Origin: a virus
Reading direction: 5' to 3' (one strand)
DNA: 36,265 nt
Virus record (IMG/VR): IMGVR_UViG_3300045921_000132
Coordinates: 1 to 36,265 of that record
Below are positions 1 to 36,265 of this stretch, piece by piece. The position numbers and the translations under genes are program-made. The notes under the pieces were generated by a model that was not told the origin of the DNA, searched no databases, and saw nothing but the letters and a program-made list of their open reading frames with translations. How positions within the stretch are numbered: the first letter of the stretch is position 1; every line of letters begins with the position of its first letter.

Positions 1-454
1 GGCGCGGGAGGGAGAGGCTTGGCGAGGCAGGCATGGCGCGGCTGGGCGGGGCGCGGCAAGGCGGGGCAGGGCACGGCTGGGCGGGGCGAGGCCGGCTTGG
101 CAGGGCCGGGCTGGGCATGGCCGGGCGCGGCTGGGCGCGGCCGGGCGAGGCAGGCGCGGCCTAGCAGGGACTGGCTAGGCCCGGTGTGGCAAGGCGATGC
201 GCGGCAGGCTAGGCAAGGCGGGTCCTGGCGCGGCTTGGCCGGGCACGGCCCGGCGCGGCAAGGCAGGCAAGTCCTGGCTTGGCGAGGCCGGGCGCGGGAG
301 GGAGAGGCTTGGCGAGGCAGGCATGGCGCGGCTGGGCGGGGCGCGGCAAGGCGGGGCAGGGCACGGCTGGGCGGGGCGAGGCCGGCTTGGCAGGGCCGGG
401 CTGGGCATGGCCGGGCGTGGCCAGGCAGGGCATGGCCAGGCATGGCGCGGAAGG
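1..454. repeat. Degenerate GGCNN pentamer array with 290-bp higher-order repeat
   Basis: The segment is almost entirely GGC followed by two variable bases, repeated about every 5 bp, with occasional 4-bp units that shift the register. Positions 1-127 recur exactly at 291-417 (offset 290), so there is a longer repeat unit on top of the pentamers. It lies beyond the 3' end of the leftward genes and runs off the left edge of the window. The open frames in it exist only because the repeat lacks stop codons on both strands, and I see no gene. The exact 127-bp length of the repeat at the very start could also reflect an assembly graph with k=127, so the true copy number is uncertain. Confidence 0.85.
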
Positions 455-673
455 CTACCCGGCCTCGCGCAGCCGCGGCGCGAGCGCGTCCAGCAGGGCG
501 GCGCGCTCCTGCGTCAGCCGCAGGAGGTCGACGTAGACGCCAGGCGGCACGGCGTGCGTGCCGGCCGCCCAGCGGCGCATGGTGCGGTCTGACACGCCGA
601 GCTGGCGTGCCAGCTCGCACTGCCAGCGGGGGCCGTAGAGGGCCTCGCCGGCTTCGGCGAGGAGGCGGCTCAT
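455..673 (-). CDS. Small helix-turn-helix protein
   Basis: A 72-residue protein. The central segment, with ELARQLGVSDRTMRRWAAG, has the spacing of a Cro/XRE-like helix-turn-helix, followed by a leucine-rich helix (LLRLTQERAALLDAL) that could mediate dimerisation. The chosen ATG at 673-671 overlaps the stop of the upstream gene (ATGA), indicating translational coupling; the frame also has an earlier start six codons upstream. It is the last gene of a three-gene leftward unit with its own promoter, and the GGCNN array starts right after its stop. It is probably a small DNA-binding regulator, but its target is unknown. Confidence 0.65.
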   Translation of the reverse strand: MSRLLAEAGEALYGPRWQCELARQLGVSDRTMRRWAAGTHAVPPGVYVDLLRLTQERAALLDALAPRLREAG

Positions 674-963
674 TCGTCGTCTCCCACCCATGCGTACACG
701 CCCGCCCGAGGCAGGGCCTCCACCGCGGCGAGGACGTCCTCGTCGGGGCCGTCCTCCAACTCGAACCCCGGCGGGGCGACCCGCACGTCGTAGAGGCAGC
801 GGGTCGTCCGCGCCTCGCTGGCGGGGACGCGCTCGTAGCGCCCGCCGATGCGGGCGCTGGGGTCAGTTTGCTGGTCCACCGCCGCGCAGGCGGCTTCGGC
901 AGTTTCGGCGTCCACGACGCCCCAGACGTGACCGGTGTAGGTTTCGATGATTGCGAATCTCAC
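670..963 (-). CDS. Hypothetical protein, 97 aa
   Basis: Starts at a GTG (963-961) preceded by AAGGAG at 975-970 with six bases between; this decides against longer upstream starts. The protein begins RFAIIETYTGHVWGVVDAE and has an acidic C-terminal half (ELEDGPDEDVLAAVE). No signal peptide, membrane segment or recognisable catalytic motif is visible. Its stop overlaps the start of the helix-turn-helix gene, so the two are likely made together. I do not recognise the family. Confidence 0.6.
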   Translation of the reverse strand: MRFAIIETYTGHVWGVVDAETAEAACAAVDQQTDPSARIGGRYERVPASEARTTRCLYDVRVAPPGFELEDGPDEDVLAAVEALPRAGVYAWVGDDE

Positions 964-1040
964 GGTGGTCTCCTTGCCACGTAGCGCCGGCCTGTGCCGG
1001 CGCTGGTTGATGATCTGGCCGCGCTCAGGCGGCCGGCACG

Positions 1041-1256
1041 TCACTCTCCGTAGCGGATCAGGTCGAGGTCCAGCAACAGCTGCTTTTCGCGGAGGTGGCC
1101 GAACAGAGCCCACCCAATGATGTGCTCCGCGTTGGTCATCGGGCCGTAGACATGCACTTCACCCTCGCGGGTGATGCGGTACTTCCGCGCGCCGAACTCG
1201 GCGCGCAGGGCGCGGCGGATCGCCGCGATGCTGGGGGTGGTGCTGGACTTGCTCAT
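1041..1256 (-). CDS. Hypothetical protein, 71 aa
   Basis: Start ATG 1256-1254 is preceded by AAGGAGG five bases upstream, a near-ideal ribosome binding site; an alternative start six codons earlier would put that site inside the gene. The sequence is basic at the N-terminus (IAAIRRALRAEFGARKYRITREG) and ends with a leucine/aspartate-rich helix. It is the first gene after the promoter at 1309-1337. No function is recognised. Its promoter-proximal position with a small HTH gene downstream suggests an accessory (moron-like) unit transcribed apart from the late operon. Confidence 0.6.
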   Translation of the reverse strand: MSKSSTTPSIAAIRRALRAEFGARKYRITREGEVHVYGPMTNAEHIIGWALFGHLREKQLLLDLDLIRYGE

Positions 1257-1308
1257 TGTGGCCTCCTTCGCCATCTTGCGCGGGCCCTATTGCCCTGCGC
1301 ATGTCCGC

Positions 1309-1337
1309 ACTATAGGCCACGCCGCGCCGCGCGTCAA
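1309..1337 (-). promoter_or_regulatory. Sigma70-type promoter
   Basis: On the minus strand TTGACG (1337-1332) is followed 17 bases later by TATAGT (1314-1309). Both hexamers are close to consensus and the spacing is ideal. The start of gene 1041-1256 lies about 50 bases downstream. This is the clearest sigma70-like promoter I can see in the window and it would give the last three leftward genes expression independent of late transcription. Confidence 0.75.
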
Positions 1338-1405
1338 CCCACAGCGCCATGAGATTTTTCTATGTCGGCGCCGGATGCAATAGGCCGGCTTGATGCGCCA
1401 CGCGC

Positions 1406-1906
1406 CTACTGCGTCTTGGCCTGGGTCAGCGCATCGTAGGCCCGCTCGCAGGCGCTGCCGGCGACGTGGGCGGCGTCTGCTGCGGCAGCAGCGTCTCGAC
1501 CAGCCGCCTCCAGCCGGCCGAGCATGTGGGCGAGCACCAGTCCGGCATCGGAGGCTGGCGAGCTGCCGACGGCAGCGGCGGGATCGCAGGCGGCGGCACG
1601 GGCGGCGAGGGCTGAGGCGTACTCGCGCAGGCTGCCAGCAGCAGCATCGGCAGCAGCAGCATCGGCGCGCGCCTGGCGGAGCTTGCGGTCGGCAGCATGG
1701 GCGATCTCCTGTGCCTGGTTGACGCGCCGCGTGGTCTCCACCAGCGCCGCGTGCATGGCCTGCTCGCGCAGGGTGGCAGTGTGGGCTGCGGCCTCGGCCT
1801 GCTCGCGCTCGGCGATCGCGCCGCGCCAGGCCCAGCCGCCGGCAAACCCGGCCGCGCCGGCGGCCACGGCCGCGATGGCGAGCATGGCGCGGCCCGATGG
1901 CAGCAT
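1406..1906 (-). CDS. Rz: Rz-like inner-membrane spanin (i-spanin)
   Basis: A 166-residue protein with one N-terminal membrane segment (about residues 8-26, Ala/Gly/Val-rich, ending at WAWRG) followed by a long Ala/Glu/Arg-rich coiled coil (about 30-105), as expected for an i-spanin. The ATG (1906-1904) overlaps the lysozyme stop by one base. It follows holin and endolysin in order, and a proline-rich lipoprotein is embedded out of frame, completing a spanin pair. The sequence also resembles DUF2514-type phage lysis proteins; that is from memory of the family. Confidence 0.8.
   Translation of the reverse strand: MLPSGRAMLAIAAVAAGAAGFAGGWAWRGAIAEREQAEAAAHTATLREQAMHAALVETTRRVNQAQEIAHAADRKLRQARADAAAADAAAGSLREYASALAARAAACDPAAAVGSSPASDAGLVLAHMLGRLEAAGRDAAAAADAAHVAGSACERAYDALTQAKTQ
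1426..1698 (-). CDS. Rz1: Rz1-like outer-membrane spanin lipoprotein, embedded in Rz
   Basis: A 90-residue protein read in a different frame entirely inside the Rz gene. The N-terminus has an Arg pair, a hydrophobic stretch and the lipobox LLAAC (Cys about residue 24), followed by a proline-rich segment (STPQPSPPVPPPAIPPLP), which is the classic o-spanin layout. The chosen ATG (1698-1696) has AGGAG at 1710-1706, seven bases upstream. After lipidation it would sit in the outer membrane and pair with Rz to fuse inner and outer membranes at lysis. A later in-frame ATG at 1662 is possible, but it lacks the basic N-region. Confidence 0.8.
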   Translation of the reverse strand: MLPTASSARRAPMLLLPMLLLAACASTPQPSPPVPPPAIPPLPSAARQPPMPDWCSPTCSAGWRRLVETLLPQQTPPTSPAAPASGPTMR

Positions 1907-2520
1907 CACGCGAACGCCTGCACGCCCTCTTCGGCGTACTGCTTGCGCCGGTCGGCTAGCAGCATGGCCGGGCCGTTGACCACGCGCGTGATGGCGTCCC
2001 ACTGCGCACTGTCGGCCAAGACGTTGCACTTGTGGGTGTGCCAGTACCACGCTGCGGTGAGGCATGCGTCGTCTGGCTGCGCCACCAGGTCCGGCTGCTC
2101 GACGTAGGGCCGGCCCAGCGACTGCGCCGCGTCGGCGTAGTTGGCTCGGCCTGTCAGCTGCTTGAGGCCTCGGCCGCGGTAGCGCCATCCATCGCCGCTG
2201 GCCTCGTCGCCGTTGCCGAGCCGGTTGGCATAGACCACATTGGCCAAGCCCTGCGGGTTGCGCACCAGGGTCTGTGCCTGGGCCAGCGTCTTGATGCGGC
2301 TGGGGAAAATCTGCAGCAGCCGCTCTGGCGAGCGGTAGTAGAGGGACTCTTCGAGCTGCGTGAAACCAGCCGACTCGACGCGGCACTGCGCCACGAAGCC
2401 GGCGATGCGGGCCGGCGTGGTGATGTCGAAGCGCCTGCAGGCGCGCGCCAGCGGCGCGGCAAACATCCGCGCCTGCGTGGGCGCGATGCCGGCCGCGATC
2501 AGGCGCGCCACCGTGATCAT
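1906..2520 (-). CDS. Endolysin, glycoside hydrolase family 19 (chitinase-like lysozyme)
   Basis: A 204-residue protein with the GH19 pattern: RVESAGFTQLEESLYY carries the two expected catalytic glutamates (Glu49 and Glu58), and YRGRGLKQLTGRANY near residues 111-125 is the family's substrate-groove motif. It would cut peptidoglycan glycan strands at lysis. There is no signal peptide or SAR segment, so export should depend on the holin encoded just upstream. Its ATG overlaps the holin stop (ATGA), and its own stop overlaps the Rz start. The length fits phage GH19 endolysins without a cell-wall-binding domain. Confidence 0.92.
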   Translation of the reverse strand: MITVARLIAAGIAPTQARMFAAPLARACRRFDITTPARIAGFVAQCRVESAGFTQLEESLYYRSPERLLQIFPSRIKTLAQAQTLVRNPQGLANVVYANRLGNGDEASGDGWRYRGRGLKQLTGRANYADAAQSLGRPYVEQPDLVAQPDDACLTAAWYWHTHKCNVLADSAQWDAITRVVNGPAMLLADRRKQYAEEGVQAFA

Positions 2521-2909
2521 TGCTCACCCCGGCTTTTGGTGATGCCGATGCGGTGCTGCGCCCAGTCCTCCAGCGTCGAGATCGCCCGGCCGCCCATGTG
2601 CCCGGCGATGCCCACCAAGGCGATGGTGAGCAGCTCGGGCGTGTCCATGTACTTGGCGATCCAGAACACCAGCAGGCCGGCCATGGCGCTGGTGCATGTC
2701 TCGCCGATGGCGTTGACCAGACTCCAAGCCGACGCCTCGCCGCGCCGCACGCGCCCGTACCAGCTGACCAGGCCGCCGCCGACGCTGACAGCCAACACCA
2801 GCAGGTAGTCGCGCAGCGGGATGTCCAGCGGGTGCGCGTCGGCCGCGCTCGCGGCATGCACCTCCAGGGCCAGCACCACGCCGGCCAGCCATCGCTTCAG
2901 CCCACCCAC
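2517..2909 (-). CDS. Holin-like membrane protein
   Basis: A 130-residue protein with three to four hydrophobic segments: an N-terminal one after LKRW, then DYLLVLAVSVGGGLVSWYG, AMAGLLVFWIAKYM and LLTIALVGIAGHMGG, and a charged C-terminus (STLEDWAQHRIG). The arrangement resembles LydA/phage_holin_3-type holins. The start is the GTG at 2909-2907, overlapping the end of the upstream gene; no ATG exists before the membrane segments, so this start is inferred. The position directly before the endolysin supports the holin call. Confidence 0.75.
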   Translation of the reverse strand: MGGLKRWLAGVVLALEVHAASAADAHPLDIPLRDYLLVLAVSVGGGLVSWYGRVRRGEASAWSLVNAIGETCTSAMAGLLVFWIAKYMDTPELLTIALVGIAGHMGGRAISTLEDWAQHRIGITKSRGEQ

Positions 2910-3148
2910 CCCAGCCGCCACGCCGCCAGCGGCAGCAGTACAAGCGCACCGCCGGCAATGCCGGCCAGCGCGTCGCGCACGCTCGGCGTGCCCTTGCGGC
3001 GCAGGCGCTGCGCCACCTCCCATCCGATGCTGCCGGCCGCGCACAGCAGCGCGCCCAGCGCCACGCTGTGCAGTCCGCCCAGCGCGGCCAGCGCGGCGCC
3101 GTACAGGGCGTGGTTGGCTTTGTCGTGGGGCAGCATGGGCAGCATCAT
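2897..3148 (-). CDS. Small membrane protein of the lysis region
   Basis: An 83-residue protein starting MMLPMLPHDKANHALYG, with hydrophobic segments LAALGGLHSVALGALLCAAG and ALAGIAGGALVLLPLAAW separated by a basic loop (QRLRRKG). It starts at ATGATG overlapping the upstream stop and overlaps the holin start at its 3' end. The DKxNH motif followed by two membrane spans recurs in small phage membrane proteins near lysis genes. It may be a second holin or an antiholin, but nothing in the sequence decides this. Confidence 0.6.
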   Translation of the reverse strand: MMLPMLPHDKANHALYGAALAALGGLHSVALGALLCAAGSIGWEVAQRLRRKGTPSVRDALAGIAGGALVLLPLAAWRLGWVG

Positions 3149-3504
3149 CGCGCGAATTCTAGCGAAAGGTGCACCGCCGCGCTGCTGCCGTAGCGCGGCA
3201 CTCGCGGCAGGTAGCTCAGGCGGGCCGCCGCGCCACTCCCCAGCGGCACCCGCACACTGGGCACCAGCATGGGCAGCACCGGGCGCGCCGGGTAGCCGGT
3301 GATGGCGCCTGCCGTCAGGCCCCAGGGGCCGCGCTGCCATGTGTGCGCCAGGTACAGGGAGCCGCGGCCGTGGCTGTTGCGCAGCGCCCCGGCGGTGAGC
3401 CCCCCGGGCGCCACCGCATACACGCCCGCGGTGTGCAGCTCGAGCCCGGGCGCCGCATGCGCCGTGGCCAAGTGCACCCCAATGATCCAGGCAGCGGCGC
3501 TCAT
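3145..3504 (-). CDS. Secreted beta-barrel-like protein
   Basis: A 119-residue protein that starts at an ATG overlapping the stop of the tip-protein gene (ATGA). The first about 18 residues (MSAAAWIIGVHLATAHAA) look like a cleavable signal peptide. The rest alternates hydrophobic and polar residues with many Gly/Tyr, and ends in LSLEFAR, like an outer-membrane strand. Placement right after the J-like tip gene suggests a role at the host envelope, for instance in excluding superinfection. That is inference; I do not recognise a named family. Confidence 0.55.
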   Translation of the reverse strand: MSAAAWIIGVHLATAHAAPGLELHTAGVYAVAPGGLTAGALRNSHGRGSLYLAHTWQRGPWGLTAGAITGYPARPVLPMLVPSVRVPLGSGAAARLSYLPRVPRYGSSAAVHLSLEFAR

Positions 3505-6470
3505 CGGTAGATGACCTCCACGCGCACGCGGATGTCGGTAAACTCGGTGTCGATGGTGGCCCCCGTCGTGCCGGTGACGGATGCCGAAAAGGTGTTGTCC
3601 GCGCCCGCCGCGATGTTGGTGAACGTGTAGCTCGCAGTGTAGCTCTCCCGCTGCGTCTCGCCGTTGGCTATGTTGCGGCTGATGAACCGCGAGTCGTAGG
3701 TCGTGCCGCCGCCCAGGCTGTCGCCGTAGCCGTACACGCTGACGATGGCGTTGCGATACTTGGTCGAGCCGGTGCTGTTGACGCACTGGGCGTTGACCGT
3801 GACCGTGACGATGATGTGGCACGCCGCGGCGGCCACCACGTTGACCGGGGCGGCGTTGTTGGTGGCCGTGCGCGGGCCGGCGTCGAATGCGCCGAACACC
3901 TCCGTGGCGGCGCCGGGGGCGATGGCGCCGGTGCCCATGAGCTGCGCCGCCCACGCCGACCCCGTCCAGCGGTACAGCCGGTTGCCGTCGTCGGTGTCCA
4001 TCCACAGGTCCCCCACGCCCGTGGCGGTGGGCGGGCTGGCCTGCGCGAAGGTCTTAACTTTGCTGTCGGCCGTGACCTGCGCGTTGGCCGCGTCAATGAT
4101 GGCCTGCGCGGCGTCGCCCTGCGCCTGCGCGATGCCGGCGTCGCGCACACTGACCCACGCGCCGCCGATGCGCGCGTACTGGCGGTTGTCGGCGCTGGTG
4201 TCAAACCACACGTCGCCGTCGGTCACGCCCACCGTGGGCGCACTGCCCTGGCGCCAGATGAGGTTGCGCGTGGCGCCGGCCTGGATGCCTGCCAACTTTG
4301 TGCTCGCCGCGCTGTCCACGTCGGCCAGGGTTGTCGGGGGGCGGGCCGCTACCACGTGCGTGAGCAGCGTCTCTGTCCCTCGCACGCCCAAGCTGTTGAT
4401 TGCGGTAGCGCCGATCACGATCATGTCGCCTGCACGAGCGCCGACCAGGTACTCCTGCGTCGCGTCGCCGGGCGCCTGCACGGTGCGCCAGGCGTCAATG
4501 GCGTCCGCGTCCAGGCGCCGCCAGCGCAGCTCCACCAGGCCGCCCTGCGTGACGTAGGCGCTGGAGATGGGCGCCCAGCTCACCAGCACGCGGTCGACGA
4601 TCGTGCCGTTGCCCAGCGGCAGTTGCTGACCGCCGCCGCTGTTGGCTGCGAGGCCTGTCACGGCTGGCGGCGCTCCGAAAGGGTCTGGCAGGCCGGTGTT
4701 GGGCAGGCTGTCAGCCGTGGCGGCGTCGGCCAGATCGTAGATGCTGGCGCCGTCCTCTTGCAGCGTCAGCAGCACGGCGCTGTCCAGACTCCATTGCCAG
4801 TCGGTGACCCGGAACACCTTGGCCGACCAGCCGTGCTCGGCGTCGGTGACGGTGACGCGGTCGCCCACCACCAGCGGCCAGGCGTGCAGCATGGCCGGGT
4901 AGCGGATCACCAGGCCCTCGCGGTTCTGCTCGGTCCAGATGCGCGCCAAGTTGCGCGCCCGGGCGCGGTTGTCGGTCCAGTTGAACTGCCGGTCGACCCA
5001 CAGCTCCTGCCCGTCGGCCGCGACATAGGCGGCGTTGCTGTACGGGTCGATCTCCGACAGCACGGCGCGGCCGCGCTCGACCATCGTGCCGCGGACGCCA
5101 TTGAACAGGCTCTCGTAGCCGGCGCCGGCCTGCACCACCTCGATGGGGCCGGCCTTGATGTTTTCCGTGAGCGCCAGCACCGGCACGGTGTAGACGCCCG
5201 CATTGACGACCCACAGACCGCCTGTATGCGTGACGGTCCCGGCCATGCACAGCGCCAGGTCCTCGAGCACGGCCTCTGGTGCGCTGTCAGTGGTGACGGA
5301 GCCGTTGCACGTGTAGCGCGCGCCGTTGCTGGTGTCGTTGCCTACGGTCAGGCTGATGATCTCGTCGCACGCATTGGCCGCTGCGATGACGCTGGCGTCG
5401 TCGACGTCGGCGGCGGCGACGCCTAGCCCGAAGGGCGCGGTCAGCCAGTCGCGGATCACCAGCGCGGGGTTGTCGCTGTGGGCCGTGGTGTGGGTGCGCG
5501 GGTCATACAACAGGCGGCCGGAGACGTCGAACGTCAGCGGGGGCGGGCCGCCCTGAAAGCGCGGCTCCTCGAGGTCCAGCGTCACCACCACGCCGGCCAG
5601 GCCGCGCAGACGGTCGTTGGCCGTCCACTCGGCCGGGCACACGCTCTGCAGGTACGCGCTGGCGGCCTGGTTGTCGGTACCCACGAACTTCTCCACCCGC
5701 ACCCTGGGCAGCGTCTGCGTGTAGCGCACGCTGATGGTGGCCGTCACCTGGTCGGTGTTGGTGACTGAGTTCCCCGCCACGCTGTACGTGGTGCTGATCC
5801 AGCCGGTGTCGCCCGGGCCGTTGTACCCGGCGGCCAGCACGGTGGGCGCGGCGGGGAAGGTGACGGTCGCGCCGGCGGCGACCTCGCGCTCCTGGTACAC
5901 GTCCTGGGTCTGGCTGCCGAACTCTCCGCTGGTGGCCCAGCCGTCACCGTCCAGCGGGCCGACTGGGATGCCGTCGATCATCACCTCGTGTATCGCGTGT
6001 ACCTGGTGCGCGGCGAGCACGATCACCAGGTGCTTGAGCGCGTCGGGCTTGGTGTAGGTGCCGCCGCTGTTGGTCACGCCGGTCTTGTCGCTGGTGAGCA
6101 CGGCCACGATGTCGCCGCCCACCACCGCCCGGCCGTAGACGATGCGCCACGGCGGGTCGGCCCGCAGGGTGGTCACCATGCGGTCCTGCAGGCTGTCGTT
6201 GTACTGGCGGCGCGCAAGTGCCGCTGCCCTCTTGGCCTCGCGCCGGGCCTGTATGCCGCCATACACCGAATAGGCGGCGTAGATGTAGCCGCCATACGTG
6301 GCGACGAAGGTCGCCACCGTGGCGACGGCCGCAGCCGCGGCGCCGCCGATATAGGGCGCCAGGGTGGCCACGATGCTGATGGGATCGGCCAGCGCCTGGC
6401 CTGGCGCCAGCAGCGCGGCACCTGCCAAGACGGGCAGCAGCCACCAGCGGCGCCTCACGGCCGCCTCCAT
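3501..6470 (-). CDS. J-like tail tip / host-specificity protein
   Basis: A 989-residue protein at the position of lambda J. The N-terminus has hydrophobic segments (about residues 8-60, including a signal-like stretch ending ALADPIS), then a basic linker. A large middle part follows with the phage tail-protein pattern (WRIVYGRAVVGGDIVAV, later VVTLDLEEPRFQGG and VRDWLTAPFGLGV-like text). The C-terminal third contains an FN3-like segment (VLVSWAPISSAYVTQGGLVELRWRR) and two copies of a short tryptophan-rich module with DVWFDT / DLWMDTDDGNR signatures, then a beta-rich tip. It should form the tail end that contacts the receptor. The ATG at 6470-6468 was chosen because the region before it belongs to the overlapping upstream gene. 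Confidence 0.85.
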   Translation of the reverse strand: MEAAVRRRWWLLPVLAGAALLAPGQALADPISIVATLAPYIGGAAAAAVATVATFVATYGGYIYAAYSVYGGIQARREAKRAAALARRQYNDSLQDRMVTTLRADPPWRIVYGRAVVGGDIVAVLTSDKTGVTNSGGTYTKPDALKHLVIVLAAHQVHAIHEVMIDGIPVGPLDGDGWATSGEFGSQTQDVYQEREVAAGATVTFPAAPTVLAAGYNGPGDTGWISTTYSVAGNSVTNTDQVTATISVRYTQTLPRVRVEKFVGTDNQAASAYLQSVCPAEWTANDRLRGLAGVVVTLDLEEPRFQGGPPPLTFDVSGRLLYDPRTHTTAHSDNPALVIRDWLTAPFGLGVAAADVDDASVIAAANACDEIISLTVGNDTSNGARYTCNGSVTTDSAPEAVLEDLALCMAGTVTHTGGLWVVNAGVYTVPVLALTENIKAGPIEVVQAGAGYESLFNGVRGTMVERGRAVLSEIDPYSNAAYVAADGQELWVDRQFNWTDNRARARNLARIWTEQNREGLVIRYPAMLHAWPLVVGDRVTVTDAEHGWSAKVFRVTDWQWSLDSAVLLTLQEDGASIYDLADAATADSLPNTGLPDPFGAPPAVTGLAANSGGGQQLPLGNGTIVDRVLVSWAPISSAYVTQGGLVELRWRRLDADAIDAWRTVQAPGDATQEYLVGARAGDMIVIGATAINSLGVRGTETLLTHVVAARPPTTLADVDSAASTKLAGIQAGATRNLIWRQGSAPTVGVTDGDVWFDTSADNRQYARIGGAWVSVRDAGIAQAQGDAAQAIIDAANAQVTADSKVKTFAQASPPTATGVGDLWMDTDDGNRLYRWTGSAWAAQLMGTGAIAPGAATEVFGAFDAGPRTATNNAAPVNVVAAAACHIIVTVTVNAQCVNSTGSTKYRNAIVSVYGYGDSLGGGTTYDSRFISRNIANGETQRESYTASYTFTNIAAGADNTFSASVTGTTGATIDTEFTDIRVRVEVIYR

Positions 6471-6820
6471 GCTGCGTCCACGCTGCCCATCGGCACGAAG
6501 GCCACGCCAGCGCCATCGCGCAGCGGCAGCGCGGCCAGGCGGCCCACGCACAGGCCCAGCGTGCGGCCACTGAGCACCACGTCGCCGCGCCTGGCCATGG
6601 CAGGCTGGATCTCGGCGCCAAGCCGTGCGCTCACGGCCTGACGCAGGCTGCGCGCGCCCAAGGCACGCAGGGTCTGGCGCACACCGCGCGCGCACGCCGG
6701 CATGGTCACTCCCTGCAGTGCTTGCGGCGCGGCCCAGCCGGCCGCGAAGTGCGCGCAGTTGGACTGTGCCCAGTCAAAGCCCGGCCAGGCCATGATGTAC
6801 TCCTCCAGCGTGCTGGCCAT
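6455..6820 (-). CDS. NlpC/P60-like tail protein (DUF6950 type)
   Basis: A 121-residue protein beginning MASTLEEYIMAWPGFDWAQSNC. The pattern FDWAQSNCAHFAAGW matches the Cys-containing helix of NlpC/P60-like phage tail peptidases of the DUF6950 kind, with RRGDVVL later as the usual strand after it. It would locally open peptidoglycan or act structurally at the tail tip. An alternative start at 6793 has a better Shine-Dalgarno sequence (GGAGGAG six bases upstream) but would remove part of the family's first helix. The gene lies between a minor tail protein and the tip protein, as K/I-like genes do. Confidence 0.7.
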   Translation of the reverse strand: MASTLEEYIMAWPGFDWAQSNCAHFAAGWAAPQALQGVTMPACARGVRQTLRALGARSLRQAVSARLGAEIQPAMARRGDVVLSGRTLGLCVGRLAALPLRDGAGVAFVPMGSVDAAWRRP

Positions 6821-6824
6821 GGAG

Positions 6825-7409
6825 CTAGCGCTGGAGGAAAGCCCGCGACAGCCACAGCGCCGGCTGCTCGATGAGCGTGCGCACGTAGCGCAACCCCGTG
6901 TCGCCGGGAAAACGGCGCAGCTGCTGCTCGTGCGTGAGGCGCAAGCCCTGGGCGTTGCGCATGCGTGCGATGCCGGCGCGCACGCACCGCAGCTCAATGG
7001 TGCCGGTGCTCCCGTCGTCGCCCGACGCGCGGCGGATCTCCACGCGGTCCATCAGGCCGCTCCAGCGCCGGCGCTTGGGGCCGATGGGCTGATAGGTGGC
7101 CGTCAGCAGCTGCAGGTACACGTCCGCGCGCCGGCCGCGGTAGCCCTCGACGTTGCCCAGGCTCAGCGCAATCAGCGCCGTGTCCACCACCGACAGACTG
7201 ATCACCAGCGCGTCGGCCTGCACCTCCTCGCTCTCGGTCACGCTGCCGACGCTGGTCACGGCGCCCAGCCCCAGCCAGTTGTAGCCGTCCACATGGAGCG
7301 TGTGGGGGAAGGTGGTGAAACGCTGCACGCCAGAGGCAAAGTCGAGCTGCACCAGCCACGCCGCGCCGGTCACGGCCGCCTGGTGCTGCGTGGTGCCCAT
7401 GTCGATCAT
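6825..7409 (-). CDS. Minor tail protein (lambda L position)
   Basis: A 194-residue protein starting at an ATG overlapping the stop of the preceding gene (ATGA). It contains FTTFPHTLHVDGYNWLGLGA and SVTESEEVQADALVISLS, a pattern I associate with minor tail proteins that sit between the tape measure and the tip protein. Role is inferred from order: tape measure, this pair of minor tail proteins, NlpC-like protein, tip protein. No enzyme motif is visible. Confidence 0.7.
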   Translation of the reverse strand: MIDMGTTQHQAAVTGAAWLVQLDFASGVQRFTTFPHTLHVDGYNWLGLGAVTSVGSVTESEEVQADALVISLSVVDTALIALSLGNVEGYRGRRADVYLQLLTATYQPIGPKRRRWSGLMDRVEIRRASGDDGSTGTIELRCVRAGIARMRNAQGLRLTHEQQLRRFPGDTGLRYVRTLIEQPALWLSRAFLQR

Positions 7410-8047
7410 GACCAGTACTCCAGCAGGTCCAGGCTCAGGCCGGTGCCGTATGGGCGCTCCGGCCCTGCTTCCCAGCCCCAGGTCGTGTTGCCGCCGGTGA
7501 GCTTGAAATACGCCAGCGGGCGCTGCCAGGTCACCGGGTTGCCGTTGGCCTGCGCCACGCGCAGCGGCGGCTCGATGCTCAGCGAGGCGATGTCGCCGCT
7601 GCCGTCTGCGGTGGCGTCGGCCATCACCATTACCACCTGGCTGGTGCCGAGGCCCGTGCCGAGCTGCAGCATGTCGCCGGCCAGCAGCGTGGCGCCGGCG
7701 TTGCTGCCGCCGCCGGCAATGGCGATGCTGGTGGCGCCCGCCGCGGCGGCGGCGCCCAGCGTGGGCGTGCCGCGCAGCGTGCCCAGCGGCACCGGTCGCC
7801 CGAAATCCCAGCACGCCAGGTGGTTGACGCGACCGCGCAGGCTCAGCACCAGCGCGTGCCAGCGGCCAGCCTGCTCTGGCGTGAGCAGATCTGGCTGCAG
7901 GATGCTCAGCTGCCAGCGCGGCGGGGCCAGCACGCGGTCTTGCCTTGCGCCGGTGGTGTCGCTGCCGTGGCTGACGTCGTAGCGCCGCTGCCCGAACCCG
8001 CTGCCGGGCGCCGGGATCAGATCAGTGGGCCAGGTGATGATGGCCAT
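7406..8047 (-). CDS. Minor tail protein (lambda M position)
   Basis: A 213-residue protein starting MAIITWPTDLIPAPGSGFGQ, with LRGRVNHLACWDFGRPVPLG in the middle, a signature seen in distal-tail/minor tail proteins of siphophages. The gene starts six bases after the tape-measure stop and its stop overlaps the next start. The central Ala/Gly-rich part (about residues 95-130) looks like a loop-rich beta domain. It is likely a distal tail component linking tube and tip. Confidence 0.72.
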   Translation of the reverse strand: MAIITWPTDLIPAPGSGFGQRRYDVSHGSDTTGARQDRVLAPPRWQLSILQPDLLTPEQAGRWHALVLSLRGRVNHLACWDFGRPVPLGTLRGTPTLGAAAAAGATSIAIAGGGSNAGATLLAGDMLQLGTGLGTSQVVMVMADATADGSGDIASLSIEPPLRVAQANGNPVTWQRPLAYFKLTGGNTTWGWEAGPERPYGTGLSLDLLEYWS

Positions 8048-8053
8048 CGCGCG

Positions 8054-10663
8054 TCAGGCCAGACCGCGTGCACGCAGCTGGCGCCAGATGTTCTCTTCCG
8101 TCCGCCGGCCCTGCGCCGCCAGCAGCTGTGCGATGGTGGCCTGGTCGGTGCGCGAGTCGATATGGTTGGTGGTGCTGGTTTGGACCACCACGCCGCCGCC
8201 TGCCAGCGCCGCGTTGGAGACGATATGACCGCCGCGCCCGCCCATCAGCAGCAGCTCTGGACCGCGCTCGCCCACCACGTAGGTCTTGCCTGCCTGCACC
8301 GGTCCGCCGCTGGCTCTGTGGCCGCCAAAGACGGCTGCAAAGCCCTTGGACAGCAGGCCGCCCTTGCCGAACAGCCAAGCGGTGCGGTCACGCTCCTCGT
8401 AGCCGGCCCTCTGAGTGCGCACGGTCTCGCTCTTGGGGTCGGACAGCGCGGCCAAGAGACGAGCAGCCGACCTCTCGTCGCCTCGCTCGACGAGCTGCTC
8501 GCGTGTACGCTGGATTGCGTCGTTGGGGACGATATGGCCGTCGCGCCCACCCATCACCAGCAGCTCTGGACCGCGCTCGCCCACCACGTAGGTCTTGCCT
8601 GCCTGCACCGGTCCGCCGCTGGCTCTGTGGCCGCCAAAGACGGCTGCAAAGCCCTTGGACAGCAGGCCGCCCTTGCCGAACAGCCAAGCGGTGCGGTCAC
8701 GCTCCTCGTAGCCGGCCCTCTGAGTGCGCACGGTCTCGCTCTTGGGGTCGGACAGCGCGGCCAAGAGACGAGCAGCCGACCTCTCGTCGCCTCGCTCGAC
8801 GAGCTGCTCGCGTGTACGCTGGATTGCGTCGTTGGGGACGATATGGCCGTCGCGCCCACCCATCACCAGCAGCTCAGGACCGCGCTCGCCGACCAGGTAG
8901 GCGCGACCAGCTTGCACCGGTCCGCCGCTGGCTCTGGCGCCGCCAAAGATGGCTGCAAGGCCACGAGACAACATGGCGCCCCAGCCCTCGAACATGCCCG
9001 CGAGGTTGCCGCCCTTGCCTTTGCCGAACAGCCAGGCCGTGAGGTCGGCCGCAGCGGCCTCGGCCACCATGCGCTGCACAGTGGTCTTCCACAGCTGCTC
9101 GATGCTCCGGAACTGACCCTGGAAGGCGCTCATGAACACGTCGCCAATGGCGCTTTGGAAATTCTCGCGCGCCTTCTCGGCGATTCTGGCAAGCTCAGCG
9201 GCGGCGCGCTCGCCCTGCTCGCGCAGGAAGCGCTCGGTCTCCTCGTAGGCGGCCTTCTCGCTGCGCAGGAACTCGCTTTTGTAGTTGGGCAGCGGAGGTG
9301 GCAGACTGGCCGCGCGGATCTTGTCTGCGAGCTCGACGAACTGATCGCGCGTGCGTTGGATGGCGGCGTCGATCTCTGGTCCGAAGAGGCCTGTGGCGCG
9401 GTATTCGAACAGCTTGTCCAGCTGCGCACTGAGCGCCTCGAGCTTGGTTTCGTCGAGGCTGTTGATGGCGGCCATCGCGTCCTTGGCCGCGGCGTCCAGG
9501 CCGACGGCGTCCAGCCTGCGGGCGCCAGTGGCCGGCGCGCGCTCGCGGCGGCGCTTTTGCTCGTCGTCGATTGCCTGCTGCACGCGCTGCGCCTTGGCCT
9601 GCTCGGCGGCGGCCATCTCGCCCGCCTCGTAGATCTGGCGGCGCAGGTCGTCGATGCGCTGGCGCATCGCCTCGCGGCGCGCCTGTCCTTGCAGCGGATT
9701 GGCGCCGCGGCGCGGCTCGGCGTCAATGGCCTCCAGCTGCTTGATCGCCGCATCCAGCTGCTGCTGCAGCGTCTGGGGACGGCCGATCTTGAGCATCTCG
9801 TCCCATGCTTCCTTGGCGGCGTCGGTGATGCTGCGCCACAGCCGCTGGATGGAGCCAAGCTGCTCCTCGAGCTCGGCCGCGCGCGCCAGCGTGGCGCGGG
9901 TGTACGCCTCCTGCGCCACCGCGGCGGCCTCGAATCGCTGGCCCCTCTCCTCCAGCGCGCGGATCTGCTTGTAGACGGACTCGGTCAGGAAGTTCTCTTC
10001 CCTGTTCAAGCGCGCAACGGCGCCCACGGGGTCGCGCCCGAGCTCGATGAACTTCTTGACCGTGTCCTGCACGGCCGGGCCGCCGGCGCGCTGCATCCGG
10101 ATGGCGGCGTCCGTGGCGCCTGCCAGTTGCGCCGCGGCCACCGCGCCGGAGGATGCCAGCGTCGTGAGCGCAGCGGCCGCCTCGCTGCGGGTGCCCGCCA
10201 GCCTGTCCTGCGCGCGGGCCATCTCGTTGACCTGATCGGCCGTGACGCCGGCCGCCCTGCCAGAGAGCACCAGGCCCCGCACGATGGCGTCCTGCTCGCG
10301 CGACGCCGAGGAAAAGGCCGCCGCCACCGATGCCGCCGCCCCAGCCACGCCCAGCAGAGCCAGGCGCACTGGCGACAACAGGCTCGCGATGCCTCGCAGC
10401 GCCCCGCCGATGGAGCCGAACGCATCGCGGATCTGCCCGCCTTGCTGCAGCAGGACAAGGCCGATGCTTTGACCGCTGGCGAGCTGGGTGGCGATATCGG
10501 TGAACTGCGCAGGCAGCTGGCGCATGGCGTTGCGCGTCTGCGCCGCGCTGACCTGCGCGCTTTGGCCGATGGAGCCTATGGCGCGGCTGGCCTGGGCCGC
10601 GGCAGGCTGGATGCTGGACGTGTCCAGCCTGATGCGGGTGACGGCCTCTTGGACGGCTTGCAC
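8054..10663 (-). CDS. Tail tape measure protein (TMP)
   Basis: An 869-residue protein. The N-terminal about 120 residues (MRQLPAQFTDIATQLASGQ, then QQGGQIRDAFGSIGG) match the tape-measure pattern of lambda gpH relatives, followed by a long helical Ala/Glu/Arg-rich body and Gly-rich membrane-like stretch near residues 95-125. It starts at a GTG (10663-10661) with GAGG seven bases upstream. The C-terminus carries three copies of a GERGPELLVMGG unit; two are an exact tandem duplication described separately. It sets tail length and is ejected at infection. It lies after the G/T chaperone pair, as in lambda. Confidence 0.92.
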   Translation of the reverse strand: MQAVQEAVTRIRLDTSSIQPAAAQASRAIGSIGQSAQVSAAQTRNAMRQLPAQFTDIATQLASGQSIGLVLLQQGGQIRDAFGSIGGALRGIASLLSPVRLALLGVAGAAASVAAAFSSASREQDAIVRGLVLSGRAAGVTADQVNEMARAQDRLAGTRSEAAAALTTLASSGAVAAAQLAGATDAAIRMQRAGGPAVQDTVKKFIELGRDPVGAVARLNREENFLTESVYKQIRALEERGQRFEAAAVAQEAYTRATLARAAELEEQLGSIQRLWRSITDAAKEAWDEMLKIGRPQTLQQQLDAAIKQLEAIDAEPRRGANPLQGQARREAMRQRIDDLRRQIYEAGEMAAAEQAKAQRVQQAIDDEQKRRRERAPATGARRLDAVGLDAAAKDAMAAINSLDETKLEALSAQLDKLFEYRATGLFGPEIDAAIQRTRDQFVELADKIRAASLPPPLPNYKSEFLRSEKAAYEETERFLREQGERAAAELARIAEKARENFQSAIGDVFMSAFQGQFRSIEQLWKTTVQRMVAEAAAADLTAWLFGKGKGGNLAGMFEGWGAMLSRGLAAIFGGARASGGPVQAGRAYLVGERGPELLVMGGRDGHIVPNDAIQRTREQLVERGDERSAARLLAALSDPKSETVRTQRAGYEERDRTAWLFGKGGLLSKGFAAVFGGHRASGGPVQAGKTYVVGERGPELLVMGGRDGHIVPNDAIQRTREQLVERGDERSAARLLAALSDPKSETVRTQRAGYEERDRTAWLFGKGGLLSKGFAAVFGGHRASGGPVQAGKTYVVGERGPELLLMGGRGGHIVSNAALAGGGVVVQTSTTNHIDSRTDQATIAQLLAAQGRRTEENIWRQLRARGLA
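8249..8875. repeat. Exact 309-bp tandem duplication in the tape-measure gene
   Basis: Comparing the sequence with itself at offset 309 gives identity from 8249 to 8566 against 8558 to 8875. The unit is 103 codons, so the frame is preserved and the protein gains an extra copy of a module including TAWLFGKGGLLSKGFAAVFGG and GERGPELLVMGG. A third, diverged copy follows upstream in the gene (near 8870-8960). Zero differences across the unit suggest a recent duplication or an assembly-level repeat. Confidence 0.9.
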
Positions 10664-10672
10664 GTCACGACC

Positions 10673-11008
10673 TCACCGCGGCTTTGCGCGCTCGGCAAAC
10701 CACTCCAGCGCAGCGGCCTCCATCACCTGCAGCGCCTGCACCTCCCGCGCGGCGCAGCGCAGGCCCAGGCGCTGCGCGATGGCGAACACGGCCGGGTAGT
10801 CCAGCCCCACGGGCAACATGGGCCCCATGCGCCACTGCGTGATGGCGGCGGAGAAGACGCGCACTGCGGCCATGTCCTCCGGCCATACCGGCACCTCGTG
10901 CTGCTGTGCCAAGGCCTGCGGCGGCAGGCCCAGCCACGCAATGGCGTCTGCATCGCCAGGCGCAGTGCCAGGCGGCCCGGACAGCAGCGCCCGGGCCGCC
11001 GCCCTCAG
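10673..11008 (-). CDS. Tail assembly chaperone C-terminal part (T-like), reached by -1 frameshift
   Basis: The frame open from 11008 to the stop at 10673 encodes 111 residues, ending ...EAAALEWFAERAKPR, and resembles DUF1799-type phage proteins found just before tape measures. It lacks a good independent start (the first usable one is TTG at 10912). It lies in the -1 frame relative to the upstream chaperone and continues directly from its slippery site, so the likely product is a 223-residue G-T fusion. In lambda the GT protein binds the tape measure during tail assembly. Confidence 0.8.
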   Translation of the reverse strand: MRAAARALLSGPPGTAPGDADAIAWLGLPPQALAQQHEVPVWPEDMAAVRVFSAAITQWRMGPMLPVGLDYPAVFAIAQRLGLRCAAREVQALQVMEAAALEWFAERAKPR

Positions 11009-11343
11009 TTTTTTGTCCGCGCCTCATGGTAGGCGGCCATGTACTGCTGGTAAATCTCGCCGCCGGCGGCGGGGTAGCGGTCCAGCAGCGCCGCGAAGGC
11101 CTCGGCCGAGAACTGCACGGGTTGATCGTGCTCGTCGACCACGCCGGCGCGCCAGCCCTTGACCACCTCGCCGAGGAAATCCGGGTCGCTGCGCTCTGCG
11201 CCGGACTCCACCCACGCGCGCAGCTCGCTTTTGCTCTTGCGCGCGAAGACGAAGATGACCACCGCCGGCTCGGGTGAGCCGGCGACGGTGAGCTTGACCG
11301 GCGCGTCGAACGTGGCGGCCGGCACCAGTCGCAGCGCGCCCAT
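11005..11343 (-). CDS. Tail assembly chaperone (G-like)
   Basis: A 112-residue protein (MGALRLVPAATFDAPVKLTV...) between the tail tube gene and the tape measure, the fixed place for the first tail assembly chaperone. Its ATG overlaps the tube-protein stop. It ends at a TGA immediately after the slippery heptamer at 11014-11008. Most ribosomes should make this short form; a fraction should shift to make the G-T fusion. The C-terminal part (EIYQQYMAAYHEARTKN) is helical and charged. Confidence 0.85.
   Translation of the reverse strand: MGALRLVPAATFDAPVKLTVAGSPEPAVVIFVFARKSKSELRAWVESGAERSDPDFLGEVVKGWRAGVVDEHDQPVQFSAEAFAALLDRYPAAGGEIYQQYMAAYHEARTKN
11008..11014 (-). promoter_or_regulatory. Programmed -1 frameshift slippery site A-AAA-AAC
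   Basis: On the minus strand the G-like gene ends ACA AAA AAC TGA. The heptamer A AAA AAC fits the X XXY YYZ rule in the correct zero frame and sits directly before the stop. A slip by one base backwards continues as CTG AGG GCG into the long T-like frame. Position and geometry match the lambda G/GT frameshift. Confidence 0.88.
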
Positions 11344-11993
11344 CAGCTGCCGTACAGCATGGGTTGCGCGGCGAAGTTGAGCGTGATGTCCGTCGTCAGC
11401 ACGCCATCACGCACGCTGGGCACGTCGTTGAGGCCCCAGTACGCATTGCCGTTGAGCCTGGCGCCGTTGGGGAAGATCATGCGCAAGGCGGCCGGGGTTT
11501 TGCTGTCGCGCGCGGCGCGCACGGGGCCCAGGAACGACTGCACTGGGTCGTAGTACACGGGCAGCGTCAGCGTGATTGGCGTACGAGTGGTTGGCAGCGC
11601 GATCTCGTCCTCTTGGCTGAGGAGCCGAATGGTCGTGTACTGCTGCTCACCGCCGCTGGACGAGATCTCCTGCGCGATCTGGCTGAGCGCCGTCCAAGTC
11701 GAGATCTTGCGCACGCTGCCAACGCCGCCGCCGGGTGGGAACTGCGCGGTGTTGGAGGTGTTGAGGCCCTCGATCGTCACGTCGTTGGTGTTGACCGCGC
11801 TGACACGCATGACGCGGTTGTCAACCTTGGGCCAGCCGCTCTTGATCTCGATGATGTCGCCGACCACGATGCCATGCGACGCCTCCAGCGTGGCCACTGC
11901 ATTGGTGGCGTTGGACAGCGCGGTCATGTTCTTGGAGGGGCCGTAGGCGCTGGCGATGGAAACCGCGGTGCCTGAGGCGAGGATGAAGGCCAT
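11343..11993 (-). CDS. Major tail (tube) protein
   Basis: A 216-residue protein (MAFILASGTAVSIASAYGPS) with the beta-rich, Thr/Asn/Gly-rich composition of siphophage tube proteins such as lambda gpV (Phage_tail_3 type). LPVYYDPVQSFLGPVRAA and RMIFPNGARLNGNAYW are typical tube-protein segments. The ATG has AGGAG eight bases upstream. It would polymerise around the tape measure to form the tail tube. Order (tail terminator, tube, chaperones, tape measure) supports the call. Confidence 0.88.
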   Translation of the reverse strand: MAFILASGTAVSIASAYGPSKNMTALSNATNAVATLEASHGIVVGDIIEIKSGWPKVDNRVMRVSAVNTNDVTIEGLNTSNTAQFPPGGGVGSVRKISTWTALSQIAQEISSSGGEQQYTTIRLLSQEDEIALPTTRTPITLTLPVYYDPVQSFLGPVRAARDSKTPAALRMIFPNGARLNGNAYWGLNDVPSVRDGVLTTDITLNFAAQPMLYGS

Positions 11994-12019
11994 GATGTTT
12001 GCTCCTGTGGTGGGGGTGG

Positions 12020-12457
12020 TCAGGCGGCGAGCAAATCGCCTCCGGTGAGGTGGGTCACGCGCAGCACCAGGTCAACCAGCGTGACGGTGTTGTCTGCCTC
12101 CTCGACATCCCATCGGATGTCGGGCTGCAGCTGCCACCGCATGACGCCGTTGGGCGGCTGCGTGGTGGACAGGCGCTCGAACACGGCCGCGAGCAGCGCA
12201 TCGGGCGCCTGGATGCCGTGCACGCCGGGTGCAGCGCGCACGCGCAGCCGCAGGCCCACCAGGCTGGTCCAGCGCACGGTGCCGCCGTCCAGCGTGATGG
12301 CCTGGCCGCGGCTGCTGTCCAGCACCACGTCGATCGCATGCGGCCAAGTCGCCGGCATGGCCACCTCGCGGCCGATGCGCACGCGCCCGGGCGCTATGGC
12401 AGGCGGCTGCGCCAGGGCGGTCACGACGGCCTGCGGGATTTGGAGGAACGCGGTCAC
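12020..12457 (-). CDS. Tail terminator-like protein (lambda U position)
   Basis: A 145-residue protein starting at a GTG (12457-12455) with GAGG eight bases upstream. Composition is mixed alpha/beta (VVTALAQPPAIAPGRVRIG, then WDVEEADNTVTLVDLVLRVTHL). It sits between the head-tail joining protein and the tube protein, where gpU-type terminators lie. Fold-level identity is not visible by eye, so the role is inferred from order and size. Confidence 0.65.
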   Translation of the reverse strand: MTAFLQIPQAVVTALAQPPAIAPGRVRIGREVAMPATWPHAIDVVLDSSRGQAITLDGGTVRWTSLVGLRLRVRAAPGVHGIQAPDALLAAVFERLSTTQPPNGVMRWQLQPDIRWDVEEADNTVTLVDLVLRVTHLTGGDLLAA

Positions 12458-12471
12458 GGCGGTGTCCTCGG

Positions 12472-12741
12472 TCAGGCGTTGGTGAGCAGCAGCACCGACC
12501 AGCCTGTGCCGTCCGGCAGGTGCTCGCGCACGCGGTAGCTGCCCTGGGGGATCTGCAGCACGGCGTCGAGGTAGTCGGCGGGCACGTCGGCCGTGGGCAG
12601 CTGGACCTGCGGCTCGCGCACGCTCATGCCGCCCGCGGTGTCGCCGGGGTCGTCGAAGATCACGCGCACCGGCTGCCCGGCGAGCGTGCCCTCCACGCCC
12701 CAGGCGCGCAGGTAGACGCCGAAATCCTCGACGACAGCCAC
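12472..12741 (-). CDS. Head-tail joining protein (FII-like)
   Basis: An 89-residue protein with start GTG at 12741-12739, eight bases after GGAG. The segment VRVIFDDPGDTAGGMSVREPQVQLPTAD followed by PQGSYRVREHLPDGTGWS is characteristic of lambda FII-type joining proteins, which attach the tail to the filled head. A much longer upstream open frame exists but overlaps the next gene and is low-complexity Arg/Pro, so I reject it as the start. Written in pieces: VRVIFDDPGDTAGG and QGSYRVREHLPDG. Confidence 0.72.
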   Translation of the reverse strand: MAVVEDFGVYLRAWGVEGTLAGQPVRVIFDDPGDTAGGMSVREPQVQLPTADVPADYLDAVLQIPQGSYRVREHLPDGTGWSVLLLTNA

Positions 12742-12757
12742 CGCCTGCGCTCCACGC

Positions 12758-12982
12758 TCAGGCCGCGGCCGGCGCCTCGGCCTTGGCCTTCTTGGGGGCC
12801 TGCATGGCCTTCCACGCGGCCTTGTGCTCGTCGGTGGCCAGGCGCGCGCGGCCCTGGCCGGCCAGCTCCTTGGCCAGCTCGGGGTCCACCTGCTCGATGA
12901 CCTCGCCGACCCCGACGTGGCGGCCGTCCAACTTGAACGCGTCGACGCAGACGATGTCGACGGGCTTGGCTTGCTTGTCCAT
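12758..12982 (-). CDS. Small head-region protein
   Basis: A 74-residue protein (MDKQAKPVDIVCVDAFKLDG) located between the capsid gene and the FII-like gene. It has VGVGEVIEQVDPELAKELAGQGR, a pattern like small DUF7210-type phage proteins with a short beta strand, a Gly-containing turn and a helix, then a Lys/Ala tail. It could be an FI-like packaging accessory or a completion protein. The start has a clear CAGGAG-type site upstream (rc of 12989-12994). Confidence 0.6.
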   Translation of the reverse strand: MDKQAKPVDIVCVDAFKLDGRHVGVGEVIEQVDPELAKELAGQGRARLATDEHKAAWKAMQAPKKAKAEAPAAA

Positions 12983-13007
12983 GTGCGTGTGCTCCTGTGG
13001 CTGTGGG

Positions 13008-15053
13008 TCAGGTGGTCAGCAGGTCGTCGATGCTTGAGAACGCACCGGGCTGGCGGCACAGCCAGTCAAAGAACTGGTTGAGCGTGATGCGCACCTGGCC
13101 GGTGGCGGCCAGGCTGTACGGGTCGACGGTGACGTCCAGGCCGCCGAACAGGCCCAGAACGAACATGCTCCAGTCCGCGCTGAAGACCATGCTCGAACAG
13201 ATGCCCGAGCTGCTGCCCTTGGTCAGGTTGCTCGGCACGTTGTTGGTGACCATGGCGCGGTGGCCGTTGAGGGGGAAGTCGCCGTCGTCCCAGATGAAGG
13301 GCAAATTGGCTGCCTTCTGCACCACCTTGGCCTTGCCGCGGACCTTGGTGTTGGTGAGGTAGCCGCTGCGGCTGGTGTTGACGGCGTTGGCATTGGCCGC
13401 AGCGCTCTCCAGCCCGACAACGTGGGTCCAGGCCAGCTCCGCGCCGTTGGTGCCGCCGACAACGCTGCCGATGCCCGAGACGTTGCGGATGCCGCGCGCG
13501 TTGGCACCGCTGCCGTTGCCGTTGATGCCCTGGTCCTCCATGAGGACCGCAGCGCCGTCCACCAGGTCCTGCCGCAGCATGGCCTCGATGCCGATCTCGC
13601 TCTGGATGATGGCCTGCTTGCTGGGCTCGACGTACGAGGCGACGCGCTTGGGCGTGAGCACCGGCAGCGCGGTGGTGGGCTGCGTCTCGGTGGCTGCCGC
13701 CACTTCGGTCAGCATCCCCAGGGTGCCGGCCACGGTCTTGCGCGGCACGGCCAGATTGCCGCGCAGGCCCGGCAGCACGGTGCAGCCGGCCTGCATTAGC
13801 ACCAGGGCCGGGCGCAGCACGTCGGTCCACATGGCGGCGTCCACCGTGGTCTGCACGAGGTTACCGGCCTGGTTCGCGGTGCCGACGTTGAAGTCGCGCT
13901 TCTCACCGGGTTCGCGGCCGTGCAGGTCGCTGAACATCACGTCGGCGGGGACGAAGATGCCCTCGGCCTCGCGGCCGGTCATCTTGGCGATGGCCTGGCT
14001 GACCTCGCGCTCGAATCCGGCGTCGACGCTGGGGCCGTGGCCCTGCATCTGGGCCTGGATCGCGCGCATGAAGCTGTACCGCCGCGCCTCCTTCGGCGTG
14101 GCGCCGATGCCGGCCAGCGTGGTGGCGTCGGTGGCGCTGGTCTTCAGGCGCTGGAGGATCAAGTCGTGGAAGCGCTCGGCGTCGGCGCCGTTGGCGATGG
14201 CGTCGCCCACGTCGGTGGGCTTGAGCCACTCGCCGTATTCGCGCGCCAGGCGCTGGATGGTCTCGACGTTCTTGCGGAACGCGGCGTCGCCCTGCACGGG
14301 CGCTTGGGTCGTGGTTTCCATGGTGTGCTCCATGCGGGGGGTTGCGGGGACAGTGGCGCGCTGTGGCGCCGGCGGGGTGATCGCGTCCTCGACCATGCGG
14401 CCGAGGCCGACGGTCATGTCCGCGGGGATGCTCACGAGCGACACCTCAAGCGGGCGCCACGCTGTGACGCGGTACGTCGGGACGTCGTCTTCCTTCTTGA
14501 TCAGCTCGAGCTCGTCGATCTCGTAGCCGACGCTGACGTTGACGCGGATGTCGTCCTGCGCCTCGGCCATCTGCTCTTCGGCCAGCGCGGTGCGGCCGAA
14601 GCGCGCGACGCAGCGGTTCTTCCGCGTCTGCGGATCAAGCCAGGCGCGGCTGATGACGCCGATCTGCTGGTCGCTGCGGTGGTTGTTGAGGAACGGCGCG
14701 CGACCGCTGGCCACCCAGCTCAGATCGCACTCGCCGCGGTCGTGGCCCAGGATCTCCACGCCCCACCAGCGCTCGTAAGGCTCCTCGGAGGAGAAGCTGA
14801 ACTCGACCTCGCGGGTCTGCTCATCGACGCGCTTGCCGCGCAGGCTGGTGCTGGTGTACTCCACCAGCGGCGGGGCGTCGTCGTGTGCCGCGCGCTGGGC
14901 GTGGTCGCCGTCGGCCGGCTCGACACGGCCGCGCAGCACATCGGCCAGGCGCAGACGCTGGCCGGGCTGCAACCGGGCGAGAGCCTCCTGCAGCCGCTGG
15001 CGCGCTGGCGAGTCCTCGCGCGTCCAGTAGCCGTGGCTGGCGTGTGCGCTCAT
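13008..15053 (-). CDS. HK97-type prohead protease fused to major capsid protein
   Basis: A 681-residue protein. Residues about 65-220 match an HK97-family prohead protease: FLNNHRSDQQIG (His125), VNVSVGYEID (Ser174) and PLEVSLVSIPAD are its hallmark motifs. Residues about 245-340 are a helical delta/scaffold-like region, and 340-681 an HK97-fold capsid (LVQTTVDAAMW, RGNLAVPRKTVAGTLGML, IEAMLRQDLVDG). Protease should cut the delta region during maturation. The ATG (15053-15051) overlaps the portal stop. An in-frame ATG at 14321 preceded by GGAG six bases upstream could make capsid protein alone (437 aa). Fusions of this kind are known in phages but are a minority arrangement. Confidence 0.9.
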   Translation of the reverse strand: MSAHASHGYWTREDSPARQRLQEALARLQPGQRLRLADVLRGRVEPADGDHAQRAAHDDAPPLVEYTSTSLRGKRVDEQTREVEFSFSSEEPYERWWGVEILGHDRGECDLSWVASGRAPFLNNHRSDQQIGVISRAWLDPQTRKNRCVARFGRTALAEEQMAEAQDDIRVNVSVGYEIDELELIKKEDDVPTYRVTAWRPLEVSLVSIPADMTVGLGRMVEDAITPPAPQRATVPATPRMEHTMETTTQAPVQGDAAFRKNVETIQRLAREYGEWLKPTDVGDAIANGADAERFHDLILQRLKTSATDATTLAGIGATPKEARRYSFMRAIQAQMQGHGPSVDAGFEREVSQAIAKMTGREAEGIFVPADVMFSDLHGREPGEKRDFNVGTANQAGNLVQTTVDAAMWTDVLRPALVLMQAGCTVLPGLRGNLAVPRKTVAGTLGMLTEVAAATETQPTTALPVLTPKRVASYVEPSKQAIIQSEIGIEAMLRQDLVDGAAVLMEDQGINGNGSGANARGIRNVSGIGSVVGGTNGAELAWTHVVGLESAAANANAVNTSRSGYLTNTKVRGKAKVVQKAANLPFIWDDGDFPLNGHRAMVTNNVPSNLTKGSSSGICSSMVFSADWSMFVLGLFGGLDVTVDPYSLAATGQVRITLNQFFDWLCRQPGAFSSIDDLLTT

Positions 15054-16813
15054 GCGCTGACCTCCTGTGGCGTGGTCTGTGCGTCGGCAGGCGCAGGGCT
15101 GGGCTTGGGCGTGCCGGGCGCTGTGACGGGCATTCCGCCGGTGAGCCACGGCGGCACGGGCAGGCCCAGCTGCTCGTAGCGCCTCATGAGGCGGGCCTTG
15201 TCCTGCAGCGTCTCGTCGAGATCGATGCTCATCTGGTCGCAGATGGCGTACGGGCTGCGCATGTCGTAGGTCATCTCCATCGCGGCCGAGCTGGTCTCGC
15301 CCTGCGGGTCCACCCACTCCCACTTGGGCGGTTGGAACACGGCGGAGCGCAGCAGCTCGCTGTAGCGGCCGGCGTCGACCGGGGTGCCGTCGTCGAGCAC
15401 GATGGAGCGCGTGATCAGCGCCATGCGCAGCCAGTCGGCAAACACGGGGCGCACGAAGGCGTCCACCAGCCACCGCTGCAGGGCCCGCCAGTGCCGGCGC
15501 TCGCTCAGCTCGGCAATGCGCGCCGAGCTGTAGTTCACGCCGGTCATGTTCCCCGACAGGTTGTGGTGCGCCACGTTGAGCCCGGCCGACAGGCTGCGGC
15601 GCGAGTCGTCGACGAAACCCGTGTACGCCTGGTGCGGGTAGGCTGGGTCCCAGCCCTTGAACGTGACGCCGGGCGGCAGCGCCTCCAGCATGCCGGCGTC
15701 CACGTCCTGCACCAGCTCGCCGGTGGCGTCCCTGAGCTGATCCCAGGTGACCTCGACGCCGTTGGCGGCGTCTGGATGCACCTCGTAGAAGCCCATCTTG
15801 GAGGCGCCCACACGGGCCGCGACCATGGCGTACTGCTCGAAACCGTCCAGCATGTTGCCGCGCCTCAGCACGGCCGATGCCCAGGGGTAGCCGCGCAGCT
15901 GCTCGGGGCGGCGCAGCACGAAGCCGTGCAGCAGCTGATCGGCCGGCACGCGCTCGCTGATCAGCGATGGGCCTATACCCGTGCCGCGGTCTCCGGGGTG
16001 GCCGTTGGTGAGCCACAGGGCCACGGTGCGGCCCGTGGCGGCGTCAATCTCCACGCCCAGGCGGATGCCGTTGGACCCAGCGCCGCTCGGCGCCACGTTG
16101 CGCGCGGTGTCGATGCGGTCCACGTCCAGCATCTGCAGCGCGTAGCCGTGATGCAGCTTGGGGTCGCGGACGCGGCGAAGCAGGAACTCACCGTCGCGCG
16201 CGGTGCCCTCGGCCACGCTGCGGCAGACCTGGGCGAAGCTCAGGCGGCCGGTGAGCTCGCAGCGGCCTGGCATGCACCAGTCGGCCCAGGCGTCCTCTAT
16301 GGCGCGGTTCAGCCGCTCGTCGAACTGCTCGCCGCCCCTCATTCGCAGGCGCATCTGCAGGCGCGGCGCCTCGCTGCCGACCATGTTGTCGGCCACCAAG
16401 GCGGCGTAGCGCTCGCCCATGTCGGTGTTCATGATCCAGTCCCGGCTGCGGGCGCGCAGCGACGTCAGCGCGGCCTCCAGGTCGGCGTTGATGCCGGTGT
16501 TGAACACCAGCCAGCCGGCGGTGTGCCGGTCGGCTGAAGCAGCGGCAAAGGCCCGGGACTCGTGCGACGCAAAGGCGCGCTGGCCGCTGACCTGCGGGAA
16601 GGCCGGCTCGGGCAGCTCGGCGAGCATGGCGTCCATGGCCTTGCGCAGCGGCCGGCCGCTGACGTGGCGCCGCAGCTCGGCCATGGCGCGCGCTTGCTCT
16701 CGCGCGCTGTCGCGGCTGCGCCGCTCGGCTTGGCGCGCCTGCACGAACTGCGTGAGCACGCGGCTTGGCCGATACGGGGCCTGGGCCAGGTCGTGATGCA
16801 CCGCGCCGGTCAT
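15050..16813 (-). CDS. Portal protein (lambda gpB type)
   Basis: A 587-residue protein with lambda-family portal features: SRDWIMNTDMGERYAALVADN near the N-terminus, CMPGRCELTGRLSFAQVCRS, then ALQMLDVDRIDTARN and ARVGASKMGFYE. The middle and C-terminal parts include NLSGNMTGVNYSSAR and LQRWLVDAFVRPVFADW. Twelve copies would form the DNA channel at the capsid vertex. Start ATG 16813-16811 overlaps the upstream stop. The C-terminus is a Pro/Ala-rich tail. Length fits the family. Confidence 0.92.
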   Translation of the reverse strand: MTGAVHHDLAQAPYRPSRVLTQFVQARQAERRSRDSAREQARAMAELRRHVSGRPLRKAMDAMLAELPEPAFPQVSGQRAFASHESRAFAAASADRHTAGWLVFNTGINADLEAALTSLRARSRDWIMNTDMGERYAALVADNMVGSEAPRLQMRLRMRGGEQFDERLNRAIEDAWADWCMPGRCELTGRLSFAQVCRSVAEGTARDGEFLLRRVRDPKLHHGYALQMLDVDRIDTARNVAPSGAGSNGIRLGVEIDAATGRTVALWLTNGHPGDRGTGIGPSLISERVPADQLLHGFVLRRPEQLRGYPWASAVLRRGNMLDGFEQYAMVAARVGASKMGFYEVHPDAANGVEVTWDQLRDATGELVQDVDAGMLEALPPGVTFKGWDPAYPHQAYTGFVDDSRRSLSAGLNVAHHNLSGNMTGVNYSSARIAELSERRHWRALQRWLVDAFVRPVFADWLRMALITRSIVLDDGTPVDAGRYSELLRSAVFQPPKWEWVDPQGETSSAAMEMTYDMRSPYAICDQMSIDLDETLQDKARLMRRYEQLGLPVPPWLTGGMPVTAPGTPKPSPAPADAQTTPQEVSA

Positions 16814-17376
16814 GCGATCCTCGTGTAGATGGCGCGCACCCGGCCCAGGCCGAAACGCGGCGGCCGGCCGGCGGCGACGTCTTCGGCGTTGATCTCGGAC
16901 TTGAGCCTGGCCTCGAGCTTGAGCAGCTCGTCCATGCCCATCAGACGCAGCTGGCGGCCGTTGATCTGGTGCTCCAGCACGCCGTCGGTGGCCCGGTTGG
17001 TGAGCACCGCCTGCACCGCGGCCAGGTTGATCTCGGCGGCGCTGCGGGTGTCGGTGCCGGGGGCCAGCGTGGCGGGGTTGGGATCGACGGTGACCTGGCC
17101 GCCCTCGGACGGCACGCTGTAGCGCAGCGCGCCCTTTGCCACCCACGCCGCGCAGGTGTAGGCGCCCGGGGCCCAGTTGGCCGTGGTGGCCGCACTCACC
17201 TGGACCTGGTGGTCGTCGCCGTCCGCGGTGGCGGAGAACGTGATGGCCGACCCGGTGCCGCGCGGCGTCAGCCGGTAGTGCAGCACCCAGCCGTCGCTGG
17301 CGGGGTAATCCGCCAGTCTGACGGCCGGGGGCTTGAGGGTGTCGCCGGCAACGATGCGCGATTGCATGCGCAGCAT
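16810..17376 (-). CDS. Head-tail connector-region protein (gpW position)
   Basis: A 188-residue protein directly before the portal gene, where lambda has gpW. The C-terminal part (INGRQLRLMGMDELLKLEAR) resembles the strand-then-helix of gpW-like joiners. The N-terminal about 110 residues form a beta-rich, Ser/Thr-rich domain (SAITFSATADGDDHQVQVSA) that lambda gpW lacks, so this may be a fused accessory domain. The start at 17376 has no strong Shine-Dalgarno; a second ATG three codons in is possible. A terminator hairpin lies just upstream. Confidence 0.6.
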   Translation of the reverse strand: MLRMQSRIVAGDTLKPPAVRLADYPASDGWVLHYRLTPRGTGSAITFSATADGDDHQVQVSAATTANWAPGAYTCAAWVAKGALRYSVPSEGGQVTVDPNPATLAPGTDTRSAAEINLAAVQAVLTNRATDGVLEHQINGRQLRLMGMDELLKLEARLKSEINAEDVAAGRPPRFGLGRVRAIYTRIA

Positions 17377-17394
17377 CGTGGCGGGCGGGCCGCG

Positions 17395-17424
17395 AAAAAA
17401 TAAGGCCCGAAAGTTTCGCGGGCC
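17395..17424 (-). terminator. Intrinsic terminator after the tailspike gene
   Basis: On the minus strand GGCCCG (17424-17419) and CGGGCC (17409-17404) form a six-base-pair stem with a nine-base loop that can pair further, followed by TTATTTTTT (17403-17395). This is a standard intrinsic terminator for leftward transcription ending after gene 17502-18788. A related hairpin sequence in inverted orientation lies at 19396-19425. Confidence 0.72.
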
Positions 17425-17501
17425 CGGGGCGTCAGGCGCGCTCGGCCGGACGCCGTGGCCGGCGTCAGCTGTCGCCGGCGCGGGCGGTGGTAGGGGTCAT
17501 G

Positions 17502-18788
17502 TCAGTACACGCGCCGCAGCTGCGCCGCCGCATACGCGCCGATGAACTTACGCGCCTTGTTGCCGCGGATGTCGCGGCGGTAGCCAAGATCGGCGCCGGA
17601 GGTCAGCAGTGGAGAGCCTGGAATCGGCATGAAATCGCCGTTCACGCGCGGGTCGTTTGTCGGCGAGGACGGCCCTGGGTTTCCGTCGGACGTGTTTTGC
17701 CAGACCCAGTTGTGGCTGGCCGTGCAGGCAACATTGCGGGTGACAGCGACGCCACACCCTACGATAAGGTTGTTCTGCGCGACGGCCGTAGCGTCTGATC
17801 CAAGGTTGATACCCGTATTACCGGCTTTCGCCACCGTGTTGTTTCTGGCAGTGATTCCTGTTGCAAGCGTACTTTGGTGCAGGCCGTTGTTGGTGGCGCC
17901 AACGCACAGGTTTACGTTGAATACGACCGAATTGCCAGCAACAAAAGCGTTGTAGTACCCGCCGAAGATTTTGTTCCTTGTTATGAGGGTACCGTTTATT
18001 TCCACGTACAGCGGTTGATTGCTGGCTCCGGCCTGCTTGCAAACCATGTAGTTGCCAGCGATCAGACCGCCAGAACTTGCGCCTGACGTGTCCTGGACGA
18101 TCAGGCACTGTTTCGACCCCTTGGGGTTCTCCAAATAGTTGTTGACAATCCGCGGGTTGGAGCATCCGAGCGTGGCGTCTCCTGCCAGTTGGATGCAGTC
18201 TCCGACTGCGTTTTGGCTTTGGTTGATGTCCCATATCCGGCAGTTTGACACTGTCAGATTGTTTCCATAACCAAACACGCCATCATCGGGAATGTTCCAA
18301 ATGTTGGTGTTGAGCACTCGCAAATTGTTGCCGTAGAACTGCACGCCATTCGATGTGCCTGTTCCTACGACATCGTGGATGTCGCACTGACTGATGGTAA
18401 CGTCGTTCACCAAAAGCGAAGTGCTGTTACCAATCAGAATTCCTCTTGCGTTTGCTACATTGCTGTCGTTGGTGATGTCCAGCATCTCCAACGTAGCGCC
18501 GTGAGAGTTTGTATTCAGACGCACGGAATACTGAGAATTGCATCGAATCTTTGCTTTGTAGCTCCCGCTGCGCAGCCGCTCGCCTGTATTTGGGTCGTAG
18601 CACCCAACAGTCACGTTGGAAATGCCAGCTGGGACGTTGACGGCAGTTGCCGAGACGTTGCGGTACTCGATACCTGCCGCGAACAGGTACTCGTTACCCG
18701 ACGTCATCGTCGGAGGCGCGTTGTACGGGTCGGCGAACGTACCTGTTCCGTTGACCGGGCGCTCGCCGAAAATGTAAAACGTCGCCAC
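17502..18788 (-). CDS. Right-handed beta-helix protein, probable tailspike or depolymerase
   Basis: A 428-residue protein. The middle (about residues 60-370) is made of repeating short strands rich in Asn, Gly, Ile and Val with NN and N-x-I steps (GNNLRVLNTNIWNI, GNNLTVSNCRIWDI, RIVNNYLENP), the pattern of parallel beta-helices like pectate lyase or phage tailspikes. The C-terminus has NPGPSSPTNDPRVNGDFMPI and GYRRDIRGNKARKFIGAYA, a short capping motif common in such proteins. Base composition is clearly less GC-rich than neighbours. It starts at GTG. Placement inside the head operon is unusual for a receptor-degrading protein. It could instead be an accessory virion surface protein. Confidence 0.75.
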   Translation of the reverse strand: MATFYIFGERPVNGTGTFADPYNAPPTMTSGNEYLFAAGIEYRNVSATAVNVPAGISNVTVGCYDPNTGERLRSGSYKAKIRCNSQYSVRLNTNSHGATLEMLDITNDSNVANARGILIGNSTSLLVNDVTISQCDIHDVVGTGTSNGVQFYGNNLRVLNTNIWNIPDDGVFGYGNNLTVSNCRIWDINQSQNAVGDCIQLAGDATLGCSNPRIVNNYLENPKGSKQCLIVQDTSGASSGGLIAGNYMVCKQAGASNQPLYVEINGTLITRNKIFGGYYNAFVAGNSVVFNVNLCVGATNNGLHQSTLATGITARNNTVAKAGNTGINLGSDATAVAQNNLIVGCGVAVTRNVACTASHNWVWQNTSDGNPGPSSPTNDPRVNGDFMPIPGSPLLTSGADLGYRRDIRGNKARKFIGAYAAAQLRRVY

Positions 18789-18791
18789 GAC

Positions 18792-19349
18792 TCACACCCC
18801 GCTGACGTCCACGTCAATCGTGCGCGACGTGCCACCGCTGATGACCACGTGGCAGCCGGTGGAGTTGACGCGCCGCGCGCCGTTGCCGACACCCGGCGTC
18901 GTCATGTTGCCGTCCCAGTAGTAGTACCCCAAGGCACTGACCGTGAACGTGGCGATCGGCGTGCCGGAGGCGCTGGTGTTGTCGTACACCGTCACGGTCT
19001 GCGGCGTGCCGTTGATCGCGCGGACGTTGACCCCACGGAATTCGCAGGCGCCGGTGAAGGCCGTGCCGGTGGCCGTCAGGGTGACGACAGGCGAGGCTTC
19101 GGAGAGCGCGTAGACGCTGCCATCGGCAAGCTGCACGGTGCCGTCGCCGGCCAGCGCCTGCACCGTCTGCGCCTCCGCATTGGTCAGCACGCCCCGCGTG
19201 GGCTTGAGCTCGTTGTCCGGGTCGGTCGCCACTCTGGCCGTCAGCACGAGAAACGCGCCGTACGCGGTGCTCGGGTACTGCGTGGTCCCTGCGCCCCAGA
19301 TCGACAGGCCGTCCTCCGACCTGTGCGGCGCGGTCATGATCACTCGCAT
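18792..19349 (-). CDS. Hypothetical virion-type protein paired with the beta-helix protein
   Basis: A 185-residue protein (MRVIMTAPHRSEDGLSIWGAG) with AAGGA about six bases upstream of its ATG. It is beta-rich with a Thr/Val/Gly-heavy C-terminal half (GTPQTVTVYDNTSASGTPI), consistent with an Ig-like or decoration-type fold. Only three bases separate its stop from the start of the beta-helix gene, so the two probably form one cassette. It may anchor the beta-helix protein to the capsid or tail. I do not recognise a named family. Confidence 0.6.
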   Translation of the reverse strand: MRVIMTAPHRSEDGLSIWGAGTTQYPSTAYGAFLVLTARVATDPDNELKPTRGVLTNAEAQTVQALAGDGTVQLADGSVYALSEASPVVTLTATGTAFTGACEFRGVNVRAINGTPQTVTVYDNTSASGTPIATFTVSALGYYYWDGNMTTPGVGNGARRVNSTGCHVVISGGTSRTIDVDVSGV

Positions 19350-19395
19350 GGCAGTCCTTCCGTCAGCGTGGGTTGTCGTACTGTGCCGCGGTCGC

Positions 19396-19425
19396 GGCGA
19401 AACTTTCAGGGCCCAATGTTTCGCG
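19396..19425. repeat. Inverted-repeat hairpin, partner of the element at 17391-17424
   Basis: GCGAAAC and GTTTCGC form arms of seven bases around a GGGCCC core. Read on the opposite strand, the sequence closely resembles the plus-strand sequence at 17391-17420 (shared AAAGTTTCGC and GGCCC core). The two copies thus lie in opposite orientation on either side of the beta-helix cassette. This copy overlaps the 3' end of the Mor-like gene and has no T-run, so it is a weaker terminator. Confidence 0.55.
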
Positions 19426-19750
19426 CCACGATCTGCTGCACACGCCGCAGGCTGAGCCCCTCCTGCCGGGCGATCTGCGCCAGCGGCAGCTTGGACGGTG
19501 GCGCTACCAGCGCGCAGATGCGGCGGTCGCGCTCGGCCTTGGCGCTGCGGCTGCCAACCTTGGGGGTGTAGAAGCGCACGCGCTCGCCGCCAGGGTACAT
19601 CTCGCGCACGATCTCCTCGATCACGCCGGGCAGCACGCTGCGCAGCGCGCCGATGACGGCGGACTCCACGCGCGGGTGGATAGCGGCCTGGCTGGCGAGG
19701 TCGCGCAGGAAAGCTGCCGGGGTGGGGTGCGGCACACGTTCGATGCTCAT
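19406..19750 (-). CDS. Mor-like transcription activator family protein
   Basis: A 114-residue protein with an N-terminal helical dimerisation-like half (VIGALRSVLPGVIEEIVREM) and the family signature GGERVRFYTPK followed by KAERDRRICALV and a C-terminal helix-turn-helix (LAQIARQEGLSLRRVQQIV). This is the layout of Mu Mor/C activators, which bind near position -50 and turn on middle or late promoters. It lies between large terminase and the virion cassette, sharing an ATGA overlap with terminase. It could control late genes, but as a member of the late operon it would act as positive feedback. Alternatively it may be a small-terminase-like DNA binder. Confidence 0.75.
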   Translation of the reverse strand: MSIERVPHPTPAAFLRDLASQAAIHPRVESAVIGALRSVLPGVIEEIVREMYPGGERVRFYTPKVGSRSAKAERDRRICALVAPPSKLPLAQIARQEGLSLRRVQQIVARNIGP

Positions 19751-21804
19751 AGGCGGGCCTTGCGGTTGCGGTAGTCGTGCCAGACGGCCTTCTTGGCCGG
19801 CTCCGCTGGCCGGGCCGCTGGCCGGGCCGCTGGCGCGTCGCTGGCGGCCGGCGCCGGCGGCGCTGCGGCCTCGGCCTTGGGGGCGCGCGCCAGCAGCTCG
19901 GCCTCCCACCGGTCCCAGTCCGCGGCGCGCGCGCGGTGCAGGCGCAGCTCGGGGTGGTGCGTGGCGGCGTAGGCGTGCACCCACGTGTCCAGCGGCTCGT
20001 TGCGCACGGCCCCGCGGCGCCGCACGAACCGGTTCTTGGAGGGGTCGAACACCTCGCTGATCAGGCCGTCGAAATACGAGTCGTCGAGTTGGTCGCTGAA
20101 GTGCGCGAGGCGAGGCGGCGCGTCCGGTTTGTCGTCGCTCTCCGGTCGCGCTTGCCAGGCTCGCATGGCGTCGTGGTCGGCGGCGAGGCGCGCAAACAGG
20201 ACATGCTTGGCGTTGACGGTGCCGATCTGGTACACGTGCACGCCGTGCCGGTCGGTGCGGCCGCGGCGGTCGTGGTCCTGCAGCTTGGCGCGGCTGAGGA
20301 TGGGCGCGGTGTTGGCCTTGGCGCCGTAGCTGGCCATGGGTCGCCGGATGCGGCGCTGGCGCACGTACTCCTTGACCGCCTCGGTGCGGTGGCCCAGCAT
20401 GTCGATTGAGGTGGCCTCGATGCTCATCAGCGCGCCGCTGTCGTGCGTGATCGGGCTGTTGATCAGGTCCGCGTGCGCGGCCCACACCTCCGGCCGCGCG
20501 GGGTCGCCGGGCAGCACGACGTAGTCGAGCGCCCAGAAAGCCCCGCCGCGGCCCCAGCCGACGATGTGCACCTCGAGCCGGTCGTCCTGCGTGTCGGTGC
20601 CTGCGGTGATCTTGATGACGCCGCGCGGGGCCGTGCGCAGTGGATAGGCCTCGGCGCGCTCCTGCACGACGTTGGCACGCACGCTGGCCGTGCTCTTGTC
20701 CTCCCAGGGCTCGGCCAGGCGGTCGTTGACGAAGGTCTTGAGCTTGGCCGGGTCGCCTTGGACCTCGAGCCACTTCTCGACCAGGTCTGACCAGCGCGGC
20801 CCGAGGTCGAGCTGGTAGTACAGCGCGTTGATGTGGTAGCCGCGGATGCGGGCGCCTGGGTTGGTGGCGATCCAGCGGCCGGCGGCGATCATGTCGGTCT
20901 TGGCGTACTCGTCGATCTCGCTGCCGCACTCGGCGCATACGTACCAGACGCGCCGGCGCTGGCCTGGCTGCGCGTGCTTGGCCCAGTGCAGACCGCTCCA
21001 CTGCAGGTGCTGCATGTGGCCGCAGTGGGGGCACGGCACGTGGTAGCGGCGCTGGTCGGAGCGCTCCCACAGCCAGTGCATGCGGCTGACGCTGCGCAGG
21101 CCAGGCGTGCCGATGTACAGGCGCTGGTAGTTGGTCGGGAAGGCGCTGGTGCGGCCCTCCAGCATCTCCAGCGGGTCGTCGCCGCTGCTGAGGTTGACGG
21201 CGAACTCGTCCACCTCGTCCACGATGAGGCGCCGCGCCGAAGTGAGCTTGAGCCGGCCGGGCGTGCCGGCGTGCTCGATGTAGAGCTGGCCGCCGAAGAA
21301 GTCCTTGAACGTGCGCGTGTTCGCCGCCTCGCGGCTGGCCACGCTGGTGAGCGATCGGCGCATGGCCGGGGTCTCGTCGATCGACGGCTGGAGCTTTTGC
21401 GCGACCCACTTGTCGCGGGTCACCTCGTTGGGCAGGCACACCAGCAGCGGGCAGGGGTCATGGGACATGGTGTAGCCGATGACGCTGATCGACAACGAGG
21501 TCTTGCCGAACTGGATCGGGAACATGCACACCATGTCGTGCACGCCGCTGCGGACGCTCATGGCGTCCATGGGCTCGCGCAGCGGCGGGTTGTTCGCGGT
21601 GACCCACTGTCCCGACTTGTCGCCCTGCTTGGTGCTGACCTTGAGCTCGACGTCGGCCCACTGGCTGACCGTCAGCAGCCGGCGCGGCGCCACGCCGCGC
21701 GCCATGCGCTGCAGCACGCGCTGCCGGATCGGCGGGTGCGACACCTGGCACGGCGCGGCTGCGGGCTGCACAGCGGGGTCAATGGGGGCGGCTGTGGCTG
21801 TCAT
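19747..21804 (-). CDS. Terminase large subunit (GpA family)
   Basis: A 685-residue protein of the lambda GpA type. The ATPase has a Walker A-like FPIQFGKTS (Lys101) and Walker B LIVDEVDE (193-200). A CPHCGHMQ...CAECGSEI pair around residues 265-315 looks like a zinc ribbon. The nuclease domain follows, with GTDTQDDRLEVHIVGWGRGG containing the first expected Asp cluster. The last about 50 residues are Ala/Pro-rich. It would cut concatemers and drive DNA into proheads. GpA-family enzymes usually act at cos sites. Confidence 0.95.
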   Translation of the reverse strand: MTATAAPIDPAVQPAAAPCQVSHPPIRQRVLQRMARGVAPRRLLTVSQWADVELKVSTKQGDKSGQWVTANNPPLREPMDAMSVRSGVHDMVCMFPIQFGKTSLSISVIGYTMSHDPCPLLVCLPNEVTRDKWVAQKLQPSIDETPAMRRSLTSVASREAANTRTFKDFFGGQLYIEHAGTPGRLKLTSARRLIVDEVDEFAVNLSSGDDPLEMLEGRTSAFPTNYQRLYIGTPGLRSVSRMHWLWERSDQRRYHVPCPHCGHMQHLQWSGLHWAKHAQPGQRRRVWYVCAECGSEIDEYAKTDMIAAGRWIATNPGARIRGYHINALYYQLDLGPRWSDLVEKWLEVQGDPAKLKTFVNDRLAEPWEDKSTASVRANVVQERAEAYPLRTAPRGVIKITAGTDTQDDRLEVHIVGWGRGGAFWALDYVVLPGDPARPEVWAAHADLINSPITHDSGALMSIEATSIDMLGHRTEAVKEYVRQRRIRRPMASYGAKANTAPILSRAKLQDHDRRGRTDRHGVHVYQIGTVNAKHVLFARLAADHDAMRAWQARPESDDKPDAPPRLAHFSDQLDDSYFDGLISEVFDPSKNRFVRRRGAVRNEPLDTWVHAYAATHHPELRLHRARAADWDRWEAELLARAPKAEAAAPPAPAASDAPAARPAARPAEPAKKAVWHDYRNRKARL

Positions 21805-21816
21805 GGCACCAGTCCC

Positions 21817-22323
21817 TCATGCGTCGCGCTCTTGCGCCTCGTGAGCGTGTTTGGCGAACGTGTCCGCCATGGTGCGCAGCAGGGCCTCGCACTCGGCGGC
21901 CAGCAGCGCCTCGATGCGCCTCTCGTCGCCGCCCAGGCTGGCCAGACGCGGCGGCAGGCGGTCGCGCCAAGCCTCGACAGTGGCGCGCACGATCGCGGCC
22001 ACGTCGTCTGCGGCGCGGTCGAAATCCTCCACGCGGCCGAGCTTGCCGATGCGCTCCTCCAGCTCCAGGCGCTTGAGCTCGGAGGCGTAGTACCGCTCGC
22101 GCGCCTGGGCGTTGCTGTAGTCGGCGCCCTGCACCGCTGGCGCGGCGCGCGCTGGCGCCCGGGTGGTCTCGCGGATGCGCTGGAGGCTGGCCTCGAAGTC
22201 GACCTTCAGGTCCTCCGTCAGCACCAGCCGGCCCTCCCTCTTGAGCTGGCTGACGTAGCTCTGGGCCCAGCCCTGCGAGCGGGCAAACTCCGTTTGGTTG
22301 CCGACGGCTGGCGTGTCGCTCAT
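21817..22323 (-). CDS. Terminase small subunit (Nu1-like)
   Basis: A 168-residue protein with an N-terminal winged/helix-turn-helix segment (NQTEFARSQGWAQSYVSQL) like lambda Nu1, then helices rich in Arg/Glu/Leu (ELKRLELEERIGKLG, VEDFDRAADDVAAIVR) that would bind the large subunit. It starts with an ATGA overlap and is followed by the large subunit 12 bases on. Its role is recognition of the packaging site. Confidence 0.85.
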   Translation of the reverse strand: MSDTPAVGNQTEFARSQGWAQSYVSQLKREGRLVLTEDLKVDFEASLQRIRETTRAPARAAPAVQGADYSNAQARERYYASELKRLELEERIGKLGRVEDFDRAADDVAAIVRATVEAWRDRLPPRLASLGGDERRIEALLAAECEALLRTMADTFAKHAHEAQERDA

Positions 22324-23189
22324 GACGCCGACTGGTACTTGGCTGCCCAGCGGCGCAGCTGGTCGGCCATGGCGGCATTGACTGCCGGGCCCAGACGGCG
22401 CTGGACGCCCAGCTTGGAGACGTAGAAGAAGTCGAAGCGCTGGGCTTCGTAGGTCGCGCGGGTGACGAAGATCAGGATCGGCCGCGGATCGCTGCGGCCG
22501 AGTCGCGCGAACTGCGTGATCTGGTAGATGCCGGGCAGCAGCTTGCCGCGGCCGTACGGGAACGCCACGAATCGGCCGCCGGCGCGCCGGTAGGCCGTCT
22601 CCACGCGCCGGAGCTTGGCCTGGGTCGTCTTGAGGGCGCTGGCCGACATGGGCCCGACGAAACCGGATCCGGGGCGCGCGTTGCGCAGCATGCGGCGTTC
22701 GGCCCCGCTGACCGACGGGAGAGCGCTGGTGGCGCCCTGCGTGGGCTCTATGCGCAGTTGGCTGAGCACCTGGCGCAGCTGCCCGGTGCTCATGTTGCCG
22801 TAGGCGTCGAGCTTGGCGAACTTGCCCGGCACCGCGAACGTGTCGTCTGGCATGGCGCCGGCGCTGATCAGCAGCCGTTCGAACCGCTTGAGGCGCCGCG
22901 AGCCGCCGAAAACGTGCGGTTTCAGGAAGCCGACGGTGAACGGCCAGTCGCTGACGCCGACCTCGGCCTGCAGGCTGGCGGCGGTGGCGCGCTGGACGTA
23001 GATCTGGCCCAGGGCGAACGGCGTCGGGCGGTCGAACACGTCGCGGATCTCGCGCTGCTCGTCCTCGCGCACGCCCTGCGCTACGGCCGTGAGCGCGGTC
23101 GCCAGGCCGGCAGCAAAGCGCCGGGAGCTGAACTGGGCGTAGCTCCGGCGCACGCGCTCCAGGTCGGTGGTGTCGATCTCGTAGAGCAT
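22320..23189 (-). CDS. Phage protein preceding terminase, possibly a minor tail (gpZ-like) protein
   Basis: A 289-residue protein starting MLYEIDTTDLERVRRSYAQF. It is basic with many Arg, contains FVAFPYGRGKLLPGIYQI and RSDPRPILIFVTRATY, and ends in helices (NAAMADQLRRWAAKYQ). Such a beta-and-helix pattern with a late PILIFV strand resembles minor tail protein Z-like proteins of siphophages, though here the gene lies before terminase. The assignment is tentative. ATG 23189-23187 follows AGGA about nine bases upstream. A repeat-rich non-coding stretch lies immediately upstream. Confidence 0.55.
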   Translation of the reverse strand: MLYEIDTTDLERVRRSYAQFSSRRFAAGLATALTAVAQGVREDEQREIRDVFDRPTPFALGQIYVQRATAASLQAEVGVSDWPFTVGFLKPHVFGGSRRLKRFERLLISAGAMPDDTFAVPGKFAKLDAYGNMSTGQLRQVLSQLRIEPTQGATSALPSVSGAERRMLRNARPGSGFVGPMSASALKTTQAKLRRVETAYRRAGGRFVAFPYGRGKLLPGIYQITQFARLGRSDPRPILIFVTRATYEAQRFDFFYVSKLGVQRRLGPAVNAAMADQLRRWAAKYQSAS

Positions 23190-23210
23190 GCCGAGGATCC
23201 TGGTGGCAAT

Positions 23211-23317
23211 GTTAGCGCGTACTAACTTCAGCTACGTGAGTGAGCACTAACTAACGGGTGCACGGGGTCCGAACTTCCCGCATTGTGAAACGCAAGGAAG
23301 GACCCAGTAACGTGCAC
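23211..23317. other. Non-coding dyad and CTAAC repeats upstream of the packaging genes
   Basis: Positions 23211-23226 read GTTAGCGCGTACTAAC, with inverted GTTAG and CTAAC arms; two more CTAAC copies overlap at 23247-23255. Next comes a broken dyad: GTGCACG (23258-23264), GGGTCC (23265-23270) and TTCC (23275-23278) pair with CGTGCAC (23311-23317), GGACCC (23300-23305) and GGAA (23296-23299). The stretch separates RusA from the packaging and structural genes. It could hold a late promoter/operator or the cos site. I cannot choose between these. Confidence 0.55.
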
Positions 23318-23338
23318 ATGCTTGGTGCGTGCGTGTGG

Positions 23339-23779
23339 TCAGGCTTTGGCGCCTGAGATCGCGGCCACGACGACGCGCAGCTCTGGGCGCTGGCCGTAGA
23401 CCTTGCTGACGTGCTGATCAACGGCTTGCACGTCGTCGGCCCACACGACGCCGTTGATCCCGTCGCAGACCGCCTTCAGCACGTTGTCGCCGTCCGGCTT
23501 CTTGGTCGGCCTGATGGCGCCCGCCAGCGCTGCGGCGCGCCTCTTTGCCGACCACGACGTCGGCACGGCGCACACGGCTACCACGTCGATCGCACACGGC
23601 CCTGTCAGCGGGGCGTTGCCGGCCATGGCCTGCTTGGCTGCCAGTGCGATCAGGCCCTCGTAGGCCACGGTTTTGGACGGGGTGGCCATCCGCGAGTATC
23701 CGGCGACCTTGACGATTCGAGCGCGTCCCTTGCCCTGCGGCTCGCCGGGCACGACGAACGCCACGTTGGTGATGCTCAC
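23339..23779 (-). CDS. rusA: RusA-like Holliday junction resolvase
   Basis: A 146-residue protein. It has the RusA opening VPGEPQGKGRAR and the catalytic region KKPDGDNVLKAVCDGINGV plus WADDVQAVDQ; Asp96, Asp98 and Asp115 or Asp116 correspond to the metal-binding aspartates, with Lys102 as the conserved lysine. It would resolve branched DNA before packaging. The start is the GTG at 23779-23777 overlapping the upstream stop; the longer open frame before it belongs to the HNH-like gene region. Confidence 0.9.
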   Translation of the reverse strand: MSITNVAFVVPGEPQGKGRARIVKVAGYSRMATPSKTVAYEGLIALAAKQAMAGNAPLTGPCAIDVVAVCAVPTSWSAKRRAAALAGAIRPTKKPDGDNVLKAVCDGINGVVWADDVQAVDQHVSKVYGQRPELRVVVAAISGAKA

Positions 23780-24351
23780 GTCGCTCTGCGCATCGCGCCG
23801 ACGTCGAACACGCTGGCGGCGGGCGTGGGGCGGAACGTCTGCCCCAGCCGTATCCGGCTGATCGGCGACTCGCCGACTCCCAGGACGCGGGCGATCTCCC
23901 TGCCGGTCTGCTGGCTCTCCCGGATCCACTGCGCCAGCTCCATCGTCAGCGTTGTCCGCCCGGCGTTGAGGATGTTGCGGCGGTTGATGATGGTGCGCTC
24001 GATCCGGCCGCGCAGGTAGCCGGTCCTGGCGACCCACGCTCCCCATTGCGCTTTGGTGCCGGCCATGAGGTGGGCCGGGTTCGCGCAGTCCGAGACCCGG
24101 CATCGGCGCCACACCACGTACCCCGGTTTGAGAGGCTTGCCGGCCAGCATCCAGGCCGCGCGGCAGACCGTAGCCGTGCGGCGCTGGTCAGCGAGCCAGA
24201 CGAGGGGTTCGCGCGAACGGCAGCGGTCGTGGCGTTTGCCGTTGGTGCCGCGCCAGTGCCAGCATCCGGTGTCGGGGTCGCAGTAGCACCGCATGCGGAT
24301 CCCATCAAGATCGCGCACGCCGCCGAGCTGCGCGCCCAGTCTCTGCCCCAC
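23776..24351 (-). CDS. HNH-type endonuclease-like protein with C-terminal HTH
   Basis: A 191-residue protein. Near residues 30-100 it has CWHWRG, then AAWMLAGKPLKPGYVVWRR and VSDCANPAHLMAGT, the pattern of phage HNH_3-like nucleases where C-x-NPxHL closes the metal site; the usual His of the first strand is not obvious, so activity is uncertain. The C-terminus has a helix-turn-helix segment (TGREIARVLGVGESPISRI). The start GTG (24351) has GGGGGAG five bases upstream. It may be a mobile (homing-type) nuclease or a DNA-binding regulator. Confidence 0.65.
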   Translation of the reverse strand: MGQRLGAQLGGVRDLDGIRMRCYCDPDTGCWHWRGTNGKRHDRCRSREPLVWLADQRRTATVCRAAWMLAGKPLKPGYVVWRRCRVSDCANPAHLMAGTKAQWGAWVARTGYLRGRIERTIINRRNILNAGRTTLTMELAQWIRESQQTGREIARVLGVGESPISRIRLGQTFRPTPAASVFDVGAMRRAT

Positions 24352-24353
24352 GG

Positions 24354-24584
24354 CTACTCCCCCGTCCCCAACGGCCTGCCCAGCGGCGGGTTGAGCCGCA
24401 CGAACTCGCGCGCCCAGGCGATGTGGTGCGGATCCATGTCGCGGCCGGCGTCAGCGTGCGCGATGGCCGTCAACGCGGCCCTGCGCATCAGCTCGCGGCG
24501 CTCAGCCAGCCGGGCGGCGACCTGCGGGTCGGGGTCGTCGAACTCTGCCGGGTTCACGGGATGCGTTGCGGCCCACAACTTCAT
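24354..24584 (-). CDS. Small hypothetical protein, 76 aa
   Basis: The protein starts MKLWAATHPVNPAEFDDPDP and is followed by an Arg/Glu/Ala-rich helix (RLAERRELMRRAALTAIAHA). I chose the ATG at 24584-24582; the open frame extends further upstream, but there it is only translated repeat sequence from the TGTCCCG cluster. The next gene starts two bases after its stop. No family is recognised. Confidence 0.55.
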   Translation of the reverse strand: MKLWAATHPVNPAEFDDPDPQVAARLAERRELMRRAALTAIAHADAGRDMDPHHIAWAREFVRLNPPLGRPLGTGE

Positions 24585-24623
24585 GCCACGCCCACCTGTG
24601 CCGGAGACCGGGATAGCGGGACG

Positions 24624-24640
24624 CCCGGCCTCAGGCCGGG
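24624..24640. repeat. Perfect hairpin beside the TGTCCCG cluster
   Basis: CCCGGCCT and AGGCCGGG are exact inverted repeats separated by one base. It lies between the start of gene 24354-24584 and the TGTCCCG repeats. It has no T-run, so it is more likely a structural element of the repeat region than an intrinsic terminator. Confidence 0.5.
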
Positions 24641-24648
24641 TGTACCGA

Positions 24649-24782
24649 TGTCCCGGTCGTTTTGTCCCGGGGACGGTTTTTTGTCCCGGGACAAACGGGA
24701 CATAACCCTTTACGCGCGCGCGAGATGTCCCGCTGTCCCGGTGTTCAGTATTTTTGTCCCGATTCGTCATTTTCATGTCCCG
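24649..24782. repeat. Cluster of TGTCCCG repeats, candidate replication origin or operator
   Basis: TGTCCCG occurs at 24649, 24663, 24682, 24726, 24734, 24755 and 24776, and its complement CGGGACA at 24688 and 24696. TTGTCCCGGGACAA at 24681-24694 is a perfect 14-base palindrome. Short T-rich tracts (TTTT, TATTTTT, CATTTTCAT) lie between copies, unlike the GC-rich surroundings. The cluster sits directly downstream of the prim-pol/helicase gene, a common place for an origin. An operator for a dimeric regulator is the alternative. Confidence 0.75.
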
Positions 24783-24783
24783 G

Positions 24784-26730
24784 TTACACCTTGCTGAAAA
24801 CGCGCACTTTCTCGTCAACGATGGCCACCAGGTTGGCCTTGGCGGCCTTCTCGATTGTACGGTTGAAGGTTCGGCGGCGGCTGTCGGACTTGTCCAGCCC
24901 GCAGGCGTCGTAGAACTTCTTGCGCAATTCCTCGGCTTCCATGCCGTCCTGCGCCAGATCGCACAGCGTCGCCAGGTAACCTCGCTTGCCGCGCTCGCGT
25001 TCGTGCCGCACTGCGTCGCGCAACTCGCTCCCGTTGTCGACCCAGAATGCCACCATGGAATCGATTACGTCGCCGTCTTCGTCGTGTCCTATCTCGACCT
25101 TGACGACGCGCAGCGACTCGTCCTTGAACCGCTCCCCGTCCTTCTGCTTGTCGCAGGTCAGGGTGCACATCTCGCTGCCATCGCCATCCAGAAACAGGCC
25201 GAGCAGGAAATCGATGTTGCTGCGCAAGGCGCTGGACCCGCGCGGGCGCTCCGTGGCGCCGTGCCCAGTGTGGTGGATGATCAAGACGCAACATTGCCAC
25301 ACGTCACGCAGCATGGCGCCAAGCTCGCGCAGATAGTGTGCGGTCTCTGTGGCGCTGTTTTCCTCGGCAGCGCTAGTCTGGCTCATCGTGTCGATGACGA
25401 TCAGGCATGGGCTGATGCCGGCCGCCTCGATGGCCGCCTTGACCTCTGAAGCGTCCTCGGACAAGTTGATGGTCTGCGGGATGACGCGCAGCGATGGTGT
25501 AGGCCGGCGGTCCTTGTGCACGCGATACCAGGCCGTCATGCGGTCACAGATGCCCGTGCCGCCCTCGGCCGCCAGGTACACGACATCCCCCGACATCGTC
25601 TTGCGCCCGAGCCACTGCATGCCGTGGGCGACGCGCAGAGCCAGATCCAGCGCTACGAAGGTCTTGTACGTACCGCTGCCGCCAAACAGCATGCCCAGAG
25701 CATTGCACGGGATGGCCTTCTTCACCAGCCACCGCTGCTGCGCGTGTTGCGCCAAGAGGGCGTCATAGTCCAGAAGGCGAATGGACGGCTTGCGCACCGA
25801 CTCTGCGCCTTCCGGCGGTATCTCGCTCGTCCAGTCGCCGACGGGCACTTCCTCCAATACCCGAGCCCGCGGGTTCACCCACCCGGTTTCTGCAGCCTTC
25901 GCAAAGACCCAAGCCGGCGTGATGCCGCCATCATCGCGGCGAAAGCTCTCCCACGTCTTGCGCTGGTCGGTCGCGTCGAACTTGTCCGACTGCTGCGACC
26001 AAGCGCACCACATCGCATAGGCCGGCTGTCCCCAGCCGGTCGAATGCAGCGCCATGCCGGCGCGCAGCCATGTGTCCCGGTCGTCGGCGTCCAAGGCGTA
26101 CAGTGCCTCTCGCAGATCCTTGAACTTGATCGGGTCGACGGGCCTTGACGGCCCAGACGCTACCGATTCAGGGGTCTTGAGTTCGACGCGCAGGCTTCTC
26201 AGCCAATCTGGCAGCGGCGACGGGGCAATGCCCTGCAGCGGGTTGCTGCTGAGCTCCCATGCGTACTGCTTTCCGTTCGGATGCCTGCTTGGCTCAACGA
26301 CGATATAGCCGTTCGCCTTGACGTCAACCCCTGGTCCGAGCGTACCCGGCAGGCGCAAGCGCATGCCCTCGGGCAGCGCGAAAACGTGATGCTCGCCGCC
26401 GCCGCCGGTAAACGCCATCACGTCGGAGCGCAGGCTTCCATGGGCCGACTGAAGCTCCTCAAAGGTCTCAATGCCACCGTTGCGAGGGTCCACGTCAATG
26501 GCCACCAAACCGGACGGAGCCAAGGCGATGCCGATGCCGGCATCCGGCGCGGCTTTCCACCACTGCTGAATGACGTGCGGATCGACGCTGGCGTCCAACA
26601 TGCCGCGTGGCACCAGGCGGCCGAGAGGACGCTTCTCGCCAGGTTCAATGGGAAATACCCTCCACCCGATGGCGGCGTACGCAAGCGCCCAAGCCAGCGG
26701 CGTGGCGAGAGATGAAGCGTCAGGCATCAT
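24784..26730 (-). CDS. Prim-pol/helicase replication protein
   Basis: A 648-residue protein. The N-terminal about 190 residues are a bifunctional primase-polymerase domain (GWRVFPIEPGEKRPL, VAIDVDPRNGG with Asp79 and Asp81, GGGEHHVFALP). A linker of the PriCT type follows (TWLRAGMALHSTGW). From about residue 335 a RepA/AAA-type helicase domain begins, with Walker A GGSGTYKT (350-357), Walker B LIVIDTMSQ and IIHHTGHG. It should prime and unwind phage DNA. The ATG at 26730 overlaps the HNH gene upstream. The TGTCCCG cluster starts two bases past its stop. Confidence 0.92.
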   Translation of the reverse strand: MMPDASSLATPLAWALAYAAIGWRVFPIEPGEKRPLGRLVPRGMLDASVDPHVIQQWWKAAPDAGIGIALAPSGLVAIDVDPRNGGIETFEELQSAHGSLRSDVMAFTGGGGEHHVFALPEGMRLRLPGTLGPGVDVKANGYIVVEPSRHPNGKQYAWELSSNPLQGIAPSPLPDWLRSLRVELKTPESVASGPSRPVDPIKFKDLREALYALDADDRDTWLRAGMALHSTGWGQPAYAMWCAWSQQSDKFDATDQRKTWESFRRDDGGITPAWVFAKAAETGWVNPRARVLEEVPVGDWTSEIPPEGAESVRKPSIRLLDYDALLAQHAQQRWLVKKAIPCNALGMLFGGSGTYKTFVALDLALRVAHGMQWLGRKTMSGDVVYLAAEGGTGICDRMTAWYRVHKDRRPTPSLRVIPQTINLSEDASEVKAAIEAAGISPCLIVIDTMSQTSAAEENSATETAHYLRELGAMLRDVWQCCVLIIHHTGHGATERPRGSSALRSNIDFLLGLFLDGDGSEMCTLTCDKQKDGERFKDESLRVVKVEIGHDEDGDVIDSMVAFWVDNGSELRDAVRHERERGKRGYLATLCDLAQDGMEAEELRKKFYDACGLDKSDSRRRTFNRTIEKAAKANLVAIVDEKVRVFSKV

Positions 26731-27217
26731 CGTGCGCCGCTCTGTGGCACAGGCTGCACAACGCGACCAGATCAAACAATAGTTCTCTTCCGACGCGCTC
26801 GTACGTCAGGTGATGCACTTCCTCTGCCCGCCGTTCGCGGCACCCTTGGCAGATGTAGCGTTCGCGTTCGAGGACACGTCGCCGCTTATCACGCCACTGC
26901 GGCGTCAGCAGATAGCTCTGATAGGCCTCGCGCCTCTGTGCGGCCTCGCGCTCTCGATCAATGGCACGCCGCAGGCGGTACTGAACGCACCGTTCCTCGT
27001 GCAGCGCGGCTATGGTTTCGTCCCACATCGGTGGCAGCACGCCGATCTTGTTGTGCGGGACGGCGTTTCCTACGGCCCGCCCGCAACTCAGACACTGGTG
27101 CGCGTACTGGATGCCACCACCAGCGATTCGGCGCGTGCGCAGCTCGGTTTGCTGGTGAGCACAATTCCATGGCGCGGTGGCGTCTGAAACCGCCTGTTCG
27201 CCATGTTCCAGAATCAT
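26720..27217 (-). CDS. HNH endonuclease
   Basis: A 165-residue protein. The C-terminal domain has ICQGCRERRAEEVHHLTYER and LVALCSLCHRAAH, a full HNH motif with two zinc-binding CxxC pairs. The N-terminal part has a second cysteine pair (CLSCGRAVG) with an earlier Cys/His (NCAHQQ), perhaps a zinc ribbon. The start at 27217 has GGAGG five bases upstream; the longer frame begins four codons earlier at a TTG. It overlaps the prim-pol start. It may act in replication or packaging, or be a mobile nuclease. Confidence 0.85.
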   Translation of the reverse strand: MILEHGEQAVSDATAPWNCAHQQTELRTRRIAGGGIQYAHQCLSCGRAVGNAVPHNKIGVLPPMWDETIAALHEERCVQYRLRRAIDREREAAQRREAYQSYLLTPQWRDKRRRVLERERYICQGCRERRAEEVHHLTYERVGRELLFDLVALCSLCHRAAHDDA

Positions 27218-27231
27218 GAGCGCCTCCAATC

Positions 27232-27453
27232 TCAGGCGTCATCTCGATCATCACGGCGTGCGCCACCATCCTGCTGTTGCGACACCTTGAGACGGCCATC
27301 GCGAAACCAACGCGGCTTCATCTTCTGCAGCTGAAGCTGGCGCAGCAGCGGGACATACTCCCCCCACTGGGACACCGCTTGCCTGGTGATGCGGAAAAGT
27401 CGTGCGACGTTCTGCTGCCCGCCTGCTTTACGGATGAGGTCTGAGGTTTTCAC
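27232..27453 (-). CDS. Cro-like transcription regulator
   Basis: A 73-residue protein (MKTSDLIRKAGGQQNVARLF) whose helix-turn-helix NVARLFRITRQAVSQWGEY and following VPLLRQLQL match small Cro-type repressors; the C-terminus is Arg/Asp-rich. It starts at GTG and is the first gene of the leftward replication operon. No CI partner is visible in the window. It may regulate the region between the leftward and rightward operons. Confidence 0.75.
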   Translation of the reverse strand: MKTSDLIRKAGGQQNVARLFRITRQAVSQWGEYVPLLRQLQLQKMKPRWFRDGRLKVSQQQDGGARRDDRDDA

Positions 27454-27461
27454 GGGCGCAT

Positions 27462-27489
27462 GCTACAACCAGACACCCGCCTGGCGCAA
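27462..27489 (-). promoter_or_regulatory. Possible promoter for the leftward cro-like operon
   Basis: TTGCGC (27489-27484) and TGTAGC (27467-27462) are 16 bases apart on the minus strand. The GTG start of the cro-like gene lies only eight bases past the -10-like hexamer, and no Shine-Dalgarno is visible, which would suit a leaderless mRNA. The hexamers match consensus only partly. Confidence 0.3.
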
Positions 27490-27559
27490 GCGCGGTTACC
27501 AGTGCTGCAATCCCGCTTGACACTGCCTGTGCGCATCACGGCCCTACCGTGGCCGGGGC

Positions 27560-27598
27560 AAAAAAAAACAGCCCGGCCGGCATGAATCCCGGCCGGGC
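27560..27598 (-). terminator. Rho-independent terminator
   Basis: On the minus strand GCCCGGCCGG (27598-27589) and CCGGCCGGGC (27580-27571) form a perfect ten-base-pair stem with an eight-base loop, followed after two bases by nine T residues (27568-27560). It lies downstream of the small gene 27655-27834 and separates it from the cro-like operon. The region 27454-27654 otherwise holds only the possible promoter and short CCATGG-containing repeats. Confidence 0.9.
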
Positions 27599-27654
27599 AG
27601 AGCACCATGGCCCGAGGGAGAGGTTGGCCATGGGAGGAGACCCTGGCCATGGTA

Positions 27655-27834
27655 CTACACCCCGACGTGCTCACGCAACTGCCGCAGCAGCCAGCGCTGG
27701 AGCTGCAGTGCGTCCACCTCCACCGGCTCGCGCAGCGCCGCGTGGTACACCAGCAGCTCGCCTGACGGGCGCTGCTGCAGCTTGATCGGCCCAAGCGTGA
27801 TGCACGGGCCGTTTTCCAGATCGGAATCGTCCAT
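27655..27834 (-). CDS. Small hypothetical protein, 59 aa
   Basis: The protein starts MDDSDLENGPCITLGPIKLQ and ends with a helix QLQRWLLRQLREHVG. It is followed by a strong terminator, which supports it as a real transcribed gene. The ATG at 27834 was chosen; a TTG three codons earlier is possible. A TATGAT-like hexamer lies about nine bases upstream, without a convincing -35. No function is recognised. Confidence 0.5.
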   Translation of the reverse strand: MDDSDLENGPCITLGPIKLQQRPSGELLVYHAALREPVEVDALQLQRWLLRQLREHVGV

Positions 27835-28002
27835 GGTGGCCAATCATAGGCATCGGATGCTCGCCATGGATTGAATCTTTCCTATGGCGACGCGGAGCGT
27901 GATAGAAAAAATTGTGTTTACACCTGCAGTCGCATGGGCATCATCGGCACCATCGCACCATTGGGCGCCTCGCCGGAGGCGGGTGGCGCGGGAGGAACGA
28001 CG
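27835..28002. promoter_or_regulatory. Divergent intergenic region with a GTGT-TT-ACAC dyad
   Basis: This region lies between the leftward small gene and the rightward operon, so it should hold divergent control signals. GTGTTTACAC at 27914-27923 has four-base inverted arms and lies in the most AT-rich part (GATAGAAAAAATTGTGTTTACA). It could bind a regulator such as the Cro-like protein. I cannot assign a convincing -35/-10 pair in either direction. Confidence 0.35.
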
Positions 28003-28317
28003 ATGGACTCGGTGCGCATCAAGGGCTACGTTTACGCCGACGAAGACACGTATGGCCTTTATGGGCCAGCCGGCAGTGTGCGGTACTTTGTGCTTGACGA
28101 ACCAGATCGGGATGCAACCGTCTGGGGCGTTTGCCTCGGCCCCGTTGAGTTCGATTTCCGACCCGGCCAAAACATCAAGGCTGCGGTGCTGAACGCGAAG
28201 ATCGGCGCGCTTGAAGACGAGAAGACGCGCATCCACAAGGAGTTCGCGGCGCGCATGGCCCAAATCAACAACAAGATTGCCGAGCTGCAGGCGATCCCGA
28301 TGGGGGAGCAGGCATGA
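28003..28317 (+). CDS. Hypothetical early protein with coiled coil
   Basis: A 104-residue protein starting MDSVRIKGYVYADEDTYGLY. GGAGG lies seven bases before the ATG. The N-terminal half is beta-rich and the C-terminal half is a coiled coil (LNAKIGALEDEKTRIHKEFA). It is the first gene of the rightward operon, and its stop overlaps the next start. The family is not recognised. Confidence 0.6.
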   Translation: MDSVRIKGYVYADEDTYGLYGPAGSVRYFVLDEPDRDATVWGVCLGPVEFDFRPGQNIKAAVLNAKIGALEDEKTRIHKEFAARMAQINNKIAELQAIPMGEQA

Positions 28318-28736
28318 GCGGTCTCACCCCCACCGAAATCATCGCCAGCCTCACTCGGCGGCACAGCCACGACGGGTACACCAGCTATCCCGAGCTGTGC
28401 CGCGCCTACGAGGCGCAGATCAGCCGCATGGGCGCCGAGCTGGCGCAGTACACCGGCGCCGCCCTGACGCCGCAGGCCGGGTGCGCGCTGCTGCGCACCA
28501 CATGGGACCAGGCCCCGGTCGTGGTGGAGCTCGAGATCCAGCCTGAGGAAGGCGACGGCTGGTATCTGCCGCACTACCCCGAGCGAGTCGAGGTGGTCGG
28601 CGTGCTCGTCAACGGGCGCATGTGCCGCGCCTCGATCGCAGACGACGAGACCCGCGAGCGCTGGGTCGATGAGTTCATCGCCGAGCGCCGGGCCGAGCGC
28701 GACGAGGCGTTGATCGCGACGCGGGAGGCGGCATGA
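28314..28736 (+). CDS. Hypothetical protein, 140 aa
   Basis: Starts at an ATG overlapping the previous stop (ATGA) and its own stop overlaps the next ATG. The protein begins MSGLTPTEIIASLTRRHSHD and ends with a charged helix (WVDEFIAERRAERDEALIAT). It has an acidic middle (VVVELEIQPEEGDGWYLP). No motif or membrane segment is visible. It is probably an early phage accessory gene. Confidence 0.6.
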   Translation: MSGLTPTEIIASLTRRHSHDGYTSYPELCRAYEAQISRMGAELAQYTGAALTPQAGCALLRTTWDQAPVVVELEIQPEEGDGWYLPHYPERVEVVGVLVNGRMCRASIADDETRERWVDEFIAERRAERDEALIATREAA

Positions 28737-28975
28737 GCCAATACACCAGCGACCGCGTCGCCAAGCTCGTGCGCACGCGCACGGGCATCGTCATCGGCGG
28801 CGCCTACGTGCCGCCGCCGCCGAGGCCGAGCGAGGATGCCGAGCGCATCCAGGCCGCGCTGCTGCACCGCGACCAGGTGCAGCGCACCGGCCGCATCGCC
28901 GACGCCGTGATCGTGGCACTTGGGGTGCTGCTGCTGGTCGCGCTGGCGGTGCATCTGGCGGCGATGTATTTCTGA
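28733..28975 (+). CDS. Small single-span membrane protein
   Basis: An 80-residue protein with a polar N-terminal part containing [14 protein letters not shown] and a C-terminal membrane segment ([20 protein letters not shown]). Topology is probably N-in with a very short tail outside. It is translationally coupled to the previous gene by an ATGA overlap. Function unknown. Confidence 0.55.
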
Positions 28976-28991
28976 TCGCACAACGCGGACG

Positions 28992-29741
28992 ATGATGGCC
29001 GAGAAAGTAGTGATCGGTAACGCGGAACTGTGGCACGGTGATTTCCGCGACGTAGCAGACATCTGCGGATTTGGCAATGTGCCGTTTGATGCGGCTATTG
29101 TTTCTGACCCTCCCTACAGCAGCGGAGGATTTCAAGAAGCCGGCAAGGGCAGTGGATCGATTGGCAGCACGGTAACGCACACCATACACGGCGACACCTA
29201 CAGCACGCGCGGTTATCTTCGGCTGATTCGCAGCGTGGGCCAGATTTTTCGCGTGGCCGAGTGCTACCTTTTCACGGACTGGCGCATGTGGCCTTATACG
29301 GTTGACGCTGTCGAAGACGCTGGTTTTCGAGTGCGCAACATGATCGTGTGGAACAAGCTGTACGGTGCGATGGGTGTCAAGTGGCGTAGCCAGCACGAGC
29401 TTGTGTGCTGGGGAGCGCGGGGAACGCTGAAAGCTGGTCCGGGAACCGGCAATGTGCTCAACGTGGCACGCAGTGGGAACACTCACCACCCGACAGAAAA
29501 GCCGGTGAGTGTGATGCGCGAACTAGTGAAGGCTTGCGACCGCCCACTCATCATCGACCCGTTCATGGGCAGCGGAACCACTGGCGTTGCTGCCGTTCTT
29601 GAAGGGCGGCGATTTGTCGGCGTGGAGATTGAACGCAAGCACTTCGACAGCGCTTGCGCCCGTATTGAGAACGCCTACGCCCAGGGCCAGCTACTGCCGC
29701 CCGAAGAACCGAGACAGCCTGTGCAAGAGGGTCTTCTGTGA
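28992..29741 (+). CDS. DNA adenine/cytosine-N4 methyltransferase
   Basis: A 249-residue protein with catalytic motif IV DPPY (residues 39-42) in the context [10 protein letters not shown] and the SAM-binding motif FMGSGTTG (191-198) near the C-terminus. That order makes it a beta-class N6-adenine/N4-cytosine enzyme. [10 protein letters not shown] in between is the usual motif before motif I. No partner nuclease is present, so it is an orphan enzyme that could protect phage DNA. Codon use is less GC-rich than the neighbours, suggesting later acquisition. It starts at 28992 (ATGATG); the next ATG at 28995 is equally possible. Confidence 0.9.
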
Positions 29742-30121
29742 AATCTAACCTCAACAACTCCCCCGCCGGCCCCGTGTCCGAGGCCGACCTGGACCGCGCG
29801 ATCGCGCGCATGACGCCGCGCCGCGAATACCGCAGCGAGCGCCACGCGGCGCTGCACGCGCAGGAGTTCGCCGACACGTACCCGACGCGTGAGCCCTTCC
29901 TGTACGGCTCCCCGGCCGAGGTGCGGCGCACCGGCTACGCGGCCTGCGTCACGAATCGCTGCGCCAGCGGGCGGCGCCGGCCGTGCCCGACGCCGGATGC
30001 GTGTTGGCTGCCCGAGGATGACGCACGGTTCGGCGCGCTTGAGGGCCTGCTGTCATGGCCGGCGCTGGTCAGCGTCGTCTTGGTCGCGCTGTGCGCCGCA
30101 GCGGTGGTGGTGTGGCTGTGA
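29738..30121 (+). CDS. Hypothetical membrane-anchored protein
   Basis: A 127-residue protein that starts at GTG overlapping the methyltransferase stop (GTGA). It has a C-terminal membrane segment ([18 protein letters not shown]) and a central cysteine pair region ([20 protein letters not shown]). The N-terminal half is Arg/Glu-rich. Its own stop overlaps the exonuclease start. The function is not recognised. Confidence 0.55.
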
Positions 30122-31032
30122 CGCAAGATCGCGCCCAGTGGCTGGCGCAGAGAGCCACAGGGATCGGAGGCTCGGACGTCGCCGCCATGCTGGGGATCTC
30201 GAAGTGGAAGACGCCCCTGCAGCTGTACCTTGAGAAGCGCGGCGAAGCCCCTCCGCAGTCCGACAACGACGCCATGCGCTGGGGCCGCTACCTCGAGCCC
30301 GTCGTGCGGCAGGCCTACGCCGACGAAACCGGCTACGAGGTCCGCGTGCTCAACCAGCTGCTGCGGCATCCGCGGCATGAGTTCATGGTCGCGAATCTCG
30401 ACGGATTCGTGCTGCCGTCGGACGGCCCGCGCCGTGTGTTCGAGGCCAAGACCGCGCGCACGGCAGAGGGCTGGGGCGATCCGCGCAGTGACGAGATACC
30501 GCAGGCCTACTACCTGCAGGTGCAGCACTACCTGGAGGTGACGGGATTCGAGGTGGCCGACGTCGCCGTGCTGATCGGCGGCGCCGACTTCCGCATCTAC
30601 GAGGTGCCGGCCGATCGGGAGCTGCAACAGATGATCGTCGACGCCTGCGCCGACTTCTGGCAGCGCGTCCAGCGGGGCGAGCCGCCCGAGCCGGTGAGCT
30701 ACGCCGACGTGCAGGCCCGCTGGGGGCGCGCGTCCAAGGCCAGCGTCGTGGTGGCCGACGACGAGGTGCTGCACGCGCTGTCGCAGTTGCGCGATCTGCG
30801 CAAGCAGGCCAAGTACCTGGAGGCGGCCGAGGAAGAGTGGAAGGCCGTGGTGATGCGGGCGATGGGCGATCACGACACGCTGGTCGACGCATCGGGGCAG
30901 ACGCTGTGCACGTGGAAAGCCGCCGCGGCACCGCAGCGCTTCGACGTGCAGGCGTTCAAAGCGCAGCACCCCGACCTGTACGCGCAATTCGTGAAGGCCG
31001 GCGAGCCGTCGCGCCGATTCGTGCTCAAGTGA
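30118..31032 (+). CDS. YqaJ-like phage recombination exonuclease
   Basis: A 304-residue protein with the YqaJ pattern: GIGGSDVAAMLGISKW near the start, GRYLEPVVRQAY (Glu60), ANLDGFVLP (Asp95), FEAKTA (Glu109, Lys111) and QAYYLQVQHYLEVTG. These form the metal-dependent nuclease core of lambda-exonuclease-type enzymes. It would chew DNA ends to expose 3' single strands. The GTG at 30118 overlaps the previous stop. It is followed by the annealing-protein gene, the usual two-gene recombination arrangement. Confidence 0.92.
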   Translation: MTQDRAQWLAQRATGIGGSDVAAMLGISKWKTPLQLYLEKRGEAPPQSDNDAMRWGRYLEPVVRQAYADETGYEVRVLNQLLRHPRHEFMVANLDGFVLPSDGPRRVFEAKTARTAEGWGDPRSDEIPQAYYLQVQHYLEVTGFEVADVAVLIGGADFRIYEVPADRELQQMIVDACADFWQRVQRGEPPEPVSYADVQARWGRASKASVVVADDEVLHALSQLRDLRKQAKYLEAAEEEWKAVVMRAMGDHDTLVDASGQTLCTWKAAAAPQRFDVQAFKAQHPDLYAQFVKAGEPSRRFVLK

Positions 31033-31047
31033 CAACGGAGGCCATAG

Positions 31048-32001
31048 ATGACCGACACCACCCCGACGCCGCGCGCTGCCAACCCATTCGGCGATGCGCA
31101 GATCGCCGCACGGCCTGGCAGCAACGCCGTCGCCCAGTCCGACCAGCAGCGCGCCATCGCCGAGGTGCAGGCTGCCATGATGATCGCGAGGATGAACCCG
31201 CGCGATCCGATCGCGGCGATGGACCGCATCCTCAACGCCTGCACGCGCCCGACGCTGGCGAACGCGGCCGTCTACACCTACAGCCGCGGCGGCAGCGACA
31301 TCAGCGGCCCTTCGATTCGTCTCGCCGAGGCGATCGCGCAGGCGTGGGGCAACATGCAGTTCGGCATCCGCGAGCTCGACCAGCGCAACGGCGAGAGCAC
31401 GGTGCAGGCGTTCGCGTGGGACGTCGAGACCAACACGCGGCGCGAGGTGACGTTCCAAGTGCCGCACGTCCGCTACACCAAGGACGGCGCGCGGCGGCTC
31501 GTGGATCCGCGCGACATCTACGAGATGGTCGCCAATCAGGGAGCGCGCCGGCTGCGAGCCTGCATCCTCGGCGTCATTCCTGGCGACGTCGTCGAGGCCG
31601 CCGTCACGCAGTGCGAGACGACCATGCACGCGACGGCCGACACGAGTGCAGAGGCCATGCGCAAGCTGGTCGAGGCCTTCGGTCAGTTCGGCGTCACGCG
31701 CGAGCAGATCGAGCGGCGCATCCAGCGCAGGCTGGACGCGATCCAGCCTGCGCAGGTCGTCACGCTGCGCAAGATCTACGCGAGCCTGCGCGACGGCATG
31801 AGCGCCGCAGCGGACTGGTTTGAGCCTCTTGACACGCCGCAGGCGACCGGCACGCAAGAGCCAGCCGGCGCCGCCGACAGGCTCAAGTCGGCGCTGCGAC
31901 AGCGTGCCGCCGCGGCCAGGGCAACGGCACCTGCCGAGGCGCAGCGGCACGACCCTGCGCCGTCCAAGGCCGCCGCCGATGCGGCCGGTGACGAGGCATG
32001 A
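31048..32001 (+). CDS. Putative single-strand annealing protein (RecT/Erf-type)
   Basis: A 317-residue protein starting six bases after GGAGG. The core (about residues 25-200) includes AEVQAAMMIARMNPRD, YSRGGSDISGPSIRLAEAIA and EVTFQVPHVRYTKDGARRL, followed by NQGARRLRACILGVIPGDVV, a family often paired with YqaJ nucleases in phages. The C-terminal about 80 residues are Ala/Pro-rich and likely disordered, as in annealing proteins that bind SSB-like partners. The assignment rests on gene pairing and general similarity. The stop codon overlaps the first csf gene (ATGATG). Confidence 0.7.
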   Translation: MTDTTPTPRAANPFGDAQIAARPGSNAVAQSDQQRAIAEVQAAMMIARMNPRDPIAAMDRILNACTRPTLANAAVYTYSRGGSDISGPSIRLAEAIAQAWGNMQFGIRELDQRNGESTVQAFAWDVETNTRREVTFQVPHVRYTKDGARRLVDPRDIYEMVANQGARRLRACILGVIPGDVVEAAVTQCETTMHATADTSAEAMRKLVEAFGQFGVTREQIERRIQRRLDAIQPAQVVTLRKIYASLRDGMSAAADWFEPLDTPQATGTQEPAGAADRLKSALRQRAAAARATAPAEAQRHDPAPSKAAADAAGDEA

Positions 32002-33131
32002 TGGCCCCGAGCCCGCGCAGCGCCGCCAGGCATGCCTTGGCCGCCGCCATGGGCGTGGCCAGCGGCGCCGGCTGCCGCTGTTTCGTCTGTGGCAGCTCGC
32101 CGTACGACTCGGCCGGCAAATGGCGCAAGGCGCTGGGCGCGGGCTTCTCCGATTGGGACTGCTGCGTCGATCGAGAGGCCGACGACGTGTGCACAGGCTG
32201 CCTGCGCCTGCTCTCCGGCCGTCCTGGAGACGACCCGCCGCCGCTGCGCACGCTGACCGTCGCCGTGATCGGCGGTCGGCTGGTCACGCCCGCATGGGCC
32301 GACGTCTGGTCTCTGCTGATCGCGCCCCCCGATGACCTCCAAGTCCTGTCGTGGGCGGTGAGCCGCCAGAAGCACCATGTGCTGTACGCCGAGCCTTGCA
32401 CGCCGGCCGTGCTGCGCATCGGGTCCGACGCCGGGACCATTGACGTGCGCCCTCGACGCGACGCGCCATTGTACGCCGCCGTGCTGGCCCTGCGAGCCGG
32501 TGACGACAAGGGCCGCGCTTGGTTCTCTCGCGACGAGATCCTCTCCGGGCACTACTCCACCACCAAGATCGCCGCCCGCAGCGCGGCCGCCTGGGCCGAG
32601 GCCGAGGCGGTCATCGCGCCGCGGCGCGGAGACCCGGCCCTGCAAATCATCGTCGCCCACGCCCCCGTCACGATCTCCACCACGACCACGGAGCCACCCA
32701 TGATCGACCCCACCGACGAGCGCGCGATCGAGCTGCTGCTTGCGCTGTGCCAGTCCTCCGAGGCGCGCACGAAAGACGGCCTCACCTTCTGGCAGGCGCT
32801 GCTCCCACGGCGCGTGCAGCGCCACAGCGGGCGCGGGATCGAGGCGTTTTGCGCCTACATGATGGCCGACCTCGCCGTGCCTCCCAGCAGCCCAGGCGGC
32901 ATCGCCGTCGCGCAGTACGCCGCAAGCATCGCGCGTGACGACGCCGTCGCCGTGATGCGCCGCATGCGCGAGCGCCCGTCGCTGCTCATCGCGCTGGCCT
33001 ATGACCGGCACAAGGCCGCCACCGCAGCCCGCCGTCAGCGCGCCAAGGCCGCCCCGCTGTCGGCAGACGAGCCGCCGCAGGACACGCAGACGACCATGTT
33101 CGACGTAGTGGAGACCCACCATGACCTCTGA
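31998..33131 (+). CDS. csf1: Csf1-like type IV large subunit with C-terminal Cas11-like domain
   Basis: A 377-residue protein. The N-terminus has two zinc-binding cysteine pairs (Cys28-x2-Cys31 in CRCFVCG and Cys65-x2-Cys68 in CTGCLRLLSG), the mark of Csf1-type large subunits. Residues about 85-234 are mixed alpha/beta (VAVIGGRLVTPAWADVW, QVLSWAVSRQKHHVLY). After residue 234 an in-frame ATG with GGAG starts a 143-residue all-helical part. Full-length Csf1 proteins are usually about 200-250 residues, which fits the first part alone. The ATG overlaps the annealing-protein stop, and the gene overlaps csf2 by 11 bases. Zinc finger, size and context make Csf1 likely; a search is needed to confirm. 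Confidence 0.75.
   Translation: MMAPSPRSAARHALAAAMGVASGAGCRCFVCGSSPYDSAGKWRKALGAGFSDWDCCVDREADDVCTGCLRLLSGRPGDDPPPLRTLTVAVIGGRLVTPAWADVWSLLIAPPDDLQVLSWAVSRQKHHVLYAEPCTPAVLRIGSDAGTIDVRPRRDAPLYAAVLALRAGDDKGRAWFSRDEILSGHYSTTKIAARSAAAWAEAEAVIAPRRGDPALQIIVAHAPVTISTTTTEPPMIDPTDERAIELLLALCQSSEARTKDGLTFWQALLPRRVQRHSGRGIEAFCAYMMADLAVPPSSPGGIAVAQYAASIARDDAVAVMRRMRERPSLLIALAYDRHKAATAARRQRAKAAPLSADEPPQDTQTTMFDVVETHHDL
32700..33131 (+). CDS. Possible internal product: Cas11-like small subunit
   Basis: An in-frame ATG at 32700 is preceded by GGAG (32690-32693) with six bases between. The resulting 143-residue protein (MIDPTDERAIELLLALCQSS) is almost entirely helical, with Arg-rich helices (ALLPRRVQRHSGRG, AVAVMRRMRERPSLL) and a disordered tail. 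Size and composition match Cas11 small subunits, which line the effector next to the target strand. Internal Cas11 starts inside large-subunit genes are established for several type I systems. Whether this start is used here is inference. Confidence 0.55.
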   Translation: MIDPTDERAIELLLALCQSSEARTKDGLTFWQALLPRRVQRHSGRGIEAFCAYMMADLAVPPSSPGGIAVAQYAASIARDDAVAVMRRMRERPSLLIALAYDRHKAATAARRQRAKAAPLSADEPPQDTQTTMFDVVETHHDL

Positions 33132-34023
33132 CCTGACCATGCCGCAATCCCGCGTGCGCGCGCCGAAGAACATGACGCCATACCGCGTCGTCATCACCAC
33201 CGAAGCGCCGCTGCACCACGGCGCATTCGGCGCCGACTCCGGCAACGCGGTGGCCTTCCGGCGCATCGCTCTGGCGATGCGCCCGGACTCCGCCGGCGTG
33301 CCCGCCATCAGCGGCAACGCGCTGCGCGGCTGCCTGCGCCGCATCGTCATGCGCGACCTGCTGATGCGCTGCGGTCTGACCGTGGCCACCTACGCTGAGC
33401 ACGGCCTGAGCTCCCAGCAGTGGGACAAGCTCTACGCCGCGCTGGCCAATGGCGGCCATCTGGAGGGGTCCGAGACGCGCACCGACCCCAAGCGCACCCG
33501 CGAGATCCGCGATGCGCTGCCCGCGCTGTCCGTGTTCGGCGCCGCGCTGTACACCTGGATGCTGCCGGGCGTCGTGTCGATCGGGTGGCTGTACCCGCGC
33601 TGCACCGAGACGGTTGAGTCCGCGCTGGTGCCGGCCGACCTCGCGGTCGACGCGCCGCTGGTGCCCGGCGAGACCCTGCTGACCGACGTATCGCTGGTGC
33701 GTCACGTCGACCGCGACGAGCAGGACCCGCAGTCCAGCGGCGTTACGCCCATGCCGGTGACCGTCGAGGCCCTGCTGCCAGGCACAACGCTGGTCACCAC
33801 CATCGTGCCCATGCGCAGCATCTACGACGTGGAGCTCGGCGTGCTCGGCTACGCCCTGTCGCTGCTGCGCACGCTCGGCGGCAAGACCGGATCCGGTTTC
33901 GGTCGGCTGCGCGTCGAGCACGGCATCCCTGCCGAGCCGTACACGGCATGGCTGGAGGATCCTCAGCGCATCAACGCCGCGCGCGCCGCGCTGATCTCGA
34001 TCGCGCAGGCGGCGGGGAGATAG
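33121..34023 (+). CDS. csf2: Csf2 (Cas7-like) type IV backbone protein
   Basis: A 300-residue RAMP-superfamily protein. APLHHGAFGADSGNAVAFRR (about 29-48) and AISGNALRGCLRR (62-74) match the first strand, loop and helix of Cas7 proteins in type III and IV, where an I-x-G-x-x-L-R-G pattern is nearly invariant. The C-terminus has the glycine-rich loop GGKTGSGFGRL (253-263). Several copies would polymerise along the guide RNA. Asp39 lies where type III Cas7 has its target-cleaving Asp. The ATG overlaps the csf1 stop; csf3 follows three bases after the stop. Confidence 0.85.
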   Translation: MTSDLTMPQSRVRAPKNMTPYRVVITTEAPLHHGAFGADSGNAVAFRRIALAMRPDSAGVPAISGNALRGCLRRIVMRDLLMRCGLTVATYAEHGLSSQQWDKLYAALANGGHLEGSETRTDPKRTREIRDALPALSVFGAALYTWMLPGVVSIGWLYPRCTETVESALVPADLAVDAPLVPGETLLTDVSLVRHVDRDEQDPQSSGVTPMPVTVEALLPGTTLVTTIVPMRSIYDVELGVLGYALSLLRTLGGKTGSGFGRLRVEHGIPAEPYTAWLEDPQRINAARAALISIAQAAGR

Positions 34024-34026
34024 GCC

Positions 34027-34836
34027 GTGCCAGTCGTGCTGCTGACAGCGCACGTGGCCGCGCCCATCGTGGTCGACGACGAGCTGCATCTGGACGGGCT
34101 GCTGGAGACGGCGCACCCCAACTCCCGACAGGTGCCCGTGTCGCGCACGACGAGGCTCGAGGACCTGCCGACCGTGCCCATACCCATCTGCTCGCACTCT
34201 CTAAACGGGGTCACGGCGCGCCTGTGCACGTCGATGCGCCTGCCAGACGAAGCCCGCATGGTCCGATCGCACGTCGTCAAGCGCCGCGACGGAGAGGACA
34301 TCGAGGCGCTGGCCAACGGCGTGAATCTGGGGCTTGGGCCCGGCAAGAACCGCATGCAGGCGCTGACGACGATCGTCACTCCATACGTGCAGTGGGCCGC
34401 AATCGGCGATCGCCGCGAACTGCTGCGGCTGGCGCGCCGGGTGCTGTTCGTCGGCTCCTGGCGCAGCGCCGGCTACGGGCTGGTGACCGGCTGGAGCGCC
34501 GAATACCTGGACGCCGACCCCACCACCGTGCTGGTGGCCGACGGCGTCGCGCAGCGCCACCTGCCGGCGTCATGGTGCGCGTGGCACGAGGGCACCGTCA
34601 CGGGCCCGATCAGGCCGCCTTACTGGCACCCGGCGCGCCAGACCGAGACCATTGTCCGCGCAGGCACACGCTGCGCGCTCAAACCCACCGTGGAGGCCGC
34701 ATGCCATGCCGTTGCTGACCCAGCTGCGCTCCGAGCACACCGCGAACGCAAAGTCGCGCGTGCGGGCCCTCGCAGCGCTGGCGCATACCCGCCGCATGTC
34801 GATGCTGGTGGACCACGCACTGCGGGTCATCCATGA
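34027..34836 (+). CDS. csf3: Csf3 (Cas5-like) type IV protein, with C-terminal overrun into cysH
   Basis: A 269-residue protein starting at GTG, seven bases after GGGGAG. It begins with a RAMP-like strand (VVLLTAHVAAPIVVDDELHL) and has the glycine-rich stretch LGLGPGKNRMQAL (101-113) and a second loop GSWRSAGYGLVTGW (143-156) as in Csf3/Cas5 proteins, then RPPYWHPARQ. It would cap the 5' end of the guide. The core looks complete by about residue 218. The remaining about 43 residues overlap cysH in another frame and are low-complexity, suggesting a lost stop codon. Confidence 0.72.
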   Translation: MPVVLLTAHVAAPIVVDDELHLDGLLETAHPNSRQVPVSRTTRLEDLPTVPIPICSHSLNGVTARLCTSMRLPDEARMVRSHVVKRRDGEDIEALANGVNLGLGPGKNRMQALTTIVTPYVQWAAIGDRRELLRLARRVLFVGSWRSAGYGLVTGWSAEYLDADPTTVLVADGVAQRHLPASWCAWHEGTVTGPIRPPYWHPARQTETIVRAGTRCALKPTVEAACHAVADPAALRAHRERKVARAGPRSAGAYPPHVDAGGPRTAGHP

Positions 34837-35482
34837 CTGGCGGTCGCGGTGCCAGCGGCCAGCCGTCTCGTGCAGCGGCGGCAAGGATTCCACCGCGCTG
34901 CTGCTGCTGACCATGCGCATCGACCCTACCATCCCCGTCTACCGCGCCGACCCGCCCAACCCGTTGCCGGACCGCGCGGCGCACGTGGACCTCATGGCCC
35001 GCGCTGCGGCTCAGGCCGACTGGCGCATCGTGCCGTACCAATGGGACGTCGAGGCCGTCCTGGACGGCCGAGAGCCCTACCCTGCGCTGCTCAAGATCAG
35101 GCGGCTGGAGGAGCGCCTGCGCGCCGACGGCATCGATGGCGTGGCACTGGGCCTGCGGGCGCAGGAGAGCCGCGGGCGCGCGTGGAACCTCATCACGCGG
35201 GGCGAGCACTACGTCGCCAACGGTCGGCGCGTGTGCACCCCGCTGGCACAGTGGACCGCCGACGAGGTGGTCGGCTTCGTGCTGGCCGAGGACCGGCTGC
35301 CGCTGAACCCCGTCTACACCAAGCTTGAGGGCTTGGGCGACCTCAACCGCGTGCGCGACGGCACTTGGTACCCGCGCGAGACGCCAGACGCCCACGGTTA
35401 CAGGAATTGGCTGGCGCTGCACTACCCCGAAGTTCTGCCCTTGTACGACCGCGCCGTCGCCATTGGCGCGCAGACCAGATGA
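34706..35482 (+). CDS. CysH-like PP-loop protein associated with type IV-B
   Basis: A 258-residue protein of the PAPS-reductase/N-type ATP pyrophosphatase family. SCSGGKDSTALLLL carries an intact PP-loop (SGGKDS, 57-62); GLRAQESRGR (149-158) and PLAQWTADEVVGFV (179-192) are the later family motifs. The reductase C-terminal ECGLH cysteine is absent, so it is unlikely to reduce PAPS and may instead activate a substrate with ATP, as DndC-type enzymes do. CysH-like genes are a hallmark of type IV-B loci, with unknown role. GGAGG lies nine bases before the chosen ATG; upstream in-frame starts lie within csf3. Confidence 0.88.
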   Translation: MPLLTQLRSEHTANAKSRVRALAALAHTRRMSMLVDHALRVIHDWRSRCQRPAVSCSGGKDSTALLLLTMRIDPTIPVYRADPPNPLPDRAAHVDLMARAAAQADWRIVPYQWDVEAVLDGREPYPALLKIRRLEERLRADGIDGVALGLRAQESRGRAWNLITRGEHYVANGRRVCTPLAQWTADEVVGFVLAEDRLPLNPVYTKLEGLGDLNRVRDGTWYPRETPDAHGYRNWLALHYPEVLPLYDRAVAIGAQTR

Positions 35483-36108
35483 CCGCCATGCCATCTTCAC
35501 ACGTAGCCGTGCTGTTCGCGCGGCACGACAGCGGCTACAAGACCATGCCAGACGTGGACGTCTGGGACAAGAACCGCGACGCCATGACGTACAAGGGCGA
35601 GCTGCCCGTGGTCGCGCATCCGCCCTGCACGAGGTGGTCGCTGATCAACGGCGTTGTGTTGTCTCGCTACGCGCACAAGGCGGCCGAGTTTGCATGGGGC
35701 AACGACGGCGGCACTTTCGCGTTTGCGTTGGCGACGGTGCGCCGCGTCGGCGGCGTCCTCGAGCATCCAGCCAGCAGCCGCGCGTGGGCGCATTTCGGCC
35801 TCCCGCGCCGCGGCCGAGCCCCGGACCAGTGGGGCGGGTGGACAGTCGAGGTGCGGCAGTGCGACTGGGGCCACCGCGCCGAGAAACGCACCTGGCTATA
35901 CATCGTCGGCGCCGGGCCTGACGACCTGCCGCCCATGCCCGCGCCGCGCCAGCATTCGGCCGTCGTCGTGCGCATGCCCGAGTGCAGGACCGTCAAGATC
36001 ATGGGCAAGGCCGAGCGAGAGCACACGCCGCCGGCGTTTCGCGCCTGGTTGGTGGAGCTGGCCAGGCGCTGCAAAGCTCCGCGCTCAGCAGCAACGCGCA
36101 GCGCCTGA
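35479..36108 (+). CDS. Small cytosine-methylase-like phage protein
   Basis: A 209-residue protein whose ATG overlaps the cysH stop (ATGA). VVAHPPCTRWSL (44-55) resembles motif IV of C5 cytosine methyltransferases, with the catalytic Pro-Cys, and GVLEHPASSRAW (92-103) resembles motif VI. No SAM-binding motif I is visible at the N-terminus, so this is either a reduced, partner-dependent or non-catalytic relative; phages carry many such proteins. Coupling to cysH places it in the same operon as the type IV genes. The C-terminus is basic. Confidence 0.65.
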   Translation: MTAMPSSHVAVLFARHDSGYKTMPDVDVWDKNRDAMTYKGELPVVAHPPCTRWSLINGVVLSRYAHKAAEFAWGNDGGTFAFALATVRRVGGVLEHPASSRAWAHFGLPRRGRAPDQWGGWTVEVRQCDWGHRAEKRTWLYIVGAGPDDLPPMPAPRQHSAVVVRMPECRTVKIMGKAEREHTPPAFRAWLVELARRCKAPRSAATRSA

Positions 36109-36137
36109 CGCCAAGTTCAACATTCAAGGACCAGACG

Positions 36138-36265
36138 ATGACGATCGAACAAACGCCGGCCGCAGTCGGCTCGGACGCACAGTTAGGCGCTGCCGCCGAA
36201 GCGCGCGACGCGGCCCCCCACCACCACAATTGCCGCCCCGCGCTGCTGGTACAGAGCCCCGACAA
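36138..36265 (+). CDS. Start of a further rightward gene, cut by the window edge
   Basis: An ATG at 36138 with AAGGA eight bases upstream opens a frame that stays open to the edge (42 codons: MTIEQTPAAVGSDAQLGAAA...). It has a PHHHNC segment. The 29 bases between the previous stop and this start show only the ribosome binding site. The product cannot be identified from this fragment. Confidence 0.5.
   Translation, partial: MTIEQTPAAVGSDAQLGAAAEARDAAPHHHNCRPALLVQSPD

Follow-up and report, generated by a model that had tools for sequence, protein, structure and literature searches.

The published type IV-B CRISPR complex comes from a megaplasmid. According to the part of PMC7937560 available to us, this ribonucleoprotein assembles on non-CRISPR RNAs that are heterogeneous but regular in length, crRNAs were not enriched in it, and a role as an RNA sponge was proposed for type IV-B. 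The accessible text of PMC8175902 holds against the sponge idea that CysH is left without a role, and proposes a role in AMPylation. In the literature searched, including the available parts of PMC11656645, PMC8175902 and PMC7937560, no measured function of any type IV-B system was found. As far as the accessible text of PMC11656645 goes, type IV systems take part in the competition between elements, and this paper together with the available part of PMC10848311 reports them in prophages as well as in several lytic phages and an archaeal virus.

Here, we describe a type IV-B cassette in viral DNA of 36,265 nucleotides (IMG/VR record IMGVR_UViG_3300045921_000132), the whole of which is called the window in the following. 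The original prediction, made from the sequence alone, had noted that type IV loci are best known from plasmids. A viral copy is not new, as virus-borne type IV-B was already published (available parts of PMC10848311 and PMC11656645) and relatives of csf2 were found in 41 IMG/VR records. Viral type IV-B is thus already known; the fusion of Csf1 with Cas11 is the variant here.

The cassette and its phage

The window comes from a genuine tailed phage and encodes TerL (phrog_15, 7e-186), a major head protein (4e-114), the central tail fibre J (2e-32) and an endolysin (1e-69). A near-identical, overlapping contig of the same phage (L001) contains about 2.5 kb present only there, and together with the 36.3 kb of the window the genome apparently amounts to less than 40 kb. 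The host is presumably bacterial, to judge from the hosts given in INPHARED for relatives of phrog_3657. Another phage contig (L002) encodes four cassette proteins that are 60-76% identical to those of the window.

The cassette consists of four overlapping or abutting genes on the plus strand: a csf1-cas11 fusion (31998-33131, 377 aa; PADLOC Csf1_0_IV, 6.6e-14), csf2/cas7 (33121-34023, 300 aa; Csf2_0_IV, 2.2e-35), csf3/cas5 (34027-34836, 269 aa, GTG start; Csf3_0_IV, 4.8e-27) and a gene for a CysH-like PP-loop protein (34706-35482; PAPS_reduct, PF01507, 3.8e-13). All four assignments of the original prediction and their order at 31998-35482 were therefore confirmed, and the start-stop overlaps that it had placed at both ends of the cassette are read as ATGA at 31998-32001 and 35479-35482. 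The NCBIfam type IV models TIGR03114/5/6 score far under their cut-offs (16.4, 22.7 and 20.3 against 140, 130 and 140 bits), so the cassette proteins are divergent members of type IV. For the 300-aa protein, a single-sequence search matched Cas7/RAMP proteins and placed Cas7c of PDB entry 11fs (1.5e-9) ahead of Csf2 of 7jhy (3.1e-6), which speaks against its identity as a type IV-B Csf2; a profile built from seven sequences, five of them plasmid copies, reversed this order, with 7jhy_e at 1.6e-51.

Csf1, Csf2 (Cas7) and Csf3 (Cas5) are all present, Cas11 forms the C-terminal domain of Csf1 instead of being encoded by a separate gene, and the adjoining PP-loop gene lacks the reductase cysteine. 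The large subunit is Csf1 and not of the HD-Cas10-like type (IV-C), and among the scanned operon proteins there was no match to HD (IV-C), DinG (IV-A) or Cas6. No pair of 20-nt repeats at a spacing of 48-89 nt was found in the window, L001 or L002, a scan in which any match was seen for two of the 42 loci with csf genes and for 12 of the 79 controls, and a repeat search of window positions 28000-36265 and L001 positions 9300-14000 returned no CRISPR array. Gene set, families and folds agree, and the identity of the cassette as an array-less type IV-B system, as originally labelled, is close to certain.

The first gene product had been described as a zinc finger plus a helical domain. More exactly, hhalign, AF2 modelling and VIA comparison identify a Csf1-Cas11 fusion. 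Its Csf1 part carries two CxxC pairs (C28/C31 and C65/C68) whose cysteines are invariant in seven Csf1 sequences. In the AF2 model of the 377-aa protein (pLDDT 90.8), residues 6-225 match type IV-A Csf1 of 8rc3_G with a VIA Z score of 12.2, and the Csf1 domain matches type IV-A 7xg1 with Z 11.2. Residues 231-346 superimpose on type IV-B Cas11 of 7jhy_g with Z 10.9 (3.0 Å over 110 residues, 24% identity), where VIA warns that Z values below about 13 can be due to chance for helical bundles, and unrelated matches on the Cas11 part reach at most 4.8. By hhalign, the fusion and Cas11 pair at 95%, and every other family pair tested stays at or below 6.9%. The Cas11 domain (residues 231-351; 32688-33050, plus strand) is all-helical in the model.

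In Class 1 systems of types I-B, I-C and I-D, Cas11 is produced from within the gene of the large subunit. A possible internal start is located in the fusion at residue 235 (ATG at 32700-32702, plus strand), with GGAG 6 nt upstream. An ATG is found at the Cas11 boundary of all four fused genes, each preceded by a Shine-Dalgarno-like match of 4-5 nt; in two of these loci (L105 and L089) it is the sole in-frame ATG or GTG with such a match of at least 5 nt, and in the window and L002 no in-frame start reaches a 5-nt match. Because this internal ATG recurs in four of four lineages, free Cas11 may be made from it in addition to the fusion. The idea that the fusion fixes the ratio of Csf1 to Cas11 subunits was dropped, as the candidate internal start argues against it. 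No Csf1-Cas11 fusion was found in the type IV literature searched, the coverage of which is incomplete and includes the accessible parts of PMC8175902 and PMC11519345, and no report of an internal Cas11 start in type IV was found in the literature searched, again partly accessible; a csf1-csf3 fusion is named in the available text of PMC8175902. In the locus described here, a single gene encodes both large and small subunit and contains a possible internal start that is conserved.

The open reading frames of the cassette do not occur by chance, as follows from the protein identities to L002 and from pN/pS values, window against L002, of 0.56 for csf1, 0.43 for csf2, 0.61 for csf3 and 0.33 for cysH. 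Judged by these ratios, the cassette is under purifying selection. The rarity of the fused csf1-cas11 form, of which four lineages were found, would fit cargo that is decaying and at present serves the phage no function; with all four frames intact in the window, L001 and L002 and all pN/pS values below 1, however, such decay is extremely unlikely.

The cysH frame is open from a TTG at 34652 (276 aa), and the likelier start is the ATG at 34706, which has GGAG upstream and from which the gene shares 131 bp with csf3 in a different frame. The SGGKDS motif is present and invariant in six aligned sequences, including plasmid type IV-B CysH and the protein of L002 (3129-3956). The C-terminal cysteine motif ECGxH was not seen in the CysH-like protein of the window, which in the alignment has no C-terminal cysteine. 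With 76% identity between window and L002 and the lowest pN/pS, cysH shows the strongest conservation within the cassette. This conservation, the retained SGGKDS motif and the AMPylation role proposed in the accessible part of PMC8175902 would suit a modification or signalling system centred on CysH, in which the ribonucleoprotein mainly positions the PP-loop enzyme and this adenylylates RNA, DNA or protein. Yet in L098, L099, L111 and L113/L114 csf1, csf2 and csf3 were detected but CysH was not, while in the remaining loci without cysH the cluster is cut by the contig end. We consider a CysH-centred function improbable.

Genomic surroundings and distribution

Upstream of the cassette, the plus strand encodes a YqaJ/RecE-like exonuclease (30055-31032; PF09588, 1.6e-41; phrog_434, 5.1e-99) and a phrog_3657 protein (31048-32001; 2.8e-99). 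The cassette had been placed directly after an exonuclease and an annealing protein. The exonuclease is borne out by PF09588, and the putative single-strand annealing protein is named as such from its gene position: it has no Pfam match over cut-off, and hhalign against a RecT profile of only two sequences gives 0.3-0.6%. Among the best 80 of 163 phrog_3657 relatives in IMG/VR, 43 have a relative of the window's YqaJ upstream. Downstream of the cassette follows a phrog_12600 / methyltransferase-like gene (35479-36108, plus strand; phrog_12600, 1.4e-62; phrog_757, 1.4e-4). It is missing from L001, where cysH joins the next gene directly, and hence lies outside the cassette. Csf genes were present near phrog_3657 in one of the same 80 loci, a contig of the same phage, within the stretch retrieved. 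This low frequency and the different gene after cysH at the ATGA junction of window and L001 indicate that the cassette is exchangeable cargo.

From the synteny, a role in phage replication, recombination or attack on rival elements had been suggested. As an accessory of replication or recombination, the ribonucleoprotein would work with the exonuclease and the annealing protein on R-loops, annealing or origin control. The ATGA coupling within the operon favours this, as do five other loci with recombination or repair genes close to csf1 (YqaJ-RecT in L095, YqaJ in L102, DUF3799-phrog_3657 in L113, RusA in L105, DNA ligase in L089), those having a Csf2 tip being scattered over the Csf2 tree. 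Against it, 79 of the 80 phrog_3657 loci had no csf gene in the retrieved stretch. Moreover, the synteny argument fails when the unrelated vipr gene is used as a control: among the families listed, 107 proteins upstream of csf1 included RusA three times and RecT, YqaJ and SSB once each, and 122 proteins upstream of vipr included YqaJ and ERF five times each and RecT and RusA twice each, where genes below 90 aa were dropped. Of the families, 49 and 43 in number, the first 25 each were listed, so that families with a single member are undercounted in both tallies. The csf tally covers 35 of 41 loci (L093, L096, L114, L121, L123 and L127 omitted), that is, 34 considered without the window's own phage and 32 giving proteins; it misses the YqaJ of L095 and the DUF3799 of L113, which the gene calling lost, as well as L089's DNA ligase, which falls outside the listed families. 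The vipr tally comprises 40 loci considered and 39 giving proteins, not dereplicated. As recombination families are at least as frequent upstream of vipr, closeness to recombination genes is not specific to csf loci; other accessory systems sit there too, and it is by itself no evidence of a recombination role. Such a role was rejected as a conclusion from synteny, and as an explanation of the cassette it is very unlikely. Early expression of the cassette is the safer inference.

With respect to other replicons, none of the 26 plasmid records that match csf2 reaches 60% identity; csf1 gave no tblastn match in PLSDB at 0.01, neither csf1 nor csf2 matched INPHARED, and the csf2 and csf1 profiles yielded no confirmed relative in GTDB genome contigs. 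As the pattern scans depend on short stretches of conservation, divergent copies can escape them. The Csf2 tree has 39 viral and plasmid tips, without type IV-A or IV-C references; L001 is represented by the window, and L093, L096, L097 and L114 (duplicates), L105 (fragment) and L098 and L121 (filtered out) are omitted.

Proposed function

The cassette contains no guide source, and the complex therefore most likely captures RNAs present in the cell. In our proposal, the cassette products would be made early in infection, and Csf2 would form a filament on small RNAs that is capped by Csf3 and Csf1 and lined by Cas11, the latter supplied partly as the fusion and partly perhaps free from the internal start. 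The CysH-like enzyme would use ATP in a modifying step. By capturing RNAs already in the cell, either host crRNAs or the guide RNAs of rival elements, the complex would serve as an early counter-defence or competition module. Among several conceivable functions, RNA capture for these purposes is the most likely one. The entire reading, a selectively maintained array-less type IV-B cargo in an early recombination operon that captures RNAs for counter-defence or competition, has in our view about an even chance of being correct; the missing crRNA enrichment in the published complex argues against capture.

Alternatively, the complex might be an RNA-guided silencer, which receives its guide in trans from a host array or from phage RNAs and represses rival DNA like the nuclease-free type IV-A. 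In favour are the core folds, which belong to a guide-binding complex, and the match of the Csf1 part to its counterpart in the DNA-bound type IV-A complex 8rc3; the participation of type IV in inter-element competition would be in line with this. On the other hand, array, Cas6 and DinG were not found in the searches described above, and crRNA enrichment is likewise lacking in the published complex. We consider silencing rather unlikely. Together with the second RNA-guided system of the phage, described below, the locus makes the role of type IV-B testable in a small genome.

A VIPR system in the same phage

VIPR is a recently described RNA-guided system (2026 preprint PMC13142463, available in part), and the terms "type IV" and "csf" are absent from the main text of this preprint in the version accessible to us. 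At 30-448 (plus strand), the window contains GGCNN pentanucleotide tracts, in runs of 13, 11, 8, 13 and 12 units, that are predicted VIPR guide RNAs; they correspond to the 9-16 GGY/NN repeats beside vipr. Repeat runs of at least 8 units occur in 21 of 79 vipr loci as compared to 1 of 79 controls. A Vipr-like protein is encoded in L001 (11742-12521), about 1.4 kb from the end of cysH at 10362. Its AF2 model (pLDDT 85.9) has a RAMP/Cas7-like fold with a glycine-rich loop (VIA Z 9.9), and each of the 50 Foldseek matches listed is a CRISPR RAMP chain of type III/VII (lowest E value 1.8e-6). No sequence relation of Vipr to Csf2 or Csf3 was seen by hhalign (0.2-0.3%); as the comparison of Csf2 with Csf3 also fails (4.6-6.9%), sequence cannot decide on the kinship of Vipr, and structure did. 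VIPR guide RNAs are expected to have a structured 3' tail and xNN-coded DNA targets. Here, the fold z-scores were -1.02, -0.85 and -2.35, and two exact 11-unit patterns gave no target match in IMG/VR, exact matching being a harsh procedure.

VIPR and the type IV-B cassette are separate systems that lie near each other in two phages, the present one and that of L118, where the gene order is vipr, 173 aa, 215 aa, csf1. VIPR was found in 4 of 41 csf records and in 1 of 50 phrog_3657 records (50 of 79 being available), and an enrichment among type IV-B phages was dropped from consideration with such small numbers. Given the predicted VIPR guide RNAs, the lack of a guide source in the cassette may not extend to the entire phage. 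One guide economy might then serve two Cas7-type proteins, with the type IV-B complex being loaded with, or stripping, VIPR guides of the phage itself or of rivals. This is very doubtful; if true, it would explain an array-less type IV-B system among early competition genes. As the same genome encodes both type IV-B and predicted VIPR guides, the capture of guides from other systems can be addressed there.

Comparison with known systems

The cassette resembles the type IV-B systems of Mycobacterium sp. JS623 (7jhy, PMC7937560), Rhodococcus and other plasmids in comprising csf1, cas11, csf2, csf3 and a cysH-like gene and no array; in the five plasmid loci examined, however, the cas11 position is occupied by a separate gene, whereas here cas11 is fused to csf1. 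According to the available part of PMC10848311, the type IV-B locus of Fuxivirus, a virus of Bathyarchaeia, is also virus-borne, with csf1, csf2, csf3 and an adjoining cysH-like gene. Fuxivirus, however, is an archaeal virus with a mini-CRISPR array, whereas the present phage presumably infects bacteria, and the search for an array gave none. Type IV-A Csf1 (8rc3, 7xg1) shares its fold with the N-terminal domain of the fusion, but type IV-A possesses DinG and Cas6 as well as an array, and no Cas11 (accessible parts of PMC8175902 and PMC11519345). With Cas11 forming the C-terminal part of the large subunit, and with an internal start, here a predicted one, the fusion is similar to types I-B, I-C and I-D.

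Gene content and junctions of the cassette

The four genes at 31998-35482 were assigned by profile searches. csf1 (starting at 31998, 377 aa), csf2 as the second and csf3 as the third gene match PADLOC profiles (6.6e-14, 2.2e-35 and 4.8e-27, respectively), and the PAPS-reductase-like gene cysH, ending at 35482, matches PF01507 (3.8e-13). Upstream lie a YqaJ exonuclease gene (30055-31032, PF09588 1.6e-41) and then a phrog_3657 gene (31048-32001, 2.8e-99). The window is a virus record of 36,265 bases. Together with the TerL, head, tail and endolysin families of a tailed phage, these matches confirm the csf1/csf2/csf3/cysH set that the original prediction had placed in a phage. The start-stop overlaps expected at both cassette ends were read as ATGA at 31998-32001 (phrog_3657/csf1) and at 35479-35482 (3' end of cysH). 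csf1 and csf2 share 11 bp, csf3 begins 3 bp past the end of csf2, and cysH would share its first 131 bp (34706-34836) with csf3, in another frame, if ATG 34706 is its start; in a second phage contig (L002, 60-76% protein identity) both frames are likewise open across their overlap. The type IV-B identity of the cassette is supported, the Csf2 tree being one without IV-A and IV-C references. Virus-borne type IV-B is already known, and PHROGs contains unannotated phage csf-like genes, since phrog_22746 and phrog_34599, two families without known function, match csf2 (3.3e-17) and csf3 (1.3e-4).

The cassette is best read as cargo. Of 163 phrog_3657 relatives found in IMG/VR, 80 were kept; in 43 of these a relative of the window's YqaJ gene lies upstream, and csf genes were found in the stretch fetched only in the contig of the window's own phage (L001, 99.9% identity over 10.4 kb). 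In a more distant record pair (L113/L114), phrog_3657 does lie upstream of csf1. A methylase-like gene (35479-36108) is missing from L001, where cysH runs via ATGA into the following gene; exchange of genes at ATGA junctions is the simplest reading of these sequences. Between the window and L002, pN/pS is 0.56 for csf1, 0.43 for csf2, 0.61 for csf3 and 0.33 for cysH, and within csf1 the Cas11 part is the loosest (0.69, against 0.47 for the Csf1 part); these ratios are approximate because synonymous differences are high (pS 0.44-0.54).

The Csf1-Cas11 fusion

In four plasmid IV-B loci, Csf1 has 219-241 aa, and the Cas11 position is taken by a gene of its own (136-156 aa), in one locus with a small gene in between. 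The C-terminal part of the 377-aa protein (A10, four sequences) matched the Cas11 alignment at 92.9% in hhalign and at 95% with wider profiles, all other pairs of the nine-family matrix reaching at most 6.9%. The Cas11 profile in turn matches the solved IV-B Cas11 7jhy_h (3.3e-17); the C-terminal profile of four sequences, used by itself, had no CRISPR chain among its PDB matches (best 0.15). An AF2 model of the whole protein, computed from 28 viral Csf1 sequences with neither separate Cas11 proteins nor templates, reached a pLDDT of 90.8. Its best PDB chains are the IV-A Csf1 chains 8rc3_G (Z 12.2, model 6-225) and 7xg1_A (Z 11.2), followed by IV-B Cas11 7jhy_g (Z 10.9, 3.0 Å over 110 residues, 24% identity, model 231-346), another IV-A Csf1 (6.9), Cas10d (4.8) and further rows of at most 4.8. 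In Foldseek alone, the Cas11 row has an E-value of 1.2 and a probability of 0.85. Because the structure tool cautions that Z below about 13 can arise by chance for helical bundles, the Cas11 call leans on fold, profile and position jointly, and together these identify the protein as a Csf1-Cas11 fusion. The originally proposed zinc finger plus helical domain is more exactly described as this fusion.

Fused proteins occur in four lineages, namely the window with L001, L002 and the IMG/VR loci L105 and L089; a later profile scan recovered only three of them. The three with a usable Csf2 group as one clade of the Csf2 tree (support 100). TerL was detected for L001, L002 and L089; the L105 record, a fragment of 5.4 kb, gave no match.

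Some type I systems make free Cas11 from within the large-subunit gene. All four fused genes have an in-frame ATG at the Cas11 boundary (window: 32700, residue 235), preceded by GGAG in the window, AGGA in L002 and GAGGT in both L105 and L089. In the latter two, no other in-frame ATG/GTG (of 16 and 14 in all, respectively) has a Shine-Dalgarno match of at least 5 nt; none of the 20 in the window and 11 in L002 has such a match. By analogy, the fused csf1 genes may likewise yield free Cas11 from a putative internal start.

Distribution of viral type IV-B loci

csf2 relatives were found in 41 IMG/VR records including L001. Profiles detected csf1, csf2, csf3 and cysH together in 29 of these loci and a separate Cas11 in 13. 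A terminase large subunit was present in 22/41 records at E ≤0.001 (phrog_15 in 7, PF03237 in 16, one shared), or in 18/41 if PF03237 is counted solely above its cut-off. Many of these records are therefore tailed phages rather than misfiled plasmids. csf2 had no match among 50,697 INPHARED phages; matches in 26 of 72,556 plasmid records were all below 60% identity. The window, L001, L002, L089 and L105 contain no CRISPR-like repeat pair, and any repeat-pair match occurred in 2/42 csf loci versus 12/79 control loci. One protein upstream of csf1, in 1/32 IMG/VR csf loci, gave a match to the Cas6 C-terminal domain (PF01881 1.1e-17). DUF5131 (Gp37/Gp68) genes neighbour csf1 in phage L113 (L113:2772-3602, PF07505 5e-98) and, by annotation, in a Natrinema plasmid csf locus (L007:1-617).

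Recombination genes near csf1

Several other loci also have recombination or repair genes near csf1: in L095, successive overlaps link YqaJ, via RecT, three small genes and one of 184 aa, to csf1; L102 has YqaJ, L105 RusA, L089 a DNA ligase overlapping csf1, and L113 a DUF3799 nuclease followed by phrog_3657. YqaJ occurs in 6/41 csf records, in 3 of those upstream of csf1 at no more than about 2.5 kb, and RecT in 7/41, close to csf1 in 1. As a control, the proteins encoded in the 3 kb before csf1 (107, without those of the window's phage) were compared with those encoded upstream of vipr (122), the unrelated Cas7-fold gene of the RNA-guided system VIPR. Among the families listed, RusA (3), VRR_NUC (2), RecT, SSB and YqaJ (1 each) were found upstream of csf1, versus ERF and YqaJ (5 each), RecT, RusA and PDDEXK_1 (2 each), SSB and DUF3799 (1 each) upstream of vipr. 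The csf1 tally lacks the L095 YqaJ (missed by gene calls), the truncated L113 DUF3799 and the L089 ligase, which falls outside the families listed; with these added, csf is still not enriched. The neighbourhood therefore points to an early accessory region and does not support the recombination role originally read from the cassette's position.

A VIPR system in the same phage

L001 adds about 2.5 kb between the window's two ends that is absent from the window. A Mom-like DNA modification gene (L001:10768-11295, phrog_1384 2e-38) lies there between the IV-B cassette and a vipr-like gene of 259 aa (L001:11742-12521, phrog_4652); elsewhere in the phage, at window 28920-29741, an N6/N4 methylase is encoded (PF01555). 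The AF2 model of the vipr-like protein (pLDDT 85.9) resembles Csm3/Cas7: all 50 Foldseek rows listed belong to type III/VII CRISPR systems (best 1.8e-6), and structure comparison by VIA gave Z 9.9. GGCNN pentanucleotide tracts occur next to the gene (L001:13027-13450) and at window 30-448. Tracts of at least 8 units occur in 21/79 loci of the phrog_4652 family, on the strand of the gene in all listed (up to three per locus), and in 1/79 phrog_3657 loci, L069, which also has a phrog_4652 gene; there were none in the 40 csf loci other than L001 or in 5 plasmid loci. According to a 2026 preprint (PMC13142463), VIPR combines Vipr with an accessory gene and with GGY/NN guide RNAs and is used against competing phages. 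Tracts and Cas7-fold protein, first detected from sequence, match this description, so that the phage's system, with predicted guide RNAs, is a further member of this recently described kind. The window's left end falls within the tract array, and this array probably interrupted the assembly. Vipr-like genes occur in 4/41 csf records versus 1/50 controls, for which we claim no enrichment, and near csf only in L001 and L118. In L118, a second phage, a vipr-like, a 173-aa and a 215-aa gene lie directly upstream of the IV-B cassette (L118:5025-7772).

Possible function and comparison with known systems

The available parts of the literature describe the IV-B complex as assembling, Csm-like, on heterogeneous RNA (PMC7937560), and name sponge and AMPylation as proposed roles (PMC8175902). 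Beside the observed parts, fusion, selection, absence of an array and phage context, we propose that the cassette would be expressed early alongside the recombination genes, that its complex would capture RNA, and that this complex may serve counter-defence or competition. The main rival is trans-guided silencing by the IV-B complex; we place the sponge or counter-defence role first because array-less RNA binding and early phage expression then require the fewest additions.

Two features appear new with respect to the literature searched: no published Csf1-Cas11 fusion was found in a search including the available parts of PMC8175902 and PMC11519345, and no mention of IV-B and VIPR in one phage in one including that of PMC13142463. 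Whereas the plasmid IV-B loci compared here have a separate gene at the Cas11 position, the phage described here encodes a single 377-aa protein instead.

What the first reader, a model, noticed from the sequence alone, without database searches (positions are those of the whole stretch)
34874..35482. Intact PP-loop but no reductase cysteine in the type IV-associated CysH
SGGKDS is complete, so ATP binding and substrate adenylation are likely, but the C-terminal ECGLH cysteine of PAPS reductases is missing. This points towards a DndC-like activation chemistry such as sulfur transfer to DNA or RNA. In this operon it is followed by a methylase-like gene, so nucleic-acid modification is an appealing joint role.
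Basis: partly seen in the sequence, partly recalled or inferred. Interest (0 to 1): 0.78.

Follow-up and report, generated by a model that had tools for sequence, protein, structure and literature searches.

The report
Phage CRISPR CysH-like enzyme without cysteine
A phage carries a small type IV-B CRISPR gene set whose CysH-like protein keeps the ATP-handling active site but lacks the sulfur-handling cysteines, so it is probably an ATP-using adenylating enzyme and not a sulfur enzyme; the pattern is already published for this family, and this is a new phage-borne member.

Summary
The gene (34703 or 34796 to 35482, not 34874) encodes a PAPS_reduct-family protein with an intact SGGKDS loop and no ECGLH. 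It ends a phage-borne type IV-B operon: csf1 with cas11 apparently fused to it, csf2, csf3, cysH; no CRISPR array found.

The features are a family trait. In 19 IV-B loci found through csf2 alone, S-x-G-K-D-S and R-x-x-E-x-x-x-R are invariant, no column has Cys in more than 3 of 19 rows, and 5 members have no Cys in the matched region. Seven genuine reductases show the reverse: ECGLH in all, SGGKDS in none. Taylor et al. 2021 already published the core point and argued against phosphorothioation.

The sulfur reading is not supported: DndC's cysteines are absent, and DndC C280S abolishes DNA phosphorothioation. The predicted model ranks closest to adenylyltransferases (FAD synthase, CysD).

The methylase link is not supported by the nearest relatives: one identical to the window over 8.6 kb lacks that gene, and so does the 75% relative.

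Best reading: an N-type ATP pyrophosphatase/adenylyltransferase serving the Csf complex. Its substrate is unknown; complex-bound nucleic acid is my guess. New member of a known kind; the csf1-cas11 fusion is the novel part.

The parts
31998..33131 (+). csf1 (Cas8-like) with a Cas11-like small subunit in the same ORF (residues about 235-377, from Met codon 32700)
   Evidence: PADLOC Csf1 6.6e-14 over residues 25-223; residues 230-346 of the predicted model match Cas11 of the type IV-B complex, 7jhy_g, Z 9.8, next row 5.7
33121..34023 (+). csf2 (Cas7-like)
   Evidence: PADLOC Csf2_0_IV 2.2e-35
34027..34836 (+). csf3 (Cas5-like); its 3' end overlaps cysH in another frame
   Evidence: PADLOC Csf3_0_IV 4.8e-27
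34703..35482 (+). cysH-like gene (PAPS_reduct family); likely start ATG 34796, alternative ATG 34703
   Evidence: PF01507 3e-13; alignments; AlphaFold model pLDDT 87
34874..34891 (+). PP-loop SGGKDS
   Evidence: sequence; S, G, K, D and S invariant in 36 type IV-B CysH proteins
35150..35179 (+). GLRAQESRGR loop, with Arg, Glu and Arg invariant
35234..35236 (+). Cys codon before PL..W, the only Cys downstream of the PP-loop; Cys at this column in 19% of family members
35479..36108 (+). C5-methylase-like gene (phrog_12600); variable cassette, not a stable part of the operon
   Evidence: absent from the near-identical virus L002

Best explanation
The protein is the CysH-like accessory protein of a phage-encoded, array-less type IV-B system. 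It most likely works as an N-type ATP pyrophosphatase: the SGGKDS loop binds ATP, the R..E...R loop places the substrate, and AMP is transferred to the substrate with release of pyrophosphate, as in CysD and eukaryotic FAD synthase, without a Cys, an Fe-S cluster or sulfur. Shown: sequence features, family-wide conservation, predicted fold, operon context. Inferred: ATP hydrolysis and AMP transfer. Guess: the substrate, for which I favour nucleic acid held by the Csf filament.
For: S-x-G-K-D-S and R..E...R are invariant in 19 of 19 CysH proteins found through csf2 and not through the motif. The seven genuine reductases have ECGLH in 7/7 and SGGKDS in 0/7, while CysD and DndC, which use ATP, share the SxGKDS loop and the Glu in the R-loop. 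The profile's best PDB hit is CysD, 1.8e-25, just ahead of CysH at 8.7e-25. VIA-align ranks the FAD synthase PAPS domain first (Z 19.4, rmsd 2.1) and CysD next (Z 18.8, rmsd 2.1), with reductases at Z 16.7-18.2 and rmsd 2.7-3.6. CysH is the most constrained protein of the operon against L004: 81% identity and dN/dS about 0.15, versus 50-72% identity for the others. Taylor et al. 2021 reached the same mechanism from other sequences (PMC8175902).
Against: No biochemistry exists that I could find. Foldseek, unlike VIA-align, ranks a PAPS reductase first, Z differences of about 1 are ties, and a shared fold does not prove function. A 2024 review calls the family an inactivated PAPS reductase derivative (PMC11656645). 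The substrate is not identified by any evidence here.
Confidence: 0.55

Rival explanations
1. Catalytically idle nucleotide-binding subunit: it binds ATP or AMP to regulate or assemble the Csf filament, with no product.
For: Described as an inactivated PAPS reductase derivative in a 2024 review (PMC11656645); no substrate partner gene is conserved beside it.
Against: The whole PP-loop including Lys, Asp and Ser and the R..E...R loop stay invariant across phage, archaeal and actinobacterial loci, more than binding alone would demand.
Confidence: 0.2
2. Adenylates a small molecule (metabolite, cofactor or signal), like CysD or FAD synthase, and the product acts on the host or the Csf complex.
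For: The closest folds and the best profile hit are enzymes that adenylate small molecules; type IV is held to derive from type III, some of whose Cas10 proteins make adenylate signals (own knowledge).
Against: No sensor or effector gene for such a signal was recognised in the operon or shared among the loci; it cannot be told apart from the best explanation by sequence.
Confidence: 0.13
3. Activates nucleic acid for thiolation with sulfur supplied in trans (sulfide or a host sulfur carrier), needing no Cys of its own.
For: PP-loop sulfur enzymes (TtuA, LarE, NcsA) also match the fold, Z about 13; the chemistry after adenylation is open.
Against: The thiolating enzymes listed rely on Cys or Fe-S (TtuA, NcsA, LarE: entry titles and own knowledge); no desulfurase or sulfur-carrier gene was recognised in the operon.
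Confidence: 0.07
4. DndC-like phosphorothioation or PAPS reduction using its own Cys.
For: Same Pfam family; DndC shares the SGGKDS and R..ES..R motifs; the window does have one Cys (35234) before PL..W.
Against: DndC Cys positions are Tyr, Arg, Thr, Pro, Leu or gaps here; C280S in DndC abolishes the modification; ECGLH is absent; 9 of 36 family members have no Cys in the matched region.
Confidence: 0.03

Closest known systems
Type IV-B CRISPR-associated CysH-like protein (CasCysH; Taylor et al. 2021, PMC8175902)
   Same: csf operon context, SGGxDS loop, missing catalytic Cys, no CRISPR array found
   Different: In a tailed phage; csf1 and cas11 in one ORF; variable methylase cassette downstream
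Fuxivirus type IV-B locus (PMC10848311)
   Same: Virus-encoded type IV-B with csf1, csf2, csf3 and an adjacent CysH
   Different: [quoted passage not shown] no array found here
CysD, small subunit of ATP sulfurylase (1zun)
   Same: PP-loop, Glu in the R-loop, no catalytic Cys, fold Z 18.8
   Different: CysD adenylates sulfate with CysN; about 21% identity; different genomic context
FAD synthase / FMN adenylyltransferase (8rom, 3g6k, 2wsi)
   Same: PAPS_reduct-like fold, AMP transfer without Cys, Z 14.8-19.4
   Different: Substrate FMN; cofactor synthesis, no CRISPR link
DndC
   Same: PP-loop and R..ES..R
   Different: Conserved Cys including 4Fe-4S ligands, and Dnd partner proteins, absent here

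Membership tests
Type IV-B CRISPR-Cas | csf1, csf2 and csf3 core genes | tested here: met
   PADLOC matches; HMMs from annotated IV-B loci
Type IV-B CRISPR-Cas | cas11 small subunit | tested here: met
   Not a separate gene; C-terminal part of the csf1 ORF matches 7jhy_g Z 9.8; PADLOC profiles alone missed it; model confidence is moderate
Type IV-B CRISPR-Cas | no CRISPR array, no adaptation module | tested here: met
   No array-like or mini-array repeat found; no adaptation genes among the neighbouring genes scanned; the record may be incomplete
Type IV-B CRISPR-Cas | CysH-like gene in the locus | tested here: met
   Directly downstream of csf3
CasCysH | intact SGGxDS loop and no reductase Cys | tested here: met
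PAPS/APS reductase (CysH) | C-terminal ECGLH catalytic Cys | tested here: not met
   Present in 7/7 reference reductases, absent here
DndC | conserved Cys, including 4Fe-4S ligands | tested here: not met
   functional need from PMC11662687
DndC | neighbouring dndD, dndE and a desulfurase | tested here: not met
   None recognised among the neighbouring genes scanned
N-type ATP pyrophosphatase / adenylyltransferase | ATP turnover with AMP transfer | not testable with these tools
   Motifs and fold are consistent; needs biochemistry
DNA cytosine methyltransferase (35479-36108) | complete methylase motifs | tested here: inconclusive
   phrog_12600 1.4e-62 (unknown function), phrog_757 DNA methyltransferase 1.4e-4; no Pfam match

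The most novel reading that the evidence does not exclude
The type IV-B CysH is an ATP-dependent enzyme that adenylates RNA or DNA held in the Csf filament, so this CRISPR branch modifies nucleic acid instead of cutting it, and a phage uses it against host or rival nucleic acids.
Probability: 0.25. Interest if true: 0.85.

Novelty: new member of a known kind. Interest (0 to 1): 0.4.

Why it matters
What type IV-B complexes do is an open question, and CysH is thought to be the key. The comparison moves the expected chemistry from sulfur to adenylation: members with no Cys in the matched region make Cys-based thiolation by the protein itself untenable for the family, and the conserved K, D, S, R, E and R give precise mutants for a test. 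The compact phage operon (four ORFs) and the cultured Skermania phage SPI1, which carries the same set annotated as hypothetical proteins, are convenient experimental systems.

Tried and rejected
Sulfur transfer by the protein's own Cys: rejected on Cys distribution and DndC comparison. Joint operon with the methylase: rejected for the close relatives; N6/N4-type methylases follow cysH in L010 and L017, so a loose link to methylases in some loci cannot be excluded. Phylogeny to settle kinship: inconclusive at this distance; one clade of all csf2-linked CysH was rejected (p 0.009), but L021 and L047, labelled outside, turned out to sit beside csf3, so that test was mis-specified and was not rerun. 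A tree position of the window beside the very long branch L048 vanished when long branches were removed. Mini-CRISPR array in the window: none found. Wider search for csf2 in 398 Pseudomonadota genomes: empty and without a positive control, so uninformative. The search for related loci with the csf2 alignment failed for lack of a conserved stretch. Sampling bias: the loci were fetched by a pattern containing SGGKDS, so PP-loop conservation was recounted on the csf2-found set alone.

Full report
OBSERVATION. The window is an IMG/VR virus record of 36,265 bases with tailed-phage genes (terminase, tail, spanin). The PP-loop SGGKDS lies at 34874-34891; the gene itself starts upstream, at ATG 34703 or more probably ATG 34796, and ends at 35482. 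Pfam PAPS_reduct matches at 3e-13. There is no ECGLH and no Cys in the last 40 residues.

CONTEXT. Upstream lie csf1 (31998-33131), csf2 (33121-34023) and csf3 (34027-34836), recognised by PADLOC. The csf1 ORF is 377 aa, longer than usual. A predicted model has low overall confidence (mean pLDDT 57), but its better-predicted helical C-terminal part matches Cas11 of the solved type IV-B complex (7jhy_g, Z 9.8, 110 residues) well above the next row (Z 5.7). An alignment-based comparison was weak (hhalign P 0.001, probability 21%), and PADLOC profiles missed it. So the phage seems to have all four complex subunits, with csf1 and cas11 in one ORF; separate Cas11 could arise from Met codon 32700, which L004 shares. 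No CRISPR array or mini-array was found.

FAMILY COMPARISON. I gathered CysH proteins next to csf genes from plasmids, genomes and viral contigs. Because some were fetched by a pattern containing SGGKDS, the test was done on 19 loci found through csf2 alone. In all 19, S-x-G-K-D-S and R-x-x-E-x-x-x-R are invariant; no column holds Cys in more than 3 rows; five of the 19, and nine of 36 in all, have no Cys from the start of the matched region to the stop. A further csf2-found locus, on a Gloeobacter plasmid, fell under the score limit but has SWGKDS and a similar R-loop; one mycobacterial plasmid locus shows no CysH within 9 kb on either side, and one contig ends too near csf2 to tell.

CONTROLS. 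Seven genuine PAPS/APS reductases all end in or near ECGLH and none has SGGKDS (SFGIQA, SLGAED, SLALED, SNMQDA/G), while CysD and DndC have the SxGKDS loop and a Glu in the R-loop, as here. DndC proteins from our own search carry several conserved Cys positions that are not Cys in the window; published work shows that DndC C280, a 4Fe-4S ligand, is needed for phosphorothioation (PMC11662687).

STRUCTURE. AlphaFold2 on window plus relatives gives mean pLDDT 87 and pTM 0.86. VIA-align ranks the human FAD synthase PAPS domain (Z 19.4, rmsd 2.1, 159 residues) and CysD (Z 18.8, rmsd 2.1, 160 residues) above reductases (Z 16.7-18.2, rmsd 2.7-3.6). Foldseek puts a Vibrio PAPS reductase first and CysD fifth, so the ranking is suggestive only. 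The family profile's best PDB hit is CysD.

SELECTION AND OPERON VARIATION. Against L004, CysH is the most conserved protein of the operon (81% identity; dN 0.14, dS 0.88). The virus L002 is identical to the window over 8.6 kb up to base 35325; ten differences follow in the last part of cysH (one of them changes an amino acid), and then the methylase gene is simply missing in L002. L004 has an excisionase-like gene and an integrase there. No relative of the methylase was found in the loci fetched by then. This looks like recombination with a related phage that brought a methylase cassette. In L010 and L017 an N6/N4-type methylase follows cysH, a different family, so methylases are at most occasional neighbours.

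PHYLOGENY. Without long branches the window sits with Cas-CysH, DUF3440 and nearby proteins (SH-aLRT 98), apart from reductases, CysD and DndC, but AU tests do not exclude joining it to any of the three (p 0.27-0.37). The tree does not decide; motifs and Cys distribution do.

MECHANISM. Most likely ATP-dependent adenylation. Shown: motifs, conservation, predicted fold, context. Inferred: AMP transfer. Unknown: the substrate. The published type IV-B complex binds heterogeneous RNAs (PMC7937560), which makes bound nucleic acid a reasonable guess.

PRIOR KNOWLEDGE. Taylor et al. 2021 already reported the PP-motif, the missing Cys, the argument against phosphorothioation and the AMPylation idea (PMC8175902). 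Virus-borne type IV-B is known from Fuxivirus (PMC10848311), and type IV systems in prophages and phages are noted in reviews. New here, as far as the papers I could read go: this phage locus, the csf1-cas11 fusion, a Cys count on csf2-found loci, the fold ranking, and the evidence that the methylase is a variable cassette.

Noticed in passing
window 31998-33131: csf1 and a Cas11-like small subunit share one ORF (also in L004); the other type IV-B loci with a detected cas11 have a separate cas11 gene. Met codon 32700 could allow internal translation.
   Followed up: partly
L013 1982-5615 (KR011061.1, Skermania phage SPI1): A cultured phage carries a complete type IV-B set (csf1, cas11, csf2, csf3, cysH), all annotated as hypothetical proteins.
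   Followed up: partly
window 34703-34836: The 3' end of csf3 overlaps the 5' part of cysH in another frame by 41 or 134 nt; between window and L004 neither frame shows a third-position excess there.
   Followed up: partly
window 35326-36108 versus L002 8624-8783: Sharp switch from complete identity to divergence near the end of cysH, next to the methylase insertion: a likely recombination junction.
   Followed up: partly
L006, L009, L010, L015, L017: DUF3440 (IbrA-like PAPS_reduct) proteins with ParB-like (IbrB-like) proteins lie near type IV-B loci in five cases.
   Followed up: partly
L010 8547-9272 and L017 5633-6214: N6/N4-type methylase genes with a DPPW motif follow cysH directly or nearly so in an archaeal plasmid and a viral contig.
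   Followed up: partly
L100 (NZ_CP025548.1 10015-28626): A mycobacterial plasmid csf locus with no CysH found within 9 kb on either side.
   Followed up: no
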